Below, in pieces: positions 1 to 64,000 of a stretch of 64,000 nt of DNA. The DNA is from Nostoc linckia FACHB-104 (GTDB lineage: Bacteria; Cyanobacteriota; Cyanobacteriia; Cyanobacteriales; Nostocaceae). The stretch lies in assembly GCF_014696615.1 (NCBI RefSeq), contig NZ_JACJQJ010000001.1, positions 124,001-188,000 of the forward strand, written 5' to 3'. Position 1 is the stretch's first letter. Each line of letters starts with the position of its first letter. The translations under genes and the position numbers were made by a program. The notes below the pieces were generated by a model that ran no database searches, was not told the origin of the DNA, and saw nothing but the letters and a program-made list of their open reading frames with translations.

Positions 1-1
1 T

Positions 2-523
2 ATCTATCCGGTGTTATTGGATATCACAGCAGTTTTTGAACCTGGAGAAGCATTAAAAACAGTTAAAGAACAATTACGTAGTATTCCCCACAAAGGTATT
101 AACTATGGTGTATTGCGTTATCTAAGTGAAAAGTCAATCGCAGAAAAATTGCAAGCTTTACTCCAAGCAGAAGTGACATTTAATTATTTAGGTCAATTTG
201 ACCAAGTGCTTTCTGAAACATCAATGTTTAAACCTGCTGCTGAGTCTACTGGAAATAATCAAAGTCCCAGAGGAAACCGTAATTGCTTAATAGAAGTGAA
301 CAGCTTAATTGTGGGTAGTCAGTTGCGCTTGAATTGGACTTACAGCCAAGCATTACATCAACAAACTACGGTTGAAAAACTGGCTCAGGGATATATTGAA
401 AAGTTGCGATCGCTAATTTTGCATTGTCAGTCCCCTAACGCCGGCGGCTTTACCCCCTCTGATTTTCCCCAGATGGGTTTAAGCCAAGTAGAACTTGATC
501 AGTTAATTGCTGAACTTGATTGA
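2..523 (+). CDS. NRPS C-terminal fragment ending in an epimerisation domain (5' truncated by window)
   Basis: The reading frame is open to the left edge, so this is the 3' end of a larger nonribosomal peptide synthetase. The visible 170-odd residues match the C-terminal half of an epimerisation (E) domain: a YPVLLDI strand at the very start, a PHKGINYGVLRYL stretch, and the diagnostic FNYLGQFD motif. It closes with a short acidic tail (SQVELDQLIAELD) of the kind that acts as a docking segment between NRPS subunits. There is no thioesterase, so this subunit is expected to hand a D-configured peptidyl intermediate to the next protein, whose gene starts 75 bases downstream. The E assignment is seen in motifs; the D-residue transfer is family knowledge. 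Confidence 0.9.
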   Translation: MYPVLLDITAVFEPGEALKTVKEQLRSIPHKGINYGVLRYLSEKSIAEKLQALLQAEVTFNYLGQFDQVLSETSMFKPAAESTGNNQSPRGNRNCLIEVNSLIVGSQLRLNWTYSQALHQQTTVEKLAQGYIEKLRSLILHCQSPNAGGFTPSDFPQMGLSQVELDQLIAELD

Positions 524-597
524 ATAGGGGTTGTTTAAACGCAGTATGGCGCAAAGATAAACGCAAAGTTACGCAGAGTTTTTTCAGAGAGTTTGTT

Positions 598-3500
598 ATG
601 AATAAAAAGAATATTGAAAATATTTATCTTCTGTCGCCTACCCAACAAGGTATACTCTTTCATACTCTCCGTGCGCTAGAATCAGGGGTTTATGTTGTTC
701 AAAGTTGTTATACTTTTAGCAAAAATATTAACATTACTGCTTTTCAACAAGCTTGGCAACAAGTCATCAATCAGCACCCAATTTTACGCACTTCTTTTCA
801 CTGGCAGCAACATAAAGAGCCTTTTCAAGTAGTACATAAATCTGTAGAATTACCTTGGCAACAATACGATTGGCAAGAATTATCTAAAACTGCACAACCA
901 GAAAAATTAACAGCCTTATTAGCAGCAGACCGTCAGCAAGGATTTAATATTTCTCAACCATGTTTAATGCGGTTGAGGTTAATTCAAATAGCAAAAGAAA
1001 CTTTCCATTTTATTTGGAGTAGTCACCATTTAATTTTAGATGGTTGGTCTGGGGCTTTGGTTTTAAATCAAGTTTTTCAAGCTTACGCAGCACTGTGTCA
1101 AGGACAAGTTTTATCATTACCGCGTTCTCGTCCATATCAAGATTATATTGCTTGGCTACAACAACAAGATTTAGCCAAAGCAGAAACATTTTGGCGTAAG
1201 CAACTCACAGGTTTTACTGCACCTACTAAGCTGAAAGTAGATAGTGGTTCTAATTCAGTTACAGGGTGTGGAGAAGAATCAATCAAACTATCATCAGCTA
1301 TAACAGCAGCGTTGCAATCATTCACACGCCAGCACAAGTTGACTTTAAACACTTTGGTACAAGGAGCTTGGGCTATACTCCTGAGCCGTTATAGTGGTGA
1401 AGAAGATGTGGTTTTTGGAGCTACTTCTGCTGGTCGTTCTCCAGCATTGGTCGGTTCTGAATCAATGGTAGGGCTATTTATTAACACCTTACCAATGCGA
1501 GTAACAGTATTTGGTAACGAGTTATTAATTCCCTGGTTGCAAAAACTTCAGGCGCAACAAGTAGAAACCCAGCAATATGAATATAGCCCCTTAGTGCAAG
1601 TCCAAGGATGGAGTGAAGTTCCTAGAGACTTACCTTTATTTGAAACTATTTTAGTATTTGAAAACTATCCTGTAGATGCTTCTTTAAAAGCAAAAGCTAC
1701 AGAAATGCAAATCCATAATATTCGGTCTCAGGAAGCAACAAATTATCCTATTACTTTAACAGTAGGGGTTAGTACAGAGTTAACATTACAGATTTTATAT
1801 GATGGCGATCGCTTTGATGAACTCACTATCAAGCGGATGTTAGGAAATCTGCAAACATTGTTAGCGGGTATGCTTACCAATCTTCATCAATCTATATGTT
1901 CATTACCTTTGTTGACAGCAACCGAAATACATCAGCAATTGGTGGAATGGAATAATACCCAAACAGAGTATCCCAAAGACAAATGCATCCATCAATTATT
2001 TGAAGAACAGGCAGAAAAAACACCAGATGCAATAGCGGTGGTGTTTGAAAATAACCAACTTACCTATCAACAACTCAACCAACAAGCAAATCAACTAGCG
2101 CATTTTTTACAAAAATTAGGTGTTCAGCAAGAAGTAACTGTTGGTATTTGTCTTGACCGTTCTATTGAAATGCTAGTTGGGTTGTTAGGGATATTAAAAG
2201 CTGGAGGTGCTTATGTCCCTCTTGACCCTACTTATCCCCAGGAACGGTTGCTATTTATGCTAGAGAATGCCCAAGCTACTGTATTGTTAACACAACAGAA
2301 CTTGCTTGAGAAACTGAGTGATTATGATACGCAAGTCATCTTGCTGGAAAATGATTGGTCAGAAATTATCCAACAACAGGTACACAATCCTTGTAGTTGG
2401 GTAACTCCAAAAAACTTAGCTTATGTGATTTACACTTCTGGTTCTACTGGTAAACCAAAAGGTGTTGCTATCGAGCATCACAGCACAGTAGCTTTTATTG
2501 ATTGGGCAAAAACATTATTTTCATCCGCAGATTTAGCAGGAGTTTTGGCAGGTACTTCTATTTGTTTCGATTTATCAGTTTTTGAAATATTTGTAACCTT
2601 GAGTTGTGGTGGCACGGTCATTTTAGCTGAAAACGCTCTATCTTTGCAGAGTTTAGCAGCAGCAGAAAGAGTAACTTTAATTAATACAGTACCATCTGCG
2701 ATCGCTACATTATTAAAAAACCAAGCTATACCGACTTCAGTCCGAACAATTAATCTTGCAGGTGAAGCTCTACCAAATAAATTAGTGCAACAACTATATC
2801 AACTAGATCATGTTAATAGAGTATTTAATCTCTACGGGCCTTCGGAAGATACAACCTACTCTACATACGCCTTAATTCCACCCAACAACCAAGAACCTAT
2901 AACTATTGGTCGTCCAATTCATAATACACAAGCTTACGTATTAGATGAGTTTTTACAACCAGTTCCTATAGGTGTAGCTGGTGAACTCTATATTAGTGGT
3001 GCTGGATTAGCCAGAGGTTATTTGCATCAGCCAGAATTAACTTCACAAAAGTTTATTATTAATCCTTTTGACAATTCAAACTATCATCGCCTTTACAAAA
3101 CTGGTGATTTAGTTCGCTATTTAAATGATGGCAAAATTGAATTTATTGGTCGTCTCGATCATCTGGTAAAAATTCGGGGTTTCCGAATTGAGTTAGGAGA
3201 AATTGAAGCAATTTTAAACCAACATCCTCTTGTAAGGGAAGCGGTTGTAATGGCTAGAGAGGATGTAGTAGGTGATAAGCGTTTAGTTGCTTACATCGTT
3301 GCCAAACTGGATGCAAATCTGACTCAAACTGAACTGCGAAGCTTTGTTAAACAGCATCTTCCAGAATATATGTTACCGTCAGCATTTGTGCTGATGGATA
3401 GCTTGCCATTAACAAGCAATGGTAAGGTAGATAGACGAGCATTACCTGCACCAGAGCAAACACGTCCTGATTTAGAAGTAACCTTTGTTGCACCTCGTAC

Positions 3501-4968
3501 ATCTGTAGAGGAAAGGCTGGCGGAAATTTGGACAAATATTCTTGGGTTAGAAAAAGTAGGAATCCACGATAACTTTTTTGAACTTGGTGGGCATTCTTTG
3601 CTGATAGTACAGCTATTTGCTTGCGTTCGAGCTACTTTTCAAGTAGATTTGCCATTTCAAACGTTATTTGACGCACCTACAGTAGCAACCTTTGCTGAGA
3701 GGCTAGAAACTGCACATCAAGCATCATCTTCTGCACATCCTACCTTTGATCTAAAAGCCGAGGCTGTACTCGATCCAGCCATCAATTATGAGGATAAACA
3801 GATTGAAAACATAACTAATCCCGCTTGTATTTTCCTTACCGGTGCAACAGGTTTCTTAGGTGCTTTTCTACTGGATGAACTTCTCCAACAAACTCAAGCA
3901 GATATTTATTGCTTAGTTCGTGCTGCAAATGCTGAGGAAGGAAAGCAAAAGCTTCGCCGCACTCTGGAATCGTATTTAATTTGGAATAAATCTCAAAGTT
4001 CAAGAATTATCCCAGTTGTAGGTAATTTATCTCAACCACTTTTGGGTCTTTCAGAGGTACAGTTCACAGCACTAGCGAGAAAAGTTGACGTTATTTATCA
4101 CAATGGTGCATGGGTGCATCATGTTTCTCCATACTCCACACTTAAGGCTGCTAATGTATTAGGTACGCAGGAAGTTTTGAGATTAGCCAGCCAAATAAGA
4201 ATCAAACCTGTACATTTTATTTCTACAAATGGCGTTTTCTCTGCACCTCCGGGTACTGGAGTCAAGTTAGTTAGCGAAGAATCTCACCTAGATGATTATC
4301 CATTACCAGAAAACGGCTATACTCAAAGTAAATGGGTAGCAGAAAAGTTAGTTACTATTGCACGCGATCGCAGATTACCAGTTTGTATTTACAGGCCAGG
4401 AAGAATATCTGGACATAGCAAGACAGGTGCATTTAATTCCAATGATTTTTTCTACAGATTACTTATAGGTTGCATCCAACTGGGGAGTGTTCCTAAAAGA
4501 GAATTGTTTGATGGTTTAGCACCTGTAGATTATGTAAGCAAAGCTATTGTTTCTTTATCTAGGCAAAAACAATCTTTAGGCAAGGCTTTTCATGTACTAA
4601 ATCAAGAGCATCTTGACTTAAATATATTGTTTAATGTAGTTCTGTCTTTTGGCTATCCACTGCAACAAGTCTCTGATGAGCAGTGGCAACTAGAACTGCA
4701 GCAAATTGCTGATAATTTTCCCAATCATCCTTTATATCCTTTAATCCCATTATTCACTCTTCAAAAGAGTACTGAAGCAACATCAAATCCTCACATTTCC
4801 AACCGGGTAACACTTAAATTTGATTGTACTAATACTCAACAGGGACTCACAGGTACTTCTATTATTTGCCCAACAGTAGATGAAAGGTTACTTACTACAT
4901 ATTTTTCTTACCTAATTCGTAATAATTTTTTACCTGCTGCAAAAGAAATTGAAACTACTGTTATTTAA
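598..4968 (+). CDS. Terminal NRPS module: C-A-PCP-thioester reductase
   Basis: A 1456-residue, one-module NRPS. The longest frame opens with a TTG at 520 that overlaps the previous stop, but ATG 598 begins just before the condensation-domain start motif (YLLSPTQQGILFH) and is preferred. Domains in order: condensation with HHLILDG at about 143-149; adenylation with YTSGSTGKPKG at about 612 and FDLSVFE at 657-663; carrier protein with GGHSL, Ser1000 as the pantetheine site; and a C-terminal reductase with the NAD(P)-binding GATGFLG at 1082-1088 and a Tyr-x-x-x-Lys pair near 1241-1245. Read against the GrsA code positions, the adenylation pocket is D-L-F-N-N-A-L-T-Y, which I recall as an alanine-type code. 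The reductase replaces a thioesterase and should release the chain as an aldehyde (or alcohol). Lies in an operon-like series with the aminotransferase 11 bases downstream. Confidence 0.95.
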   Translation: MNKKNIENIYLLSPTQQGILFHTLRALESGVYVVQSCYTFSKNINITAFQQAWQQVINQHPILRTSFHWQQHKEPFQVVHKSVELPWQQYDWQELSKTAQPEKLTALLAADRQQGFNISQPCLMRLRLIQIAKETFHFIWSSHHLILDGWSGALVLNQVFQAYAALCQGQVLSLPRSRPYQDYIAWLQQQDLAKAETFWRKQLTGFTAPTKLKVDSGSNSVTGCGEESIKLSSAITAALQSFTRQHKLTLNTLVQGAWAILLSRYSGEEDVVFGATSAGRSPALVGSESMVGLFINTLPMRVTVFGNELLIPWLQKLQAQQVETQQYEYSPLVQVQGWSEVPRDLPLFETILVFENYPVDASLKAKATEMQIHNIRSQEATNYPITLTVGVSTELTLQILYDGDRFDELTIKRMLGNLQTLLAGMLTNLHQSICSLPLLTATEIHQQLVEWNNTQTEYPKDKCIHQLFEEQAEKTPDAIAVVFENNQLTYQQLNQQANQLAHFLQKLGVQQEVTVGICLDRSIEMLVGLLGILKAGGAYVPLDPTYPQERLLFMLENAQATVLLTQQNLLEKLSDYDTQVILLENDWSEIIQQQVHNPCSWVTPKNLAYVIYTSGSTGKPKGVAIEHHSTVAFIDWAKTLFSSADLAGVLAGTSICFDLSVFEIFVTLSCGGTVILAENALSLQSLAAAERVTLINTVPSAIATLLKNQAIPTSVRTINLAGEALPNKLVQQLYQLDHVNRVFNLYGPSEDTTYSTYALIPPNNQEPITIGRPIHNTQAYVLDEFLQPVPIGVAGELYISGAGLARGYLHQPELTSQKFIINPFDNSNYHRLYKTGDLVRYLNDGKIEFIGRLDHLVKIRGFRIELGEIEAILNQHPLVREAVVMAREDVVGDKRLVAYIVAKLDANLTQTELRSFVKQHLPEYMLPSAFVLMDSLPLTSNGKVDRRALPAPEQTRPDLEVTFVAPRTSVEERLAEIWTNILGLEKVGIHDNFFELGGHSLLIVQLFACVRATFQVDLPFQTLFDAPTVATFAERLETAHQASSSAHPTFDLKAEAVLDPAINYEDKQIENITNPACIFLTGATGFLGAFLLDELLQQTQADIYCLVRAANAEEGKQKLRRTLESYLIWNKSQSSRIIPVVGNLSQPLLGLSEVQFTALARKVDVIYHNGAWVHHVSPYSTLKAANVLGTQEVLRLASQIRIKPVHFISTNGVFSAPPGTGVKLVSEESHLDDYPLPENGYTQSKWVAEKLVTIARDRRLPVCIYRPGRISGHSKTGAFNSNDFFYRLLIGCIQLGSVPKRELFDGLAPVDYVSKAIVSLSRQKQSLGKAFHVLNQEHLDLNILFNVVLSFGYPLQQVSDEQWQLELQQIADNFPNHPLYPLIPLFTLQKSTEATSNPHISNRVTLKFDCTNTQQGLTGTSIICPTVDERLLTTYFSYLIRNNFLPAAKEIETTVI

Positions 4969-4979
4969 TTAGTGAATAT

Positions 4980-6398
4980 ATGCAAAACATAATTTCTGAC
5001 TTACAGCAACCTGTATCTCAAGCTAATACACAGGATATGCAGCAAAATTATCTACAGCAATTTATCAAAAACTATAACAAACGTACTAAAATATCTAAAG
5101 TTTTTACAGAAAAACATCGATTTTCTTTAGCAGATAGCCGTGTTCCTGCCGGGTTCAATTTAGAGATAAAAGAAATTTGCTATCCCATTGTTGCTAAAAA
5201 ATCTTTAGGATCTAAAATTTGGGATGTTGACGATAACGAATACATAGACTTAACTATGGGATTTGGCATCAATCTCTTCGGTCATAATCCATCTTTTATT
5301 AAAACAGCATTACTGGAACAAATAGAACAAGGTATTCAACTTGGCCCCCAAACAGAATTAGCTGGTGAAGTAGCCAAGTTAATTTCTGAAATGACAGGAA
5401 TGGAGCGTGTTGCTTTTATTAATACAGGTACGGAAGCAATTATGGCAGCTATTCGTATTGCCAGATCTGCTACAAACCGTAACAAAATAGCAATATTCTC
5501 TGGCTCATATCATGGTCATTCTGATAATACTTTAGTTGAGGCTAAAGAAATAAATGGCAATTTACAAATAGTACCAATATCCCCTGGGATACCATCAAGG
5601 CTTTTTGAAGATGTTTTAGTTTTAGATTATGGCAATTATGAATCGCTAGAAGTTATTAAAACCCATAAAAATGAATTGGCTGCTGTTTTAGTAGAACCTG
5701 TACAAACTAGCCGCCTTGATTTACAACCTCAACAGTTTCTCTATCAATTAAGACAATTAACAACAGAGTTAGAAATAGCATTAATTTTTGATGAAATGGT
5801 AACAGGTTTTCGTATTCATCCAGCAGGAGCGCAAGCATGGTTTGGCGTTTCAGCAGACATAGCTACCTATGGCAAAATTGTTGGGGGTGGAATGCCAATT
5901 GGTGTTGTAGCTGGTAAAGCTAGCTATATGGATAAAATTGATGGAGGGATGTGGAACTATGGGGATAATTCTTTTCCGCAGGTAGAAACAACATTTTTTG
6001 CTGGTACACATTGTAAGCATCCTCTATCTTTGGCAGGTGCAAAAGCAGTACTTCAATATCTCAAGGCTCAGGGTTCTAGTTTACAAATACAATTAAACCA
6101 ACGCACAGCAGACTTTGTACAAAAATTAAATGATTTATTCACTGCAGAAAATTTATCAATCAAAATGACTAATTTTGGTTCATTATTCAGTCCTGTTTCT
6201 TCGGGAAATTTTTTGAACTCAAATGATGCTCCACCATTAGGTTTAAATCTGTTATCTTATCACCTCATACATAAGGGAGTTTTACCCCGTGGTGGTAGTG
6301 GCTTTTTATCAACAGCCCACACAGAACAGGATATAAATTATGTCATTCAAGCTGTTCAAGAAAGTATTAGCGAATTGCGTTCAGGCGCATTAATCTAA
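4980..6398 (+). CDS. Class III PLP aminotransferase, stand-alone AMT type
   Basis: 472 residues of the class III aminotransferase / glutamate-1-semialdehyde aminomutase fold. Visible signatures are MGFGINLFGHNP, the TGTEAIMAAIRIAR cofactor-phosphate region, SYHGHSD, FDEMVTGFR (PLP-ring Asp) and YGKIVGGGMPIG, with Lys299 as the Schiff-base lysine. The GFGxxLFGHNP block is characteristic of the AMT domains embedded in hybrid PKS-NRPSs such as those for microcystin and mycosubtilin; here it is a free protein. It starts 11 bases after a reductase-ending NRPS. The likely job is therefore transamination of the released peptide aldehyde to a terminal amine, as MxcL does after MxcG in myxochelin B synthesis. 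A role in precursor supply is the alternative. The enzyme class is clear; the substrate is inferred. Confidence 0.9.
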   Translation: MQNIISDLQQPVSQANTQDMQQNYLQQFIKNYNKRTKISKVFTEKHRFSLADSRVPAGFNLEIKEICYPIVAKKSLGSKIWDVDDNEYIDLTMGFGINLFGHNPSFIKTALLEQIEQGIQLGPQTELAGEVAKLISEMTGMERVAFINTGTEAIMAAIRIARSATNRNKIAIFSGSYHGHSDNTLVEAKEINGNLQIVPISPGIPSRLFEDVLVLDYGNYESLEVIKTHKNELAAVLVEPVQTSRLDLQPQQFLYQLRQLTTELEIALIFDEMVTGFRIHPAGAQAWFGVSADIATYGKIVGGGMPIGVVAGKASYMDKIDGGMWNYGDNSFPQVETTFFAGTHCKHPLSLAGAKAVLQYLKAQGSSLQIQLNQRTADFVQKLNDLFTAENLSIKMTNFGSLFSPVSSGNFLNSNDAPPLGLNLLSYHLIHKGVLPRGGSGFLSTAHTEQDINYVIQAVQESISELRSGALI

Positions 6399-6485
6399 GA
6401 ATAATTTCAAAAATATTAAGGGGTGTCATAAGCCTAAAGATAGTCAATCGCTAAAAAACAATTTTTACTAGGTAAATTAAATAAG

Positions 6486-7283
6486 ATGGAAATTAAATCT
6501 ATTGAACGCATTGAAAAACCATCAGTAGCAGAATTTCAACATGAATTTGTAATAAAAGATAAGCCAGTAATTATATCTGGAATTGCTGATGAATGGAAAG
6601 CCTGTTCTTACTGGACACCAGAAACATTTAAATATTTGTTTGGCGATGTAATTGCTCCTTTAAGAGCTAGTGATGATGAACTAGATGTATTTTTTGGTGG
6701 TTTAACAGAAAAAAAGTTAAGTACTATAGCTGATTATATAGACAGTATTTTGTCTGAAGATAATAAACAACGTTTATATTTAGGTAATATTGCTTTTAAT
6801 GAGCCTTTGGCTAAACAACATCTTGATAAAATCAGGACTGATTTTGAATTTCCGAATTATTTTTCAGATAGTACTGGTGATGATTTACGCCTTTGGATTG
6901 GTGGCGCAAATCAAAAATCTACTATACACAACGATAATTATCATAATCTTAACGCACAAATATTTGGGGAGAAAACCTTTTTATTGTTTGCTCCAGAAGA
7001 ATATCAAAAACTATATATAGAACGAATGGATGATGAATTATGGTCAAGTCCTATTGACCCACAAAAACCGGATTTATCAAAATATCCCTTATTTGATGAT
7101 ATTAGTGGGTTAACAGCCAGGCTTAATCAAGGAGATATACTTTTTATTCCCGCTTTTTGGTGGCACCAAGCACGGTCAATTACAACATCTATCAATGTTA
7201 ATATGTGGGTCTATACGAATAAAATATGTGAAATTTGGGAACAACATCCTGTTTTAAGCCGCAATATGGCTAATGTTGTTTAG
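6486..7283 (+). CDS. JmjC/cupin-8 type Fe(II)/2-oxoglutarate oxygenase-like protein
   Basis: 265 residues with the architecture of a bacterial cupin-like (JmjC) hydroxylase. The iron-binding facial triad is visible as His148 and Asp150 (in IHND) plus His227 (in FWWHQARS). A lysine in GEKTFLLF occupies the usual 2-oxoglutarate region, and GDILFIPAFWWH is the family's closing signature. ATG 6486 follows the aminotransferase by 87 bases on the same strand. In this setting a tailoring role is likely, for example beta-hydroxylation of an amino-acid residue on the NRPS or of the finished peptide. Members of this family also hydroxylate proteins or tRNA, so the substrate is not fixed by sequence. 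Confidence 0.85.
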   Translation: MEIKSIERIEKPSVAEFQHEFVIKDKPVIISGIADEWKACSYWTPETFKYLFGDVIAPLRASDDELDVFFGGLTEKKLSTIADYIDSILSEDNKQRLYLGNIAFNEPLAKQHLDKIRTDFEFPNYFSDSTGDDLRLWIGGANQKSTIHNDNYHNLNAQIFGEKTFLLFAPEEYQKLYIERMDDELWSSPIDPQKPDLSKYPLFDDISGLTARLNQGDILFIPAFWWHQARSITTSINVNMWVYTNKICEIWEQHPVLSRNMANVV

Positions 7284-7300
7284 ATAAAGATAATTACTCC

Positions 7301-7398
7301 AGGTCTTACGCAAGTAAAATTTGTCATTGCGACCGGAAAGTAGTGAAGGGCAGCAATCCCAGAATTTTAGGCGATTACGTCATTTTTGCGTAAGTCCT
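7301..7398. mobile_element. MITE-like element with 13-bp terminal inverted repeats
   Basis: About 98 bp bounded by AGGTCTTACGCAA on the left and TTGCGTAAGTCCT on the right, which are inverted copies of each other with one mismatch. The inside is non-coding and contains a GTCATTGCG...GCAATCCC stretch like common dispersed repeats of cyanobacteria. A second element with related ends lies at 19180-19317. No transposase is present, so any mobility would be in trans. Confidence 0.6.
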
Positions 7399-7426
7399 AT
7401 AATCATTGGATATTTTCGAGAAATAA

Positions 7427-7456
7427 TGTAGAGGCATTTTGTGAAATGTCTCTACA
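7427..7456. repeat. Hairpin TGTAGAG...CTCTACA upstream of the MFS gene
   Basis: Inverted repeat with 13-nt arms (7427-7439 and 7444-7456, one mismatch) and a 4-nt loop. It covers the GTG at 7441 that opens the longest frame for the next gene, which argues for a later start codon. A related hairpin follows the gene at 8890-8914. Confidence 0.65.
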
Positions 7457-7515
7457 AGTTTTATTCAATGAAATATTTATTGTGCAGCTTTTGCAACTTG
7501 GATAGGAGAAATAGT

Positions 7516-8841
7516 TTGCAAAGACAAGATATACAACAAACTAACTTACGCACATTTATTATTCTTTGGGCAAGCCAATTGCTATCAGTGATTGGCTCTG
7601 AAATGACGTATTTTGCTATCACTATTTGGGTATGGAAGGTAACAGGACAAGCAACGTCTTTATCCTTGCTGCTATTTTTCAACCAAATACCAAAATTAGT
7701 TACTGCTTTATTTGTTGGTATTTTTGTTGATAAATGGAATCGCAAGCTTTTAATGATTATCGGAGATACAGTAACAGGTATCTCTACTATTGCTATCCTT
7801 TTACTATTTTTAAATAATCAATTAGAAATCTGGCATATATATGTTGTAGCCATTTTTATTGGCCCTTTTCGTCATTTTCAATATTTCGCTTTTTCAACTT
7901 CTATCTCTACACTTGTACCAAAACAGCATTACACGCGAGCAGTGGTAATGACTGAACATATCGGGGAATTTACTTCCAATATCATAGCACCAGGGTTGGC
8001 AGGAGCCATTTATGCTCTAATCGGTTTGCAAGGTATTCTGACGATTGATATTACCACTTTTGTTATTGCATTTATCGCCACTTGCTTAGTACATATACCA
8101 CAACCTCTGGTGAACGCTGTTCATCAAACTAACGGTAAAATTTGGCAAGATTTAACTTTTGGTTATCGCTACATTATCAAATATTCTGGCTTATCAGCTA
8201 TCTTATTTTTTTTAGTGATTTTTCACTTTATTGATGCCGTAATGATGGGGATACATTCACCTTTAATATTGGCTCGTAGTGCTAATGATAGTACTGTGTT
8301 TGCTAGCGTGCAATCTGCTATTGGTTTAGGTGGTTTAGTAGGTGCTTTGTTACTAAGTCTTTGGGGAGGTTTTAAACAGCGCATTCATGGTTTATTATTG
8401 GGGACAATTTTTTACTATGGCATCATGATGGTCTTTAGTTTGGCAAATTTACCTGCTCTTTGGATAATTACTGGCTTTATAGCGGCTGTTTTTTGGCCGT
8501 TAATTACAAGTTCTAATCAAGTTATTTGGCTATCTAAAGTACCACCAGATATACAAGGAAGGGTATTTAGCACTCGTTATTTATTAACTTTAATAGCGTC
8601 ACCTATTGGACTAGCGATCGCAGGCCCTTTAGCTGATAATTTTTTCCGCCCAGCAATGATGTCTGGAGGTATCCTAACACCTATCTTTGGCAATGTATTC
8701 GGTATTGCATCTGGCGCAGGTTTAGCAGTTCAATATACTTTATTTTCTTTATTAGGTGCGCTTCTGGGTTTAGGTGGGTATACCTGGCAAAGACTACGAA
8801 ATATAGAAACTACTGTGCCTGATTATGACATTGAACAGTAA
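7516..8841 (+). CDS. MFS efflux transporter
   Basis: About 441 residues with ten to twelve predicted membrane helices and the major-facilitator pattern: a GSEMTYFAITIWVW first helix and a loop 2-3 signature, VGIFVDKWNRKLLMI, that resembles the family G-x-x-x-D-R-x-G-R motif. Closest by eye are the MFS_3 type exporters, a group that includes the enterobactin exporter EntS and many natural-product exporters. The frame is open from GTG 7441, but that codon lies inside a hairpin. TTG 7516 has AGGAG at 7504-7508 with good spacing and gives a normal N-terminus, so I use it; ATG 7468 is the alternative. Its position between NRPS tailoring genes and the type II thioesterase makes export of the peptide product the likely role. 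Confidence 0.88.
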   Translation: MQRQDIQQTNLRTFIILWASQLLSVIGSEMTYFAITIWVWKVTGQATSLSLLLFFNQIPKLVTALFVGIFVDKWNRKLLMIIGDTVTGISTIAILLLFLNNQLEIWHIYVVAIFIGPFRHFQYFAFSTSISTLVPKQHYTRAVVMTEHIGEFTSNIIAPGLAGAIYALIGLQGILTIDITTFVIAFIATCLVHIPQPLVNAVHQTNGKIWQDLTFGYRYIIKYSGLSAILFFLVIFHFIDAVMMGIHSPLILARSANDSTVFASVQSAIGLGGLVGALLLSLWGGFKQRIHGLLLGTIFYYGIMMVFSLANLPALWIITGFIAAVFWPLITSSNQVIWLSKVPPDIQGRVFSTRYLLTLIASPIGLAIAGPLADNFFRPAMMSGGILTPIFGNVFGIASGAGLAVQYTLFSLLGALLGLGGYTWQRLRNIETTVPDYDIEQ

Positions 8842-8889
8842 TAGCCAAAGGTTGAACTTGGGCTTATTATATTCTTCAAAATTGCTATT

Positions 8890-8922
8890 TGTAGAGAGGT
8901 TTAACTTCTCTACATTTTTTTT
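8890..8922 (+). terminator. Rho-independent terminator after the MFS gene
   Basis: Stem 8890-8899 / 8905-8914 (TGTAGAGAGG with CTTCTCTACA, one mismatch) followed by an eight-T run. Its stem is related to the hairpin at 7427-7456. Confidence 0.75.
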
Positions 8923-8979
8923 ATTTTTGAAAGCCAATAAGCAAGGCAAAATTAAATTTAATAGCGAATTAAAATTGTG

Positions 8980-9747
8980 ATGAAGACAAACATATCAAAT
9001 CTTAACTCTTGGATAATTTGCCCTCAGCCTAAACCTCAAGCGCAATTGCGTTTATTTTGCTTTCCTTATGCGGGTGGAAGTTCTGTAATTTTTCGCTCTT
9101 GGGCAAATTATCTACCATCAACCGTAGAAGTTTGTGCAGTTGAAATTCCTGGTAGAGCAAGGCAAATTCAGTTGCCACCATTTAGTAAAATAGAACCGCT
9201 TGTGAATGCGATCGCATCCCATATCTACCCATATTTAGATAAACCCTTTGCCTTTTTTGGTCATAGTATGGGCGCTTGGGTCAGCTTTGAGTTAGCACGC
9301 TTACTTCGCAAAAAGTATGGCATTCTCCCAGTTAATTTATTTATATCTGCTCGTCGTGCGCCGCACCTTCCTGAGTCAGAAGCAGCAATTCATAGCCTTC
9401 CAGAACCAGCTTTTATAGAAGAATTACGCCATCTCAACGGTACACCATCAGCAGTATTAGACAATGCAGAACTCATGCAGCTATTTCTGCCCATTTTACG
9501 GGCTGATTTTGCAGTTTTGGAAACTTATATTTATAGTCCTGAAGCACCTTTAGAATGCTCGATTACTGCTTTTGGCGGATTAGAAGATACAAGAGTTAGC
9601 TCTGATAAACTACAAGCATGGCAAGAGCATACAAAAGCTGATTTTTCTTTACATATGTTGCCCGGCGATCACTTTTTTATACATTCTGCCCAACTTCTGT
9701 TATTAGAAAAAATCACTAAATATTTAGCTAATGATTTATCGGCTTAA
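8980..9747 (+). CDS. Type II thioesterase (editing alpha/beta hydrolase of NRPS)
   Basis: 255 residues of the GrsT/SrfAD family of external thioesterases. Visible are the opening LFCFPYAGGSSVIFRSW, the nucleophile elbow GHSMG with Ser96, Asp203 in GLEDTRV, and the catalytic His231 in GDHFF. ATG 8980 is taken as start; a GTG one codon earlier is equally possible. Such enzymes hydrolyse wrongly acylated or acetylated carrier proteins and keep the assembly line running. As the terminal module releases its product by a reductase, this protein is not the release enzyme. It sits after a terminator and probably has its own promoter or depends on read-through. Last recognisable member of the NRPS cluster. 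Confidence 0.92.
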   Translation: MKTNISNLNSWIICPQPKPQAQLRLFCFPYAGGSSVIFRSWANYLPSTVEVCAVEIPGRARQIQLPPFSKIEPLVNAIASHIYPYLDKPFAFFGHSMGAWVSFELARLLRKKYGILPVNLFISARRAPHLPESEAAIHSLPEPAFIEELRHLNGTPSAVLDNAELMQLFLPILRADFAVLETYIYSPEAPLECSITAFGGLEDTRVSSDKLQAWQEHTKADFSLHMLPGDHFFIHSAQLLLLEKITKYLANDLSA

Positions 9748-9934
9748 ATTTTAACTTTAAAAATAATTAAACAAAAAATATCAATGTCGAATACAAACAG
9801 GCAAAATATTCTTTCAAGGTAAAAATTTTGTTTGCATAAGTCCTGATGAATTAAAAAATTTTTGACGAGCTACTACAATCAGTTGCTCGCCAACAGCTAA
9901 TTAAGTTGAGTTGTTTGGCTGATTCTGAATTACC

Positions 9935-11653
9935 CTACGGTGAGACATTTGGGCTAGGTGTAGCTACAGGAGCAGTCTCGCGGCTCCGACGCAGAGCATT
10001 TCGTAAACGACTAGCGTTATCTGATGGTTGCGAAGATGGTTGCACAGCCCGTCGCCGTCTTCTCGATAGGCGTTGTGGTGTTTCTCCTGATGTTCTCACA
10101 TCAGCTGTAACCTCCCGTTGTCTGCGTCGCAGACGATTACCAAGAGAATTTTCTCCTTCAGAACTTCTTACCCTTGTTGGTGTTGCTTCTGCGCTATTGG
10201 TGCGCCGTAATCTCCGGTTAATTCTTGATTCCCTACTGCTAGTAGTGGTTTGCTCGGATGCAGATTCTACACTGCGTTGCTGTCTTGTTGATGTTAGAGG
10301 AACATCCTGACCCCCAGAAACAGCAGCTTCTATACGCCGCCTGCGTCTTGGACTTTCTTCACCAGAGTTGTTATTTGAAGAAGCTGCTGCTATTTCCCGT
10401 TGTCTTTGGCGTTCCTCACGTTCCTGCTGCTGCTTCCTGACTTGGTTGTGGCGGCGTGAACCTTGTATGGCGTACTCTGTAGCTATTTGCACTCCTTGTC
10501 TACCACTTTGGGAGGGTTTGAGTTTCCAGTTCCTAGCTTGGCGAAGATGTTCTTCATCTAAGTCTCTATCACCACTAGAACCAATCAGTCTGACATTAGT
10601 AACTTTCCCGTTAGAGTCTGTATCAATAGCTACGGCAACTCTTCCTTCTGCCTTACGCCGCCTGGCTCTTTCGGAGTATTTAACATTACATTCTTCACAA
10701 GCTGCCCGACCATCGCCACTACTGGGTAATTTTGGCGTTGTAGATGTGGTAGCTATTCGTTCTCCTCCATTATTGCCGCTGCCGACACCAGAACCATTAC
10801 CGCTACCTGTACCTGAACCGCTACCACTACCAATACCAGAACCGCTACCGCTGCCAATACCTGAGCCGTTACCGCTACCGATACCGGAACCGCTGCCACT
10901 ACCTATGCCTGAACCTGTACCGCTACCAACACCAGAACCGTTACCAGTACCACTACCCGTACCAGAACCGCCAATACTGCCAATTCCGTTACCAGTTAAG
11001 ACTGATGTACCACCACCGCCACCGCCGCCACCACCGCCACCTGGCGTACCATTTCCTAGTGTTGTGGAACTGCTGACGTTATTGGTGGCAACCGACTGAC
11101 TGCGATTAGAGTCTCTAATACCTCGCAGAGTATCGCGTAAATTATTGCTGGAATTACCAGCATTACTGGGATTATTAGGCACAAGGGGTTTAGCTAAGGG
11201 TTGCGCTGGCTCAATAGGTTTCCGCAAATTTTCCACCAACTTTTGGATGGGTGGCTCTGGGACGACAGGTTGCTTAGGCTGCGGAGGTGGTAATTCCACT
11301 TTGGCAGGAAGTGGAACTGATTTTATTGGGTTCTCAGGTTTGATAATAGTTTCAGTTTTAGGATTAGTTGTTGAACTTGTCAGAACCTCTGTTTTTTCTG
11401 TGACTTCCAGCTTTTGGGGAGACTGCTCCGGCTTTGGTTCTGCTTCCAACTTATTCTCTTCTGGGGTGTCGATAACTGCGACCTCGATAGGTTCCTCTTC
11501 AACTGGGGACACTCTAGAGAAGTAATTACCAATTCCAGAAGCGAGTACCACTACATGAAAGCCGAGGGAACCTATTAGACTGAAAACCAGAAAACCTTTA
11601 AGCGCCTTTGTCTCTTTCTCACGCTGCTCGAAAGTAGTGCCGGAGAAGCTCAT
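9935..11653 (-). CDS. tonB: TonB-family energy transducer with Gly-Ser repeat and Arg-rich tail
   Basis: About 572 residues from ATG 11651-11653; a longer frame begins at 11704 but the inner ATG gives a normal N-terminus. There is a short cytoplasmic segment, one membrane helix at about 19-40, and a Pro/Glu/Lys-rich periplasmic spacer to about 170. Then come a run of eleven glycines near 206, a long Gly-Ser(-Asn/Ile/Val) repeat at about 220-295 and a TonB C-terminal domain at about 330-395 (GRVAVAIDTDSNGKVTNVRL...LRQARNWKLKPS). Unlike textbook TonB, about 175 residues rich in Arg, Ser and Gln follow. TonB couples the proton-motive force at ExbB-ExbD to outer-membrane receptors for siderophores, B12 and similar cargo. 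The exbB-exbD pair is divergent, 304 bases away. No TonB-dependent receptor is visible in this window. Confidence 0.88.
   Translation of the reverse strand: MSFSGTTFEQREKETKALKGFLVFSLIGSLGFHVVVLASGIGNYFSRVSPVEEEPIEVAVIDTPEENKLEAEPKPEQSPQKLEVTEKTEVLTSSTTNPKTETIIKPENPIKSVPLPAKVELPPPQPKQPVVPEPPIQKLVENLRKPIEPAQPLAKPLVPNNPSNAGNSSNNLRDTLRGIRDSNRSQSVATNNVSSSTTLGNGTPGGGGGGGGGGGTSVLTGNGIGSIGGSGTGSGTGNGSGVGSGTGSGIGSGSGSGIGSGNGSGIGSGSGSGIGSGSGSGTGSGNGSGVGSGNNGGERIATTSTTPKLPSSGDGRAACEECNVKYSERARRRKAEGRVAVAIDTDSNGKVTNVRLIGSSGDRDLDEEHLRQARNWKLKPSQSGRQGVQIATEYAIQGSRRHNQVRKQQQEREERQRQREIAAASSNNNSGEESPRRRRRIEAAVSGGQDVPLTSTRQQRSVESASEQTTTSSRESRINRRLRRTNSAEATPTRVRSSEGENSLGNRLRRRQREVTADVRTSGETPQRLSRRRRRAVQPSSQPSDNASRLRNALRRSRETAPVATPSPNVSP
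10770..10990. repeat. Degenerate minisatellite encoding Gly-Ser repeats inside tonB
   Basis: On the plus strand the block is made of ACCGCTACC/ACCAGAACC-type hexanucleotide units in longer degenerate repeats. On the minus strand it encodes alternating Gly and Ser/Asn with periodic Ile, Val or Thr. It is followed by a run of GGT/GGC glycine codons at about 11009-11042. The tract probably varies in length between strains. Confidence 0.8.
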
Positions 11654-11851
11654 AAGTATATTGCCATCTATTCTCACTAAAAAGGTTAAAGTGTCATGGT
11701 GCAAAAGTCAATCAATATCTATAAATATTCTGACATTACTTTTGCGTAAATTTTGCAAGTGATAGTGACGACAAACTATAAACTAAAAGCAATTGCATCA
11801 CTAATACTTGAATATTTTACTAATTTACTGTCATTATATTTTCATATCATG

Positions 11852-11902
11852 TTGAGAAGTATTCGCAGTACTCTATAATTCTCAATTGAGAGTATATCTC
11901 AA
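11852..11902. promoter_or_regulatory. Four TTGAGA/TCTCAA half-sites in the divergent tonB-exbB promoter region
   Basis: TTGAGA lies at 11852-11857 and 11886-11891, and TCTCAA at 11880-11885 and 11897-11902. The middle pair forms a perfect 12-bp palindrome, TCTCAATTGAGA. The two TCTCAA copies are 17 bp apart and the two TTGAGA copies 34 bp apart, so the sites are in register. The array ends 55 bp before the exbB start. It looks like an operator, but the regulator is unknown, and it does not obviously match a Fur box. Confidence 0.4.
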
Positions 11903-11957
11903 CTCCACTGGAAACTGACGGCATCAGCATATCCATTGAAATTGAACTAAAGGATTT

Positions 11958-12611
11958 ATGGGGATAAAAAACTTATTTGCCGCAGGTGGCGTGGTAATGT
12001 GGCCCCTGCTTGCGTTCTCTGTTGTGGCACTAGCTTTGATTGTTGAGCGTGTGCGGTTTTGGTATCGAGTCAATACCCGCCAAGCCAAGGTAGTACGAGA
12101 GATTCTGAATCTCTATCGGATGGATAATGTGGTGGGAGCCATCGAAAAGTCCCGTCAGAATGCAAATTTACCGATTCCCCGGATTTTCCTTGCAGCCTTG
12201 GAATTGGAAGAACCGACTCCAGAAGAGTTTCGGTTAGCGCTAGAAAGTGAAGCACAAGCCGAACTGCCGATTATCAAACGGTTCAATACGATTTTTGACA
12301 CAATTATTGGACTTTCACCTCTATTTGGATTGTTAGGTACAGTACTGGGTTTGATTGTTTCATTCGCTTCTCTCAATCTTGGTGATGTCGGTGGGACAAA
12401 AACCGCAGGTGTGACATCAGGGATTAGTGAAGCGCTTGTTTCCACAGCTTCCGGCTTAATTGTGGCAATTTTCACCCTGTTCTTTGCTAATTCTTTCCGC
12501 GGATTAGCTCAACGTCAAACTGGCTTGATTCAAGAATATGGCGGGCAATTAGAACTATTGTATCGCCGTCGTTATGAACGAGGAGACAAAGTCTATGCGT
12601 CTACAAGATGA
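11958..12611 (+). CDS. exbB: ExbB/TolQ/MotA-family proton channel
   Basis: 217 residues, beginning at ATG 11958 after AAAGGA. There are three membrane segments: an N-terminal helix (VVMWPLLAFSVVALALIVERV), then two after a cytoplasmic loop. The family signatures GLSPLFGLLGTVLGLIVSF and TAGVTSGISEALVSTASGLIVAIFTLFF are present. The C-terminal basic tail (RRRYERGD) is cytoplasmic. ExbB forms the pentameric ring that, with ExbD, uses the proton gradient to drive TonB. It overlaps exbD by 17 bases and is divergent from tonB, so the three genes form one functional unit. A TolQ role is possible from sequence alone, but the tonB neighbour favours ExbB. Confidence 0.92.
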   Translation: MGIKNLFAAGGVVMWPLLAFSVVALALIVERVRFWYRVNTRQAKVVREILNLYRMDNVVGAIEKSRQNANLPIPRIFLAALELEEPTPEEFRLALESEAQAELPIIKRFNTIFDTIIGLSPLFGLLGTVLGLIVSFASLNLGDVGGTKTAGVTSGISEALVSTASGLIVAIFTLFFANSFRGLAQRQTGLIQEYGGQLELLYRRRYERGDKVYASTR

Positions 12612-12999
12612 TCCAGATATACCTGCACAAATTAATATCGTGCCGATGATTGATGTCATCTTCGCTATTTTGACGTTTTTCATCATGTCTACCCTTTTTC
12701 TTACACGCCAAGAGGGATTACCCGTCAACTTACCTCAAGCTGCAACTTCCCAACAGTCACAAGTTCCCACCAAAATTACAGTGACAGTCGAATCCAACGG
12801 CGAAATTAGCTTGAATAAAAAACCGACAACAGTTGATGTCTTAACCGAACAGCTACGCGCTTTAGTGGGTTCTACTCCAGAAACTATTGTTGTAATTAAC
12901 GCCGATCGCAAAGTTGAACATGGTCAGATTGTCACAGTTATGGATCAAGTCCGTCAGGTTAAAGGTGCAAGGTTAGCTATTGCAACTCAAAAGCCTTAG
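12595..12999 (+). CDS. exbD: ExbD/TolR-family protein
   Basis: 134 residues from ATG 12595, which overlaps the end of exbB by 17 bases and has AGGAG about ten bases upstream; an open frame reaches back to 12574. Short cytoplasmic N-terminus, then the family motif NIVPMIDVIFAILTFFI, in which Asp20 is the conserved proton-carrying residue of the single membrane helix, then a periplasmic domain of about 90 residues. Partner of ExbB in the TonB motor. Translational coupling with exbB is likely because of the overlap. Confidence 0.93.
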   Translation: MRLQDDPDIPAQINIVPMIDVIFAILTFFIMSTLFLTRQEGLPVNLPQAATSQQSQVPTKITVTVESNGEISLNKKPTTVDVLTEQLRALVGSTPETIVVINADRKVEHGQIVTVMDQVRQVKGARLAIATQKP

Positions 13000-13014
13000 T
13001 TGGGGGTTTGGAGT

Positions 13015-13035
13015 TTGGTAATTGGTAATTGGTAA
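13015..13035 (+). repeat. STRR: three copies of TTGGTAA
   Basis: Three perfect tandem heptamers between exbD and the acylase gene, typical of short tandemly repeated repetitive sequences of heterocystous cyanobacteria. A C-rich block of ATCCCCCTT/ATCTCC-like units follows at about 13057-13110. Because this is ordinary intergenic repeat, the acylase is unlikely to start at the open ATG 13029. Confidence 0.8.
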
Positions 13036-13115
13036 TGGGGATCAAGAATTTCTCCTCTACTTCCTCATCCCCCTTATCTCCTTCATCCCCCTCATCTCCC
13101 CAGTTCCCAATCCCT

Positions 13116-15197
13116 ATGAAAAGAAAATTGTCAAGATTTTTAGCTTTTATCCTCAGTGCAATTTTGATTGTAGTTTTGGGCAATAACAGTTTTGCAACTG
13201 CACCCAGAACTACAGAAATATTGTGGGATACCTATGGTATACCGCATATATATGGTAAAGATGTTCAAAGTGCTTTTCAGGCGTTTGGTTGGGCGCAGAT
13301 GCAAAGTCACGCTAACTTAATATTGCGCCTTTATGGTCAAGCCAGGGGAAAAGCAGCCGAGTACTGGGGAGAAGATTATTTAGAGTCTGATAAATGGGTA
13401 CTGACGATGGGAGTACCCATTCGTGCTAATTCTTGGTATCAGGCACAAAGTCCAGCTTTTCGTGGTTATATAGATGCTTTTGCTAGTGGGATCAATGCTT
13501 ATGGAAAAGCACATCCTGATTTAATTGATGATCAAGTAGAAATAGTATTACCTGTAAAGCCAGAGGATGTATTGGCACACTTGCAAAGAGTGCTGTACTT
13601 TACTTTTATTGTTAACCAAGAGCAAGTAGCAGATAATACTCAAACTCAACCGAAAGCCGGTTCTAACGGATGGGCGATCGCACCGAAACATTCTGCCACT
13701 GGTAAGGCGATGTTGCTGGCAAACCCTCACTTGTTATGGTCAGATTTATTTGTCTGGTATGAAGCACAAGTGACTGCTCCAGGGATGAATGCTTATGGAT
13801 CTGCCTTGGTAGGGATTCCAGTTTTAGCGATCGCCTTTAACGATAATTTAGGCTGGACTCATACCGTCAATACTCATGATGGTTGGGATCTGTATGAGTT
13901 GAAGTTAGCTGATGGTGGTTATTTTTTAGATGGCAAAGTCCGTCCTTTCACCACAGAAAATTTCTTGTTAAAGGTTAAACAAAAAAACGGCTCCCTCGTT
14001 GAACAACCCTTCTTGGTAGAAAGTTCTGTCCACGGTGCGGTAGTGCAGGAAAAAGAGGGTAAAGCTGTAGCGCTACGGGTTGTTGGTTTAGACCGTCCTG
14101 GGGTGTTGGAACAATGGTGGGATATGGCAGCTTCCCAAAACCTTGACCAATTCCAAAAAGTATTACAACGTTTGCAACTGCCAATGTTTACCGTCATGTA
14201 TGCAGACCGACAAGGGCATATCATGCACCTATTTAATGGCTTAGTACCGGTTCGGGATCAAGGAGACTTTCAATATTGGCAAGGCTTAATTCCTGGTGAT
14301 ACATCCAAAACTTTATGGACAAAAATGCATCCATATGAGGATTTACCACGTGTGATTGACCCTCCTAGTGGTTGGTTGCAAAATGCCAATGACCCACCTT
14401 GGACAACTACTTTTCCATCTGCTATCAAAGCTGATGATTACCCTGCTTATATGGCTCCACGAGGAGAAATGTATTTCCGCGCTCAACGTTCTGCCAGGAT
14501 GCTAGCTGAAGATGACAAAATTTCCTTTGCGGAAATGATTCAGTATAAGCATTCTACAAAAATGGAACTTGCAGAACGTATCCTTGATGATTTGATTCCT
14601 GCTGCCCAAAAATCAGGTAATGAATTAACTCGTCGTGCTGCTAATATTTTGGCTGCTTGGGATCGCAATGCTGATGCTGATAGCCGTGGTGCAGTGTTGT
14701 TTTCCTTTTGGTGGCAAGAAATGCCTGACGACGAAATCTTTACTATTCCTTGGAGCGAGAAATCTCCTCGTAGCACACCCGATGGTTTAAAAGATCCAGA
14801 AAGTGCAGCAAAAGCCTTACAAATAGCAGCAACAAAAGTCGAAAAAGCTTATGGCAAGTTAGATGTAGCTTGGGGTGAAGTTTTCCGTGTGCGTAGCGGT
14901 AACTTAGATTTACCTGCCAATGGTGGTGATGGGAATCAAGGTATATTCCGTGTCCTCAATTTTGCACCCTCTAAGGATGAACGTTTTCAAGCGGTGGCTG
15001 GGGATAGTTATGTTGCAGCTATTGAGTTCTCGCAACCAGTTAAAGCAATGGCTTTGCTTAGTTACGGTAATGCTAGTCAACCAGCTTCACCCCACATTAC
15101 CGATCAGCTACCGCTATTTGCACGTAAGCAACTGCGTCCTGTTTGGCGAACTCGTCCAGAGATATTAGCAAACCTGGAGGAACGCAAAACTTTTTAA
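13116..15197 (+). CDS. Penicillin-acylase family Ntn-hydrolase (AHL acylase AiiC/PvdQ-like)
   Basis: 693 residues from ATG 13116; the longer frame from 13029 would translate intergenic repeat. The N-terminus is a signal peptide ending near ATA, so the enzyme is exported. An alpha-chain part (ILWDTYGIPHIYGKD, FGWAQMQSHANLILRLYGQARGKAAEYWG) precedes the autoprocessing site GSNGWAI, where Ser183 becomes the N-terminal nucleophile of the beta chain. NPHLLW and TVNTHDGWDLYELKL follow. The family cleaves amides of fatty acids or phenylacetate. It resembles AiiC of Anabaena (N-acyl-homoserine lactone acylase) and PvdQ of Pseudomonas, which also deacylates a pyoverdine precursor. Because it lies after tonB/exbBD and an NRPS cluster, both quorum quenching and peptide maturation are possible. 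Confidence 0.9.
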   Translation: MKRKLSRFLAFILSAILIVVLGNNSFATAPRTTEILWDTYGIPHIYGKDVQSAFQAFGWAQMQSHANLILRLYGQARGKAAEYWGEDYLESDKWVLTMGVPIRANSWYQAQSPAFRGYIDAFASGINAYGKAHPDLIDDQVEIVLPVKPEDVLAHLQRVLYFTFIVNQEQVADNTQTQPKAGSNGWAIAPKHSATGKAMLLANPHLLWSDLFVWYEAQVTAPGMNAYGSALVGIPVLAIAFNDNLGWTHTVNTHDGWDLYELKLADGGYFLDGKVRPFTTENFLLKVKQKNGSLVEQPFLVESSVHGAVVQEKEGKAVALRVVGLDRPGVLEQWWDMAASQNLDQFQKVLQRLQLPMFTVMYADRQGHIMHLFNGLVPVRDQGDFQYWQGLIPGDTSKTLWTKMHPYEDLPRVIDPPSGWLQNANDPPWTTTFPSAIKADDYPAYMAPRGEMYFRAQRSARMLAEDDKISFAEMIQYKHSTKMELAERILDDLIPAAQKSGNELTRRAANILAAWDRNADADSRGAVLFSFWWQEMPDDEIFTIPWSEKSPRSTPDGLKDPESAAKALQIAATKVEKAYGKLDVAWGEVFRVRSGNLDLPANGGDGNQGIFRVLNFAPSKDERFQAVAGDSYVAAIEFSQPVKAMALLSYGNASQPASPHITDQLPLFARKQLRPVWRTRPEILANLEERKTF

Positions 15198-15219
15198 GAG
15201 CTTCGCCCAGTTATAGACT

Positions 15220-15954
15220 ATGAGTTATGCATCGAAAATCTGCCAGTATAGTGGGAAGATTGTGCTTTTGATAATGCTGATGAGTTTGCCTTTACCAGCT
15301 TTATCAGAAAACAAACAGCTGAATAATGATCAATCTCAAACGCTTCAGACTGAAATTAGCGATCGCGATTTGAAAATTATTGAGCAGTTAGTGGCGATCG
15401 CGCAGCGTCAGTCTTCGCAAGTACAAGAGGCAAAAGCGGCAACAGGATGGCGTGCTTTCACCGATGTTTTGAGTGTGGAATTGTCACCATCACAAACCAC
15501 AACTAATTACAACTTGCCTGAGATATTATCTGAGAGCGAACGTAGTTTTGGGATCGCATTGACATTTGATCCCATTAAATTGTTGAACATTATTCAAGAA
15601 TTACCCCTAAGAGAAGCTCGTTGGCAAGAAGCCAAACAGCAAAAACGCCTAGCAGTTTTACAATACTATCTGGCTTACTTACAAGCTCAACAAGCTACGA
15701 AAATTGCAGCCTATAAAATGCAACAGCTTGCCGTTGCTGAAGCAAAAACTGAGCGGATTGCTAGTTTAAATCCCCAAGTCACTGTTCCCCATCAGATTAG
15801 CTTGGCGAATCCTGATTATGTTGCAGCTGCAACGGAAATGCTGAACACAAACGCACGCGAACGAGTAGCATTAGAAGAACTAGCAGCTTGTGTTGGTTTA
15901 TCTTCCCAAGCCACTATGACAATACTGAAGGCTAGTGATTTGAAAAATCAGTAA
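15220..15954 (+). CDS. Exported helical protein of unknown function
   Basis: 244 residues, starting 22 bases after the acylase and probably cotranscribed. An N-terminal signal sequence (IVLLIMLMSLPLPALSEN) is followed by helical, Gln/Ala-rich segments, including a long predicted helix (EARWQEAKQQKRLAVLQYYLAYLQAQQATKIAAYKMQQ region). This pattern vaguely recalls periplasmic helices of TolC-type outer-membrane efflux proteins, but it is about half their length and lacks clear barrel strands. I do not recognise the family. Linkage with the acylase may mean a shared envelope function. Confidence 0.65.
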   Translation: MSYASKICQYSGKIVLLIMLMSLPLPALSENKQLNNDQSQTLQTEISDRDLKIIEQLVAIAQRQSSQVQEAKAATGWRAFTDVLSVELSPSQTTTNYNLPEILSESERSFGIALTFDPIKLLNIIQELPLREARWQEAKQQKRLAVLQYYLAYLQAQQATKIAAYKMQQLAVAEAKTERIASLNPQVTVPHQISLANPDYVAAATEMLNTNARERVALEELAACVGLSSQATMTILKASDLKNQ

Positions 15955-16011
15955 AATTTTGCAACTATTATTACAGAGTATAGGAATCATATTTGATTTT
16001 GAAGGTCGCGT

Positions 16012-16042
16012 ATGGTGCGTTACGCTATTGCTAACGCACCAT
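16012..16042. repeat. Inverted repeat ATGGTGCGTTA...TAACGCACCAT
   Basis: Perfect 11-nt arms at 16012-16022 and 16032-16042 with a 9-nt loop, placed between the convergent ends of the genes at 15220 and 16067. It looks like a dispersed cyanobacterial repeat and may serve as a bidirectional terminator. Confidence 0.6.
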
Positions 16043-16066
16043 TTATCAGCCTTTGCGTGCGTTACT

Positions 16067-16474
16067 TTACTTTTCACGGAAAATAATTAAGTAGGAATTT
16101 ATTTTCATTTTAATAGACATATGTTTTTTATCAATTGAAAATATCTCCAATTTGTCAGGCTTTTGAATAGCAAAAAAATTAGAGAACATTCCACCAACTA
16201 ATATTTTATCTACTATCGAATCTGAATTTAATAACGAATTCGCTATTTGGTTATCCATGAGATACACTGTACTATCCTTGACATACCAGCGTCCATAAAA
16301 TGTTTGACTTAAGAAACCCATTAATAACCGTGTAATTAGGTTATCTCCTTTGACAGTTAATTCATAAGTAAAATTCCTTTTAAATTCTGTATGGTATGAA
16401 AAACCTTGATATTCATATGGCCATTTACCAATGATTAATAACTCTATATCTTTGTCTGAAATATTATGCGTCAT
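16067..16474 (-). CDS. Hypothetical protein, possible lipocalin-like fold
   Basis: About 135 residues from ATG 16474 (an in-frame ATG nine codons earlier is also possible). The composition is beta-rich with repeated short hydrophobic strands (NFTYELTVKGDN, FYGRWYVKDSTVYLM, KLEIFSIDKKHMSIKM), and a GKW motif near the start recalls lipocalin-like DUFs that measure departure from a baseline. No signal peptide or catalytic motif is visible. Family not recognised; confidence is in the gene, not the function. Confidence 0.5.
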   Translation of the reverse strand: MTHNISDKDIELLIIGKWPYEYQGFSYHTEFKRNFTYELTVKGDNLITRLLMGFLSQTFYGRWYVKDSTVYLMDNQIANSLLNSDSIVDKILVGGMFSNFFAIQKPDKLEIFSIDKKHMSIKMKINSYLIIFREK

Positions 16475-16527
16475 CTTAAATGTATGTGTTAATTTATACA
16501 AAATTGGTATTTGAGCGATCGCACTCG

Positions 16528-17019
16528 CTATAGCTGCTCCATTTTTACTCCTGGGACTTCCAGCATGACTACCGCAATCGGCACGAGTCGTCCCACGGTT
16601 GTGTAATAGTTACTTCCCACAGGCGTTTTAGTTGAACGTTCCTGAAAACGTCGCATAGTGATTAAAAACCACTCCCGTGTTTTAGGCATTGGTAGTTTGT
16701 ACAGTTGGCGAGTGTTGACAAAATAGTAAAAAAGCCAGTCTGCCTCAGTGTACAAGAAGCAGCCAGGAGTTCCTTTCTCTAAATTGCTGTGGGTTTCAAA
16801 AAACAGATTACGGGTTTTATTCCATCTGTCGCCTTTAATCTCAATTAAGGTTTCGCCATTGTGCCTTGTCCAGATGAGGTCAATATCTCTGCATTGAAAC
16901 TGAGGATCATCCTCAACATTAATAATATCAATGGTTTCTGGTTGAGAGTGCAGCCAAGCCTCAATATCAGCAGTAGCCAATTTTGCTACTTCTAAAGCGT
17001 CGTGCATGGTATACGTCAT
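16528..17019 (-). CDS. Hypothetical PD-(D/E)XK nuclease-fold-like protein
   Basis: 163 residues from ATG 17019, which has GGAGGAG just upstream; the longer TTG start at 17040 would lie before that ribosome binding site. The core reads DIDLIWTRHNGETLIEIKGDR, an Asp followed about 13 residues later by Glu-x-Lys. This is the spacing of the PD-(D/E)XK nuclease core found in restriction enzymes and resolvases. Later it has Trp/Tyr-rich segments and no helix-turn-helix. It could be a DNA-processing enzyme, but no modification or repair gene lies nearby. Fold suggested by motif only. Confidence 0.6.
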   Translation of the reverse strand: MTYTMHDALEVAKLATADIEAWLHSQPETIDIINVEDDPQFQCRDIDLIWTRHNGETLIEIKGDRWNKTRNLFFETHSNLEKGTPGCFLYTEADWLFYYFVNTRQLYKLPMPKTREWFLITMRRFQERSTKTPVGSNYYTTVGRLVPIAVVMLEVPGVKMEQL

Positions 17020-17535
17020 AGCTGCATCTCCTCCCAGCAAATGATCTGACTGGCAGAACTAATCTACCGTTGGTTGATATACGACATAGCGATAGTACGC
17101 GGAGCCGAACGCTGAAATTGCTCCAATTGCTTGATGTTGTAGGCATTGGGTACTTGAATTAATAAAATCCCCACTTTAACAGTGGGGACAAGGGTTTCTC
17201 TTGTGGGTACAAATGTACTATAAAAATGTAAAGCTGACAAGTTAGTACTACCCCCAATACTGCTCGGTTAAGGATTTTCAACGAGGAATTTAGTTTGGGG
17301 AAAAGGTGAAAAGTTGAAAGGGTAAGGGTTAAAGGTTTTTTCTTGCCCCTTTTCCCCTTCCCCTTTTGCCCTTAACCGACAAGTATTAGTACCACCCCAA
17401 TCAATTCCAGCGTTACACCCAATACCTGACACCTAATACCCAAAAGCTTGATATTAGTGCCATTTGCTTGTGGAGCCTGCTCAATTATGAAACCAAGGAA
17501 CTATACTTTTTTGGTACCCAAGGATATTTATTGAT
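17020..17535. other. Gene-poor interval with a hairpin and STRR-like repeats
   Basis: No coding signal. It contains a hairpin TCCCCACT...AGTGGGGA (17169-17189, perfect 8-nt arms, 5-nt loop) and a purine-rich run (AAGGTGAAAAGTTGAAAGGG..., about 17300-17340). A complementary pyrimidine-rich run (CCCCTTTTCCCCTTCCCC, about 17346-17368) follows and could fold back on it. The promoter of the MAPEG gene should lie in the last 100 bases. Confidence 0.5.
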
Positions 17536-17928
17536 ATGTCGCCCTGGACAAGTCTGATAACTACTTTGTCATTGCTGCTGTACTTCGTAATCACAATTAA
17601 TGTTGGTCGAGCTAGAGCAAAGTATAAAATACTACCGCCCCAAATGACAGGAGATGCTAACTTTGAACGAGTGCTGCGCGTCCAGCAAAATACCATAGAG
17701 CAAATAGTTTTGTTCCTCCCAGCTTTATGGATATTCTCTTTCTACGTCAACTCGTTGTGGGGTGCTGTGATTGGTGCTATCTGGCTTTTGGGTAGAGTTA
17801 TTTATGCTTGGGGATACTATCAAGCTGCTGAAAAACGCATGATTGGCTTTGTCATCAGTACTTTTAGTACTGTAGTGCTACTTTTAGGTGCGCTTGTTGG
17901 CGGCATCTTGTCTTTGGTGCATTCATAA
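17536..17928 (+). CDS. MAPEG-family membrane protein
   Basis: 130 residues with four hydrophobic segments and the MAPEG (membrane-associated proteins in eicosanoid and glutathione metabolism) signature: an early Arg-rich cytoplasmic loop (RARAKYKILPPQMTGDANFERVLRVQQNT) leading into EQIVLFLPALW. The FERVLRVQQNTIEQ block is the family's glutathione-contact region. Cyanobacterial members are membrane glutathione transferases or peroxidases acting on lipid hydroperoxides and electrophiles. It is followed by a terminator and appears monocistronic. Confidence 0.9.
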   Translation: MSPWTSLITTLSLLLYFVITINVGRARAKYKILPPQMTGDANFERVLRVQQNTIEQIVLFLPALWIFSFYVNSLWGAVIGAIWLLGRVIYAWGYYQAAEKRMIGFVISTFSTVVLLLGALVGGILSLVHS

Positions 17929-17946
17929 GTCATTTGTAGAATAAGA

Positions 17947-17970
17947 AGCGATCGCTCTAGATCGCTTTTA
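17947..17970 (+). terminator. Terminator after the MAPEG gene
   Basis: Stem AGCGATC / GATCGCT (17947-17953 and 17960-17966) with a 6-nt loop, followed by TTTTAATT. The stem is built on an HIP1-like GCGATCGC sequence. Confidence 0.6.
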
Positions 17971-18038
17971 ATTTATTATCAGTTTATTGCTATCAAAAAA
18001 CTGCCAAATCATTTATCAGCTGGACTCGTAACTGCAAG

Positions 18039-18057
18039 CCCATGAATACGTCATGGG
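18039..18057. repeat. Short hairpin CCCATGA...TCATGGG
   Basis: Perfect 7-nt arms with a 5-nt loop, about 50 bases before the DUF3122 gene. Possible leader structure or remnant of a terminator; function unknown. Confidence 0.4.
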
Positions 18058-18107
18058 AATTTTCTCAACAAGCTAGTCTTGATCGCCCAGTTAAATAAAT
18101 TAAGTAT

Positions 18108-18629
18108 ATGTATCACATGAAACAAAAATATTGGCAATATTTTTGGTGTTGTACTCTATCCATCGTTCTAGCATTGACTTTTGGTGGATTGGGCGTGAAA
18201 TCAGCACAGGCGCTACTGCGTCAACATCACGATTCACCTGGTATTTTGCGTTACCATTCCCAAGTATCTATCAAAGATGAATTTGGATATGCTTGGCAAG
18301 TGCTGTTATTTAAACAGAATTACAATAGTGTAGTTCCAGACTTAAGGTTGCGCTTGGTGGGGTTTCCTGGTGTAGTTGAAATTGCTCATCCCCAACCATT
18401 AGAAATTGAGACAGCAACTGGAAAATTGCTTTTAGCATCCGATGCTTATGCTTTCAATACACCTGCACCCAATGTAGGTGAATATGAATTAACAAATATT
18501 TTACCTAAATTACCAACAACTGATGCCCTCAAACTTTATGTGCCAATCTCTGCTAACAAGCCACTAGTTCTGAACATACCCAACACTATAGTAACTGAAT
18601 GGCAATGGTTAGTAACAGAGATTGATTAA
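18108..18629 (+). CDS. DUF3122-type exported protein
   Basis: 173 residues (170 if ATG 18117 is used). A hydrophobic signal segment (CTLSIVLALTFGGLGVKSAQA) is followed by the sequence LLRQHHDSPGILRYHSQVSIKDEFGYAWQVLLFK that marks the cyanobacterial DUF3122 family. The rest is beta-rich with a conserved-looking LRLVGFPGVVEI segment and ends in TEWQWLV. Probably periplasmic or thylakoid-lumenal; function unknown. It stands alone between the MAPEG gene and a minus-strand hypothetical gene. Confidence 0.8.
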   Translation: MYHMKQKYWQYFWCCTLSIVLALTFGGLGVKSAQALLRQHHDSPGILRYHSQVSIKDEFGYAWQVLLFKQNYNSVVPDLRLRLVGFPGVVEIAHPQPLEIETATGKLLLASDAYAFNTPAPNVGEYELTNILPKLPTTDALKLYVPISANKPLVLNIPNTIVTEWQWLVTEID

Positions 18630-18676
18630 TTATGTAAATGTCTACACCACTATTTTAGAAGAATCCAGCCAAATTG

Positions 18677-19108
18677 CTATACTGCCACTAAATTTATATT
18701 GTACTTTTTAGCATCGCTTTCAATAAGTATAAATTCATTTAGCGGGTTATAATTCTCGAAATTTTCGAGATTTTCTGCTTTATTATGAGAATTTTCCAAA
18801 TAAGCTAATGCTAATGTAGAAGTCACATAAATATTTCCATGTTGTTTGAATCCTTCTATAATTTCAGCTTCCGATGGATAATCTTTGACTAAATGTTCTG
18901 CTAGATATCCTTTTAAAATTATTCCCTTCAATCCCGTTTCTTTGTAACCTTCCTTCGCAATCATCAACGATATAGTATTAGCATCAAGATGCTGAAATTT
19001 ATCGTAATCCTCAAAAAAAGGGCAGAATATTTTCATGAGGTTTTTGACAGGATTTTTAACTGTACCGTAATTCGGCTCTTGCTGTTTTCTACGTTTGGAT
19101 TCACCCAT
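18677..19108 (-). CDS. Hypothetical protein with MGESKRRK N-terminus
   Basis: 143 residues from ATG 19106-19108, with AGGAGATAGCT upstream. The N-terminal MGESKRRK(Q)Q...PNYG resembles the start of several small basic cyanobacterial proteins of unknown function. The remainder has no membrane segment or catalytic motif that I can see and ends with ILIESDAKKYNINLVAV. Function not assigned. Confidence 0.6.
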   Translation of the reverse strand: MGESKRRKQQEPNYGTVKNPVKNLMKIFCPFFEDYDKFQHLDANTISLMIAKEGYKETGLKGIILKGYLAEHLVKDYPSEAEIIEGFKQHGNIYVTSTLALAYLENSHNKAENLENFENYNPLNEFILIESDAKKYNINLVAV

Positions 19109-19179
19109 GATAGCTATCTCCTAATAAACGCTATCATTGTAATCCCTTCTAATTAAAACAGCATAGAATTATCAAATAC

Positions 19180-19317
19180 AGGAATTACGCAACTGGCACA
19201 GTGATCCTCTAACATAAGAGTCAAGAGTCAAGGGTCAAAAATTTAGGTTTTTTGGACTCTTGACATTTGACATTGGACAAACCTAAACGAAAAAAATATG
19301 ACACTTGCGTAAGTTCT
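19180..19317. mobile_element. Second MITE-like element with AGRAYTTACGCAA-type ends
   Basis: About 138 bp with left end AGGAATTACGCAAC and right end ACTTGCGTAAGTTCT, imperfect inverted copies related to the ends of the element at 7301-7398. Its inside carries three tandem heptamers, AGAGTCA AGAGTCA AGGGTCA (19217-19237), and a downstream complementary GACTCTTGACATTTGACA stretch. The element could therefore fold into a long hairpin. Confidence 0.55.
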
Positions 19318-19617
19318 AAAATAATAACTCTGTTATTCCTGCTATGTTAATCCGGTTGGATTAGGAAATATAGCCTGTTATGAATTTTTTATCATGTATA
19401 GGTTTCCATGATTATCTACAGTGATGATACAAAGTTTTACACTTAGGAGAATCATTTGGTCGCATTCACCATACACAACCTGCACGCAAGATGTCAAGGA
19501 TTGCGTTAATATAGACCCGTACTCCTACAGAGAAGCTACGCGTAGTCTTTTGTAGAAAAGCGGCTTGTGGTTAAGCATAAACTTTCTAGAGTTCAGCTTA
19601 ATTGCGCCCACTTACTG
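19318..19617. other. Leader region of the TPR-CHAT gene
   Basis: About 300 non-coding bases. They include a GTAGTCTTTTGTAG segment and CTACGCGTAG (a palindrome at about 19536-19545). No clear promoter or ribosome binding site was recognised, so the start of the next gene is uncertain. Confidence 0.4.
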
Positions 19618-22278
19618 ATGATGAGAAATCGGTTAATATCTTTTCTAAAGTTAGCAAAAAGTAAAAAACAGCAATCTCTTCCTTTGTCTGCTTACCTGTT
19701 GCTATTGCTATTAACTGTATTTGTGATAGTTACACCTGTCTTGAGAGCATCTTATGCAACTGATTTACCAGTTCAGCATTTATCTAAATCAAAAATAGCT
19801 GTCCAAGATTTAGAGCAACAAGGAAAAATACTCTATGAAACAGGTAGATTACTAGAAGCACAAGAAGTTTTGCTGAGAGTATTTCAACAATATCAAGTGC
19901 AAAAAGACGAACTAAGACAAGCAGTAACCCTCAGCAATCTTGCCCTAGTTTACAAACAGCGTGGGATGTTTGCTGAAGCCACCACAGCCATCAATAACAG
20001 TTTACAACTGCTAGCAACTAAAAATTCCAAACCACATTTGCAAGTTCTAGCGCAGACGCAGGAAATTCAAGGTAATGTGCAATTAGATCGAGGTCAGCCG
20101 CAACAAGCATTAGAAACCTGGCAAAAAGCTGAGGTAGTGTATACTCAACTGAGCGATCGCACAGGGATAAATCGCAGTCACATTAATCAAGCACAAGCAT
20201 TGCAGATATTAGGATTCTACCGTCGTGCTTTGACAATGTTGCTGGAGGTAGGCAAAAATTTACAATCTCAACGAGATTCTTTGACTAAAGCTATAGAATT
20301 GCGATCGCTTGGCGATGCACTCCAGTTAACTGGAGATTTAACGCAATCCCGTCAAGCCCTACAAAATAGCCTCAAAACTGCCGAGAATTTACAATCAAAA
20401 CCAGAAATTAGCGCAGCGTTGCTCAGTTTAGGCAACAATTTTAGAATTGGGGACGATTACCAAACTGCGATCGCATTTTATCAACAAGCGATCGCCACAG
20501 CGCCTTCAGCAATTACGAAGCTTCAAGGGCAAATCAATCTTGTGAGTGTGCTATTAATTACACAGCAATGGTCAACCGCCCAACCGTTGTTAACGCAAAT
20601 TAGCACAGAGTTAGATAGTCTCCCCCTCTCACAAGTAGCAGTTTATGCCAGAATTCATTTTGCGGAAAACTTAATGAAAGCTGCCAACCAGCAGCAATCT
20701 CTCAGCCCTATCAATGGCTCCTCAGCTACAGAATTGTCTGCTAAAATGCTCGCTACAGCCGTGAAACTAGCTGCAGCCCTTGGCGATCGTCGCGCAGAAT
20801 CTTATGCTATCGGTACTTTGGGCAAGCTGTATGAGCAAAACCAACAATGGTTGAATGCCCAAAAGCTGACACAGCAAGCATTAACGTTGGCTGAATCTCT
20901 GGATGCACCTGATATCGCTTACAATTGGCATTGGCAATTAGGACGTTTGCTCAAAGCGCAAGGTAATACAACTGGAGCAATTGCAGCCTATGATGCGGCT
21001 GTTAATGAATTGCAGTCTCTGAGAAGTGACTTGGTTGCAGTTAATCGAGATGTGCAATTTTCATTTAAAGAAAGTGTAGAACCTGTTTACCGCGAATTAG
21101 TGGCATTGCTTTTAGATACGCAAATACCAAAGTCTAATCAGCAAACATTAGATAAAGCTAGACAAATTATTGAGGCGTTACAGCTAGCAGAATTAGATAA
21201 TTTTTTTCGCGAAGCTTGCTTGAATACAACAAAAATTGTCCTAGATGAAGTTGTAGATCAGGATAATCCTACTGCTGCTATTATTTATCCAATTATCTTA
21301 AAAGACCAATTACAAGTAATTGTTAAAGTTCCTCAACAAGAACTGCGGCATTATGTTGTTAACCAATCTCAAATTCAAATAGAAAATGTTTCCAAACAGT
21401 TGCGAGAGTATTTAAATGAACCTGACAGAAGCGAGGAAGTTAAATCTCTATCTCAGCAATTATATAGTTGGCTGATTCAACCAATAGAGTTAGAGTTACA
21501 ACGTAGCCAGGTCAAGACTTTAGTTTTTGTACTGGATGGTGCATTACGAAATGTCCCAATGGCAGTACTTTATGACGGTCAACAGTATTTAATTGAGAAA
21601 TATGCGATTGCTTTAAACCTAGGATTACAATTACAAAAACCTAAGTTTTTAGCACAAGAAAATTTGCGAGTACTGGCAGCAGGATTAGTGCAACCGCCAT
21701 CGTCATTTCCTCAATTTCCGCCTTTACCAGAAATCAAATCTGAATTTAACTTGATTGCAAAAGCTGGAGTATCAACCACAAAACTTTTAGATCAAGATTT
21801 TACCAGTCAAGCGCTAGAAGGCAAGCTCAATTCTATTCCTTTTAACGTTGTTCACTTAGCAACTCACGGACAATTTAGTTCTCGTCCTGAAGATACCTAT
21901 GTTTTAGCTATAGATGGCCCAATTAATGTGACAGACTTTGATTTACTTTTGCGCCGTCGTGATGAATTATACCCAGAAGCCATAGAATTGCTAATTTTAA
22001 GCGCTTGTCAAACTGCAGCCGGAGACAATCGAGCTACACTCGGTTTAGCAGGCGTTGCTGTGCGTGCAGGTGCAAGGAGTACGATCGCTAGTTTGTGGAA
22101 TGTAGGCGATCGCTCAACTGCTATTTTAATTGGAGAGTTTTATCGTGAGTTGGTTGCAGCCAAAGTGACCAAAGCAGAAGCGCTGCGTCATGCTCAACTA
22201 ACTCTCCTGAAAAAGTATCCTAACTACAGCCGTCCCGCTTTTTGGGCACCCTATGTATTAGTCGGAAATTGGCTTTGA
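19618..22278 (+). CDS. Exported TPR-CHAT protein
   Basis: 886 residues if ATG 19618 is used; the frame is open from GTG 19567. A strongly hydrophobic segment (SAYLLLLLLTVFVIVTPVL) near residues 23-45 acts as signal peptide or anchor. About ten tetratricopeptide-like repeats follow to about 480, then a linker and a C-terminal CHAT (caspase HetF-associated with TPRs) domain. The catalytic pair is visible as His750 in HLATHGQF and Cys797 in LSACQTA; the domain ends with the usual FWAPYVLVGNW. CHAT domains are caspase-like proteases. With a signal segment this one should act outside the cytoplasm, possibly on the secreted FHA protein encoded 1.2 kb downstream, a pairing that I recall from other cyanobacteria. 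Confidence 0.92.
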   Translation: MMRNRLISFLKLAKSKKQQSLPLSAYLLLLLLTVFVIVTPVLRASYATDLPVQHLSKSKIAVQDLEQQGKILYETGRLLEAQEVLLRVFQQYQVQKDELRQAVTLSNLALVYKQRGMFAEATTAINNSLQLLATKNSKPHLQVLAQTQEIQGNVQLDRGQPQQALETWQKAEVVYTQLSDRTGINRSHINQAQALQILGFYRRALTMLLEVGKNLQSQRDSLTKAIELRSLGDALQLTGDLTQSRQALQNSLKTAENLQSKPEISAALLSLGNNFRIGDDYQTAIAFYQQAIATAPSAITKLQGQINLVSVLLITQQWSTAQPLLTQISTELDSLPLSQVAVYARIHFAENLMKAANQQQSLSPINGSSATELSAKMLATAVKLAAALGDRRAESYAIGTLGKLYEQNQQWLNAQKLTQQALTLAESLDAPDIAYNWHWQLGRLLKAQGNTTGAIAAYDAAVNELQSLRSDLVAVNRDVQFSFKESVEPVYRELVALLLDTQIPKSNQQTLDKARQIIEALQLAELDNFFREACLNTTKIVLDEVVDQDNPTAAIIYPIILKDQLQVIVKVPQQELRHYVVNQSQIQIENVSKQLREYLNEPDRSEEVKSLSQQLYSWLIQPIELELQRSQVKTLVFVLDGALRNVPMAVLYDGQQYLIEKYAIALNLGLQLQKPKFLAQENLRVLAAGLVQPPSSFPQFPPLPEIKSEFNLIAKAGVSTTKLLDQDFTSQALEGKLNSIPFNVVHLATHGQFSSRPEDTYVLAIDGPINVTDFDLLLRRRDELYPEAIELLILSACQTAAGDNRATLGLAGVAVRAGARSTIASLWNVGDRSTAILIGEFYRELVAAKVTKAEALRHAQLTLLKKYPNYSRPAFWAPYVLVGNWL

Positions 22279-22819
22279 GCCAATTCGCTTGGGTTAAGCT
22301 CATTAGTGATTGATTTGTCACTTAATTACAAAAGGCAGATAAATTGGGGGATTCTCCCCCAAACCCCCGATTGGGTGAAGGTTGCGTCCCCCAAACCCCC
22401 TCCAAAATTATTTGTTCGGTTTTTTTGTTGAGTAACTAGTTTTTTGGTTTTGTTATCAATTAATTGTCTTAACTAAACTGTATTGGTCTTTGAGTGCTAT
22501 CAAACAAAAAACCACAAGCAGAGTATAGAAGATAAGGTGCGCCAGCTTCGCTTCTTGCTCTATAGGCAAGTTTATTAAGAAAATTTACAACCTTTGCTGA
22601 GGTACAGGATACCCTGCATATATTTGGGTAACGCACGTAGGGATAGATGTCATCGCAATTCATCATTAGGCATTGAAGTTCCTAAAACCCTCATGCTCAA
22701 AATTCTTCAGCTTAATTCGTGGCGATCGCAGAGCATTTCCCAAAGAAAATCGCTCTCAAATTTTGGGGTGAGATTGCAGGTGATTTTGTACTGGATGCAT
22801 ATAGGGATGAGATTTAACT
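22279..22819. other. Intergenic region with G/C-run hairpin
   Basis: No convincing gene. TTGGGGGA TTC TCCCCCAA (22344-22362) forms a perfect hairpin soon after the CHAT gene and may be its terminator. More CCCCCAAACCCCC runs follow to about 22405, a sequence style common as dispersed repeats in Nostocales. The remainder probably holds the promoter of the LuxR gene. Confidence 0.55.
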
Positions 22820-23431
22820 ATGTTTACCAATATAGAGATGGAAAATAGTTACACCAGCTTTGGCTGCAATTTCAACATACTCCAGAGTATGTTGCTTGAA
22901 TTGGTGAAAGAAGGGGTAATGATAATATCTGAAAATTTACAACCCATTTATTTAAATAAAAAAGCTCAAGAAATATGTCAGCGATTATGGAATAGTAATT
23001 CTCACTCCGATAGTCTCCCTCCCATAATTTCTGATATATATCGTCAGATTATGAAAAACTTCATTAATCAAGATAGAGTATTCATTATGGATTATGATAT
23101 TTCAGAAGAGGAAACTATTCGTATTCGTGCTTGTCACATCACTCCTGAAGTTGAAGTAAAAGTTAACATTCCTGGTGAAAATCATCCTTGGCTCATCTTT
23201 TTATTAGAAGACCGCAATGCAATTTTACAAGAAGAACTGCGGATAGAGCAGAATAAATACAATCTGACAGAGCGAGAGCTAGAAGTTTTAACTTTACAAT
23301 CTCAATCATATAGTTATAAACAAATTGCCACCGCTTTAGGAGTGAGTCTTAATACCGTAAAATTTCATGTAAAAAATATTAACTTAAAAAAATATGGCTA
23401 TTTACACCAAGAAATGTTTTTACAAAATTAA
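22820..23431 (+). CDS. LuxR-family transcription regulator with PAS-like sensor
   Basis: 203 residues. The N-terminal 130 residues look like a degenerate PAS domain (MLLELVKEGVMIISENLQPIYLNKKAQEIC, a typical PAS opening). The C-terminal part, from about 148, is a LuxR/GerE helix-turn-helix: LTERELEVLTLQSQSYSYKQIATALGVSLNTVKFHVKNI. There is no receiver Asp, so it is not a canonical response regulator; a ligand or partner protein may be sensed. It lies directly upstream of the FHA-type gene on the same strand (about 90 bases apart) and is a natural candidate for its regulator. Confidence 0.9.
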   Translation: MFTNIEMENSYTSFGCNFNILQSMLLELVKEGVMIISENLQPIYLNKKAQEICQRLWNSNSHSDSLPPIISDIYRQIMKNFINQDRVFIMDYDISEEETIRIRACHITPEVEVKVNIPGENHPWLIFLLEDRNAILQEELRIEQNKYNLTERELEVLTLQSQSYSYKQIATALGVSLNTVKFHVKNINLKKYGYLHQEMFLQN

Positions 23432-23519
23432 TTATAAAAATTTTTTGGAAGACCAAAATAATAGCATTATTTTTTTTAAAAAAATCTACATAAAAGCCTT
23501 TTGCTGCTAGGAGAATACA

Positions 23520-26084
23520 ATGTCTGGAGTATCTATACATTGGAATTGGCTAAAAAAATTGGGAATTGCTATCATGAGCATCTCAATGTTTTCACCAAAT
23601 GTCTCCCTGGCTCAAATCACCCCGGATGTTACTCTGTTAAATAATTCTACTATCACAATAGAAGGCAATACCAATATTATTGAGGCTGGAACTCAAGCGG
23701 GAAATAATCTTTTTCACAGTTTTCAAGATTTTTCTGTTCCCACTAATAGCACAGCTTTTTTTAATAATCCTGCAAATATTCAAAATATAATTAGTCGGGT
23801 AACAGGTAACTCTGTTTCTAACATTGATGGATTAATTCGTGCTAACGGTACAGCTAATTTGTTTTTAATTAATCCCCGGGGAATTATTTTCGGACAGAAT
23901 GCACGCTTAGATATTGGCGGTTCATTTGTAGGTAGCACTGCTAGTAGCTTGAAATTTGCTAATGGCTTTGAATTTAGTGCCACGGCTCCCCAAACTACAC
24001 CCTTATTAACGATAAATACGCCCATAGGCTTGCAATTCGGAGACAATCCTGGAGATATTCGCGTGCAGGGAATTGGTGGTTTTTCTAGCAGCTTGCAAGG
24101 TCTGGGACTAAGAGTACCTTCAGGAAAAACTTTAGCTCTTTTAGGTGGCAATGTCATCGTAGAAGGTGCTTTTCTCAATGCTCCAGGAGGACGAATTGAA
24201 TTAGCTAGTATCGCTGGAGTTAATCAGGTCAATCTCAACCAAACAAACCAAGGCTGGATTTTTAATTATCAAAATGCTCATAACTTTGGCAATATTCAAA
24301 TTTCTAGAAGTTTTGTAGATATTGCTATTGGAGAAGACAATAAAATTCAAGGGCAAAGTGAAAAAGGTGCAATTTCCCTGAATGCCTCACAGGTAGATAT
24401 CCAAAGGTCTATTGTGACAGCAAACACTTATACCTCCGCACCTGGTGGCGATATAAATATTAATTCTAAGCAATTAACTATTCGGGAACAATCAACAGTA
24501 TCTAGTCGCACATTCAATAGTGGCACTGGAGGGAATGTCACTGTCAATGCTTCTGAATCTGTACAAATATTTAACTCTATTAGTAATAGTCTATTTCCCA
24601 GTAGCTTAAATACTGAAGTATCACAACTGGAACAAGTAGCAATTGGCAATGGTGGAAATTTAACAGTTAATACTAGGCGATTATTTTTGAATAATGGAGG
24701 AACAATATCATCAGCAACTCAAAGCATAGGAAAAGCGGGAGATATAATTATTAAAGCTACTGACGCAGTAGAAATGAGTGGAAATTTTACGAGTATAACC
24801 ACTCAAAGCAATCCTGAAACTACAGGAAATGCCGGTAATTTAAATCTGGAAACTGGAAAATTAAACCTCCAGGGCGGCGCGCAAATTAGAAGTGGTACTC
24901 TTGGTGCTGGCGCAGGGGGTAATTTAATAGTCAAGGCTTCACAAATAGAGCTAATTGGACGTTCTGATAATGGAACTAATGCTAGTGGCTTTTTTACTAG
25001 AAGTGACAGTACTGGAAAAGCTGGAGACTTGACAATTAATACTACTGGTTTGCGGGTTTTGGGTGGAGCAAACATCTCCTCTGAAACCAGAGGTTCAGGA
25101 AATGGCGGTACTTTAAAAGTAAATGCTACGGACTTTATACAAGTAACTGGTCGCGCTAATAATGGTCGTTCTAGTAGATTAACTGCTAGCACTGAAAGGT
25201 TAGGAAAAGCTGGCAACTTAACGATTTCTACACCACAATTGCTGCTTTCTGACAGCGCGCAAGCAACAGTTAGTAGTAGCCAAGCAGGTGAGGCGGGAAA
25301 CTTAGAAATCACTGCTAATTCGGTACGTCTAGATAATAGCCAGATTACTGCACAGACTAACTCCGGTAATGGCGGTAACCTAAATTTGAACATTACCGAT
25401 TTACTACTATTACGCCGTGAAAGTGAAATTTCTACTACTGCTGGCAGGGCGCAGCAACCTGGAAACGGTGGTAATATTGCCATCAATAATCCAGATGGTT
25501 TTATAGTTGCCTTCCCTGGGGAAAATAGTGATATTACAGCGAATGCTTACACTGGTAGTGGTGGGAAAGTAAATATTACAGCTTTTGGTATCTTTGGTAT
25601 TCAGCCTCGTCAAAATCCAACTTTCCTGAGCGACATCACTGCCAGTTCAGAACTAGGTATAGACGGCATCATAGAACTTAACACTCCCGATGTTGACCTG
25701 ATTCAAGGTTTAGTAGAATTACCGATAAATTTGGTTGATGCTTCCCAGCAAATCGCTCAAAGTTGTACTGCTAGAAATGTACGCAGCAATAGTTTTGTGG
25801 TTACAGGACGTGGCGGATTACCTTTGAATCCCAGGCAACCGTTACGTCAACGGGCAGTGATTAGCCAATGGGTGACATTGGGTGAACCAACAGAAACCTT
25901 CCAACAAGTACCAGCAAAGCTAACTCACTTATCTAAAAATGCTACTGAAAATCAAGAACCAATTATAGAAGCTCAAGGGTGGGTTGTGGATCGACGAGGC
26001 AATGTGCAGTTGATTGCCCAAACGCCTAACGTCAGCTTCTCTTTGCAAACTGCCCCCAACATTTCTTGCCAGCACTATGAATAA
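23520..26084 (+). CDS. Two-partner-secretion FHA-domain protein (TpsA-like)
   Basis: 854 residues with a signal peptide to about residue 31 (MFSPNVSLAQ). The filamentous haemagglutinin N-terminal domain follows: ITPDVTLLNNSTITIEGNTNIIEAGTQAGNNLFHSFQDFSVP, then NIDGLIRANGTANLFLINPRGIIFGQNARLDIGGSFVGSTA. The middle is a right-handed beta-helix of degenerate Gly/Asn repeats (GNGGNLTVNT, GKAGDLTINT). The C-terminus has the cyanobacterial SCTARN...SFVVTGRGGLPLNP block. Such proteins are exported by a TpsB (ShlB-like) outer-membrane pore and remain at the surface or are released. No tpsB gene is present in the window. ATG 23520 has AGGAG upstream (CTAGGAGAATACA). Confidence 0.92.
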   Translation: MSGVSIHWNWLKKLGIAIMSISMFSPNVSLAQITPDVTLLNNSTITIEGNTNIIEAGTQAGNNLFHSFQDFSVPTNSTAFFNNPANIQNIISRVTGNSVSNIDGLIRANGTANLFLINPRGIIFGQNARLDIGGSFVGSTASSLKFANGFEFSATAPQTTPLLTINTPIGLQFGDNPGDIRVQGIGGFSSSLQGLGLRVPSGKTLALLGGNVIVEGAFLNAPGGRIELASIAGVNQVNLNQTNQGWIFNYQNAHNFGNIQISRSFVDIAIGEDNKIQGQSEKGAISLNASQVDIQRSIVTANTYTSAPGGDININSKQLTIREQSTVSSRTFNSGTGGNVTVNASESVQIFNSISNSLFPSSLNTEVSQLEQVAIGNGGNLTVNTRRLFLNNGGTISSATQSIGKAGDIIIKATDAVEMSGNFTSITTQSNPETTGNAGNLNLETGKLNLQGGAQIRSGTLGAGAGGNLIVKASQIELIGRSDNGTNASGFFTRSDSTGKAGDLTINTTGLRVLGGANISSETRGSGNGGTLKVNATDFIQVTGRANNGRSSRLTASTERLGKAGNLTISTPQLLLSDSAQATVSSSQAGEAGNLEITANSVRLDNSQITAQTNSGNGGNLNLNITDLLLLRRESEISTTAGRAQQPGNGGNIAINNPDGFIVAFPGENSDITANAYTGSGGKVNITAFGIFGIQPRQNPTFLSDITASSELGIDGIIELNTPDVDLIQGLVELPINLVDASQQIAQSCTARNVRSNSFVVTGRGGLPLNPRQPLRQRAVISQWVTLGEPTETFQQVPAKLTHLSKNATENQEPIIEAQGWVVDRRGNVQLIAQTPNVSFSLQTAPNISCQHYE

Positions 26085-26934
26085 AGAAGCACTCCCATTC
26101 ATCAACCATATTGTTGCTGGTTTGCAGTCAATTGCGGGAATTATAGCTATTTCATTAGGTGGTTCGCGGGCACGGGGCAATCATACTAATAAGTCAGATG
26201 TAGATTTGGGGATTTATTATTATCCTGAAAAACCACCTGATTTAGTTGCTTTAAATCATCTTGCCTCTGAGCTTGATGATCAGCATCGCATAAATTTGAT
26301 TACCCCTATAGGGGAATGGGGAAAATGGATTAATGGTGGTGGCTGGCTACGGGTGGAAGGTGTAGCTGTTGATTTTCTCTATCGTGATTTGGCTCAGGTT
26401 AATCGTGTTATTGATGATTGCCATGTTGGACAAATTACTATTGATTATCAACCAGGGCATCCTCACGGCTTTGTGTCTTCAATTTATATGGGGGAAGTTG
26501 CTATTTGTCAGGCACTTTACGACCCTGATAGGGTTTTAGCAGCTTTGAAGGCCAAGACAAATCCCTATCCAGGGCAATTGAAACAAGCAACTATTAATAC
26601 TTTTGCTTGGGAAATCAGTTTCTCACTGTTAGTCGCCAAAAAAGCGATCGCCCGCCATGATCTTGTTTACGCTGCAGGTTGCTGTTTCCGCAGTGTAGCT
26701 TGTATGAATCAGGTTTTATTCGCTCTCAACGAAAATTACCTGTTAAATGAAAAAGGTGCGATCGCGATCGCAAATTGGTTCCCTAACTGCCCCCAAGATT
26801 ACCAACAACGGCTTGAGCAAGCATTTGCCCTGTTAGCCGCCGATGCACAATCAATCACTGAGGCGATCGCAATTTTGGAAGCAATTGAGGAGGATTTGAG
26901 CCAATGGTATGGAAATCGAAGAATAGTAATGTAA
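26077..26934 (+). CDS. Pol-beta-type nucleotidyltransferase
   Basis: 285 residues from ATG 26077, which overlaps the stop of the FHA gene by 8 bases; a longer frame reaches to 26014. The N-terminal domain has the nucleotidyltransferase signature GGSRARG (28-34) followed by DVDLG with Asp41 and Asp43 as metal ligands, and a third acidic strand in VAVDFLYRD. The C-terminal helical part resembles kanamycin- or streptomycin-type nucleotidyltransferases and DUF4037-like proteins. Substrate unknown; small-molecule adenylylation is possible. The overlap with a secreted-protein gene is probably incidental but could couple translation. Confidence 0.85.
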   Translation: MNKEALPFINHIVAGLQSIAGIIAISLGGSRARGNHTNKSDVDLGIYYYPEKPPDLVALNHLASELDDQHRINLITPIGEWGKWINGGGWLRVEGVAVDFLYRDLAQVNRVIDDCHVGQITIDYQPGHPHGFVSSIYMGEVAICQALYDPDRVLAALKAKTNPYPGQLKQATINTFAWEISFSLLVAKKAIARHDLVYAAGCCFRSVACMNQVLFALNENYLLNEKGAIAIANWFPNCPQDYQQRLEQAFALLAADAQSITEAIAILEAIEEDLSQWYGNRRIVM

Positions 26935-27006
26935 TTATGAATTACTAATGGGCATAGGGCATTGGGAAGGCGGTGCATTGCAAAGACAGTGCCGTATTAG
27001 AAGAAC

Positions 27007-28170
27007 TTAAAAGCGTAAAATTTCTCGATCGTAACCATCTGGTGTTGGTTCTACTTCCCAAACCAAAGCCTCTCCTGGCTCAAGCATGACATCGACATAA
27101 AGCTGCGCGATCGCCTGTTTAGCAGTGTCTTCGTTGTTGGCAAATGGTTGTAAATCTTCGGTTAATAGTCGCAATTTAAATCCTACCGGAATCATTTCAT
27201 CTGGATTGGTATTGCGTAATTCAAATCGCCATACATTGTCTTTTAAATTACCGCTAGACAAGACGCGCAATTCATAGGGATGACCAGCAAGCATTAAATG
27301 TCGAGACAAATATACTTGTAATTCACCAGTTTCCCGACTTCGCACACCACGGGGCGCTAATTGTAATTGTGAGATTTCCCAGCCGAACTGTTGTGCTAAA
27401 TTAGACACTCCTGCTTGTAGCCATTGCTGAATAGACCACTGTTCTGATAACCCCTGTCTTCGCTCGTATAGCCGTTGTCGCCAACCGCCATGTTCCAGCA
27501 ATGCACCCCATAATTCAAAGGGAATGGCTAAACGAGGAAACACTACTTCCGGATTCTCAAGCCGTGCTATTAGACTTTCTGCCTGAGTTAAAGGTAGCTG
27601 CGGTAGGGGTACAACTGAATTACGTAAAATTTCCTCTGGGCAAAGTTGACGCGTAATCCACAGACCATTGATATCTTTGATTAAATCATTCTCATCTAAA
27701 CAGTAGGCGCGATCGCTCGCATCATACACACCCTTGGTTTTTAATTGCCGATGGGTAATATAGCCGTAAATTGTTATCCAACCAGCATGAGGATTAACTT
27801 GGACTGCAATATAGTAATCAGCCATCCAATTGGGAATATCCACCCATTCCTGGGGTACGCGCAATTCTGCCATGTCAATTGCTGTTGTGGGAATTAATAC
27901 CAATCGCATATCGTCACAAGCGATCGCAGTACCATTGGTAAATTCCCAAAGGCTGGGTAATGCCCCTGTTTGCATCCACACTCTGGCATTGGGAACTTCT
28001 TCGGCCCGTAACCAAGGTAAAAATGTATCCAAGCATAATTGGTTAAGGTAGGCTCGCCAGCGTCCACCTGATGTCGAAAATGATGGTAATTCCTGCATTT
28101 GAGAAGTCAGGGAAATTTCCAGGGTGAGCTGTTCACAAATTGCAGGTGATGGTGGCGAAATAAAAGTCAT
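27007..28170 (-). CDS. DUF1822 family protein
   Basis: 387 residues from ATG 28168-28170, two bases after the stop of the sigma-factor gene; a longer frame begins inside that gene at 28227. The sequence has the features I associate with cyanobacterial DUF1822 proteins: WRAYLNQLCLDTFLPWL near the start, ANARVW/LWEFTNGTAI, PQEWVDIPNWMADYYIAVQVNP in the middle, and a C-terminal region with LPRGVRSR and PVGFKLRLLTEDLQPFANNED. No membrane helix. Function unknown. Genes of this family are commonly placed next to sigma-like, CHASE2 and DUF928 genes, as here, which suggests a shared signalling pathway. Tight spacing implies cotranslation with the sigma factor, for which an anti-sigma or partner role is a reasonable guess. 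Confidence 0.85.
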   Translation of the reverse strand: MTFISPPSPAICEQLTLEISLTSQMQELPSFSTSGGRWRAYLNQLCLDTFLPWLRAEEVPNARVWMQTGALPSLWEFTNGTAIACDDMRLVLIPTTAIDMAELRVPQEWVDIPNWMADYYIAVQVNPHAGWITIYGYITHRQLKTKGVYDASDRAYCLDENDLIKDINGLWITRQLCPEEILRNSVVPLPQLPLTQAESLIARLENPEVVFPRLAIPFELWGALLEHGGWRQRLYERRQGLSEQWSIQQWLQAGVSNLAQQFGWEISQLQLAPRGVRSRETGELQVYLSRHLMLAGHPYELRVLSSGNLKDNVWRFELRNTNPDEMIPVGFKLRLLTEDLQPFANNEDTAKQAIAQLYVDVMLEPGEALVWEVEPTPDGYDREILRF

Positions 28171-28172
28171 GG

Positions 28173-29381
28173 TCAGGACTCCCCAGGAGAAGACAAAACA
28201 AGATGGCGATAGTGAGCTAGCAACCATTCTTCTAAAGAATTGCTCATACTGTCGATTACGTCAGATGTCACAGGAATATGCAATGCTTGTTGACTCCATT
28301 CGGCTAAAGCTAAGAGCAAAGTCCGTTTGATTTTAGTCAACTGGCGAGAAACTGTATATTGTTTGACTCCCAGCTGTTGGGCAATCTGCTGCTGGGTCAA
28401 TCCTTGCTGGTAGTAAGTTTGCAAGAGTTTTTGGGCTGCGGTATCTAATTTTGCTATTGCCTCAGTTAAAATCTGATTGATTTCCGTACTTTGCAGTGCT
28501 ATTGTCTGTGCTTCTTCTTGGGCAATAATTTCATTTAATACCGATTGTTGAAAATTATCTGTGAAGCGATCTAGTAATTCCTCTGTTTCTTGCCCAGGTG
28601 CAGGCATATCAAGGGAAACTGAAGTGGGATATTGAAAGGCGCGTACAGCTTGAGCGCAGGTAACCAGCCAAGTTTCTAAGGTTTCGGGAGGAATGGCGGG
28701 ACTTTGAGAACTTAACTGGCTGAGACGTTCAGTATTATATAGTTGGGCGATCGCCTGTAATGTCCTTTGCTCGGGTTTAATCAGTTTGTAAGTAGTGGTA
28801 GCATCCTTGGGTGCATAAAGTTGTAGGAAACAGCTCCAAGCGAGAATATAACGGTTGATCATTTGAAAGCTATATCCCGCCTGTTGCAGAGATTCTAGTA
28901 ATCGCTTTTGGCTAACTTTGTGCAGTAATGCCCAATCACTACAGATATCCGCTTCTTGGCGCTGACGTAACAAATCTTTAATCAAATTGCTAAAAGCATA
29001 TTCAGCATAAGCTTTCAAATTTGAACCTAATTGCGGGTTAAAGCCTTTAAGTACTTTATCAATGCGAGCGATCGCAGTTTGGAAAAAGTCAGCAACCGAA
29101 TGTTGTCCTGGTACATTCATCTGCATTTTTCTCGCCACCCAATAGCAGACTTCCTGCAAATAGGCCGCAAGATGAGCAACTGCAATGGAACTCGCCTGCA
29201 TCTGCCAAACTCGATGCCAATAAATTGCCCAAAATGTTGCAGATTCCTGTTCCGAAGACTGATCTACACAATTTTGCATACTTCGCCGCAGCTTGGGATC
29301 ATTAACCCAACGGACAAAAGCATCTCCATTGAAGAGAACAAAAGTAGAAAAAATCTCAATAATATTTTGTCTTGGGTGCAT
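28173..29381 (-). CDS. Sigma-70-like factor with DUF1822 partner
   Basis: 402 residues. The C-terminal part carries a region-4-like helix-turn-helix: INQILTEAIAKLDTAAQKLLQTYYQQGLTQQQIAQQLGVKQYTVSRQLTKIKRTLL (about 310-355). The N-terminal two thirds hold helical segments (FQTAIARIDKVLKGFNPQLGSNLKAYAEYAFSNLIKDLLRQRQEADICSDWALL) that fit a divergent region 2. It is larger than a usual ECF factor. Cyanobacteria have such sigma-70-family proteins next to DUF1822 genes. The gene is divergent from the CHAT-CHASE2 operon starting at 29901, so it could direct transcription of that operon. That link is inference. Confidence 0.82.
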   Translation of the reverse strand: MHPRQNIIEIFSTFVLFNGDAFVRWVNDPKLRRSMQNCVDQSSEQESATFWAIYWHRVWQMQASSIAVAHLAAYLQEVCYWVARKMQMNVPGQHSVADFFQTAIARIDKVLKGFNPQLGSNLKAYAEYAFSNLIKDLLRQRQEADICSDWALLHKVSQKRLLESLQQAGYSFQMINRYILAWSCFLQLYAPKDATTTYKLIKPEQRTLQAIAQLYNTERLSQLSSQSPAIPPETLETWLVTCAQAVRAFQYPTSVSLDMPAPGQETEELLDRFTDNFQQSVLNEIIAQEEAQTIALQSTEINQILTEAIAKLDTAAQKLLQTYYQQGLTQQQIAQQLGVKQYTVSRQLTKIKRTLLLALAEWSQQALHIPVTSDVIDSMSNSLEEWLLAHYRHLVLSSPGES

Positions 29382-29757
29382 GAACTTTTTGGTTTTATTG
29401 AGGAAATAGCGAATAATTTCAACTACTTGCGATCGCCGTTAATTTACTTAAGTGTAGAAAATTTATGATGTGATTATAGAAGAACTTTGGCTGTCAATCT
29501 CAGCATTACTGATTCAATTGCTGAATCAGCTAATCAAGCATGGGTAATTTACCTTTGTTGACATAATTTTCCAGAAGTCAACCTATAGAGAATAATTCAG
29601 CAGCAATATGGATGAGAGCGGTGCAAACATATTCAATTGAATACTATATATAGTTAGTCTAGTGACTGCCTAAATTTTTTATACAAATGAATAAAGTCTT
29701 GCTAATTTCTTTCCGGAACAGACTATTTTGCTCAGTAGATGTGAAATAAGTACAGAA

Positions 29758-29801
29758 ATGAGTGTAAAAGAGTATTCACATGAATACTCTTTTACACTCA
29801 T
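29758..29801. promoter_or_regulatory. Perfect 44-nt palindrome (21-bp arms, 2-nt centre)
   Basis: Arms 29758-29778 and 29781-29801 are exact inverted copies around CA. It lies 100 bases before the first plus-strand gene of the CHASE2 operon. As RNA it would be a long AU-rich hairpin; as DNA it could be an operator. The following bases are not a T-run, so it is not a typical terminator for either direction. Confidence 0.7.
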
Positions 29802-29827
29802 AGTAGCTCATGAATTCCATTCACAAA

Positions 29828-29849
29828 TGCCAGCATGGCCGTGCTGGCA
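29828..29849 (+). promoter_or_regulatory. Leader hairpin TGCCAGCA...TGCTGGCA
   Basis: Perfect 8-nt G/C-rich arms with a 6-nt loop, 50 bases before ATG 29901. Together with the preceding palindrome it makes a structured 5' leader that may regulate or protect the mRNA. Confidence 0.55.
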
Positions 29850-29900
29850 AGATGAACAATTAGACCTTTCGTTAATCAAGTTTTGAAAGGAGTAACTCGG

Positions 29901-30290
29901 ATGAGTAACATATTTACCTCTGATTCCAACGTTCAGTATCTGACTGCAAAAACACTCTGGAGTCAGTTACCAACTATGAACCAATGGGCTAACAACCATC
30001 AAAACGTGCTCAATGTAGTATTCCAGAGTAGTGAAGGTAAATCCGGAAAAAATTCAGATCTCACAATACAAAGTTATACAACCCCAGCAGAAACAGCAAA
30101 TCTACCCTTACTGTTGGATAAAGCCATTGAGTTAGCCAAGGCTAATGAAGTTGCAGCGCTAATTATAGCTTGTGCCTTTTTTACCTTTGTAATTTGTGCA
30201 GCTTTGTCCAGCTTCCTTCGCAATTGCGTAGACACATTGCGGATATCTGTTGACATAGTGATTCGTTTAATGAATTACTTCCGAAAATAA
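29901..30290 (+). CDS. Small single-span membrane protein of unknown function
   Basis: 129 residues from ATG 29901, chosen because AAAGGAG lies directly upstream; the frame is open from 29883. The first 85 residues are polar (Ser/Asn/Gln-rich). A hydrophobic helix at about 89-110 (EVAALIIACAFFTFVICAALSSFL) follows, then a short amphipathic C-terminus with Arg/Lys (NCVDTLRISVDIVIRLMNYFRK). No known domain recognised. It heads the operon of STAND ATPase, AAA-like ATPase, CHAT-CHASE2 and DUF928 genes. A small membrane protein beside CHAT proteins could be an effector or cleavage target, but this is only suggested by position. Confidence 0.7.
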   Translation: MSNIFTSDSNVQYLTAKTLWSQLPTMNQWANNHQNVLNVVFQSSEGKSGKNSDLTIQSYTTPAETANLPLLLDKAIELAKANEVAALIIACAFFTFVICAALSSFLRNCVDTLRISVDIVIRLMNYFRK

Positions 30291-30458
30291 TTAAGTTGAT
30301 CTCATAACCTCAAGCATTCCAAGACAGATACATCTCATTGGTGCTTCTACCTTTCCTCTCCCTATGTCTGCAGCAGATAAATGACATTTCTACTCAAAAG
30401 GCATATATTTGTTAAATTTAATACCATATATTTTCCTATTAGTAACCAGAGATATCCT

Positions 30459-31754
30459 ATGTCTAAAATTATGGATAATAAAGATTTAGATGAGAAATTT
30501 CAACAACTCAATCGTTCGCCTAAACGCAAAGAGATATTACTTAAACTCCTCGCTGGGGAAACAGATGAGGAAATTGCTTTAGCATTAAAGATTGAAACAG
30601 GAACAGTAAGAAGGCAAATTTCTTTAATTTGTCAATTATTTGGTTTAAAAGAAGAAGAATCTTATGAGCGCCGTTCCAGACGCAGTGAGTTAATTAGCTT
30701 ATTTGCCACATATAAACCAGAACTAGTGAGAAATAAAATCTCCACAAATTTTATCCAACAACTACCTTTTAATTCTGAACAATATATCGATTTACCACAA
30801 GTTGAATCTATATGTTACAGGGAAATATTACAGCCTTCTGCATTAATCCGCATTAAAAGTCCAGGGTTAACAGGCAAAACTCATCTTTTAAAAAAGATAT
30901 TGCAATATTCTCAAACACAAGGATATTCAGCAATTAATATAAATTTTTTAGAAGCAGACCAAGAAGTTATGAGCAATATCGAAGCCCTAAACTATTGGTT
31001 CTGCAATACCGTAGGTTACGCTTTATTTGGTTCAACTAAAATGGATATTTATTGGGATAAAACTCTATCTTCTAATATGAGGTCTAGTGTTTATTTCCAG
31101 GATTATATATTAGCTAATCTCAAGACTCCTTTAGTTATTGGCTTAGATAACGTCGATCATATCTTTCCTTATGCTAGCCTCGCATTTGACTTTTTTGGAC
31201 TACTAAGAGCTTGGCACGAAAAAGGGAGAAATGGCAATCAATGGCAGAATTTACGGATCATACTTGCTTATAGTACAGATGTTTATATTCCTTTAAATAT
31301 TAATCAATCACCATTTAATGTAGGACAAATAATCGAGCTACCAGAATTTACCAAAGAACAAGTACAAGAGTTAGCAGTTAGATATGGCTTAAATTGGCAT
31401 GAAAAGCAAGTAGAAAAATTAATGGCACTTGTAGAAGGACATCCTTACTTAGTCCAAAAAGCATTGCTGCATATCAAAAATCAGCCACATATCAAAATAG
31501 AAGAAGTTTTAAATATGGCTGCAACTCCATCAGGATTATATGCCGATCATCTCTGGGAACTTTGGGTAAAACTAAAACAAGAACCACATTTGATTGCAGC
31601 GATGAAAAATCTTGTACATGCTAATCAACCAATACTCTTAAACCCAGAACAAGTACGTCAGTTAAATAGGATGGGATTAGTCCGCCTCTCAGGTAACAAT
31701 GTAGAACCTCGATGCCAATTATATCGTCTTTATTTTCGTGTTTGGTTAAATTAA
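30459..31754 (+). CDS. HTH-STAND-type ATPase (vWA-MoxR-associated HTH family)
   Basis: 431 residues from ATG 30459 (the frame is open from 30381 without a ribosome binding site). Residues 20-75 form a LuxR-like helix-turn-helix (RKEILLKLLAGETDEEIALALKIETGTVRRQISLIC) with the spacing of the HTH that precedes NB-ARC/STAND ATPases in cyanobacteria. A P-loop SPGLTGKTHLLKK follows at about 133-145, a Walker-B-like LVIGLDNVDHIF at about 226-237, and a winged-helix-like C-terminus (LNRMGLVRLSGNNVEPRCQLYRLYF). Such proteins are thought to act as NTP-controlled switches in signalling or conflict systems. The next gene begins ten bases after its stop, so the pair is cotranscribed. Confidence 0.85.
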   Translation: MSKIMDNKDLDEKFQQLNRSPKRKEILLKLLAGETDEEIALALKIETGTVRRQISLICQLFGLKEEESYERRSRRSELISLFATYKPELVRNKISTNFIQQLPFNSEQYIDLPQVESICYREILQPSALIRIKSPGLTGKTHLLKKILQYSQTQGYSAININFLEADQEVMSNIEALNYWFCNTVGYALFGSTKMDIYWDKTLSSNMRSSVYFQDYILANLKTPLVIGLDNVDHIFPYASLAFDFFGLLRAWHEKGRNGNQWQNLRIILAYSTDVYIPLNINQSPFNVGQIIELPEFTKEQVQELAVRYGLNWHEKQVEKLMALVEGHPYLVQKALLHIKNQPHIKIEEVLNMAATPSGLYADHLWELWVKLKQEPHLIAAMKNLVHANQPILLNPEQVRQLNRMGLVRLSGNNVEPRCQLYRLYFRVWLN

Positions 31755-31764
31755 TAGATAGCTC

Positions 31765-33774
31765 ATGTCAACAGAAACAACCTTACCATACAGATATCAA
31801 GTAGGAGGAAGCTTACCTCATGATGCTCCCACCTATGTTAAACGCAAAGCAGATGATCACCTGTTTAATGCACTAAAAACAGGGGAATTTTGCTATGTAT
31901 TTTCTTCTCGGCAAATGGGTAAATCTAGCCTGAGAGTACATACCATACACCGCTTACAAAAAGAAGGTATTATATGTTCTGTAATTGACCTCACAGAAAT
32001 TGGTTCTCAACTTAATTATCAGCAATGGTATAAAGGTATTGCTTACTCTTTAATGATGAACCTACAAATAAGTACGCCTATCATTCAAAAAGAATGGTGG
32101 GAGAAACACAAAGATTTATCATCTGCTTATCAATTAAGTTTATTTCTTGATGAACTACTGAAATCTACTTCTAAGAGAATTGTAATTTTTATAGATGAAA
32201 TCGATTTTGTCAAATGCCTAGATTTCCCTACAGATGAATTCTTTGGTATTATTAAGACTTGTCATAGTAAAAGGTCTTATACTCCAGAATATAAACGCCT
32301 CAGTTTTGCCTTAGTAGGTGTGACTACTCCCTCAAATTTAATTCAAGATAAAAATCATACACCTTTTAATCTTGGTAAGCCTATTGAACTATCAGGGTTT
32401 CATTTTTCGGAAGCTGAACATTTAGCAAAAGGTTTAGCTAAAAAGTTTTCTAGTTTGGAAATAGCTAAAAAAGTTCTCAAAGAAATTTTAAGGTTAACTA
32501 GTGGGCAACCTTTCTTAACACAAAAAATCTGTGACATAGTCGTTAATCTTTCCGAACCTCCTTGCCTTGGGGAAGAACAACAATGGGTTAAAAATATTGT
32601 AGTTGAAAAAATAATTGAAAATTGGGAATATCAAGATGAACCAGAACATTTAAGAACAATCAGTGAGCGCATACTGAGAAGTCAAAATGCAATTGGAGTT
32701 TTGCATCTATATCGAACAATTTTAGATAGCAAGATAGTTAAATACGATAATAGCGAAGAAGCAACAGATTTATTACTATCTGGCTTAGTTAAAAACCAAG
32801 GTAGATTGAAAATATATAATGAAATTTACGCATCTGCTTTTAATCATAAATGGATTACTAAAACATTAGAAAAGCTTGGCTGTCCTTATGCAGAAAAGCT
32901 AGAAGAATGGATACAATCTGGTCGCATTAATAATTCCCATTTATTATTGCCAGAAGAAGCTTTGTATAAAGCCTGGCAGTGGGCTGAGGGTAAGTCATTA
33001 AGCGTTGTAGATTATGAATTTCTTTGTGCCAGCTTGCTAGCTAATAATATTAGCAAAAATCATAGTAAATTTGACCAGCAAATTCTTAATAGTTTAAAGC
33101 TTAAAGAATCGCAAGATAATACAGAGAAAATAGCCTCAAACAAAGGACGAGATGTCAGAGCCAAATCATCTCAACTTTCCCCATCAAGAACAAAAGCTAT
33201 TCATGAATTCTACAAAAATAATTACCTTAAGTTATTAATGCTGGTTTTGGGAATTCCTTTTGTAATCATAATTTCTCAGATGTTATTTTTACAAAAAAAC
33301 ATTGGTAATAACTGGCTAAATTCTGGTAAACAAGAAACTATTTCCCGAGCAATTCATCATTTTTCCGGAAATAGTAGTGAATTAAAAACAGATTTATTAT
33401 TTACCATCATTCCTAATTCAACAAAATTACTAAACAGTGAAGATAGTAGTATCCCTGTTCCCACTCCTCTATTAGTTAAAAATAATCAAATAATTTCCTC
33501 GCCAAATAATCTAGTTGTTCCACTTTTAAGTAATCATCAGCAAAAGTATTTAAAATTAGAAGTAGCAATTAGATATGACGGCAGCATCAAAGTTTTACGC
33601 GCCATTGATGAAAATAATCAAATATATGATAACGAGCAAAGTTTAGAAATGCAGCTAATCAAGCAAATAGAGAATGTATTACGTTATGAATACGAGCCAG
33701 AATTTGCTAAATGGAGTTATCAGAATAAAAAAACATTATTCTATAGTTTGTCTCTAAGAATTTTAAAATATTAG
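31765..33774 (+). CDS. Membrane-anchored AAA-like (AAA_35) ATPase with extracytoplasmic tail
   Basis: 669 residues. The N-terminus is the typical cyanobacterial AAA-like/AAA_35 domain: YQVGGSLPHDAPTYVKRKADDHLFNALKTGEFCYVFSSRQMGKSSLRV, with the P-loop SRQMGKSS at about 47-54, a Walker-B-like IVIFIDEIDFV and SGQPFLTQKIC near 250. After helical repeats comes one membrane helix at about 490-510 (LLMLVLGIPFVIIISQMLFL). An outer domain of about 155 residues (SRAIHHFSGNSSELKTDLLFTIIPNS...) follows, which I do not recognise. In most relatives this N-terminal module is joined to WD40 or TPR regions; the membrane helix with a novel outer domain is unusual. It may transmit a signal across the membrane to the STAND protein encoded just upstream. 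Confidence 0.85.
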   Translation: MSTETTLPYRYQVGGSLPHDAPTYVKRKADDHLFNALKTGEFCYVFSSRQMGKSSLRVHTIHRLQKEGIICSVIDLTEIGSQLNYQQWYKGIAYSLMMNLQISTPIIQKEWWEKHKDLSSAYQLSLFLDELLKSTSKRIVIFIDEIDFVKCLDFPTDEFFGIIKTCHSKRSYTPEYKRLSFALVGVTTPSNLIQDKNHTPFNLGKPIELSGFHFSEAEHLAKGLAKKFSSLEIAKKVLKEILRLTSGQPFLTQKICDIVVNLSEPPCLGEEQQWVKNIVVEKIIENWEYQDEPEHLRTISERILRSQNAIGVLHLYRTILDSKIVKYDNSEEATDLLLSGLVKNQGRLKIYNEIYASAFNHKWITKTLEKLGCPYAEKLEEWIQSGRINNSHLLLPEEALYKAWQWAEGKSLSVVDYEFLCASLLANNISKNHSKFDQQILNSLKLKESQDNTEKIASNKGRDVRAKSSQLSPSRTKAIHEFYKNNYLKLLMLVLGIPFVIIISQMLFLQKNIGNNWLNSGKQETISRAIHHFSGNSSELKTDLLFTIIPNSTKLLNSEDSSIPVPTPLLVKNNQIISSPNNLVVPLLSNHQQKYLKLEVAIRYDGSIKVLRAIDENNQIYDNEQSLEMQLIKQIENVLRYEYEPEFAKWSYQNKKTLFYSLSLRILKY

Positions 33775-33808
33775 GTAGAATCCTATACAGGGTACTGGAG
33801 AAACTACA

Positions 33809-36223
33809 GTGGCTAAATTGGTAGTTTTGAAATTTGGTAAAGGTAGCTTTGAGGCTGGGTTTCCAGTTACCCTGCAAATTGGCCAAGAAAATAGTCGCCC
33901 TCAAAGCGAGGTGATGGGCGAATTACCACCGGATATCGAATTACCACTGAATTTTAATTGTTGGCAAGCAATATATCGCAGCCTGGATTTTTCCGCCCGC
34001 CCCATCGGGATACCCAAACCACAGTCGCCAAATGCTAGCGATCAAGAATGTTTGCAAGCAGCGCAAAACTTACGCGATCGCCTCAACTCTTGGCTGCAAT
34101 CAGCACCTTTTCGTCCTATTCGGGAGAAGTGGCTGGAGAAACTTCAGACATCTGACAAAATCCGCGTTATTCTACAGACTCAAGACTATCAACTACAAAA
34201 GCTACCTTGGCATCTTTGGGATCTGATAGAACTTTACCCCAATGCAGAAATTGCCTTAAGTGCGCCTAGCTATGAAAAAGTAAATTTTTCTCCTGTACCG
34301 ACTGCAACGGTGAAAATTTTGGCCTTGTTAGGCGATAGTCAAGGAGTCGATATCAAAACAGACCAATTGCTGCTAAAGCAACTACCTGACACAAAAATTC
34401 ACTTTCTAGTTGAACCATCTCGTGAAGACTTAACAGATAATCTCTGGCAGCAAAACTGGGATATTCTATTTTTCGCTGGACATAGTTCCAGCCACAGTAC
34501 AGGAGAAACTGGCCAGATTTACATTAACCAGACAGAGAGTTTGACAATTAGTCAGTTAAAGTATGCTTTGAAGCAAGCAGTAGAAAGAGGCTTAAAGTTA
34601 GCAATTTTTAACTCCTGCGATGGCTTAGGATTAGCGCGAGAATTTGCTTCTTTGCATATTCCCCAGTTAATTGTGATGCGGGAACCTGTACCGGATCGGG
34701 TAGCGCAGACATTTCTCAAACATTTCTTACAAGCATACGCTGGAGGTAAATCACTTTATCTCGCAGTTCGAGAAGCCAGAGAAAGGCTGCAAGGATTAGA
34801 TGGGCAATTTCCCTGCGCTAGTTGGTTACCAGTAATTTATCAAAATCCGGCTGAGAACCCGCCGAGTTGGCAGGATTTGATCAGCAAAGAGGCTGTGAAA
34901 GATGCTAAGAATTTAACTGGGGATTTTGCAGATGCAACTCCAAATCCACAGCCCAAAAAATCAGCTAAACGCTCAAAAATGCAACTTTTTTGGCTAATAT
35001 GCTCAAGTTTAGCCATTACAGGTTTAGTTGCAGGTGGGCGTTATTTGGGAATGCTGCAAGCATTTGAGTTGTATGCATTCGATCAATTGCAGCGACTTCG
35101 CCCAGAAGAAAAGCCTGATTCACGCTTATTGGTGGTGACGATTACAGAACAAGATGTGCAATTACAAGCACCGGAAAAACCACAGGGTTCTCTGTCAGAT
35201 GAATCACTGTTGAAATTGTTGAAAAAATTGGAGACATATCAACCACAAGCAATTGGTTTAGATATTTACCGCGATCGCCCCGTCAAACCAGAGTTACCAG
35301 AACTGGCGAAGCGAATGCATAAAAGCCAACTAAGTGCTGTCTGTAGAGTTAGCGATTCCCATTCCGAACATCCTGGAATCAAACCCCCACCGGAAATACC
35401 ACCAGAACGCTTGGGTTTTAGCGATTTAGTAATTGACTCAGATAATATTGTCCGTCGCCATTTACTAGCATTAACACCACCACCTTCTTCACCTTGCAAA
35501 GCATCCTATGCTTTTAGCGTGCAATTAGCACTACGTTACTTAGCGGCTGCAAATATTTCTTTAAAATTTACCAACGATGGTGCTTGGAAACTGGGTAAAG
35601 CAACTTTTAAACCTCTAACAGCACACACCAGTGGATATCAAGGTATCGATGCTGCAGGACACCAAATTTTATTGAATTATCGTTTGGGGCGATCGCTAGA
35701 AAAATTTGTCCCCCAGGTGACCCTAACAGAGATACTCACAGGCAAAGTTAACCCTAATACAGTTAAAAACCGTATTGTTATCATTGGTACAACCGCCCAA
35801 AGCTTTCAAGACTACTCATCTACACCTTTTATCACCCGTGAAGGTGCAATTGAGCAAATACCAGGTGTGATCCTGCAAGCGCAAATGATTAGTCAATTGT
35901 TAAGTGCAGCTATCGATGGGCGATCGCTTCTGTGGACTTGGTCTATTTGGCAAGAAATTATTTGGATTTGGGGGTGGTCGTTAGCAGGTATTTTACTATC
36001 TTGGTACAGTCAACGGCTGCTTTATTTAACCATTGCGGCAGGAGTAGCAATTATCAGCCTCTACGGGATATGTCTAGTAATTTTAATTCAGTGGAGTGGT
36101 TGGATACCGCTGATTCCTCCTAGTATTGTCCTGGTTAGTAGCATCGTAATTGCTTACTACATTAGAAATTTTCCTCGCTCCACGGAAAATACACCTGTTT
36201 TTGTGATTACTAACAATAGATAG
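33809..36223 (+). CDS. CHAT-CHASE2 membrane receptor
   Basis: 804 residues from GTG 33809, which has GGAG upstream. The N-terminal half is a CHAT domain with its likely catalytic pair His225 (FFAGHSSSH) and Cys270 (FNSCDG), and the closing GQFPCASWLPVIYQNP. A membrane helix (about 392-412) leads to a CHASE2 extracellular sensor: LFWLICSSLAITGLVAGGRYLG, ALDQLQRLRPEEKPDSRLLVVTITEQDVQ, and VNPNTVKNRIVIIGTTAQSFQD. Two or three further helices close the protein (about 700-790). CHASE2 normally precedes kinases or cyclases, where it senses unknown external signals. Here the cytoplasmic output is a caspase-like protease, a combination that I recall from cyanobacteria and that seems functionally unstudied. 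Confidence 0.92.
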   Translation: MAKLVVLKFGKGSFEAGFPVTLQIGQENSRPQSEVMGELPPDIELPLNFNCWQAIYRSLDFSARPIGIPKPQSPNASDQECLQAAQNLRDRLNSWLQSAPFRPIREKWLEKLQTSDKIRVILQTQDYQLQKLPWHLWDLIELYPNAEIALSAPSYEKVNFSPVPTATVKILALLGDSQGVDIKTDQLLLKQLPDTKIHFLVEPSREDLTDNLWQQNWDILFFAGHSSSHSTGETGQIYINQTESLTISQLKYALKQAVERGLKLAIFNSCDGLGLAREFASLHIPQLIVMREPVPDRVAQTFLKHFLQAYAGGKSLYLAVREARERLQGLDGQFPCASWLPVIYQNPAENPPSWQDLISKEAVKDAKNLTGDFADATPNPQPKKSAKRSKMQLFWLICSSLAITGLVAGGRYLGMLQAFELYAFDQLQRLRPEEKPDSRLLVVTITEQDVQLQAPEKPQGSLSDESLLKLLKKLETYQPQAIGLDIYRDRPVKPELPELAKRMHKSQLSAVCRVSDSHSEHPGIKPPPEIPPERLGFSDLVIDSDNIVRRHLLALTPPPSSPCKASYAFSVQLALRYLAAANISLKFTNDGAWKLGKATFKPLTAHTSGYQGIDAAGHQILLNYRLGRSLEKFVPQVTLTEILTGKVNPNTVKNRIVIIGTTAQSFQDYSSTPFITREGAIEQIPGVILQAQMISQLLSAAIDGRSLLWTWSIWQEIIWIWGWSLAGILLSWYSQRLLYLTIAAGVAIISLYGICLVILIQWSGWIPLIPPSIVLVSSIVIAYYIRNFPRSTENTPVFVITNNR

Positions 36224-36251
36224 GACTAAAAATTTGTTAGGAGTAGGACAG

Positions 36252-37019
36252 ATGAGACTATTTCTTTTGCGACTAGTTTCAATGGCTGCACTCACAGTTA
36301 CAGTCATTAATAGTTCGCCAGCACTAGGGGAAAAATCAGCAGCAATTAATTTCAATCCACCACCGCCACCACCACCGGATCGTGGCGCACCAGGAAATCG
36401 AGGAGAAGGTGCTTCCCGAGGAGGTTGTACAGCGCTAGGTTTGCCTTTAACCGCTTTTGTACCTAACTATCAACAAAGCCTCAGCCAAAACCAAACCCCT
36501 ACAATTACCCAAGTTTGGGGCTTAACGAGTGTAGAAAAACCCAGCTTTTGGTTCTACGTTCCTTACTATCAATCTTCCCTGCGCGCAATCGAGTTTGTTT
36601 TGCAAACCGATCAAAATAAAACCATCTATCGCACAAATATTTCCCTACCCTCAGTACCAGGAATTGTGCGAGTAAAACTGCAAAATACTCCGGCTATCTT
36701 AGAAAACAACAAGTCATATCACTGGTTTTTTAAAGTAAAAGTAGCTTGCAATCATCAAGAATTCGCAAAATTAGAGTATGTAGAAGGCTGGGTACAGCGG
36801 GTGAAATTAGATGTCGCATTACGCGATCGCCTTAAACAATCTTCCCCACAACAACAAGTAGCAATCTATGCTGAAAAGGGCCTGTGGTACGATGCCTTAA
36901 CAAGGCTAGCGGAACTTCGCTTGGCAAATCCTCAAAATGCAGAACTGGCTGAAGACTGGAAAAGTTTACTCAAAGCAATTGAGCTAGAAAACTTAGCTAC
37001 ACAACCCTTTGTATATTGA
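36252..37019 (+). CDS. DUF928 family exported protein
   Basis: 255 residues from ATG 36252 (TAGGAGTAGGACAG upstream; the frame is open from a TTG at 36234). Signal peptide MRLFLLRLVSMAALTVTVINSSPALG, a run of prolines (NPPPPPPPDRGAPGNRGEGASRGGC), then the DUF928 core: LTAFVPNYQQSLSQNQTPTITQVWGLTSVEKPSFWFYVPYYQSSLRAIEFVLQTDQNKTIYRTNISLP. A C-terminal helical region (AEKGLWYDALTRLAELRLANPQNAELAEDWKSLL) contains a TPR-like repeat. Function unknown; the family is regularly encoded beside CHASE2 genes, so it may supply the periplasmic partner of the CHASE2 sensor. The stop of the CHASE2 gene is 28 bases upstream. Confidence 0.88.
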   Translation: MRLFLLRLVSMAALTVTVINSSPALGEKSAAINFNPPPPPPPDRGAPGNRGEGASRGGCTALGLPLTAFVPNYQQSLSQNQTPTITQVWGLTSVEKPSFWFYVPYYQSSLRAIEFVLQTDQNKTIYRTNISLPSVPGIVRVKLQNTPAILENNKSYHWFFKVKVACNHQEFAKLEYVEGWVQRVKLDVALRDRLKQSSPQQQVAIYAEKGLWYDALTRLAELRLANPQNAELAEDWKSLLKAIELENLATQPFVY

Positions 37020-38217
37020 CATCATATCCACTAGATTATTTCTGCATCTCCCATCTGTGCAACAACCTAGCTAATCTTTCTCCTTATAATATTTACCAAA
37101 TTTTTATTCTATAGCGTTTATAGAAAGGACATGGTGTTGCCCGAACAAGCACCACCCTGTAGCCATAGTACGTTAGTCATAGACTATGTGTTTTTCTATT
37201 GGTTACTATGCATGATTCAGGTGATAAGTATTGTAGCGTATCACCTGTTTCTCAATATTTATCTCTCATAATTAAGAGATCGTTTTTTAATTATATATGT
37301 CAAAGCGCTAAATCATAATTATCAAAATAATTATCAAAAAATCTGAGCAACTATAAGTTTCATCAAAAAGTTTTCGACATAACAGCTTTTTTTCAAAAAA
37401 TATGGATAATATTTAGACTAATATGATTTTGATAATTCCTAGTTCTAGTTTAAGTTGTTGCTAAAACTAGAATATATCTAGAGATGAAGCAGCATAATTT
37501 CAAATCATCATTGCAATATCATGTTAGTTAATCACCCAAAAATAGTTGCATTTTCCTGACACATATGCATTGATTACACATAACATATTAAAATAACTCA
37601 TAATAATTTTTGCCTGTTTGTTACCTGATGATACAAAATTAATCACCAAATACTTAAGGTAATCAAAACTGTCTGAATATTGGCAAATACCCCCTAGAAA
37701 TTTGTCAATACCTTGCTTTATAGTTTAAAAGCTTGAGTTATTACATCTAAGGATTGTTGAGTATATTTCTGGTAACAACCTCTAGCAATACTCAATCATT
37801 CATTTTTATAGAATAGTTCTTGAGGATAAAGCTTTGCCCAGATATTTGGGTGTTGCGGAAATTGCCCAACCTCCACAATGTTCTCGGGTATAGAAAACTA
37901 TTAGGCAGCAAACCTATGTTTTCGTAGCTGGGATGTTCATTTTCTGGTGCAACATATGCAGCGTTCTATTTTTTTACCCTACCCCTAATTTTAGCTTGCA
38001 CAATTCTTGGATATTGGATCTGAACACAAGGATGGTTCCTTTAGTTAAAGGTTAAAGGGAAAGGCAATAGGGGAAAACAAGGGAATTCTGCTGAACAGAT
38101 TCGCCATCTGCGTAAATTAGCTGACTATTTATAGCCTTAAATGACAGACATTTGTATGTCTTCATCTCTCTTAGGCATTGAAAATTCAATTCCCCCAAAA
38201 GCCATATTACGGTAGTT
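37020..38217. other. 1.2-kb gene-free interval
   Basis: No ORF of believable coding style. Visible structure: a hairpin CAGGTGATA...TATCACCTG (37218-37247, perfect 9-nt arms, 12-nt loop) followed by TTTCTC, possibly the terminator of the CHASE2 operon though 200 bases from its end. I searched by eye for an NtcA-type GTA-N8-TAC site before the TPR gene and found only a 7-base-spaced near match at about 37155. The rest is AT-rich. Confidence 0.5.
37218..37247 (+). terminator. Hairpin CAGGTGATA...TATCACCTG
   Basis: Perfect 9-nt arms with a 12-nt loop, then TTTCTC. Possible terminator or processing site of the operon that ends with the DUF928 gene. The weak T-run makes the call tentative. Confidence 0.4.
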
Positions 38218-39174
38218 ATGACCCCTAACATTACAGGTTCAGTAGTGAAGGCGGCTATAGTAGCCATTACATCTGAGTCAGCAACTACAGAAGAAAAAAT
38301 TCAGATGCTGATTGAGATAGCATTTGGTATGCAAAAACAGCCCCAAACTAGCAAAGACTTGCGGAATGCAATCTCTCTCTATTACCGGGCTTATGAAATG
38401 TGTGGTGCAGACTTTCCCCTACTTCAAGCCAAGGCTAAAGTAGGGATGGCTAGGGCATTACAGAGAATTCCCAATGCAGGGCCGCAACTGCTTTTGCAAG
38501 CGAAAGCTGCTTATGAAGAAGCATTACCGCTATTAAAGCAGTTCGCTACCAAAGAAGAAGTAGCAGCAACGCAGATGAACTTGGGTTTGGTGTTGCAATT
38601 ACTAGTACCCTTTAATTTGGCCAGGATAGTAGATAGCATCAGTGCTTATCATCAGGCTTTGCAGGTATTTACCTGGCAAGACTACCCCCAAGAATACGCC
38701 ATCTTATATAACAATATTGCGATCGCCTACCTTTCCATGCCCCTCGCATCAGAACGGGAATATTGGCATCAGGGATTAGCGGTGCAATCATTGCTAGTAG
38801 CACTGAAGCATATCAAGCTGAGTGAATATCCTAAAGAATATGCAATGCTACAAAATAACTTAGGGAACGCTTGGCAATATTTAGCCAGTAACCATCCTGT
38901 AGAGAATAACTTGCGAGCGATCGCAGCTTATGATGAAGCCTTAAAGGTGCGTAACCCTCAAGAAATGCCTCTCGAATACGCTAATACCATTTCTAACAAA
39001 GCCAACGCCCTCCGCAACTTACCCGAAAACCCCCAACAACCAGAAGCTAACAATTTGTATCATCGCTTACATTCTCATACTTACTATCAAGAAGCTTGGG
39101 AAATTTTCAGCCGACAACAAAAGTTCAAGCAATCACAATTACTATCTCAATTAATCCAAGAAATTGTTACATAG
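38218..39174 (+). CDS. TPR-type helical repeat protein (possible hydrogenase-maturation associate)
   Basis: 318 residues of helical repeats resembling tetratricopeptides: DLRNAISLYYRAYEMCGADFPLLQAKAKVGMARAL, LLLQAKAAYEEALPLL and NLRAIAAYDEALKVRNPQEMPLEYANTISNKANALRNLP. No signal peptide. It is followed on the same strand by two small membrane protein genes and an Nfu-Rieske gene. I recall a similar collection upstream of the hyp genes in Anabaena PCC 7120 (the asr0689-alr0693 region), proposed to serve iron-sulphur cluster assembly of the uptake hydrogenase small subunit. That link is by gene company and memory, not by motif. Confidence 0.8.
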   Translation: MTPNITGSVVKAAIVAITSESATTEEKIQMLIEIAFGMQKQPQTSKDLRNAISLYYRAYEMCGADFPLLQAKAKVGMARALQRIPNAGPQLLLQAKAAYEEALPLLKQFATKEEVAATQMNLGLVLQLLVPFNLARIVDSISAYHQALQVFTWQDYPQEYAILYNNIAIAYLSMPLASEREYWHQGLAVQSLLVALKHIKLSEYPKEYAMLQNNLGNAWQYLASNHPVENNLRAIAAYDEALKVRNPQEMPLEYANTISNKANALRNLPENPQQPEANNLYHRLHSHTYYQEAWEIFSRQQKFKQSQLLSQLIQEIVT

Positions 39175-39301
39175 ATTACAAATGGTGATTAAAGATAAGT
39201 TATGAGTTAACAGTTAGTAATTATCAGCTTGTGTACTGTGTATTCACTAGCAATTAATAATTTATTTGTTATTGGAGCCAAGACCAACAAGGAGAAAGAT
39301 C

Positions 39302-39541
39302 GTGAGCAATTTTCTCACCAGTTTAGCATCTGGAAACCTCAACATCGCCACAGTAATTGTTTGGGTATTAATAGCAACTATCTTATCTATGCTTGGCGGT
39401 GCTATTGGCGGGATACTACTAGCTGGTAAAGATATCGGTTATAAATTTTCTGCTATTTTGGGTGGATTATTTGGCCCTGCTGGTGTGATTCCTGCCATTC
39501 TAGTAGGGTTAGCTGTACTAAATTTACTCACAAATTCTTAG
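39302..39541 (+). CDS. Small two-span membrane protein, Gly-rich
   Basis: 79 residues from GTG 39302 with AAGGAG about ten bases upstream; longer frames start at 39266. Two hydrophobic helices are separated by a short loop: NIATVIVWVLIATILSMLGGAIGGILLAG and FSAILGGLFGPAGVIPAILVGLAVLNLL. The GAIGGILLAG pattern resembles GlsB/YeaQ/YmgE-type stress-associated membrane proteins. Probably in one unit with the TPR gene and the following two genes. Confidence 0.75.
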   Translation: MSNFLTSLASGNLNIATVIVWVLIATILSMLGGAIGGILLAGKDIGYKFSAILGGLFGPAGVIPAILVGLAVLNLLTNS

Positions 39542-39641
39542 TACGCCTTCTCATAAGCTTTGCCCCACAAAAATTAGCAAAACTCTGCGTCATTTGTCCT
39601 ATAGAAATGCTATGAATTAATGCCAATACCTAGGAGGTATC

Positions 39642-39866
39642 ATGTTTGAGCTTGGGTGGTTTTCTGCTAAATTATTTTTCAAAGGAAGGCTCCTACGCGA
39701 CCCCATAGATTTTATACAAAAAATTGCGATCGCGATTGGTATCTATTCCTTCATACTATTGTCGCTGGAACAAACTGCAATGCCTTTTTGGCTCCCCATT
39801 GTCATATCTAGTATAGCCACAGGTGCAGCAATGCCATTTTTATTGAAAGATTTCAAAACCAAATAA
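39642..39866 (+). CDS. Small membrane protein of unknown function
   Basis: 74 residues from ATG 39642 with a near-perfect ribosome binding site (CTAGGAGGTATC). An amphipathic N-terminus (MFELGWFSAKLFFKGRLLRDPIDF) is followed by two short hydrophobic segments, AIAIGIYSFILLSL and PFWLPIVISSIATGAAMPFLL, and a basic end. No family recognised. Its place between the other small membrane protein and the Nfu-Rieske gene suggests a shared role in anchoring an iron-sulphur maturation complex; this is inference. Confidence 0.75.
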   Translation: MFELGWFSAKLFFKGRLLRDPIDFIQKIAIAIGIYSFILLSLEQTAMPFWLPIVISSIATGAAMPFLLKDFKTK

Positions 39867-39974
39867 ATATTAGTTATTTATCTTGAGCTATTGGTCATTA
39901 GTCATTCATCTGCAGTTATTGACTATTGACCTTTACCCCTTGCAATTTTACCCTTGAGAATTGACCATTGATAA

Positions 39975-40817
39975 ATGGATAACCTAGAAGAATTAGTTCA
40001 AGAGATTAGTCGATTTGAAGCAATTATATCCGAGTGGGATGAAAGTCAAAGGTATGTAGTCTTAGGATTAAGAAGAGCAATTGAGGACTTACATAAAACT
40101 GCTTTAGAGCGTTTAATTAAAAACCTCAAAAAAGAATCTGTAACTGCTTTACGCCATGCTGTAGATGACGAATTCATCTATGCAGTATTGCTGTATCATG
40201 AATTAGTCAAGCCACCACAACCGCCTTTAGAGCAACGTATTCATACAGCTCTAGAAGAAGTACGACCAAGCTTACAAAGCCATAATGGAGATGTAGAACT
40301 AGTAGCAATTAAACTTCCAGATACAGTAGAAGTTAGGTTACTTGGAACTTGCAGTAATTGTCCGGCTTCTACTTTGACTTTAACACAAGGAATTGAGCAG
40401 GCTATTAAATCTCATTGCCCAGAGATTACTCAAGTTATTGCTGTTACTTCTAACTTAAAAATTGATAATTTAAAGCCAAATTTAACTAGTCCTTTTTATC
40501 CAGCAATAGGCTCTACTTGGGTGCGAGTTGCAACTGTTGAACAAGTACCAAATTTTGGGATTTTCGCAGTCTCATTAGCAGATAATTCCCTAATTTTATA
40601 TCGTTATGGCGTTAATATTATCTGTTATCAAAATGCTTGCGCTCACTTAGGATATGCTTTGGATCGAGGTGACGTTAGTAATAGTATTCTTACCTGTCCT
40701 CATCATGGTTTTAAGTACAACCTAGAAACAGGTGAATGTTTAACAATTCCTGATGTTTCTCTCCAGTTATATCCTGTACAAATTAAAGAAGGTAAGGTTT
40801 TTGTAAAACTGCAATGA
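39975..40817 (+). CDS. Nfu (NifU C-terminal)-Rieske fusion protein
   Basis: 280 residues with three parts. Residues 1-85 are a helical segment. Residues 86-155 are an Nfu/NifU C-terminal domain (ALEEVRPSLQSHNGDVELVAI...GTCSNCPASTLTL), with the CxxC that binds a transient 4Fe-4S cluster. Residues 170-280 are a Rieske 2Fe-2S domain with both ligand boxes visible: CAHLG and CPHHG. Nfu proteins carry clusters to apoproteins, and Rieske domains transfer electrons, so the fusion could reduce and deliver a cluster in one step. It ends the TPR-membrane-membrane-Nfu set. A perfect hairpin follows 26 bases after the stop. Confidence 0.92.
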   Translation: MDNLEELVQEISRFEAIISEWDESQRYVVLGLRRAIEDLHKTALERLIKNLKKESVTALRHAVDDEFIYAVLLYHELVKPPQPPLEQRIHTALEEVRPSLQSHNGDVELVAIKLPDTVEVRLLGTCSNCPASTLTLTQGIEQAIKSHCPEITQVIAVTSNLKIDNLKPNLTSPFYPAIGSTWVRVATVEQVPNFGIFAVSLADNSLILYRYGVNIICYQNACAHLGYALDRGDVSNSILTCPHHGFKYNLETGECLTIPDVSLQLYPVQIKEGKVFVKLQ

Positions 40818-40843
40818 TTAATAGGGAATTTAAATTTTATCAT

Positions 40844-40884
40844 TCGTAGATTATAGCAATACAGCAAATTGCTATAATCTACGA
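40844..40884. terminator. Bidirectional terminator between convergent genes
   Basis: Perfect 17-nt inverted arms (40844-40860 and 40868-40884) around a 7-nt loop, between the convergent Nfu-Rieske gene and the VirB10-like gene. Confidence 0.7.
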
Positions 40885-40924
40885 TATGCTACACTAACTT
40901 AACGTACAGATAATTGTAAAAGCG

Positions 40925-42541
40925 CTACAACTGCATTGATTGATTTACATAAACTTGCAATTCTGTACCAGCTGGTAAAAACCAAATATTGGTTCGCTGC
41001 ATTAACTGCGAAATAGCTTGTTGATTACGTTGTGTAATTTGAGGTACTAAGGAATTAATACCACCTTCTAAAATGCCAGTCAAAATATTTCTTTTAGGGT
41101 TATTATTGCTCACAACAGTACTACCAGAGGTTGTAGTAATCACTTGAGATTCAGTACGGTTAGATAAATCTGCAACTTTACCCAGCCCACCTAGCATGAA
41201 CAGTCCTGCATCCATCCAAGCAATAGATCCCCCTCCCTTAGAAAATTGATTTGCTATTAGGGGTTTACCTTGAGGTGCGCGAATCATCATTGCATTGTTG
41301 GGTAGGCTAATTTCTGTAATGTTTTGATTGTTTTGTGAAACAACCTTCAAGACATTTAGCTGCAATAAGCCTTGCTCAGAAATGGAATTAATTTCAGTTA
41401 ATAATTCGGTTTGTTTAGATAGTGCGATCGCTCCATCAATCGATTTTAATGGTTCTTTCAGCCTGACCACAAATAAGTTTTTTCCACTTTCATCATTGTT
41501 AGTATTAGAACTTGATTTACTAGTTTCCCCAAATACTGCTGTAGCTAAAACTGCTTTGGCGTTACTACCTACAGCTAGCGATTTTGGCATGTTTTGTTGT
41601 GCTTGCTTTGTCGCAGAGGGTGGTTGTATTTGCGTTTGATTGTTTTGGGGATTTATGATTGATGACTGTACCTGAGTATTTCTTGGAGGTTGATAAGTAG
41701 TAGGATTAATATTAGGCTTACCACTTTCAAGCACCTGATTAGAGAGATTCGGCTGTGTCTGCAGCGGGGTTTTGTTGGGTGTAGCTAATGGTTTTTGACT
41801 ACTCAATGATTGAGAGGTTGATTTTGCAGATGTCTGCTGTGATTTTGGTGCAACTTTAACAGCAATATGTTTTGGTCGAGAATTAGCTAATTGCACAGAG
41901 TACTTGCCTGGAATACTCCGAGGCACATAAACTGTTGGCAGTAATGTTGCTGTTCTTGTTTGTACTACTGGTAGCCTAGCCCTAAAAGTCACTGAAGGTT
42001 TCATCTGAGAAGCCGATTGATTAATCAATTTTGGTGGCTGTATTAATAAGCTTCTCAGTTGTTGTTGTGCTGCTTTGACTTCTTTGACTTGTTCTGTAAG
42101 TGCTAATTTTGTTTTGAGAGTTTCTACTTCTGAAATTAGAGAATCTGTTTCGTTCTTAGGTGGGGATTCTACTTCTGAAATAACAGTATTCTTTTGGACT
42201 ATTTTTTTGCTATTACCACCCATCAACTGCAATAAAAAAATACTTAATAATAAGACTATAGACAAAGTAACAGTGCTAACTAAAACAAGTTTTGCAAAAG
42301 GATTAGAGGAAAAAGATTGCTTAGTAGCAGCTACTTCAGGTGTACTTGGCGATATTTCTACAGAGCTTGTTTTTTCAACTTCTTCTATATCAGATAGATG
42401 TTCTTCAAGTCCAACTAATTTTGCTATTTCTGCTTCCCAATCAGAAGATTCTACTTCTACTTTTTTTGCTACCTCATAATGAGGAAGTAGGTTAATTATA
42501 TTTTGGGAATGAGCATCCGAGCTAATTAAATTTTGAGTCAT
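40925..42541 (-). CDS. Single-span membrane protein with VirB10/TrbI-like C-terminus
   Basis: 538 residues. Cytoplasmic acidic N-terminus of about 80, one membrane helix at about 85-105 (LVLVSTVTLSIVLLLSIFLLQLMGG), a predicted coiled coil (ISEVETLKTKLALTEQVKEVKAAQQQLRSLL), and a long Gln/Ser/Pro/Asn-rich spacer. The C-terminal domain ends in RTNIWFLPAGTELQVYVNQSMQL. The terminal pattern (LPAGTxLxVxVNQxM) and the layout match VirB10/TrbI proteins, which span the envelope in type IV secretion. No other VirB-type gene is present, and the neighbours are polysaccharide genes, so a role in bridging the envelope for polysaccharide or pilus export is an alternative to secretion. Confidence 0.7.
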   Translation of the reverse strand: MTQNLISSDAHSQNIINLLPHYEVAKKVEVESSDWEAEIAKLVGLEEHLSDIEEVEKTSSVEISPSTPEVAATKQSFSSNPFAKLVLVSTVTLSIVLLLSIFLLQLMGGNSKKIVQKNTVISEVESPPKNETDSLISEVETLKTKLALTEQVKEVKAAQQQLRSLLIQPPKLINQSASQMKPSVTFRARLPVVQTRTATLLPTVYVPRSIPGKYSVQLANSRPKHIAVKVAPKSQQTSAKSTSQSLSSQKPLATPNKTPLQTQPNLSNQVLESGKPNINPTTYQPPRNTQVQSSIINPQNNQTQIQPPSATKQAQQNMPKSLAVGSNAKAVLATAVFGETSKSSSNTNNDESGKNLFVVRLKEPLKSIDGAIALSKQTELLTEINSISEQGLLQLNVLKVVSQNNQNITEISLPNNAMMIRAPQGKPLIANQFSKGGGSIAWMDAGLFMLGGLGKVADLSNRTESQVITTTSGSTVVSNNNPKRNILTGILEGGINSLVPQITQRNQQAISQLMQRTNIWFLPAGTELQVYVNQSMQL

Positions 42542-42883
42542 ATTCTATAAAACTTTATTAAATTAAATTAAATTAAATCAAAACTATTTTGCGAAATATA
42601 GAGCTTATATTTTATAGGAATTTGAAAAATGATTACGACAGACGTATCGCCCAAAAGATTTGTCAATCCATCTTTGACAATCCGTCTTGGAAAGTTTGCT
42701 CAAGTCGGGGAATCAGTCCAACACACTGGCTGAACTTTCCGCAAAATCTAAAATCCAAAATCCAAAATGGTATTATGATTAGACAGCCTCATGTTTGCCA
42801 TAGATGGTATAGCAATTAGCCATCATAAGCTAATAGTTAAAAAAATGTATTTTTGCATAATATTACTAAATTTCTAGTAAATT
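42542..42883. other. Intergenic region with tandem repeats
   Basis: It contains four tandem TTAAA pentamers (42558-42577) just upstream of the VirB10-like gene and three tandem heptamers TCTAAAA TCCAAAA TCCAAAA (42747-42767), an STRR. No gene seen. The promoter of the VirB10-like gene should be within it. Confidence 0.6.
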
Positions 42884-45055
42884 CTAATCATTCAAGTTGC
42901 TATTTTGCCCATTACCAACAATACCTAAAAGATTCATCGGCGAAATTTTGAGGTGATCTACAGTTTGTTGGACTTTGGAAGAATCTGTTTTATCAATCCT
43001 AACTACTAATAAAATCCCATCAGTATTTGGTGCTAATAAGCTAGCATCAGCTAGACCTAGTACGGGTGGTGTGTCATAAATTACTAAGTCAAAGGTATTA
43101 TGGAAATCTTCCATCAGGCGCTTCATTTTTTCAGATGAAAGCAATTTTGTGGGATCGGGTGGTATGGGCCCAGCCGTGATCACCGATAATTGGCTCATAG
43201 AAGGAAATTTCCGAATTACCTCTCCTGGAGGCAAATTTGTAGAAATTAAATTACTTAATCCCCAGAGATTATTTAACTGTGAAAGATTGTGAATTACAGG
43301 TTGACGCAGATTTGCATCTATGAGTAGCACTCTTTGCCCCATTGCTGTAGCTATTTGAGCTAGGTGGAAAGCAACTGTAGACTTACCATCACCAGACATA
43401 GCTGAACTGATAGTGATAGAACGCATGGGGTGATCGCAACTGAGAAGTTGAATATTAGTATAAAGTACTCGTAAAGCTTCCAAAAATTTTACAGAATGAT
43501 TACTGTAGTCCTGATCTGGTATAACTGCTAATCCAGGAATACTGTCAGGCGGAAAATCTGGGATTCTGACTAAAGGGATATTTCCTTCAGAACTAGGGGA
43601 CGGACTAATATGCAGTTGCTTTTCAAAAGGAATATTCCCTAACAATGGTAGTTTTAGCTTATCCTTGAGCTCATTGGCACCATGAAATGTGTTGTCAATC
43701 TTGTCAATCAGAAAAGCAACACCTATTCCTGCAGCTAAACTAGTAGCCAATGCCATGAGTAAACTTTGTTTGATATTAGAAATAGTTACAGGTTGTTCGG
43801 GCTGAATCGGCTTATTAAGCAGCTGCCACCCAAGCTCAGTTTGGGATACTTGAATTTGCAGCGTTTCGCGAGTAGACAGAAATCGAGTGAGACTATCTGT
43901 AGTGATCTGTAATTTTCGTTGCAGTGCATTATACTGCCTTGCTAAGGCTGGAAATCTCTTACGTTTTTGTTCAAGTTTTTGTATAGTTTTGTCTATCTCT
44001 TGTCCCTGCACCTCTAGAGTTTGAACTTGAGTTGCTATCTCTGATAGTTTGGCATCCATAAAACGCTGTGCTTCATTCTGGAGCAAAGGCAATAAACTAT
44101 TGCGTTTATCCTTCAAGCTTTGGATAGTTGGATTATCTTCTTGCAAGCGTGTTGATTCTTGGACAATCTGAGCATCTAATTGGCGAATCTGAGCTAGTAT
44201 CTGCTGATATAAAACAGCATTAGTATTATTCAGTATAGAAGTAACTCCGTCTTGTCCCTTAAAAATATCAAACTTCGAGCGAGCTTCTCCCAACTGCATA
44301 TCAATAGTTTGTCTTTGCTCCGACAATTTAGCGATTTGATCGTCAATTTGTTTTGCTTCAGCTTCTGGATCGTTAAATTTATAATTAAGCCGAAAAATTT
44401 GCAATTCACGTTGAATTTGATCTACTCGATACTGTAAAAAAGGTAGTTGTTTTTCAACAAATTGAATACCCTGACGCAACTTAGTTTGTCGTCTTTCTCG
44501 GCTATAATCTACATATTCACGAGAAATCTTGTCTAAAACTACTTTAATCTTCTTAGGATCTGTGCTACGATACTTAACCTCTATAATCTTTGTTTCTCCT
44601 AAACGATTAATCTGCAAAGCAGTCATTAAATTGTCATAACTGATTTCTGGGTAAGCAACTTGTAACTGTTGAATAAGGCTATTCATAAGTTCAGGACTTT
44701 TGAGAACCTGAATTTGGCTATCATAATCTAAAGTACTGTTATTACTTGAGTTAGTTTCTTTGACAACATCTAGTACTTTACTGTCATCATTCACAGGTTC
44801 AACTAGTATCTGAAAACTGCTTTCATATTCGGGTTGCTTCTGATTTAACTTCATATTAATTACAGAAGTTAACATGACAACAGTAGAAACCCCAGCAATA
44901 ATTAGTATTCTTCTCCTGATCAGACCGATAAATTCACGAAAACTCCAACTGCTTCCTGAATCTTCAACTTCTGGAGCCGTTTGTGGCAGGTAAGATGTCG
45001 GTAAAGAATTTCTATTGCGGTCATAATCTGAGAACTGATAAGAATGATTCTCCAT
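42884..45055 (-). CDS. Wzc-type polysaccharide chain-length/tyrosine kinase (BY-kinase)
   Basis: 723 residues. The N-terminal Wzz domain begins with a membrane helix (RRRILIIAGVSTVVMLTSVINMKLNQKQPEYES). A long coiled coil (about 180-400) leads to a second helix near 435 (SLLMALATSLAAGIGVAFLI). The C-terminal kinase has Walker A SAMSGDGKST near 550-559, Walker A' LLIDANLRQP and Walker B LVIYDTPPVLG. Such proteins control capsule or exopolysaccharide chain length and export through a Wza-like pore. The C-terminus ends in VGNGQNSNLND with no tyrosine cluster, so the usual autophosphorylation tail is absent or reduced. Confidence 0.92.
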   Translation of the reverse strand: MENHSYQFSDYDRNRNSLPTSYLPQTAPEVEDSGSSWSFREFIGLIRRRILIIAGVSTVVMLTSVINMKLNQKQPEYESSFQILVEPVNDDSKVLDVVKETNSSNNSTLDYDSQIQVLKSPELMNSLIQQLQVAYPEISYDNLMTALQINRLGETKIIEVKYRSTDPKKIKVVLDKISREYVDYSRERRQTKLRQGIQFVEKQLPFLQYRVDQIQRELQIFRLNYKFNDPEAEAKQIDDQIAKLSEQRQTIDMQLGEARSKFDIFKGQDGVTSILNNTNAVLYQQILAQIRQLDAQIVQESTRLQEDNPTIQSLKDKRNSLLPLLQNEAQRFMDAKLSEIATQVQTLEVQGQEIDKTIQKLEQKRKRFPALARQYNALQRKLQITTDSLTRFLSTRETLQIQVSQTELGWQLLNKPIQPEQPVTISNIKQSLLMALATSLAAGIGVAFLIDKIDNTFHGANELKDKLKLPLLGNIPFEKQLHISPSPSSEGNIPLVRIPDFPPDSIPGLAVIPDQDYSNHSVKFLEALRVLYTNIQLLSCDHPMRSITISSAMSGDGKSTVAFHLAQIATAMGQRVLLIDANLRQPVIHNLSQLNNLWGLSNLISTNLPPGEVIRKFPSMSQLSVITAGPIPPDPTKLLSSEKMKRLMEDFHNTFDLVIYDTPPVLGLADASLLAPNTDGILLVVRIDKTDSSKVQQTVDHLKISPMNLLGIVGNGQNSNLND

Positions 45056-47050
45056 CTTTTATTAATATTTATTAAATAAAAAAATCAAAATTTACGGATA
45101 ACAACTTTAAAAATTATCACTATTACAGCAACTAGCAGCTTAACTTAAGCCTACTCTAGACAGTTTAGTTCGGGACTAGGTTAATACCTCGGCAGTATAT
45201 TGTTAAGGCTATATATTAAATCGGCTGAGTGCTACCCGCTTACTTGACAAGCCCTTGTCAACTATATAAGTAGTTTAACGATTAAATTATAAATCAGTGC
45301 CATACGTATTAATACATTAATTTTATGAAGTTCATAATATCTATAAAAAATCTTATTTGATTTTTGAACATCTAAGAGCATTAGAAGCTCAGTGTATACA
45401 GTTTTTATTCTCAGTATAATAGGCAATATTCAAGTAAGATTTTTCTATTAGAAATAGAGATAAATTTTTGATCCCTAGTTTTACCACTGCTCTTCATGAT
45501 TTTTAGTACTTCTGGTGTAGTGTTGAATGTTGCCAAAATATGCTGTCAGACATTTAATATGACCTGTACTTACAGCATTTGGAAAGGCTATATATAAATT
45601 TCACTTACTTACGTAATTGCCTAAAATTTAAGTATATTTTTTTACTTGGTCTTAGTTAAAAAATTAATTTATATAAGTAATTTGTGTTTTACAATTTATT
45701 TTCAAAGATAAAAATATTATTCATAAATCCCCTTAAGGACAGTAAATTTTATCCAAAATCTCTCTCAAATAAAGTATTTTTTTGAGTATTAAAAAACACT
45801 TTAATTATCCATGTACTTAAGAAATTCCTAATGTATGCACCTGATGTTTATTGAGTATATACAATACTGTTGATTTGCATGAACTATTAATAATAGATAC
45901 TTTTTGCCTAATTTCTAACTTTAGCCCCTGGGAAGAATGCCTGCTATTCTTCCGATAACTAGATTTGAATTTAACTCTCTTAGTATAATATCAACTCATA
46001 TTTATAGTAATATTGTATACATAAGACGATTTTATAAAAAATATATCAGTGGTATTATGGTGATTTTATAAAGATTATGTGTAAGATTTTTTGGAAAATC
46101 ATGAATTTCTGATGAAGTACGCACGTAAATTGGAAACATGGTATTGTAGGGAAAGTAAGACTTAATGAGCAATTACAAGCCTAAAGTTCTTAAGTGTTTG
46201 TAATAGTTGATTGATTGCTAAAACAACTGAAAAAGGTAGTTTTTGCAATTGTGACTGTCATTTGGAAGCATTCTTTAACCCAAAATTACATCTAATATAG
46301 AAAATAATTAATCAAAACCAATGATGTGAATAAAGAGAACAAAATTTAGAATTGATTAGCAATTACTGTGTATCTAAGATTAGGTATCCAGTTTGATTTT
46401 TGAAACCATTTCGTAGAACTCTAATTCCCTTCTTTTGTGTTCCATGTTAAGAGTTAATGTTCCCTATATCTACGAGTAATTTCACAAATCAAACACTAGC
46501 CCTAAAACCTATAATATAGATAAGTAATTTCTTAGAACATGCTAGAGAAGGAAGGAATGAGATAGATTTAACTGCCTTCATAACAAAAACTTCCTAGTAA
46601 ACAAACATAAGAGCTGATTCGTAAAGAAAATCTTAAGGACACCCAATTCATTACTGGGTATAGCTTTAGCAGGATAAAGGCTTAATTAGTTCAAATTCCT
46701 GAAACCCTTACGATACGAAGACTTTACTTGAGTTTACAAATTAGCTCTAATCTTACTATTCCTATTTATTCCTTTAACTAAGATTCTTTTTTTGCTAGGA
46801 GCTTTAGGTAAATAGTTATTTCTACTCAAGTTTTGGGAACATGGTTAATTGTAATTATTTTGTGTATGTTCGTGATAATTGTGGAATTTGAATTGTATAT
46901 CTTGAAGATATAGCTGCAGGTACATATAGATTATCTTTTACAACCTGTTGATTAATGCATTAACCTGGGATAAAACCAGGCTGATTTCCATGTGAATTAT
47001 ATAGATTCAGTACCACCTTAAAGCAAGATTTACATTGTAGGATACGGCCG
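45056..47050. other. Two-kilobase gene-free interval in the polysaccharide locus
   Basis: No open frame of meaningful length on either strand. The sequence is very AT-rich. A small hairpin CCTGG...CCAGG (46964-46980) lies about 70 bases before the glycosyltransferase gene and may belong to its leader. The length is unusual for the locus; promoters for the divergent kinase and glycosyltransferase genes, a small RNA or a decayed gene are all possible. Confidence 0.45.
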
Positions 47051-48400
47051 ATGAGACTTAATGAATGGATTAATCAAAAATTCTTTCCATCCATTTCTAC
47101 TCAATTAGAAGCAAAGGATCAGCTTTCTTTTAAGACTCACAAATCCTTGAAATTGTGTGTCATCACTCAGTTTTTTCCCCCAGACTATGCGGCTACGGGA
47201 CAGTTAGTTGAAGAACTAGTGAGAAATTTAGGTCAACAAGGAGTAGATGTTGAGGTTTTTACAAGCCAACCTGGGTATGCGTTTCAATCAGCTAGTGCTC
47301 CCTCTGTTGAACGTTTAGGACGAGTGAGAATTCAGCGATCGCGCACCGCTCAGCTTTGGCCAGGAAGAATTCGTGGGAAAGCCATAAATGGTGTCTTATA
47401 TACCTTGCGTGCAGCTCTCCATCTGATGAGAGGGTGGCGGCGCAGTAATCTATTGTTGTTGACTACAGCGCCCCCATTTTTACCAGTCGTTGGATATCTA
47501 GCTTATACCTTTTTCCGGTTACCTTATGTCTGCATACTATATGACCTATATCCAGATATTGCGATCGCCCTAGGAGTCATCTCAAAACATAACTGGATGA
47601 CCCGATTATGGCAAAAACTCAATCAGCAGATTTGGTTGAATGCCAAGGGGATCATAGTGCTGAGTCCTGGTATGAAACAACGAGTAGTGGCAAATTGCCC
47701 ACAGATAGCTGATAAAGTGTCTGTGATTCACAGTTGGGCAGATCCTGAATGGATTAAGCCAATTGACAAGCATAAAAACTGGTTTGCTTGGAAGTATAAT
47801 CTAGTTAACAAATTTACCGTACTTTACTCCGGTAATATGGGTCGCTGTCATGACATAGATACTATCCTGCAAGCTGCTCGATATCTCCATAATGAACCAG
47901 TCCAGTTTGTCTGTATTGGTGGTGGAGCAAAACGCAACGAGCTAATTGAGGAAGTGAAACTATTGGGGTTGAACAACTTCTTGTTTTTACCTTATCAAGA
48001 CCAGCAAGTATTGCCCTATTCCTTAACCGCTTGTGATTTATCGCTAGTGAGTGTAGATGCATCTTCAGAGAGCATGGTCGTTCCTAGCAAGTTGTACTCA
48101 GCTTTAGCATCAGGACGGCCAATAGCAGTGATTTGTTCGCAAGATTCTTACTTAAGAGAAATGATTGCAGATGCCAACTGTGGCGGCACATTTGACAATG
48201 GAGATGGACATAGTTTAGCTCAATTTATTCGCTTACTCTGTAACGATCCGCAGCTAGGAGAGCGCATGGGTAAGTCAGGTCGTCAATATTTGCGATCGCA
48301 TTACACACCAAAAATCATATCTAAACAATACCTTGATGTTTTGCAGCAAGCGATATTTACTGAAGGTGTGGTAACTATGCCAGAAAGCCGTACTAAATAA
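47051..48400 (+). CDS. Glycosyltransferase family 4 (WcaI-like)
   Basis: 449 residues with the GT-B fold. The N-terminal half has LCVITQFFPPDYAATGQLVEELVRNLGQQGVDVEVFTSQPGY. The middle has LPYVCILYDLYPDIAIALGV, typical of WcaI-type enzymes. The C-terminal nucleotide-sugar domain has VLYSGNMGRCHDIDTIL, FVCIGGGAKRNEL and DLSLVSVDASSESMVVPSKLYSALASGRP, where the glutamate/serine region contacts the sugar nucleotide. The end carries RSHYTPKIISKQYLDVL. Likely adds a sugar to the lipid-linked repeat unit on the cytoplasmic face. About 690 bases separate it from the next gene. Confidence 0.92.
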   Translation: MRLNEWINQKFFPSISTQLEAKDQLSFKTHKSLKLCVITQFFPPDYAATGQLVEELVRNLGQQGVDVEVFTSQPGYAFQSASAPSVERLGRVRIQRSRTAQLWPGRIRGKAINGVLYTLRAALHLMRGWRRSNLLLLTTAPPFLPVVGYLAYTFFRLPYVCILYDLYPDIAIALGVISKHNWMTRLWQKLNQQIWLNAKGIIVLSPGMKQRVVANCPQIADKVSVIHSWADPEWIKPIDKHKNWFAWKYNLVNKFTVLYSGNMGRCHDIDTILQAARYLHNEPVQFVCIGGGAKRNELIEEVKLLGLNNFLFLPYQDQQVLPYSLTACDLSLVSVDASSESMVVPSKLYSALASGRPIAVICSQDSYLREMIADANCGGTFDNGDGHSLAQFIRLLCNDPQLGERMGKSGRQYLRSHYTPKIISKQYLDVLQQAIFTEGVVTMPESRTK

Positions 48401-49091
48401 AGGTTTGTTGATTCTGGGGCTTGATAGTTCTAATTGCTGGGTACTTTTCTCTGGTGCATCATCACCATTTTCTGTTCTTTTATTGAACAGTTCGACCTAC
48501 TTATGTGTCATTGTAAATTTATTAGTTTGATAGCTAGTTTTAGCCAAACATACTTAGATAAGAGAGCTTGGTAAATATTATTTACAGCAAGGTCTCGTTC
48601 TCTATCTAATACAGCAATTCAAACTAATATATAGACATATAATTATGTAATATTATTTAAGTAACTGCTGCCCCATTTAAATTGGTATATTTTCCAATCA
48701 GGTTGTCCAAATTCTAAGATAAAATATTGCTGCAATTTTGAATCTTGACCTTGGACAACCCCTAATCCACAAGGTTTTATCTAGGTAAGCATTCCCTTAA
48801 AAGCCTTTTTAGACTTTATATAAAACTTCAAAAAAATTACGGACTTGTTTATACAAAAAATATGTAATTATGCTGAATAAACATGTTATAGTTACTTTCG
48901 TAACATTTTAAGAGAAATTTAAGTTATATAGGTGATTGCCCTAATAACATAGCTGTTTAGTATTAAATAATGAGGCTAGATTTACTTAGAACAAAAGATA
49001 TCTTAGCTGCATTGATACAGTCTGTTTTTATAGAGCTTTTCAATAAAGCAATCTTGAGCGCAAATCAATTAAATAAATTATTTTCAATTTT
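48401..49091. other. 690-base interval without a convincing gene
   Basis: AT-rich. A 66-codon frame at 48970-49170 encodes a mostly hydrophobic peptide but overlaps the start of the next gene in another frame and has no good ribosome binding site. Nothing else recognised. Confidence 0.4.
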
Positions 49092-49619
49092 ATGGAGATG
49101 GGCTTTGATGGTCTTATTGATCTCAGTCCCTCCAAACCTAACCTTCGTAATTTTGTTGTCTATTTACTGATATGGGGGGTCAAATTGCAGAGAAGGTGTG
49201 ACCGAAATCGGAAACGCTCAAAACGGCGCGCTATCTACTGTCCATGTCACGGCTGTTATCTAGATAGCGTCAGCCAGAAATATCAGCTGTATGCTACCCA
49301 AGCAGGACAGTTGCAGCAGCGAGGCATCAGTAGGCGTAATGCATTGATGTTAGTAGCTAATCAAGGTGCTGTGCTAATAGACAGAGAATGGTTAGAGGCA
49401 TTTTGGTGTGACCAGTGCCAGCAAACCAAGTGGTATCACGTCCATAGGTGCGATGAGCGTAGCTATGAACTCTCACTAGCACCAAGAGAGCTTTGGCAGC
49501 AGGTAACAGGAGTAGATCATCCTGAGGGAAATCCTTCAGTAGGCGAGTTTACTCGCAGGCAATCAAAAGTAATTGGCTATAAAAGCATGAAAGATTTTCA
49601 TTTTGTGGGTCAGCATTAA
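49092..49619 (+). CDS. Cys-rich (zinc-ribbon-like) protein of unknown function
   Basis: 175 residues if ATG 49092 is used; a TTG near 49183 with a G-rich run upstream is a plausible later start that would remove a poorly conserved-looking leader. The core has IYCPCHGCYLDS and, about 50 residues later, FWCDQCQQTKWYHVHR, two Cys pairs that could bind zinc, and the intervening QQRGISRRNALMLVANQGAVLIDREWLEAFWC. No enzyme motif. It ends 25 bases before the ABC permease gene, so it is probably in the same unit and may regulate or assist export. Family not recognised. Confidence 0.7.
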   Translation: MEMGFDGLIDLSPSKPNLRNFVVYLLIWGVKLQRRCDRNRKRSKRRAIYCPCHGCYLDSVSQKYQLYATQAGQLQQRGISRRNALMLVANQGAVLIDREWLEAFWCDQCQQTKWYHVHRCDERSYELSLAPRELWQQVTGVDHPEGNPSVGEFTRRQSKVIGYKSMKDFHFVGQH

Positions 49620-49644
49620 AAATCTTTAATCAATATTAAATCTT

Positions 49645-50490
49645 ATGAATAGCCAAGAAGTTACAGACGATCAGCGAGAACTAGTCATTGAAGCTGGACG
49701 TACAGAAAAGCAGTATTGGAAAGACCTATGGCGTTATCGCGAACTCTTATATTTTCTGGCTTGGCGTGACATTCTAGTACGTTACAAACAAACCTTCATT
49801 GGGATGGCGTGGGCGCTGATCCGACCATTTTTAACTATGGTGGTATTCACCGTAGTATTTGGTAATTTAGCCAAATTACCTTCTGAAGGTGCGCCTTACC
49901 CAATTCTAGTATTTGCCGCTATGCTACCTTGGCAGTTTTTTTCCAATGCCTTAGGTGAGTGCAGTAACAGTCTGATTAGTAATGCCAACCTGATATCCAA
50001 GGTTTACTTCCCGCGTCTGATTGTACCTATCAGTGCAGTAACTGTCAGCTTTGTTGATTTCATGGTTTCTGGCATGATTTTGCTAGGATTGATGGCTTGG
50101 TATAATTTTGTGCCTACTTGGCGGATATTAACATTGCCCTTATTTATTGCTATTGCCTTTGCTGCTTCAATGGGAGTAGGGCTGTGGTTGGCAGCATTAA
50201 ATGTAGAATATCGAGACTTTCGCTATATTGTGCCTTTTATTATGCAGTTTGGGCTGTATATCTCACCAGTAGGATTTAGTAGTAGCGTTGTACCAGAAAA
50301 GTGGCGTTTGCTCTATTCTTTAAATCCAATGGTAGGGGTAATTGATGGTTTCCGCTGGGCAATTATAGGTGGGAACTCAAAAATTTACTTGCCAGGATTC
50401 ATATTATCTATGGGATTAGTTGTGTTTTTACTGATCACAGGTATTTGGTATTTTCGGAAAACCGAACGGACGTTTGCTGATGTAATTTAG
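49645..50490 (+). CDS. ABC-2 type polysaccharide export permease (Wzm-like)
   Basis: 281 residues with six membrane helices. Diagnostic are LLYFLAWRDILVRYKQTFIGMAWALIRPFLTMVVFTVVFGNLAKLPSEG at the start and YISPVGFSSSVVPEKWRLLYSLNPMVGVIDGFRWAI near the end, the RhaT/Wzm pattern. It pairs with the ATPase gene 15 bases downstream to flip or export a polysaccharide chain (ABC-dependent pathway). The paired enzymes for chain synthesis are the nearby glycosyltransferase and sugar-modifying genes. Confidence 0.94.
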   Translation: MNSQEVTDDQRELVIEAGRTEKQYWKDLWRYRELLYFLAWRDILVRYKQTFIGMAWALIRPFLTMVVFTVVFGNLAKLPSEGAPYPILVFAAMLPWQFFSNALGECSNSLISNANLISKVYFPRLIVPISAVTVSFVDFMVSGMILLGLMAWYNFVPTWRILTLPLFIAIAFAASMGVGLWLAALNVEYRDFRYIVPFIMQFGLYISPVGFSSSVVPEKWRLLYSLNPMVGVIDGFRWAIIGGNSKIYLPGFILSMGLVVFLLITGIWYFRKTERTFADVI

Positions 50491-50505
50491 GAAGGAGTAA
50501 AGCAG

Positions 50506-51774
50506 ATGTCTGATAGTGTAATTCATGTAGACAACCTCAGTAAAAAATATATTATTAGCCATCAGAAAGAGAATTCTGGTTATAAAACTCTGCGTGATGC
50601 AATTGCTGAGGGCACTAAATCGCTCAGTACAAGGTTTATTAAACCTAATGGTAAACAAGTTGCCAATGCATATCGGGAGGAATTCTGGGCACTAAATGAT
50701 GTTTCCTTTGAAATTAAACAAGGTGAAGCCATTGGCGTTATTGGACGTAATGGTGCAGGTAAATCAACACTTTTGAAAGTGTTGAGCCGCATTACAGAAC
50801 CAACCAAGGGACGTATCGCTATTAAAGGACGAGTAGCCAGCCTATTAGAAGTAGGTACAGGGTTTCATGCAGAACTAACAGGAAGAGAGAACATCTATCT
50901 CAACGGTTCTATTCTGGGTATGAGTAAAGCCCAAATTCGTCAGAAATTTGATGATATAGTTGGTTTTGCTGAGATAGAAAAGTTTTTAGATACGCCAGTA
51001 AAGCGTTATTCCTCTGGAATGTATGTCCGCCTTGCTTTTGCTGTAGCGGCTCATTTAGAACCAGAGATTTTAATTGTTGATGAAGTTCTAGCTGTAGGCG
51101 ACTCTTCCTTTCAAAAGAAGTGTTTGGGAAAAATGGGGGATGTGGCCACTAAAGAAGGCCGCACAGTCTTATTTGTGAGCCATAGTATGCAAGCGATCGC
51201 TCAGTTAACTCAGCGTTGTATCTTACTTTCTAAAGGTAAGGTTCAGTTTGATGGCAATACTGGTAAAGCGGTGCAATTGTATCTAGCAGGTAATGAAGAT
51301 GAAGCAGTCAAATCTGGCTATTATCAGGCACCTGCTAATAAAAATGGTAACTACGTAGCTTGGGCAAAAGTAGAGACTTCAGAAGGGCAAGGTATTCACT
51401 GCTGGGGAGAACCAATTGCCTTTGAGTTTGCGCTCCATGTTGCTCAACCCCATGAAACCCTATGGTTTTCTTTTCAAATAGTCAACTCTCTGCAACAACC
51501 TATTTGTATATTTTGGTATTACGAACCACAAGCAGCATTTCGCCGTGAGCCAGGGACATTCATTATTCGATGTGAGATACCAAAATTAAGGCTCTACATG
51601 GGTTCCTATACTTTAACAACATGGCTTTCTGAGCGCCGTAGTGAAACTCTACTAGAAAACCTGGTGGGGATTTGCAGTTTTGAAGTCAGTATGCATAATT
51701 TCGAGCGGCCCGAATATCAATGGCAAGCTGATGAATGTACTTACTTAGAAAAGGCTACATGGAAGATGGTCTAG
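50506..51774 (+). CDS. ABC transporter ATPase with Wzt-type carbohydrate-binding C-terminus
   Basis: 422 residues from ATG 50506 with AGGAAGGAG upstream. The ATPase half has Walker A GRNGAGKST (about 80-88), the RVASLLEVGTGFHAELTGRENIYLNG box of the polysaccharide-exporter group, signature YSSGM, and Walker B ILIVDEVLAVGD. After about residue 285, a beta-sandwich C-terminal domain (QGIHCWGEPIAFEFALHV...PEYQWQADECTYLEKATWKMV) is the Wzt_C type that recognises the end of the O-antigen-like chain. With the permease it forms the exporter. An inverted repeat 145 bases after the stop is the likely terminator. Confidence 0.94.
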   Translation: MSDSVIHVDNLSKKYIISHQKENSGYKTLRDAIAEGTKSLSTRFIKPNGKQVANAYREEFWALNDVSFEIKQGEAIGVIGRNGAGKSTLLKVLSRITEPTKGRIAIKGRVASLLEVGTGFHAELTGRENIYLNGSILGMSKAQIRQKFDDIVGFAEIEKFLDTPVKRYSSGMYVRLAFAVAAHLEPEILIVDEVLAVGDSSFQKKCLGKMGDVATKEGRTVLFVSHSMQAIAQLTQRCILLSKGKVQFDGNTGKAVQLYLAGNEDEAVKSGYYQAPANKNGNYVAWAKVETSEGQGIHCWGEPIAFEFALHVAQPHETLWFSFQIVNSLQQPICIFWYYEPQAAFRREPGTFIIRCEIPKLRLYMGSYTLTTWLSERRSETLLENLVGICSFEVSMHNFERPEYQWQADECTYLEKATWKMV

Positions 51775-51919
51775 TTGTTTAATTAGCAATTAATTAACAA
51801 ATAATAAATGGCTTCTATTTTTTTGAGTCCAAGTAACACTGCTATTTGTAAATTTGAGTAGATTCTCTATTTAAATTTATTATTTTTACTATTAAAAAAT
51901 AGGCGACAGATAGGTTAAT

Positions 51920-51962
51920 AACACATAAATTATTCGTGATAAAGAATAATTTATGTGTTTTT
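51920..51962 (+). terminator. Terminator after the ABC exporter genes
   Basis: Perfect 16-nt arms (51920-51935 and 51944-51959), 8-nt loop, and a T-run at 51958-51962. Confidence 0.75.
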
Positions 51963-52052
51963 CGCATGATTGTAATAGGGAAGAAAAATTATTTAATCAT
52001 AGTTGTGCTTCCCATCAACTGTGTTATGGAGTGAGGCTAAAAATCATCTTTT

Positions 52053-55000
52053 ATGATATTCACAAAACGTTATGCCAAGTATATTTTGGCATTTTTCTGT
52101 AGTCTTCTCTTGGTTGTTAGCCAAGTAAAAGTAGCCTTTCCTCAAAACTCGTTAGGCTCGAAGCAGGTAAAAGACAACTCTAGTGATGCAGTAACTTCCC
52201 TTGCCTTCAGCGCGGATGCTAATAACATAGCAATTGGGACAAATGATTCGAGAATCATTATTTCAGATGCAAAAACTGGACAAGAGAAACGAACCTTAAA
52301 AGGACATGAAGGTCGCCCTGTTACAAAAGTAGCCTTCAATCCCAAAGGAGGTAAGCTTGCTAGTGTGGGTAGAGATACAGTACTTCGGATCTGGGATGTA
52401 GAAACTGGAGAACAAACCCAGAGTCAAACTGGTCATGAAAACCCTACTAGGACAGTTGCTTACGCTCCTGATGGTTTAACGATAGCTACGGCAGGCGAAG
52501 ATACTAGAATCACTTTGTGGAATGGGGATAAAATTCTCCGCATCTTGCAGGGTCATCTTGGCTTTGTTAACGATCTTGCTTTTAGCCCAGATGGTAAAAG
52601 GTTAGCAAGTTGTTCAGAAGATGGCCGGATTATCCTTTGGGATGTAGATTCTGGTAAAAAAGTCTTGACTTTGCGCGGTCATGCTGCTGGAGTTACATCG
52701 GTAGCATTTAGTCCTCGTGAACAGCTTTTAGCTAGTGGCGGTAATGATGGTACAGTTCGACTCTGGAATTTAGTCAAGAACACAGGTACGCAAAGCCAGA
52801 TCCTTGAGGGGACAAGTAAAGTAATTAAGACAGTTGCATTCAACTCCAATGGTAATTTATTGGCTGCTGCAGGTGCAGGAGACAAAGCTTTTGTGTGGAA
52901 TGTAGCAAACGGGAAATTACTCAAAAACTTAGCGAAAAATAAAGCTGCTAGGACAAATATAGTTGCCTTTAATCCAGTTGATAATAACAGCTTGGTTACA
53001 GGAGACGATGATGGTGAGATTTCAGATTGGGATGTAGCAAAAGGAACTAAAAAGCAAGGCCGCCGAGTACCTCCTAAAGCTTCTCAACAAAAAGCCTTAA
53101 AAGCCGAGAAATCTGATAATCAAATCAGTAATGCTAGTGTAATTTCTAGCTCTGAAACACTCCTAGCTACAATACCATCACCACCAGGAGGGCCGATTCT
53201 GGTGGTAACTAGTAGTACCAACAAATTTGGTGACTACTATGCTGAAATTTTGCGTAATGAAGGATTTAACTACTTCAACGTCAGTGATATTTCCGCCATT
53301 AATGCTCAAACCTTAAGCAGCTATGATGTTGTCATATTGGCTGAGATGGGTCTAACCTCAACTCAAGTAAATACATTTACTACTTGGGTGAACAGTGGTG
53401 GAAATCTAATTGCCATGCGTCCTGACAAGCAACTGGCTAGTTTGTTAGGTCTGACAGATGCAGGTTCAACCTTAAGTGAAGGCTATTTACTTGTAGACAC
53501 CTCTAAAGCTCCTGGCAATGGCATTGTCAATGAAACCATTCAGTTCCATGGCACAGCAGACCGCTACAACTTGAGTAGTGCTGAAAGCGTCGCTACACTC
53601 TATACCAATGCCACAACAGCAACTACTAATAATAATCCAGCTGTCACACTGCGTAATGTAGGTAGTGGTAAAGCCGCTGCATTTACTTACGATTTAGCGC
53701 GTTCAGTAGTCTACACTCGTCAAGGGAATCCCGCTTGGGCAGGTCAGGAGCGTGATGGATTTTCACCCATTCGCTCTGATGACCAATTCTATGGCGCTGC
53801 CAGCTTTGATCCAAAGTCAGACTGGGTAAACCTTGACAAGGTTGCTATTCCGCAAGCAGATGAGCAACAGCGCTTATTAGCAAATCTAATTACCAAAATG
53901 AACTTGGCTAAAAAGCCGCTACCGCATTTCTGGTATTTCCCCAATGGCAAAAAAGCTGTTGTACTGATGAGCGGTGACGATCATGGTAATGGCGGAACCA
54001 TACCTCGTTTTGACCAGTACATAGCATATAGCCCAGCTAATTGTTCAGTTGACAATTGGGAATGTATTCGTGGGACTTCCTATGTCTACACTACTGTACC
54101 GTTCACCAACACTCAAGCAGTAAATTACAATGCACAAGGCTTTGAAATTGCCTTACACGTTAATACAGGCTGTGCAGATTACACAACGACTTCACTGAAT
54201 AGTAATTACACTCAGCAATTAAGTGGATTTAGCAGCAAGTTTCCTAGCCTACCCGCACCTACAACTCAACGTCACCATTGTTTAGTATGGAGTGACTGGT
54301 CTGGTACACCAGAAGTAGAACTGAGTAAAGGGATACGGCTTGACACTACCTATTACTACTGGCCACCTACTTGGGTTGCGGATCGCCCAGGATTCTTTAC
54401 TGGTAGTGGTATGCCAATGCGTTTAACCAAGTTAGATGGAACATTGATTGATGTTTATAAGGCAGCTACGCAAATGACTGATGAATCAGGTCAGTCATTC
54501 CCTTATACAGTCAATACACTACTAGATCGGGCTATAGGAGCAGAAGGATACTACGGTATTTTTACCGTTAATGCTCACACAGATAACAGTAGTACAGGTT
54601 CTCAACAAGAATCGGATGATGTTGTAGCTTCAGCTAAAACTCGTGGTGTACCAGTTGTTTCTGCTCGTCAAGTGCTAACTTGGTTGGATGCTCGTAATAA
54701 TTCGACTTTCAATTCTTTAGTTTGGACTCCCGGCCAGACAAATCCTCTGACTAGTAGCACATTAAGTTTTAATATCACCAAAGCTACAGGTGCAACTGGT
54801 TTACAAGCAATGCTACCAACTAGGTCTAGCAATGGGATTCTCAGTACTATAACTCGTAATGGTAGTACTGTTTATACAGTAGCTACTGGCAATACACAGG
54901 CTATAAAAGGTGTTGAGTACGCGATTTTCTCTGGTGATACTGGTAATTATGTTGCTACTTATGACCCAGACATAACATCTCCACAGGTAATAACAAATAA

Positions 55001-56654
55001 TACGCTTCCTTCTCCAGTGCCTGCGAATGGAGCGACAAACGTAAGTGTTGGCACCAAAGTGTCAGCTACTTTTAACGAAGCAATTGATGCAGCAACAATT
55101 AATAACAGTTCCTTTGAATTAAGAGATCCGTCGAATGCATTGGTAACTGCTACAGTCACCTATGATGCTGCAACTCGTACTGCTAAATTGAACCCAATCG
55201 CCAATTTAGCTACTAACACTACCTATACTGCTACCCTGAAAGGCAGCATAGTCAAAGATCCGGCAGCTAATGCTTTAGCATCCGACTTTACTTGGTCTTT
55301 CACCACCCCAACATTAGCTTGTCCAGAGCAGCAACCTTGTAGTATTTGGACTAATTCGACAGTTCCAACCAACCAATCGGAAAACGATACTAATGCTGTG
55401 GAACTGGGAGTTAAGTTCCGTTCAGATAGTGATGGCTATATAACTGGTATTCGCTTCTACAAAGGTAATACCAACACAGGCAACTATATTGTCAACCTGT
55501 GGAACAGCAATGGTCAGAATCTAGGTACAGCAACTCGTAACAACTTGAGTGCATCTGGTTGGCAACAAGTTAACTTTGCTAGCCCAGTAGCAATTACTGC
55601 TAACACCACATACGTAGCATCCTACTACACAAGTATCGGCAGATACGCATCTGATAATAGCTTCTTTGCTAGTTCTGGTGTGGTGAAAACACCATTAACT
55701 GCCTTAAGTAATAGTGCGGCTGGAGGTAATGGTGTTTACAAGTATGGTAGTAGTGGGTTCCCCAACAATACTTATCAATCCAGTAACTACTGGGTAGATG
55801 TTTTATTCAGTAATAATGTATCTGGAGATACAATACCTCCAACAGTTATTTCAAACACTCCTAGCAACAGTGCCACAGGTATTGCTGTTAACACAACAGT
55901 CCAAGCTGCCTTTAGTGAAGCTATAAATTCGGCAACTATTAGTAGTAGCACTTTTCAGTTGCTGGGCTCAAACAACTCAGTAGTAAATGCTAATGTAGCT
56001 TATGATCCAGTTACTAAGATGGCAACACTGACCCCAACCGCTTCCTTGGTAGCTAATACCTCTTATACTGCCATTATTACTGGTGGTAGTTCTGGGGTTA
56101 AAGACCAAGCAGGTAATGCCTTAGCACAGAATTATACCTGGTCATTTACTACGGGTAGTGGAATCACCCTTTGGAATGACTCTGTAACTCCAACTGTGTT
56201 ACAAGACTCAGATACTGGTGCAGTAAACTTGGGTGTGAAGTTCCGCTCCGATAACAACGGTTATATCAAGGCGATTCGTTTCTACAAAGGAAACAGCAAC
56301 ACAGCAAACTATACCGTCAACCTTTGGGACAACAATTCTCAGGCAAGTCTAGGAACTGCATCTGTAAGTAATGTGAGTGGTACTGGTTGGCAGACAGTTA
56401 ACTTTACTACCCCAGTAGCAATTACTGCTAACACAGTGTATGTAGCTTCTTACTTGACAAGTATTGGTCGCTACTCTATTAACTTGAATTATTTTGCCAA
56501 TTCTGGTGTTGATACACCACCACTTCATGCCTTGCAAAATGGAGTGAATGGTGGTAATGGAGTTTACCGTTACAGTTCAACCCCTGGTTTCCCTAACTCA
56601 AGCTATCAATCCAGCAACTACTGGGTGGATGTTGTGTTTAGTACAACACCGTAG
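52053..56654 (+). CDS. Giant exported protein: WD40-amidotransferase-like-deacetylase-like-Big_5-DUF4082 repeats
   Basis: 1533 residues. Signal peptide to about residue 30; WD40 propeller about 45-340 (repeated LASGGNDGTVRLWN, LKGHEGRPVTKVAFNPKGGKLAS). Next is a ThuA/amidotransferase-like region about 380-500 (ILVVTSSTNKFGDYYAEILRNEG...VNSGGNLIAMRP), then a polysaccharide-deacetylase-like region about 625-885 with MSGDDHGNGG, EIALHVNTGC and FTVNAHTDN. The C-terminus has Big_5 Ig-like domains (about 985-1090 and 1262-1366) alternating with two DUF4082 domains (about 1096-1250 and 1371-1533). The deacetylase-like motif is shifted from the standard TFDDG. It probably acts on the exported polysaccharide outside the cell. 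Intact, with no frameshift seen. Confidence 0.85.
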   Translation: MIFTKRYAKYILAFFCSLLLVVSQVKVAFPQNSLGSKQVKDNSSDAVTSLAFSADANNIAIGTNDSRIIISDAKTGQEKRTLKGHEGRPVTKVAFNPKGGKLASVGRDTVLRIWDVETGEQTQSQTGHENPTRTVAYAPDGLTIATAGEDTRITLWNGDKILRILQGHLGFVNDLAFSPDGKRLASCSEDGRIILWDVDSGKKVLTLRGHAAGVTSVAFSPREQLLASGGNDGTVRLWNLVKNTGTQSQILEGTSKVIKTVAFNSNGNLLAAAGAGDKAFVWNVANGKLLKNLAKNKAARTNIVAFNPVDNNSLVTGDDDGEISDWDVAKGTKKQGRRVPPKASQQKALKAEKSDNQISNASVISSSETLLATIPSPPGGPILVVTSSTNKFGDYYAEILRNEGFNYFNVSDISAINAQTLSSYDVVILAEMGLTSTQVNTFTTWVNSGGNLIAMRPDKQLASLLGLTDAGSTLSEGYLLVDTSKAPGNGIVNETIQFHGTADRYNLSSAESVATLYTNATTATTNNNPAVTLRNVGSGKAAAFTYDLARSVVYTRQGNPAWAGQERDGFSPIRSDDQFYGAASFDPKSDWVNLDKVAIPQADEQQRLLANLITKMNLAKKPLPHFWYFPNGKKAVVLMSGDDHGNGGTIPRFDQYIAYSPANCSVDNWECIRGTSYVYTTVPFTNTQAVNYNAQGFEIALHVNTGCADYTTTSLNSNYTQQLSGFSSKFPSLPAPTTQRHHCLVWSDWSGTPEVELSKGIRLDTTYYYWPPTWVADRPGFFTGSGMPMRLTKLDGTLIDVYKAATQMTDESGQSFPYTVNTLLDRAIGAEGYYGIFTVNAHTDNSSTGSQQESDDVVASAKTRGVPVVSARQVLTWLDARNNSTFNSLVWTPGQTNPLTSSTLSFNITKATGATGLQAMLPTRSSNGILSTITRNGSTVYTVATGNTQAIKGVEYAIFSGDTGNYVATYDPDITSPQVITNNTLPSPVPANGATNVSVGTKVSATFNEAIDAATINNSSFELRDPSNALVTATVTYDAATRTAKLNPIANLATNTTYTATLKGSIVKDPAANALASDFTWSFTTPTLACPEQQPCSIWTNSTVPTNQSENDTNAVELGVKFRSDSDGYITGIRFYKGNTNTGNYIVNLWNSNGQNLGTATRNNLSASGWQQVNFASPVAITANTTYVASYYTSIGRYASDNSFFASSGVVKTPLTALSNSAAGGNGVYKYGSSGFPNNTYQSSNYWVDVLFSNNVSGDTIPPTVISNTPSNSATGIAVNTTVQAAFSEAINSATISSSTFQLLGSNNSVVNANVAYDPVTKMATLTPTASLVANTSYTAIITGGSSGVKDQAGNALAQNYTWSFTTGSGITLWNDSVTPTVLQDSDTGAVNLGVKFRSDNNGYIKAIRFYKGNSNTANYTVNLWDNNSQASLGTASVSNVSGTGWQTVNFTTPVAITANTVYVASYLTSIGRYSINLNYFANSGVDTPPLHALQNGVNGGNGVYRYSSTPGFPNSSYQSSNYWVDVVFSTTP

Positions 56655-56681
56655 GGTAACACATAGATAGAAAACAGGGGT

Positions 56682-56715
56682 GGTAAAAGAATTTTGATTG
56701 CAAAATTCTTTTACC
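56682..56715 (+). terminator. Terminator after the WD40-DUF4082 gene
   Basis: Perfect 15-nt arms (56682-56696 and 56701-56715) with loop ATTG, then CCTTGTTTATT. The T-run is weak but the stem is strong. Confidence 0.65.
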
Positions 56716-56977
56716 CCTTGTTTATTAACTAGTAAAAATTGTGATTTGACAGTCATCAGGAATTAGTCATCTACCAAAACTATTCCCAACAATCATTAGT
56801 TTTTGAAAGAATCATGTTGATTAGAAGCGTTTTATTTATTAATTTAGTCACAAATTTCAAGTTACTGATTAATAGAGTAAAAAATATCACAAATTTACGA
56901 TTATTAGAAAGCAACTTGTGTAGTCCAATACTGTTATTCAGCAGCTACTACCAGCTTGTAAAGCAAAAGGAAGCTGT

Positions 56978-59900
56978 ATGAGAAAATTTATTCGCGCGAT
57001 CGCAATAGCTATAATTAGTGCCCTATTAGCGATCAACCTCAACGGAGATTTTGAATTAGGAACACAGCGGGTACTAGCTGCTAATCCATGTACCTCTCCA
57101 ACTAACCCAATTGTTGCTGAAAACTGTCTACCAGGCAATCCCGCCTCAGAGTGGGATATTAGCGGTATCGGTGACACCAGTATCCAAGGTTTTGCAACTG
57201 ATATCAGCTACAACCGAGGTCAAACAGCTAACTTTAAAATTCAAACTAACGCTACTCAATACCGCCTAGATATCTACCGCATGGGCTACTATGGTGGCCA
57301 AGGAGCGCGCAAAGTAGATTCTGTTTCAGTAGCAAGAACTCAGGCCCAGAACCAACCTGCTTGTCTAACTAATGCAACAACTGGGCTAGTTGATTGTGGT
57401 AACTGGGCAGTGTCGGCATCATGGACAATTCCGGCAAATGCCACCTCGGGAATTTATTTTGCAAAGGTGGTACGTCAAAATACAGGTGGTGCCAGTCATA
57501 TTGTATTTATTGTGCGGGACGATACTAGCACTTCAGATCTTCTGTTCCAGACATCTGATACCACCTGGCAAGCTTATAACAGCTACGGAGGTAACAGCTT
57601 ATATCAAGGATCGCCTGCGAGTAGAGCATATAAGGTCAGCTATAACCGCCCTTTTAATACGCGTATAGTTGATAACGGTCAGGATTGGCTGTTTAATGCT
57701 GAATATCCAATGGTTCGCTGGCTAGAGGCTAACGGTTATAACGTTAGCTACTTTACTGATGTAGATAGCGATCGCCTTGGTGACCTGATCCGTAATCATA
57801 AGATCTTCCTCTCAGTAGGTCACGACGAGTACTGGTCTAAACAGCAACGCGAAAAAGTTGAAGCTGCCCGGAATGCTGGTGTACATCTAGCGTTCTTTAG
57901 TGGTAACGAAATTTTTTGGAAAACTCGCTGGGAAAACAGCATTGATCCATCAGGAACAGCCTATCGTACTTTAGTTTGCTACAAAGAGACTAAGGATAAT
58001 CAGCTCATCCAGTCTCAAAGCCCAATATGGACAGGTACTTGGCGTGACCCACGCTTTAGTCCACCCGCTGACGGTGGTCGGCCGGAAAATGCCTTGAGTG
58101 GAACAATATTTGAAGTTAACGGTGGAACAAGAGCTATTCAAGTACCTGCAGCTGATGGCAAGATGCGTTTTTGGCGCAACACCAATATTGCCAATCTGCC
58201 GGCAGGTAGTACCGCTACACTCACAGATGGCACTTTAGGTTATGAATGGGACGAAGATGTAGATAATGGCTTTCGACCTCCAGGCTTGATCAAATTATCA
58301 ACGACAGTAGCCAACAATGTAGAGATTTTACAAGACTACGGCTCTACTTATGCCAACGGTACAGCGACTCACAACCTGACATTATACAAGCACAGTAGTG
58401 GAGCACTGGTTTTCGGTTCTGGAACAATACAGTGGCCCTGGGGTCTTGATGGAAATCACGATCGCGTCATTACAACACCAGATGTACGGATGCAGCAGGC
58501 AACTGTTAACTTGTTTGCTGATATGGGCGTACAACCTGCCAACCTACAGTCTGGTTTACAACTAGCCGTAGCCTCCACCGACGGTACTGCTCCCACCTCC
58601 ACAATTACTTCACCGACTACTAGCACAGCTTTACAAAAAAGTAGTGTATTCACAATAACTGGCACAGCCAGCGACACAGGTGGGGGTGTTGTTGGTGGTG
58701 TAGAAGTATCAGTGGACGGTGGTACCACATGGCATCCTGCTAATGGTCGTGCCAATTGGAGTTATACCTGGAGACCAGCAGCAGAAGGAATAGTGAACAT
58801 TAAGAGTCGTGCTGCTGATGATAGTGGTAATTTAGAAACACCTGGAACTGGGGTGAATGTTACAGTTGCCCCCCGCAACTGTCCATGCAGTATTTGGAAT
58901 GACAACGTTACACCAAGCCTCCTGGCAGATTCAGAAACACAAGCAGTTGAGGTGGGTTTGAAGTTTCGCCCCACAGCCAGCGGCTATATTACTGGTATCC
59001 GCTTCTACAAAAGTTTGCAAAACACAGGTACCCATGTCGGCACCCTGTGGAGCAGCAGTGGGCAACAATTGGCAAGAGCTACCTTTACCGGCGAGACGGC
59101 TTCGGGTTGGCAGCAGGTCAATTTTTCTACACCTGTAGCAGTTACTGCTAATACAGTCTATGTAGTGTCTTACCACACTAATGTAGGACGTTATTCCATT
59201 GATAGCGGATACTTTGCCACTTCCGGTTTTGATAGCTCACCACTATATGCCCTACGTAATGGTGAAAGTGGTGGCAATGGTGTTTATGCATACAATGCTA
59301 ACCCAACCTTCCCCACCTCCACCTATAACTCCAGTAATTACTGGGTAGATGTAGTTTTCACCACCAGTATTGGCCCAGACACAACAGCGCCAACAGTAGC
59401 TGCCACAACTCCAAGCAATGGAGCAACAACCGTCAGCACTACTACAACGGTGACAGCCGCCTTTAGTGAGGCCATTGATCCAACAACAATCAACAGCAGT
59501 ACCTTTGAGTTACGTAGTCCAACCAATACATTAGTAACTGCCACTGTCAGTTATAACTCAGCAAATAATACTGCAACACTGACACCAAGTGCCGCACTAG
59601 CAGCAAACACTACCTATACTGCCACAGTTAAAGGTGGTGCAACTGACCCACGAGTCAAGGATGTAGCAGGTAATGCTTTAGCAGCAAATTCCACCTGGTC
59701 ATTTACTACAGCTGCAGCTGATACAACAGCGCCAACGGTGACTGCTAGAACTCCAGCTAGCAGTGCAACAAACGTTAGCACTACTACAACTGTGACAGCC
59801 ACCTTTAGTGAGGCAGTTGATCCAGCAACAATCAACGCAAGTACCTTTGAGTTACGTAGCTCAAACAATACATTAGTAACTGCCGCTGTCAGTTATAACT

Positions 59901-60556
59901 CAGCAAATAATACTGCAACACTTACACCAAATGCCGCACTAGCAACAAATACTACCTATACTGCTACAGTTAAAGGTGGTGCAACCGACCCACGAGTCAA
60001 GGATGTAGCAGGTAATGCTTTAGCAGCAAATTCCACCTGGTCATTTACTACTAGTGCCACATCACCAGTAATTAGTATCTGGAATAACAGTGCTACGCCT
60101 GCGATTATCACAGATCCGGACAACTCATCTGTAGAATTAGGTGTGAAGTTCCGCTCTAGTACCGATGGCTATATCAAAGGCATCAGGTTTTACAAGAGTC
60201 CCCAAAATACTAATACCCATGTTGGGACATTGTGGAGTAGTACTGGTACTCAGTTAGCTCAAGTAACTTTTACTAGTGAAACAGCGTCTGGGTGGCAACA
60301 AGCAAATTTTGCTACACCAATAGCAATCACAGCCAATACTACCTACGTTGCTTCATATCACACTAATGTTGGTAAGTATTCTGTGACAGAGAATTTCTTC
60401 TCTTCTGGGGTAGACAATGCGCCATTGCGTGCATTAAGTAATGGCGAAAGCGGCGGTAATGGTGTTTATAACTATAGTGCTGGCCCTAGCTTCCCCAATA
60501 GCTCTTACGCTGCTAGCAATTACTGGGTTGATGTATTGTTTAGTACTAACCCTTAG
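56978..60556 (+). CDS. Exported protein: N,N-dimethylformamidase-beta-like-Ig-DUF4082-Big_5-Big_5-DUF4082
   Basis: 1192 residues from ATG 56978 after AAAGGAAG. Signal peptide to about 36. Residues about 45-520 resemble the large (beta) subunit of N,N-dimethylformamidase and similar proteins: WDISGIGDTSIQGFATDISYNRGQTANFKIQT, YRMGYYGGQGARKV, and LSVGHDEYWSKQQREKVEAARNAGVHLAFFSGNEIFWKTRWE. Then an Ig-like domain about 537-635, DUF4082 about 638-790, two nearly identical Big_5 domains (about 800-910 and 915-1025), and DUF4082 about 1030-1192. It shares its C-terminal modules with the preceding giant protein. The amidase-like fold may hydrolyse a glycan amide; the substrate is unknown. Confidence 0.85.
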   Translation: MRKFIRAIAIAIISALLAINLNGDFELGTQRVLAANPCTSPTNPIVAENCLPGNPASEWDISGIGDTSIQGFATDISYNRGQTANFKIQTNATQYRLDIYRMGYYGGQGARKVDSVSVARTQAQNQPACLTNATTGLVDCGNWAVSASWTIPANATSGIYFAKVVRQNTGGASHIVFIVRDDTSTSDLLFQTSDTTWQAYNSYGGNSLYQGSPASRAYKVSYNRPFNTRIVDNGQDWLFNAEYPMVRWLEANGYNVSYFTDVDSDRLGDLIRNHKIFLSVGHDEYWSKQQREKVEAARNAGVHLAFFSGNEIFWKTRWENSIDPSGTAYRTLVCYKETKDNQLIQSQSPIWTGTWRDPRFSPPADGGRPENALSGTIFEVNGGTRAIQVPAADGKMRFWRNTNIANLPAGSTATLTDGTLGYEWDEDVDNGFRPPGLIKLSTTVANNVEILQDYGSTYANGTATHNLTLYKHSSGALVFGSGTIQWPWGLDGNHDRVITTPDVRMQQATVNLFADMGVQPANLQSGLQLAVASTDGTAPTSTITSPTTSTALQKSSVFTITGTASDTGGGVVGGVEVSVDGGTTWHPANGRANWSYTWRPAAEGIVNIKSRAADDSGNLETPGTGVNVTVAPRNCPCSIWNDNVTPSLLADSETQAVEVGLKFRPTASGYITGIRFYKSLQNTGTHVGTLWSSSGQQLARATFTGETASGWQQVNFSTPVAVTANTVYVVSYHTNVGRYSIDSGYFATSGFDSSPLYALRNGESGGNGVYAYNANPTFPTSTYNSSNYWVDVVFTTSIGPDTTAPTVAATTPSNGATTVSTTTTVTAAFSEAIDPTTINSSTFELRSPTNTLVTATVSYNSANNTATLTPSAALAANTTYTATVKGGATDPRVKDVAGNALAANSTWSFTTAAADTTAPTVTARTPASSATNVSTTTTVTATFSEAVDPATINASTFELRSSNNTLVTAAVSYNSANNTATLTPNAALATNTTYTATVKGGATDPRVKDVAGNALAANSTWSFTTSATSPVISIWNNSATPAIITDPDNSSVELGVKFRSSTDGYIKGIRFYKSPQNTNTHVGTLWSSTGTQLAQVTFTSETASGWQQANFATPIAITANTTYVASYHTNVGKYSVTENFFSSGVDNAPLRALSNGESGGNGVYNYSAGPSFPNSSYAASNYWVDVLFSTNP
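59381..60052 (+). repeat. Tandem 342-bp near-identical repeat encoding two Big_5 domains
   Basis: Unit one covers 59381-59710 and unit two 59723-60052. Long stretches are identical, such as GTTAAAGGTGGTGCAAC...GGATGTAGCAGGTAATGC. Differences are scattered and mostly silent or conservative, indicating a recent duplication or gene conversion within the gene. Confidence 0.85.
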
Positions 60557-60606
60557 CAACGCTAACTAATGAATTAGCAGGCTGATTTCTAGGCCCAATT
60601 TTACTG

Positions 60607-60648
60607 GGGAGTATGCTAAATATAAAAATTTTAGTATGCTCCCATTTT
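60607..60648 (+). terminator. Terminator after the dimethylformamidase-like gene
   Basis: Stem GGGAGTATGCTAAA / TTTAGTATGCTCCC (60607-60620 and 60630-60643, with two G-U pairs), followed by ATTTTG. Confidence 0.65.
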
Positions 60649-60723
60649 GTTTACTGAATTTTGGAAAATTCAAGAGACGGGAATTCAAAAAATTGTTGAG
60701 CGTTATAGAAAGGCACGCATATT

Positions 60724-61236
60724 ATGCCAATGAAGGATGATGTAAAGTTAGGTAGTAACGTCAAAATTTTTCATCCCCAATTAGTCAACCTCTATGGTTG
60801 TACTATTGGAGATGACACTAAAATTGGCACCTTTGTTGAAATCCAAAAAAATGTTGTTGTAGGCAGCAGATGCAAAATTTCATCGCACAGTTTTCTCTGC
60901 GAAGGTGTGATTATTGAAGATGAAGTATTTATTGGACATGGGGTAATGTTTACTAATGACATTTATCCTCGTGCAGCTAATGATGATGGTAGTTTAAAAC
61001 TAGAATCTGATTGGGATGTAGTTGAAACTGTTGTCAAAATTGGTGCTTCTATCGGTAGTAATGCGACTATCTTGCCAGGAGTAACAATTGGTAAAAAAGC
61101 CATTGTTGGGGCTGGAGCAGTAGTTACCCGTGATGTCCCTGATTATGCAATTATAGTGGGAGTACCTGCTCGTGTAATTGGTGATGTACGCGATAACAAA
61201 AGCAACTTAGAAATAGCTACTACAAGTGTGAGATAA
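60724..61236 (+). CDS. Left-handed beta-helix acetyltransferase (WlbB/WbpD-like)
   Basis: 170 residues with hexapeptide repeats throughout (VNLYGCTIGDDTKIGTFVEIQKNVVVGSRCKISSHSFLCEGVIIEDEVFIGHGVMFTND). The C-terminus is typical of the family: IGASIGSNATILPGVTIGKKAIVGAGAVVTRDVPDYAIIVGVPARVIG. Length and pattern fit WlbB/WbpD, which acetylates the 3-amino group of UDP-2-acetamido-3-amino-2,3-dideoxy-glucuronate. The oxidoreductase and DegT aminotransferase needed earlier in that pathway are encoded at 62415 and 63449. Active-site His is expected in the SSHSF or IGHGV segments. Confidence 0.88.
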   Translation: MPMKDDVKLGSNVKIFHPQLVNLYGCTIGDDTKIGTFVEIQKNVVVGSRCKISSHSFLCEGVIIEDEVFIGHGVMFTNDIYPRAANDDGSLKLESDWDVVETVVKIGASIGSNATILPGVTIGKKAIVGAGAVVTRDVPDYAIIVGVPARVIGDVRDNKSNLEIATTSVR

Positions 61237-61501
61237 CGCAGCAACATAGTCAATTCTTTGCATACCAAAGTCAGGGAACACCAATAATTAATAGTTTTCA
61301 TTACCTTCACTACCTTTATATAGTTCAGGCAAAATTTGGTGTTTAGGATATAGCTTTAAAATCTAATTCATACAATATATACGCTCATAAGAATTAAGCT
61401 TTTATATTTATTCCTAATCCTTTAATTTTGCTGAAGGTATTGCTATTGGTTACATAATTTTTAGATGCTAAAGAATATCCAGACTTTGGTATGAGGTGCA
61501 A

Positions 61502-62149
61502 ATGTTTAGTCCAATCTACCTGCTCGAAAACCAAATTACATCAACGGTTATTTCTCTGTTTTCGGTTTTGAGTATTGCTACTATTTTTGCTAACCCTACT
61601 GCTGCTGTACAACTAAAATATGGTAGTCCTGGTAATGTTAGTAAAATTGAGGACTTAGTAGTTGATGATATTAGTTATGATGTCACCTTCAAGTATGATT
61701 CATTTATCAACTTGTTTGGTTCTCCTAGTAATCCCGATTTTAAAGCACCCACTTTTTGGAATAATGCTCCTGGGGCAAAGAATCTGGTTGACAGTATCGC
61801 GTTATTACTGAATTCTCAACCAAATGTACCAACTCGAGTTAATAATTATCCATCAGCCTTGGTTCCATATCGTGGAGTAGTTGCTGCTAATGGCACGCTA
61901 TTTCTTGTTAGTAAGGTCGATAGTTATATTACAAGGTGGGATAATTATCGGGGAGAAAGTCAAGATATTTTCACACGTGGTAATGAACAAGCTAACTATG
62001 CAATAGTTAACATCAATCAATCATCGGATGCAGTTCCCGAAGGTAATATGTTAGCTACTGCAATAGCTGGCTGTTTATTTCTGGGTGGAATTACTGCTAA
62101 GAGAAAAATGGAAAAAATTACCTCAAAAAAACAAATGAGCAAAAACTGA
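61502..62149 (+). CDS. PEP-CTERM-like exported protein
   Basis: 215 residues from ATG 61502, with GAGG five bases upstream; a GTG two codons earlier is possible. N-terminal signal segment (TSTVISLFSVLSIATIFANPTAAV), then a beta-rich domain of about 150 residues with no recognised motif. The C-terminus has SSDAVPEGNML followed by a hydrophobic helix (ATAIAGCLFLGGITA) and a basic tail (KRKMEK). That is the layout of a PEP-CTERM sorting signal with VPEG in place of VPEP. Such proteins are cleaved and anchored by an exosortase and often occur with exopolysaccharide genes. No exosortase gene is seen in this window. Confidence 0.75.
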   Translation: MFSPIYLLENQITSTVISLFSVLSIATIFANPTAAVQLKYGSPGNVSKIEDLVVDDISYDVTFKYDSFINLFGSPSNPDFKAPTFWNNAPGAKNLVDSIALLLNSQPNVPTRVNNYPSALVPYRGVVAANGTLFLVSKVDSYITRWDNYRGESQDIFTRGNEQANYAIVNINQSSDAVPEGNMLATAIAGCLFLGGITAKRKMEKITSKKQMSKN

Positions 62150-62198
62150 AACTCCCAAACTCAGGAAAAATCTAATTCTTTTTAGATAACCTTAAAAT

Positions 62199-62241
62199 AC
62201 ACTCTTAACTACTTTTACTTAAAAGTAGTTAAGAGTGTTTA
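62199..62241 (+). terminator. Terminator after the PEP-CTERM-like gene
   Basis: Perfect 19-nt arms (62199-62217 and 62220-62238) with a 2-nt centre, followed by TTATT. Confidence 0.65.
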
Positions 62242-62414
62242 TTCTTGGGATTTATGTAGGCTGTAAAAACTTGCAATATCACAGAGTTGAAGCTTTATTC
62301 AACAACATTACCTGGTAGATTTACAGCCAAAACCTATAACAACAAACGATAGCTATTAAATAATAGCTGCAATTGCTAGTTCATCTAAAATAAAATTATC
62401 TTCATCTAAGAACA

Positions 62415-63452
62415 ATGGGAAGCAACATTAAAATTGGTGTCATCGGCTATGGTTATTGGGGCCCGAATTTAGTCAGGAATTTTTCGGAAATCCCAGGAGC
62501 AGAAATCAAAACAGTTAGTGATTTTAAACCAGAGTTACTCGCAAAAGTACAGGCGAGATATCCCAAAATTAATGTGACCACAGATTGTCGCGATATCTAC
62601 ACAGATCCTACGATTGATGCGGTAGTAATTGCCACACCAGTGTCCACCCACTTTGATTTGGCTTTGTCTGCATTAAAGGCTGGAAAGCATGTACTGGTAG
62701 AAAAACCAATGACTGTTTCCTCTGAGCAAGCTATGCGTTTAATTGATGAGGCTGAAAAACGCAATTTGGTGCTCATGGTAGATCACACCTTTGTCTACAC
62801 TGGTGCGGTACGCAAGATGAGAGACTTGGTGGTCTCAAATGCTTTAGGTGATATTTATTACTATGACTCTGTACGCGTTAACTTAGGGCTATTTCAGCAT
62901 GATGTGAACGTAATTTGGGATTTGGCAGTACATGACCTATCAATCATGAACTATGTGTTGCAATCCCAACCTTATGCAGTATCGGCAACAGGGATGAGCC
63001 ATGTTCCTGGAGAACCAGAAAATATAGCTTATTTAACTTTATTTTTTGAAAGCAACTTGATGGCGCATATCCATGTTAACTGGCTAGCACCCGTAAAAGT
63101 TCGCCGGACTCTGATTGGTGGTTCCCAAAAGATGATTGTGTTTGATGATTTGGAACCCAGTGAAAAGCTGAAGGTGTACGACAAAGGAATTACCCTCAAC
63201 GGTCATACTGAAAGTGTTTACCAGATGCTAATTGGTTACCGCACAGGTGATATGTGGTCACCTCAATTAGACATGACAGAAGCATTACGAACGGAAGGAT
63301 TACATTTCATTAATTGTATCCAAAAAGGCGATCGCCCGATTACTGATGGGGAAGCAGGACTGCGGGTAGTGAGAATTCTTGAAGCTGCAAGCCAGTCTCT
63401 CAAGCAACAGGGCCGATTAGTTGAACTAAATTTAGCAGAGGTGGCAGCATGA
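62415..63452 (+). CDS. Gfo/Idh/MocA oxidoreductase (WlbA/WbpB-like)
   Basis: 345 residues. Rossmann start [16 protein letters not shown] (about 9-24), the EKPMT motif near residue 95 with its conserved lysine, and a C-terminal domain with [34 protein letters not shown], where His and Asp are the usual catalytic region. WlbA oxidises C3 of UDP-N-acetyl-glucosaminuronic acid, giving the 3-keto sugar for transamination. Its stop overlaps the start of the aminotransferase gene by four bases (ATGA), so the two are translationally coupled. Confidence 0.92.
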
Positions 63453-64000
63453 TTCCATTTGTAGATCTCAAAACTCAATATCTCAGCATCAAAGATGAAA
63501 TTGATACTGCTGTTCTGAAAGTTTTAGAAAGTACTCAATTCGTTTTAGGTAATGAAGTCAAAGCTTTAGAAGCAGAATTTGCTGACTATTGCAATGCAGA
63601 TTTTGGTATCGCTGTCAATACTGGTACTAGCGCTCTGCACTTGGCATTATTAGCAGCAGGTATCGGTGCAGGTGACGAAGTCATTACCGTACCTTTTACC
63701 TTTGTCGCCACAGCAGCCGCGATTTGTTATACCGGAGCCAAACCTGTTTTTGTTGATATCGATCCGATTACTTACACTATAGATGTCAACAAAATCGAAC
63801 AAGCGATTACCGAACGCACCAAAGCCATTCTGCCTGTACATTTGTACGGTCAACCAGCAGATATGGAACCAATTATGGAAATCGCACGCCGTCATGGTTT
63901 GACCGTAATTGAAGATGCTGCCCAAGCTCATGGTGCAGAGTATAAAGGAAAAAGAGTAGGTAGTATTGGTGACATTGGGTGCTTTAGCTTTTACCCAGGT
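63449..64000 (+). CDS. DegT/DnrJ/EryC1 sugar aminotransferase (WlbC/WbpE-like), 3' truncated by window
   Basis: It starts at ATG 63449, overlapping the oxidoreductase stop as ATGA, and runs open to the right edge (184 residues visible). Motifs: [18 protein letters not shown] at the start, [37 protein letters not shown] (cofactor phosphate region), [15 protein letters not shown] and [31 protein letters not shown] (PLP Asp, approach to the Schiff-base Lys just beyond the edge). This pattern fits WlbC/WbpE, the PLP aminotransferase acting on the 3-keto sugar made by WlbA. Confidence 0.92.

Follow-up and report, generated by a model that had tools for sequence, protein, structure and literature searches.

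The DNA analyzed here, referred to as the window, is a stretch of 64,000 nt from Nostoc linckia FACHB-104 (GCF_014696615.1, NZ_JACJQJ010000001.1, positions 124,001-188,000 of the forward strand), and the locus studied spans positions 27007..37019 of it. Seven open reading frames were found at the places given in a preliminary description of this DNA, with Pfam domains largely as claimed there. The minus strand encodes a DUF1822 protein (27007..28170; Pfam DUF1822, E 2e-118) and a long ECF-like sigma factor of 402 aa (28173..29381). Five closely spaced genes on the plus strand encode a small protein without known family and with one membrane helix predicted from hydropathy (small-TM; 29901..30290), an NTPase with Walker motifs named HTH-AAA_35 (30459..31754; Pfam AAA_35, E 1.1e-124), a second NTPase, named AAA_35-TM, whose single predicted membrane helix is followed by about 160 residues (31765..33774; Pfam AAA_35, E 5.1e-28; hydropathy), a CHAT-CHASE2 protein (33809..36223) and a DUF928 protein (36252..37019; Pfam DUF928, E 4e-59), which is probably exported, as judged by its N-terminal hydrophobic stretch. 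The locus looks like two separately inherited signalling modules side by side and not one conserved system: module A comprises the sigma-DUF1822 pair together with CHAT-CHASE2 and DUF928, and module B the small-TM, HTH-AAA_35 and AAA_35-TM genes. A signalling role for the locus is likely. Genes for a CHAT-TPR protein, a LuxR-type HTH protein and a two-partner-secretion (TPS) exoprotein (19567..26084, plus strand; Pfam) are frequent, inconstant neighbors.

Four start codons likely have to be corrected, to 28170 (DUF1822), 29901 (small-TM), ~30459 (HTH-AAA_35) and 36252 (DUF928). The ATG of DUF1822 at 28170 lies 2 bases past the sigma stop codon, the small-TM start is preceded by a conserved AAAGGAG, and the DUF928 frame of genome G005 opens at the position equivalent to 36252. 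For HTH-AAA_35, the matches in G002 and G007 begin near ~30459 and those in G003 and G005 at a longer start.

The sigma factor (P0002) was recognized by the NCBIfam model TIGR02937 (sigma70-ECF, E 9.1e-38), and a profile built from ten relatives matches solved sigma factors. Pfam sigma-70 region 4 scored above and region 2 slightly below the cut-off, and the match to the CAS_III-E_sigma model (E 1.6e-9) fell far under the cut-off of that model. In the CHAT-CHASE2 protein (P0006), an N-terminal constant domain, for which Pfam gave no named-domain match, is combined with CHAT (E 5.4e-16) and CHASE2 (E 3.2e-66) and with flanking membrane helices predicted from hydropathy. Its residues ~2-357 match frames of ~400 to 1650 aa, and among five such proteins scanned in the window's genome the C-terminal partners were nSTAND1-WD40, CHASE2 and ANF_receptor. 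His225 and Cys270, named in the preliminary description, are present at exactly these residues and conserved without exception in the 13 sequences aligned (window included). The His motif occurs in all 66 distinct CHAT-CHASE2 frames (cut copies included) and the strict Cys motif in 63; two of the other three have the Cys in a slightly altered motif and in the third the printed stretch ends earlier. The window's genome holds nine DUF1822 genes and, among the matches listed, at least 25 matches to the CHAT-CHASE2 protein, pieces included. Sequence searches of the PDB gave no credible match of DUF1822 to solved chains and nothing firm for the CHAT module (best 8tl0, E 0.063).

The linkage of module A was analyzed around 53 CHAT-CHASE2 genes from 28 genomes (window included), namely those for which, among the matches listed, a single one spans almost the entire query. 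This set leaves out partial matches (among them G007:C1:1529372, G023:C30 and G027:C60), genes whose CHAT and CHASE2 parts were listed separately, as well as the second CHAT-CHASE2 gene of L070, and its members are not independent, since the window and close copies are included. Flanks of 8 kb on both sides are available at 31 of the 53 loci; the G006 contig begins just before the neighbor gene. Within 8 kb and among the matches listed, DUF928 was present near 49/53 genes and DUF1822 near 50/53, the latter an undercount because at least one gene (G031, L094) escaped the profile and was found by Pfam. As a control, 20 regions were picked manually in six genomes, at round coordinates, and none of them contained DUF1822, DUF928, sigma or CHAT-CHASE2. 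The linkage of module A is thus far above control, and its two arms, whose co-occurrence in relatives had been proposed as a check, do occur together in many genomes of cyanobacteria. In a scan of named genomes, the DUF1822-sigma pair was divergent from CHAT-CHASE2 at 11 of 12 loci and DUF928 was present at all 12. TPS and CHAT-TPR genes lay within 8 kb of 17 and 29 of the 53 genes, respectively, among the matches listed.

A sigma gene stands beside DUF1822 at 25/53 loci among the matches listed; this may be an undercount, because two of six short ORFs (216-252 aa) located upstream of DUF1822 and silent with the sigma profile match sigma models, both below cut-off. The other four had no match at 1e-5, and a seventh such ORF (L063) encodes a response regulator. 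By profile, sigma is missing beside DUF1822 at 28 of the 53 loci (among the matches listed), so that an anti-sigma role alone does not describe DUF1822 at every locus. The length of DUF1822 splits by sigma: in the 59 of 64 rows used (L046, L060, L094 and L095 were dropped as having no DUF1822 by profile, and L087 as truncated), it was at least 344 aa in 35/35 proteins with sigma and shorter in 24/24 without. On the tree, this split traces to 4-5 changes and provides 2-4 independent pairs, numbers too small for a test. It is as if the extra part of the long form docked the sigma factor. Of the nine DUF1822 genes in the genome of the window, two (L080, L082) are of the long type with no sigma detected, and one sigma-DUF1822 pair there (L076) has no CHAT gene within the 20 kb examined.

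The preliminary description had labeled the first NTPase of module B HTH-STAND. A STAND identity was rejected, as Pfam gives AAA_35 for both NTPases. HTH-AAA_35 has the Walker A motif GLTGKT, a Walker B motif LDNVD with Asn in place of the usual Glu, and a weak HTH resembling sigma region 4 and LuxR that lies below cut-off; a PDB search with it gave nothing firm. The Walker B motif of AAA_35-TM (FIDEID) is intact, and a scan of its C-terminal ~160 residues yielded no convincing family. For the small 135-aa protein, no Pfam family was found at E 0.1 or better. Its gene occurs in 5 of 39 genomes searched (its own included), all of one genus. Among the matches listed, module B is complete at 3/53 CHAT-CHASE2 loci, the small-TM gene is missing near 50/53 and HTH-AAA_35 near 48/53 CHAT-CHASE2 genes (31 with full 8 kb flanks), and the cassette is missing from 11 of the 12 loci of the named-genome scan. 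In the sister genomes G002 and G007, module B stands at the same site without module A, and the full set of seven genes was found in three genomes only, that of the window and those of its close relatives G003 and G005. Module B is therefore inherited separately from module A. To call AAA_35 "unrelated" to module A may nevertheless go too far, since L064 carries diverged HTH-AAA_35 and AAA_35 genes within 8 kb of CHAT-CHASE2, L061 an HTH-AAA_35 gene, and L050 and L052 an AAA_35 gene ~1.2 kb behind DUF928.

In relatives, the sigma and CHAT genes share one short intergenic region; in the window, this region is altered and module B sits within it. BLASTN of the intergenic regions of ten relatives against the window matched at most ~50 bp on the sigma side, where a recognizable remnant covers 29382..29428, and ~13 bp before the CHAT gene. 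A sigma-CHAT intergenic block occurs once each in six of 11 relatives (L047-L052); its absence from the window says little, because the other five relatives and four further loci also lack it. The leader of module B (29700..29900, plus strand) was aligned in the five genomes in which the cassette was found and contains a conserved palindrome of 44 bases (29758-29801), a hairpin (29828-29849) and a ribosome-binding site. The 30-base core of the palindrome was found once in each of these five genomes and in none of three other genomes of the genus searched, and upstream of other HTH-AAA_35 genes the best palindrome scored 13 (L136). The fold of the leader gave a z of -5.13. Rfam returned no match at gathering score and 11 weak ones far below the cut-offs, mostly to microRNA and small-RNA models, and assignment of the leader to a known RNA family was rejected. 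A promoter consensus scan found 5 hits with 5.0 expected, and neither a promoter motif nor a terminator was found. CHAT-CHASE2-DUF928 is probably co-transcribed with module B, which stands between sigma and CHAT in the window, as judged by the spacing (~35 bp between AAA_35-TM and CHAT-CHASE2). Control over transcription of the sensor genes may have passed to the two NTPases of module B.

We propose, with a probability of roughly 45%, that the locus is a composite of a transmembrane protease-sigma relay (module A) and a second, separately inherited switch (module B) standing between sigma and CHAT. CHASE2, placed outside the membrane by the predicted topology, would sense a signal, probably together with exported DUF928, and the cytoplasmic CHAT protease would then be turned on. 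Uncut DUF1822 would hold the co-encoded ECF-like sigma factor; its cleavage or remodeling by CHAT would release the sigma factor for transcription of its targets, perhaps the neighboring secreted-protein genes. Through co-transcription with module B, CHAT-CHASE2-DUF928 would answer to two inputs.

Fairly unlikely, but the strongest competitor, is a role in cell death or immunity, in which the constant domain and a caspase-fold protease (EACC2-caspase) self-activate on a stimulus and the sigma factor is the transcriptional arm. This role has been published for such neighborhoods, including those with CHASE2 C-termini, ECF sigma and DUF1822 (PMC8195603), and agrees with the nSTAND1-WD40, CHASE2 and ANF_receptor C-termini of the same N-terminal module in the window's genome. 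However, Pfam recognized no toxic effector among the seven proteins, and PADLOC gave no convincing anti-phage match for them (HTH parts weak, best E 1.3e-4; BovA over CHAT, E 0.036). At least 26 CHAT-CHASE2 matches in one genome (CHASE2-only included) and the secreted-protein neighbors also look more sensory. A HetF-like developmental or envelope regulator, whose CHAT domain has its own cellular substrates and whose sigma-DUF1822 pair answers another signal, is improbable: the CHAT domain of P0006 shows weak similarity to the HetF model NF045509 (E 7.6e-10; 37.7 bits, where the model demands 1200), but the DUF1822 linkage (50/53, among the matches listed) and the DUF1822 length/sigma split speak against it. 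A single dedicated system made up of all seven genes, as the preliminary description had it, is very improbable and was rejected: the recurrence of sigma-DUF1822 with CHAT-CHASE2-DUF928 upholds one part of it, and the adjacency of all seven genes in the window as well as in G003 and G005, the close plus-strand spacing and the diverged AAA_35 genes near module A in L061, L064, L050 and L052 speak for it, but module B is separable, as in G002 and G007, and rarely near other copies of module A, as the counts above show for small-TM, HTH-AAA_35 and the cassette.

At nine other loci, CHASE2 is fused to AAA_35 and placed behind HTH-AAA_35, with DUF928 nearby at seven of them; CHASE2-DUF928 may therefore carry interchangeable outputs. 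A tentative extension, which we consider possible though doubtful, is that CHASE2-DUF928 is a receptor pair with swappable arms (CHAT with DUF1822-sigma, or AAA_35 with HTH-AAA_35), often beside the same secreted-protein genes. In the window, the protease arm would then have been combined with a relative of that second arm into a single transcription unit, with the HTH-AAA_35 cassette and its palindromic leader occupying what is, in relatives, the shared intergenic region of sigma and CHAT. The same sensor carrying AAA_35 in place of CHAT offers a second, independent handle on these proteins, which are numerous in filamentous cyanobacteria.

Part of this had been described before, in contrast to the label "undescribed" in the preliminary description. 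The neighborhood of module A is already sketched by Kaur et al. 2021 (PMC8195603), whose EACC2-caspase proteins share with P0006 a constant N-terminal module, a caspase-fold protease and variable C-termini including CHASE2, and adjoin ECF sigma and DUF1822 genes. The main text of that article contains neither "DUF928" nor "AAA_35", both found in the present locus, and its neighborhood section mentions no HTH-AAA_35 pair, divergent layout or AAA_35 replacing the protease on CHASE2. New here are the CHASE2-AAA_35 loci behind HTH-AAA_35 and the conserved 44-base palindrome in the module B leader. In the published passages found on DUF1822, no experiments on it are reported. A CHASE2-DUF928-WD40 gene cluster of Nostoc punctiforme, proposed to sense outside signals (PMC5587647), likewise combines genes for a CHASE2 sensor and a DUF928 protein, but has WD40 partners, and the relevant part of that article does not mention sigma, DUF1822 or a protease step; it cites a single case of a DUF928 protein responding to acid stress. 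HetF of Anabaena (PMC8406250) is, like P0006, a membrane-bound CHAT protein of a filamentous cyanobacterium, but has TPR in place of CHASE2, and the similarity is limited to the CHAT core. The relay proposed for module A has a precedent in Csx29-Csx30-CASP-sigma: in type III-E CRISPR, Csx29 (TPR-CHAT) cleaves Csx30, an inhibitor of CASP-sigma (PMC10028731). Neither Cas7-11 nor another CRISPR part was found among the seven genes, nor Cas7-11 in ten other window ORFs scanned; the Craspase pathway is RNA-guided, whereas the present locus has a CHASE2 membrane sensor. Common to both are a CHAT protease with intact His/Cys, an ECF-like sigma factor and an inhibitor protein in one locus, for which DUF1822 is the candidate here, likened to Csx30 by locus role. 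Should cleavage of DUF1822 by CHAT indeed release sigma, a protease-sigma relay known from a single CRISPR subtype would turn out to be a common scheme of membrane signalling.

The seven genes at positions 27007..37019 of the window were borne out as ORFs with the domains named here. The genes for the sigma factor and DUF1822 on the minus strand and those for CHAT–CHASE2 and DUF928 on the plus strand form module A; between the sigma and CHAT genes stands module B, also on the plus strand, which encodes a small membrane protein (small-TM), HTH-AAA_35 and AAA_35-TM. The CHAT pair His225/Cys270 named in the preliminary description is intact and was invariant in all 13 aligned sequences, that of the window included. 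The STAND label given to the NTPases had to be replaced, as both are AAA_35 proteins.

Module A is real and widespread. In the 12 CHAT–CHASE2 loci from named bacterial genomes, DUF928 was always located behind CHAT–CHASE2 and DUF1822–sigma was divergent from it in 11; locus L046 was without DUF1822–sigma. A CHAT–CHASE2 match was present in 37 of 39 further genomes (the window's own counted). Among the matches listed, 53 CHAT–CHASE2 genes from 28 genomes (window counted) were full-length single matches. DUF1822 was found within 8 kb of 50 of these 53 genes, and in 43 cases it stood immediately upstream, on the same strand; DUF928 was within 8 kb of 49, directly downstream in 47. At 25 of the 53 loci sigma adjoined DUF1822 within the retrieved stretch, CHAT-TPR was present within 8 kb at 29, and a two-partner-secretion exoprotein at 17. 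The sigma–DUF1822 and CHAT–CHASE2–DUF928 arms thus co-occur in relatives. Twenty 20-kb control regions contained no DUF1822, DUF928, sigma, exoprotein or CHAT–CHASE2; they held three CHAT-TPR, one HTH-AAA_35 and one CHASE2 without CHAT.

Within the window's genome, a gene sharing the N-terminal CHAT module was located within 6 kb of eight of the nine DUF1822 genes, and sigma adjoined five of the nine. DUF1822 matches occurred in 38 of 59 genomes sampled from the phylum, 36 of them above the cut-off and many of the 38 weak and partial, and in none of 14 control genomes. In sampled genomes coded f25 (~1.8-2.2 Mb), weak partial matches fell within proteins of mostly ~850-1300 aa. Neighbours upstream of DUF1822 in the window include a gene for a LuxR-type HTH protein (22820-23431) and an ORF resembling a nucleotidyltransferase (26014-26934). 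At L081:11741-14035, in line behind sigma and DUF1822, a protein with a CHAT-module profile match and an ANF_receptor-like ligand-binding region is encoded, i.e., the same CHAT module with a different sensor.

The view of the seven genes as a single system did not hold, since module B stands without sigma, DUF1822, CHAT–CHASE2 and DUF928 in two genomes (G002 and G007), at the same site and with the same flanking neighbours, and since small-TM was found in only five of 39 genomes (the window's own counted), all of a single genus. The seven genes very probably represent two modules. Small-TM precedes HTH-AAA_35 and AAA_35-TM in all five genomes, and all seven genes of the two modules are also present in G003 and G005. 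In the stretches compared, homology between the window and G002 spans 29589-33781, and window positions 19163-29589 and 33782-37102 were unmatched in the G002 stretch. In G001 and G004 the downstream neighbour gene is present, but modules A and B are both missing beside it; G006 is uninformative on both modules, its contig beginning 209 bases before this gene. A gain of module A on both sides of module B would explain these data, as would a loss of both flanks of module B in G002 and G007. Full independence of the modules is argued against by AAA_35-type genes near module A: L064 has both HTH-AAA_35 and AAA_35, in diverged form, no more than 8 kb from CHAT–CHASE2, L061 has HTH-AAA_35 in that range, and in L050 and L052 an AAA_35 gene is located ~1.2 kb behind DUF928.

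AAA_35 takes the place of CHAT on CHASE2 in at least nine loci (L116, L126, L156-L162) among the matches listed, which show the existence of this fusion, not its frequency; Pfam confirmation covers L126. In two more candidates, L163 and L164, no CHASE2 was seen. HTH-AAA_35 was located upstream in all nine loci, within 200 bp in four and at 5-7.2 kb in five, and exoprotein and CHAT-TPR were present in five. DUF928 was found near seven, with none in L162, and the L116 stretch examined ends inside CHAT-TPR. These loci apparently run parallel to the CHAT–CHASE2 module. The window's genome contains further HTH-AAA_35/AAA_35-X pairs with varied C-termini. Directly behind HTH-AAA_35, L118:4275-9338 encodes a single protein in which AAA_35 is fused to helicase and EcoEI R C-terminal domains, resembling a restriction-enzyme R subunit; restriction-like systems may be a further setting in which AAA_35 pairs work.

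The Walker B motif of HTH-AAA_35 is LDNVD and lacks the usual catalytic Glu, whereas FIDEID is retained in AAA_35-TM; therefore, judging from these motifs, one partner may bind NTP without hydrolysing it. Across 29 distinct HTH-AAA_35 sequences, which include near copies and cut copies, the position was occupied by N in 11, by E and G in 4 each, by D in 2 and by S in 1, and was not found in 7. Past its membrane helix (33292-33771, ~160 aa), AAA_35-TM gave an unconvincing best Pfam match below the cut-off (E 0.0065).

The leader ahead of small-TM (29700-29900) is strongly conserved across the five cassette genomes and holds a perfect 44-base palindrome (29758-29801) and an 8-bp GC-rich hairpin. 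With up to three mismatches, the 30-base palindrome core occurred once per genome in all five and in none of three other genomes of the genus searched. Palindrome scores were 21 for the window, 22 for G003 and G005, 18 for G002, and 11 for G007, a value explained by overlap of its palindrome with the called start; among 97 background upstream regions the top score was 13. In the arms, 2 of 20 pairs were changed on both sides and two pairs had one unpaired cell each; of 500 shuffles, 67 reached the pair count and 6 the covariation score. The leader fold had -64.2 kcal/mol (z -5.13). The leader may be a DNA operator for HTH-AAA_35 or an RNA element; five such close sequences do not discriminate between the two.

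The gap between sigma and CHAT–CHASE2 is 96-675 bp in ten relatives; of this sequence, the window retains no more than ~50 bp next to sigma and ~13 bp ahead of the CHAT gene. No promoter was identified; the CHAT gene is probably read from module B's promoter, because it begins ~35 bp behind AAA_35-TM.

As mechanism of module A we favour, as a best guess, that CHAT would act on DUF1822, which in turn would act on sigma. The close spacing of sigma and DUF1822 and the constant place of DUF1822 near CHAT favour this chain, as does DUF1822 length, which was at least 344 aa in 35 of 35 genes with sigma and shorter in 24 of 24 without, by a cut taken from these data themselves. Loci without detected sigma count against it, as do two exceptions to the length split in the window's genome (L080, L082) and the small number of independent length/sigma changes in the tree, with 2 pairs when well-supported branches are used and 4 when all are. 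To the whole composite explanation, in which module A would relay to sigma and module B would be a separate switch, we tentatively assign a probability of about 0.45.

Two papers on DUF1822 and one on DUF928 were found in the open-licence PMC literature, where absence is weak evidence. The CHAT–DUF1822–sigma chain draws on the Csx29–Csx30–CASP-sigma precedent of type III-E CRISPR (PMC10028731). The system, first taken as undescribed, had been sketched earlier: Kaur et al. (2021; PMC8195603) describe EACC2-caspase proteins with variable C-termini, CHASE2 among these, place ECF sigma and DUF1822 in their neighbourhoods, and propose autoproteolysis on stimulus plus a transcriptional step. The locus is real and partly known, and its arrangement is new.
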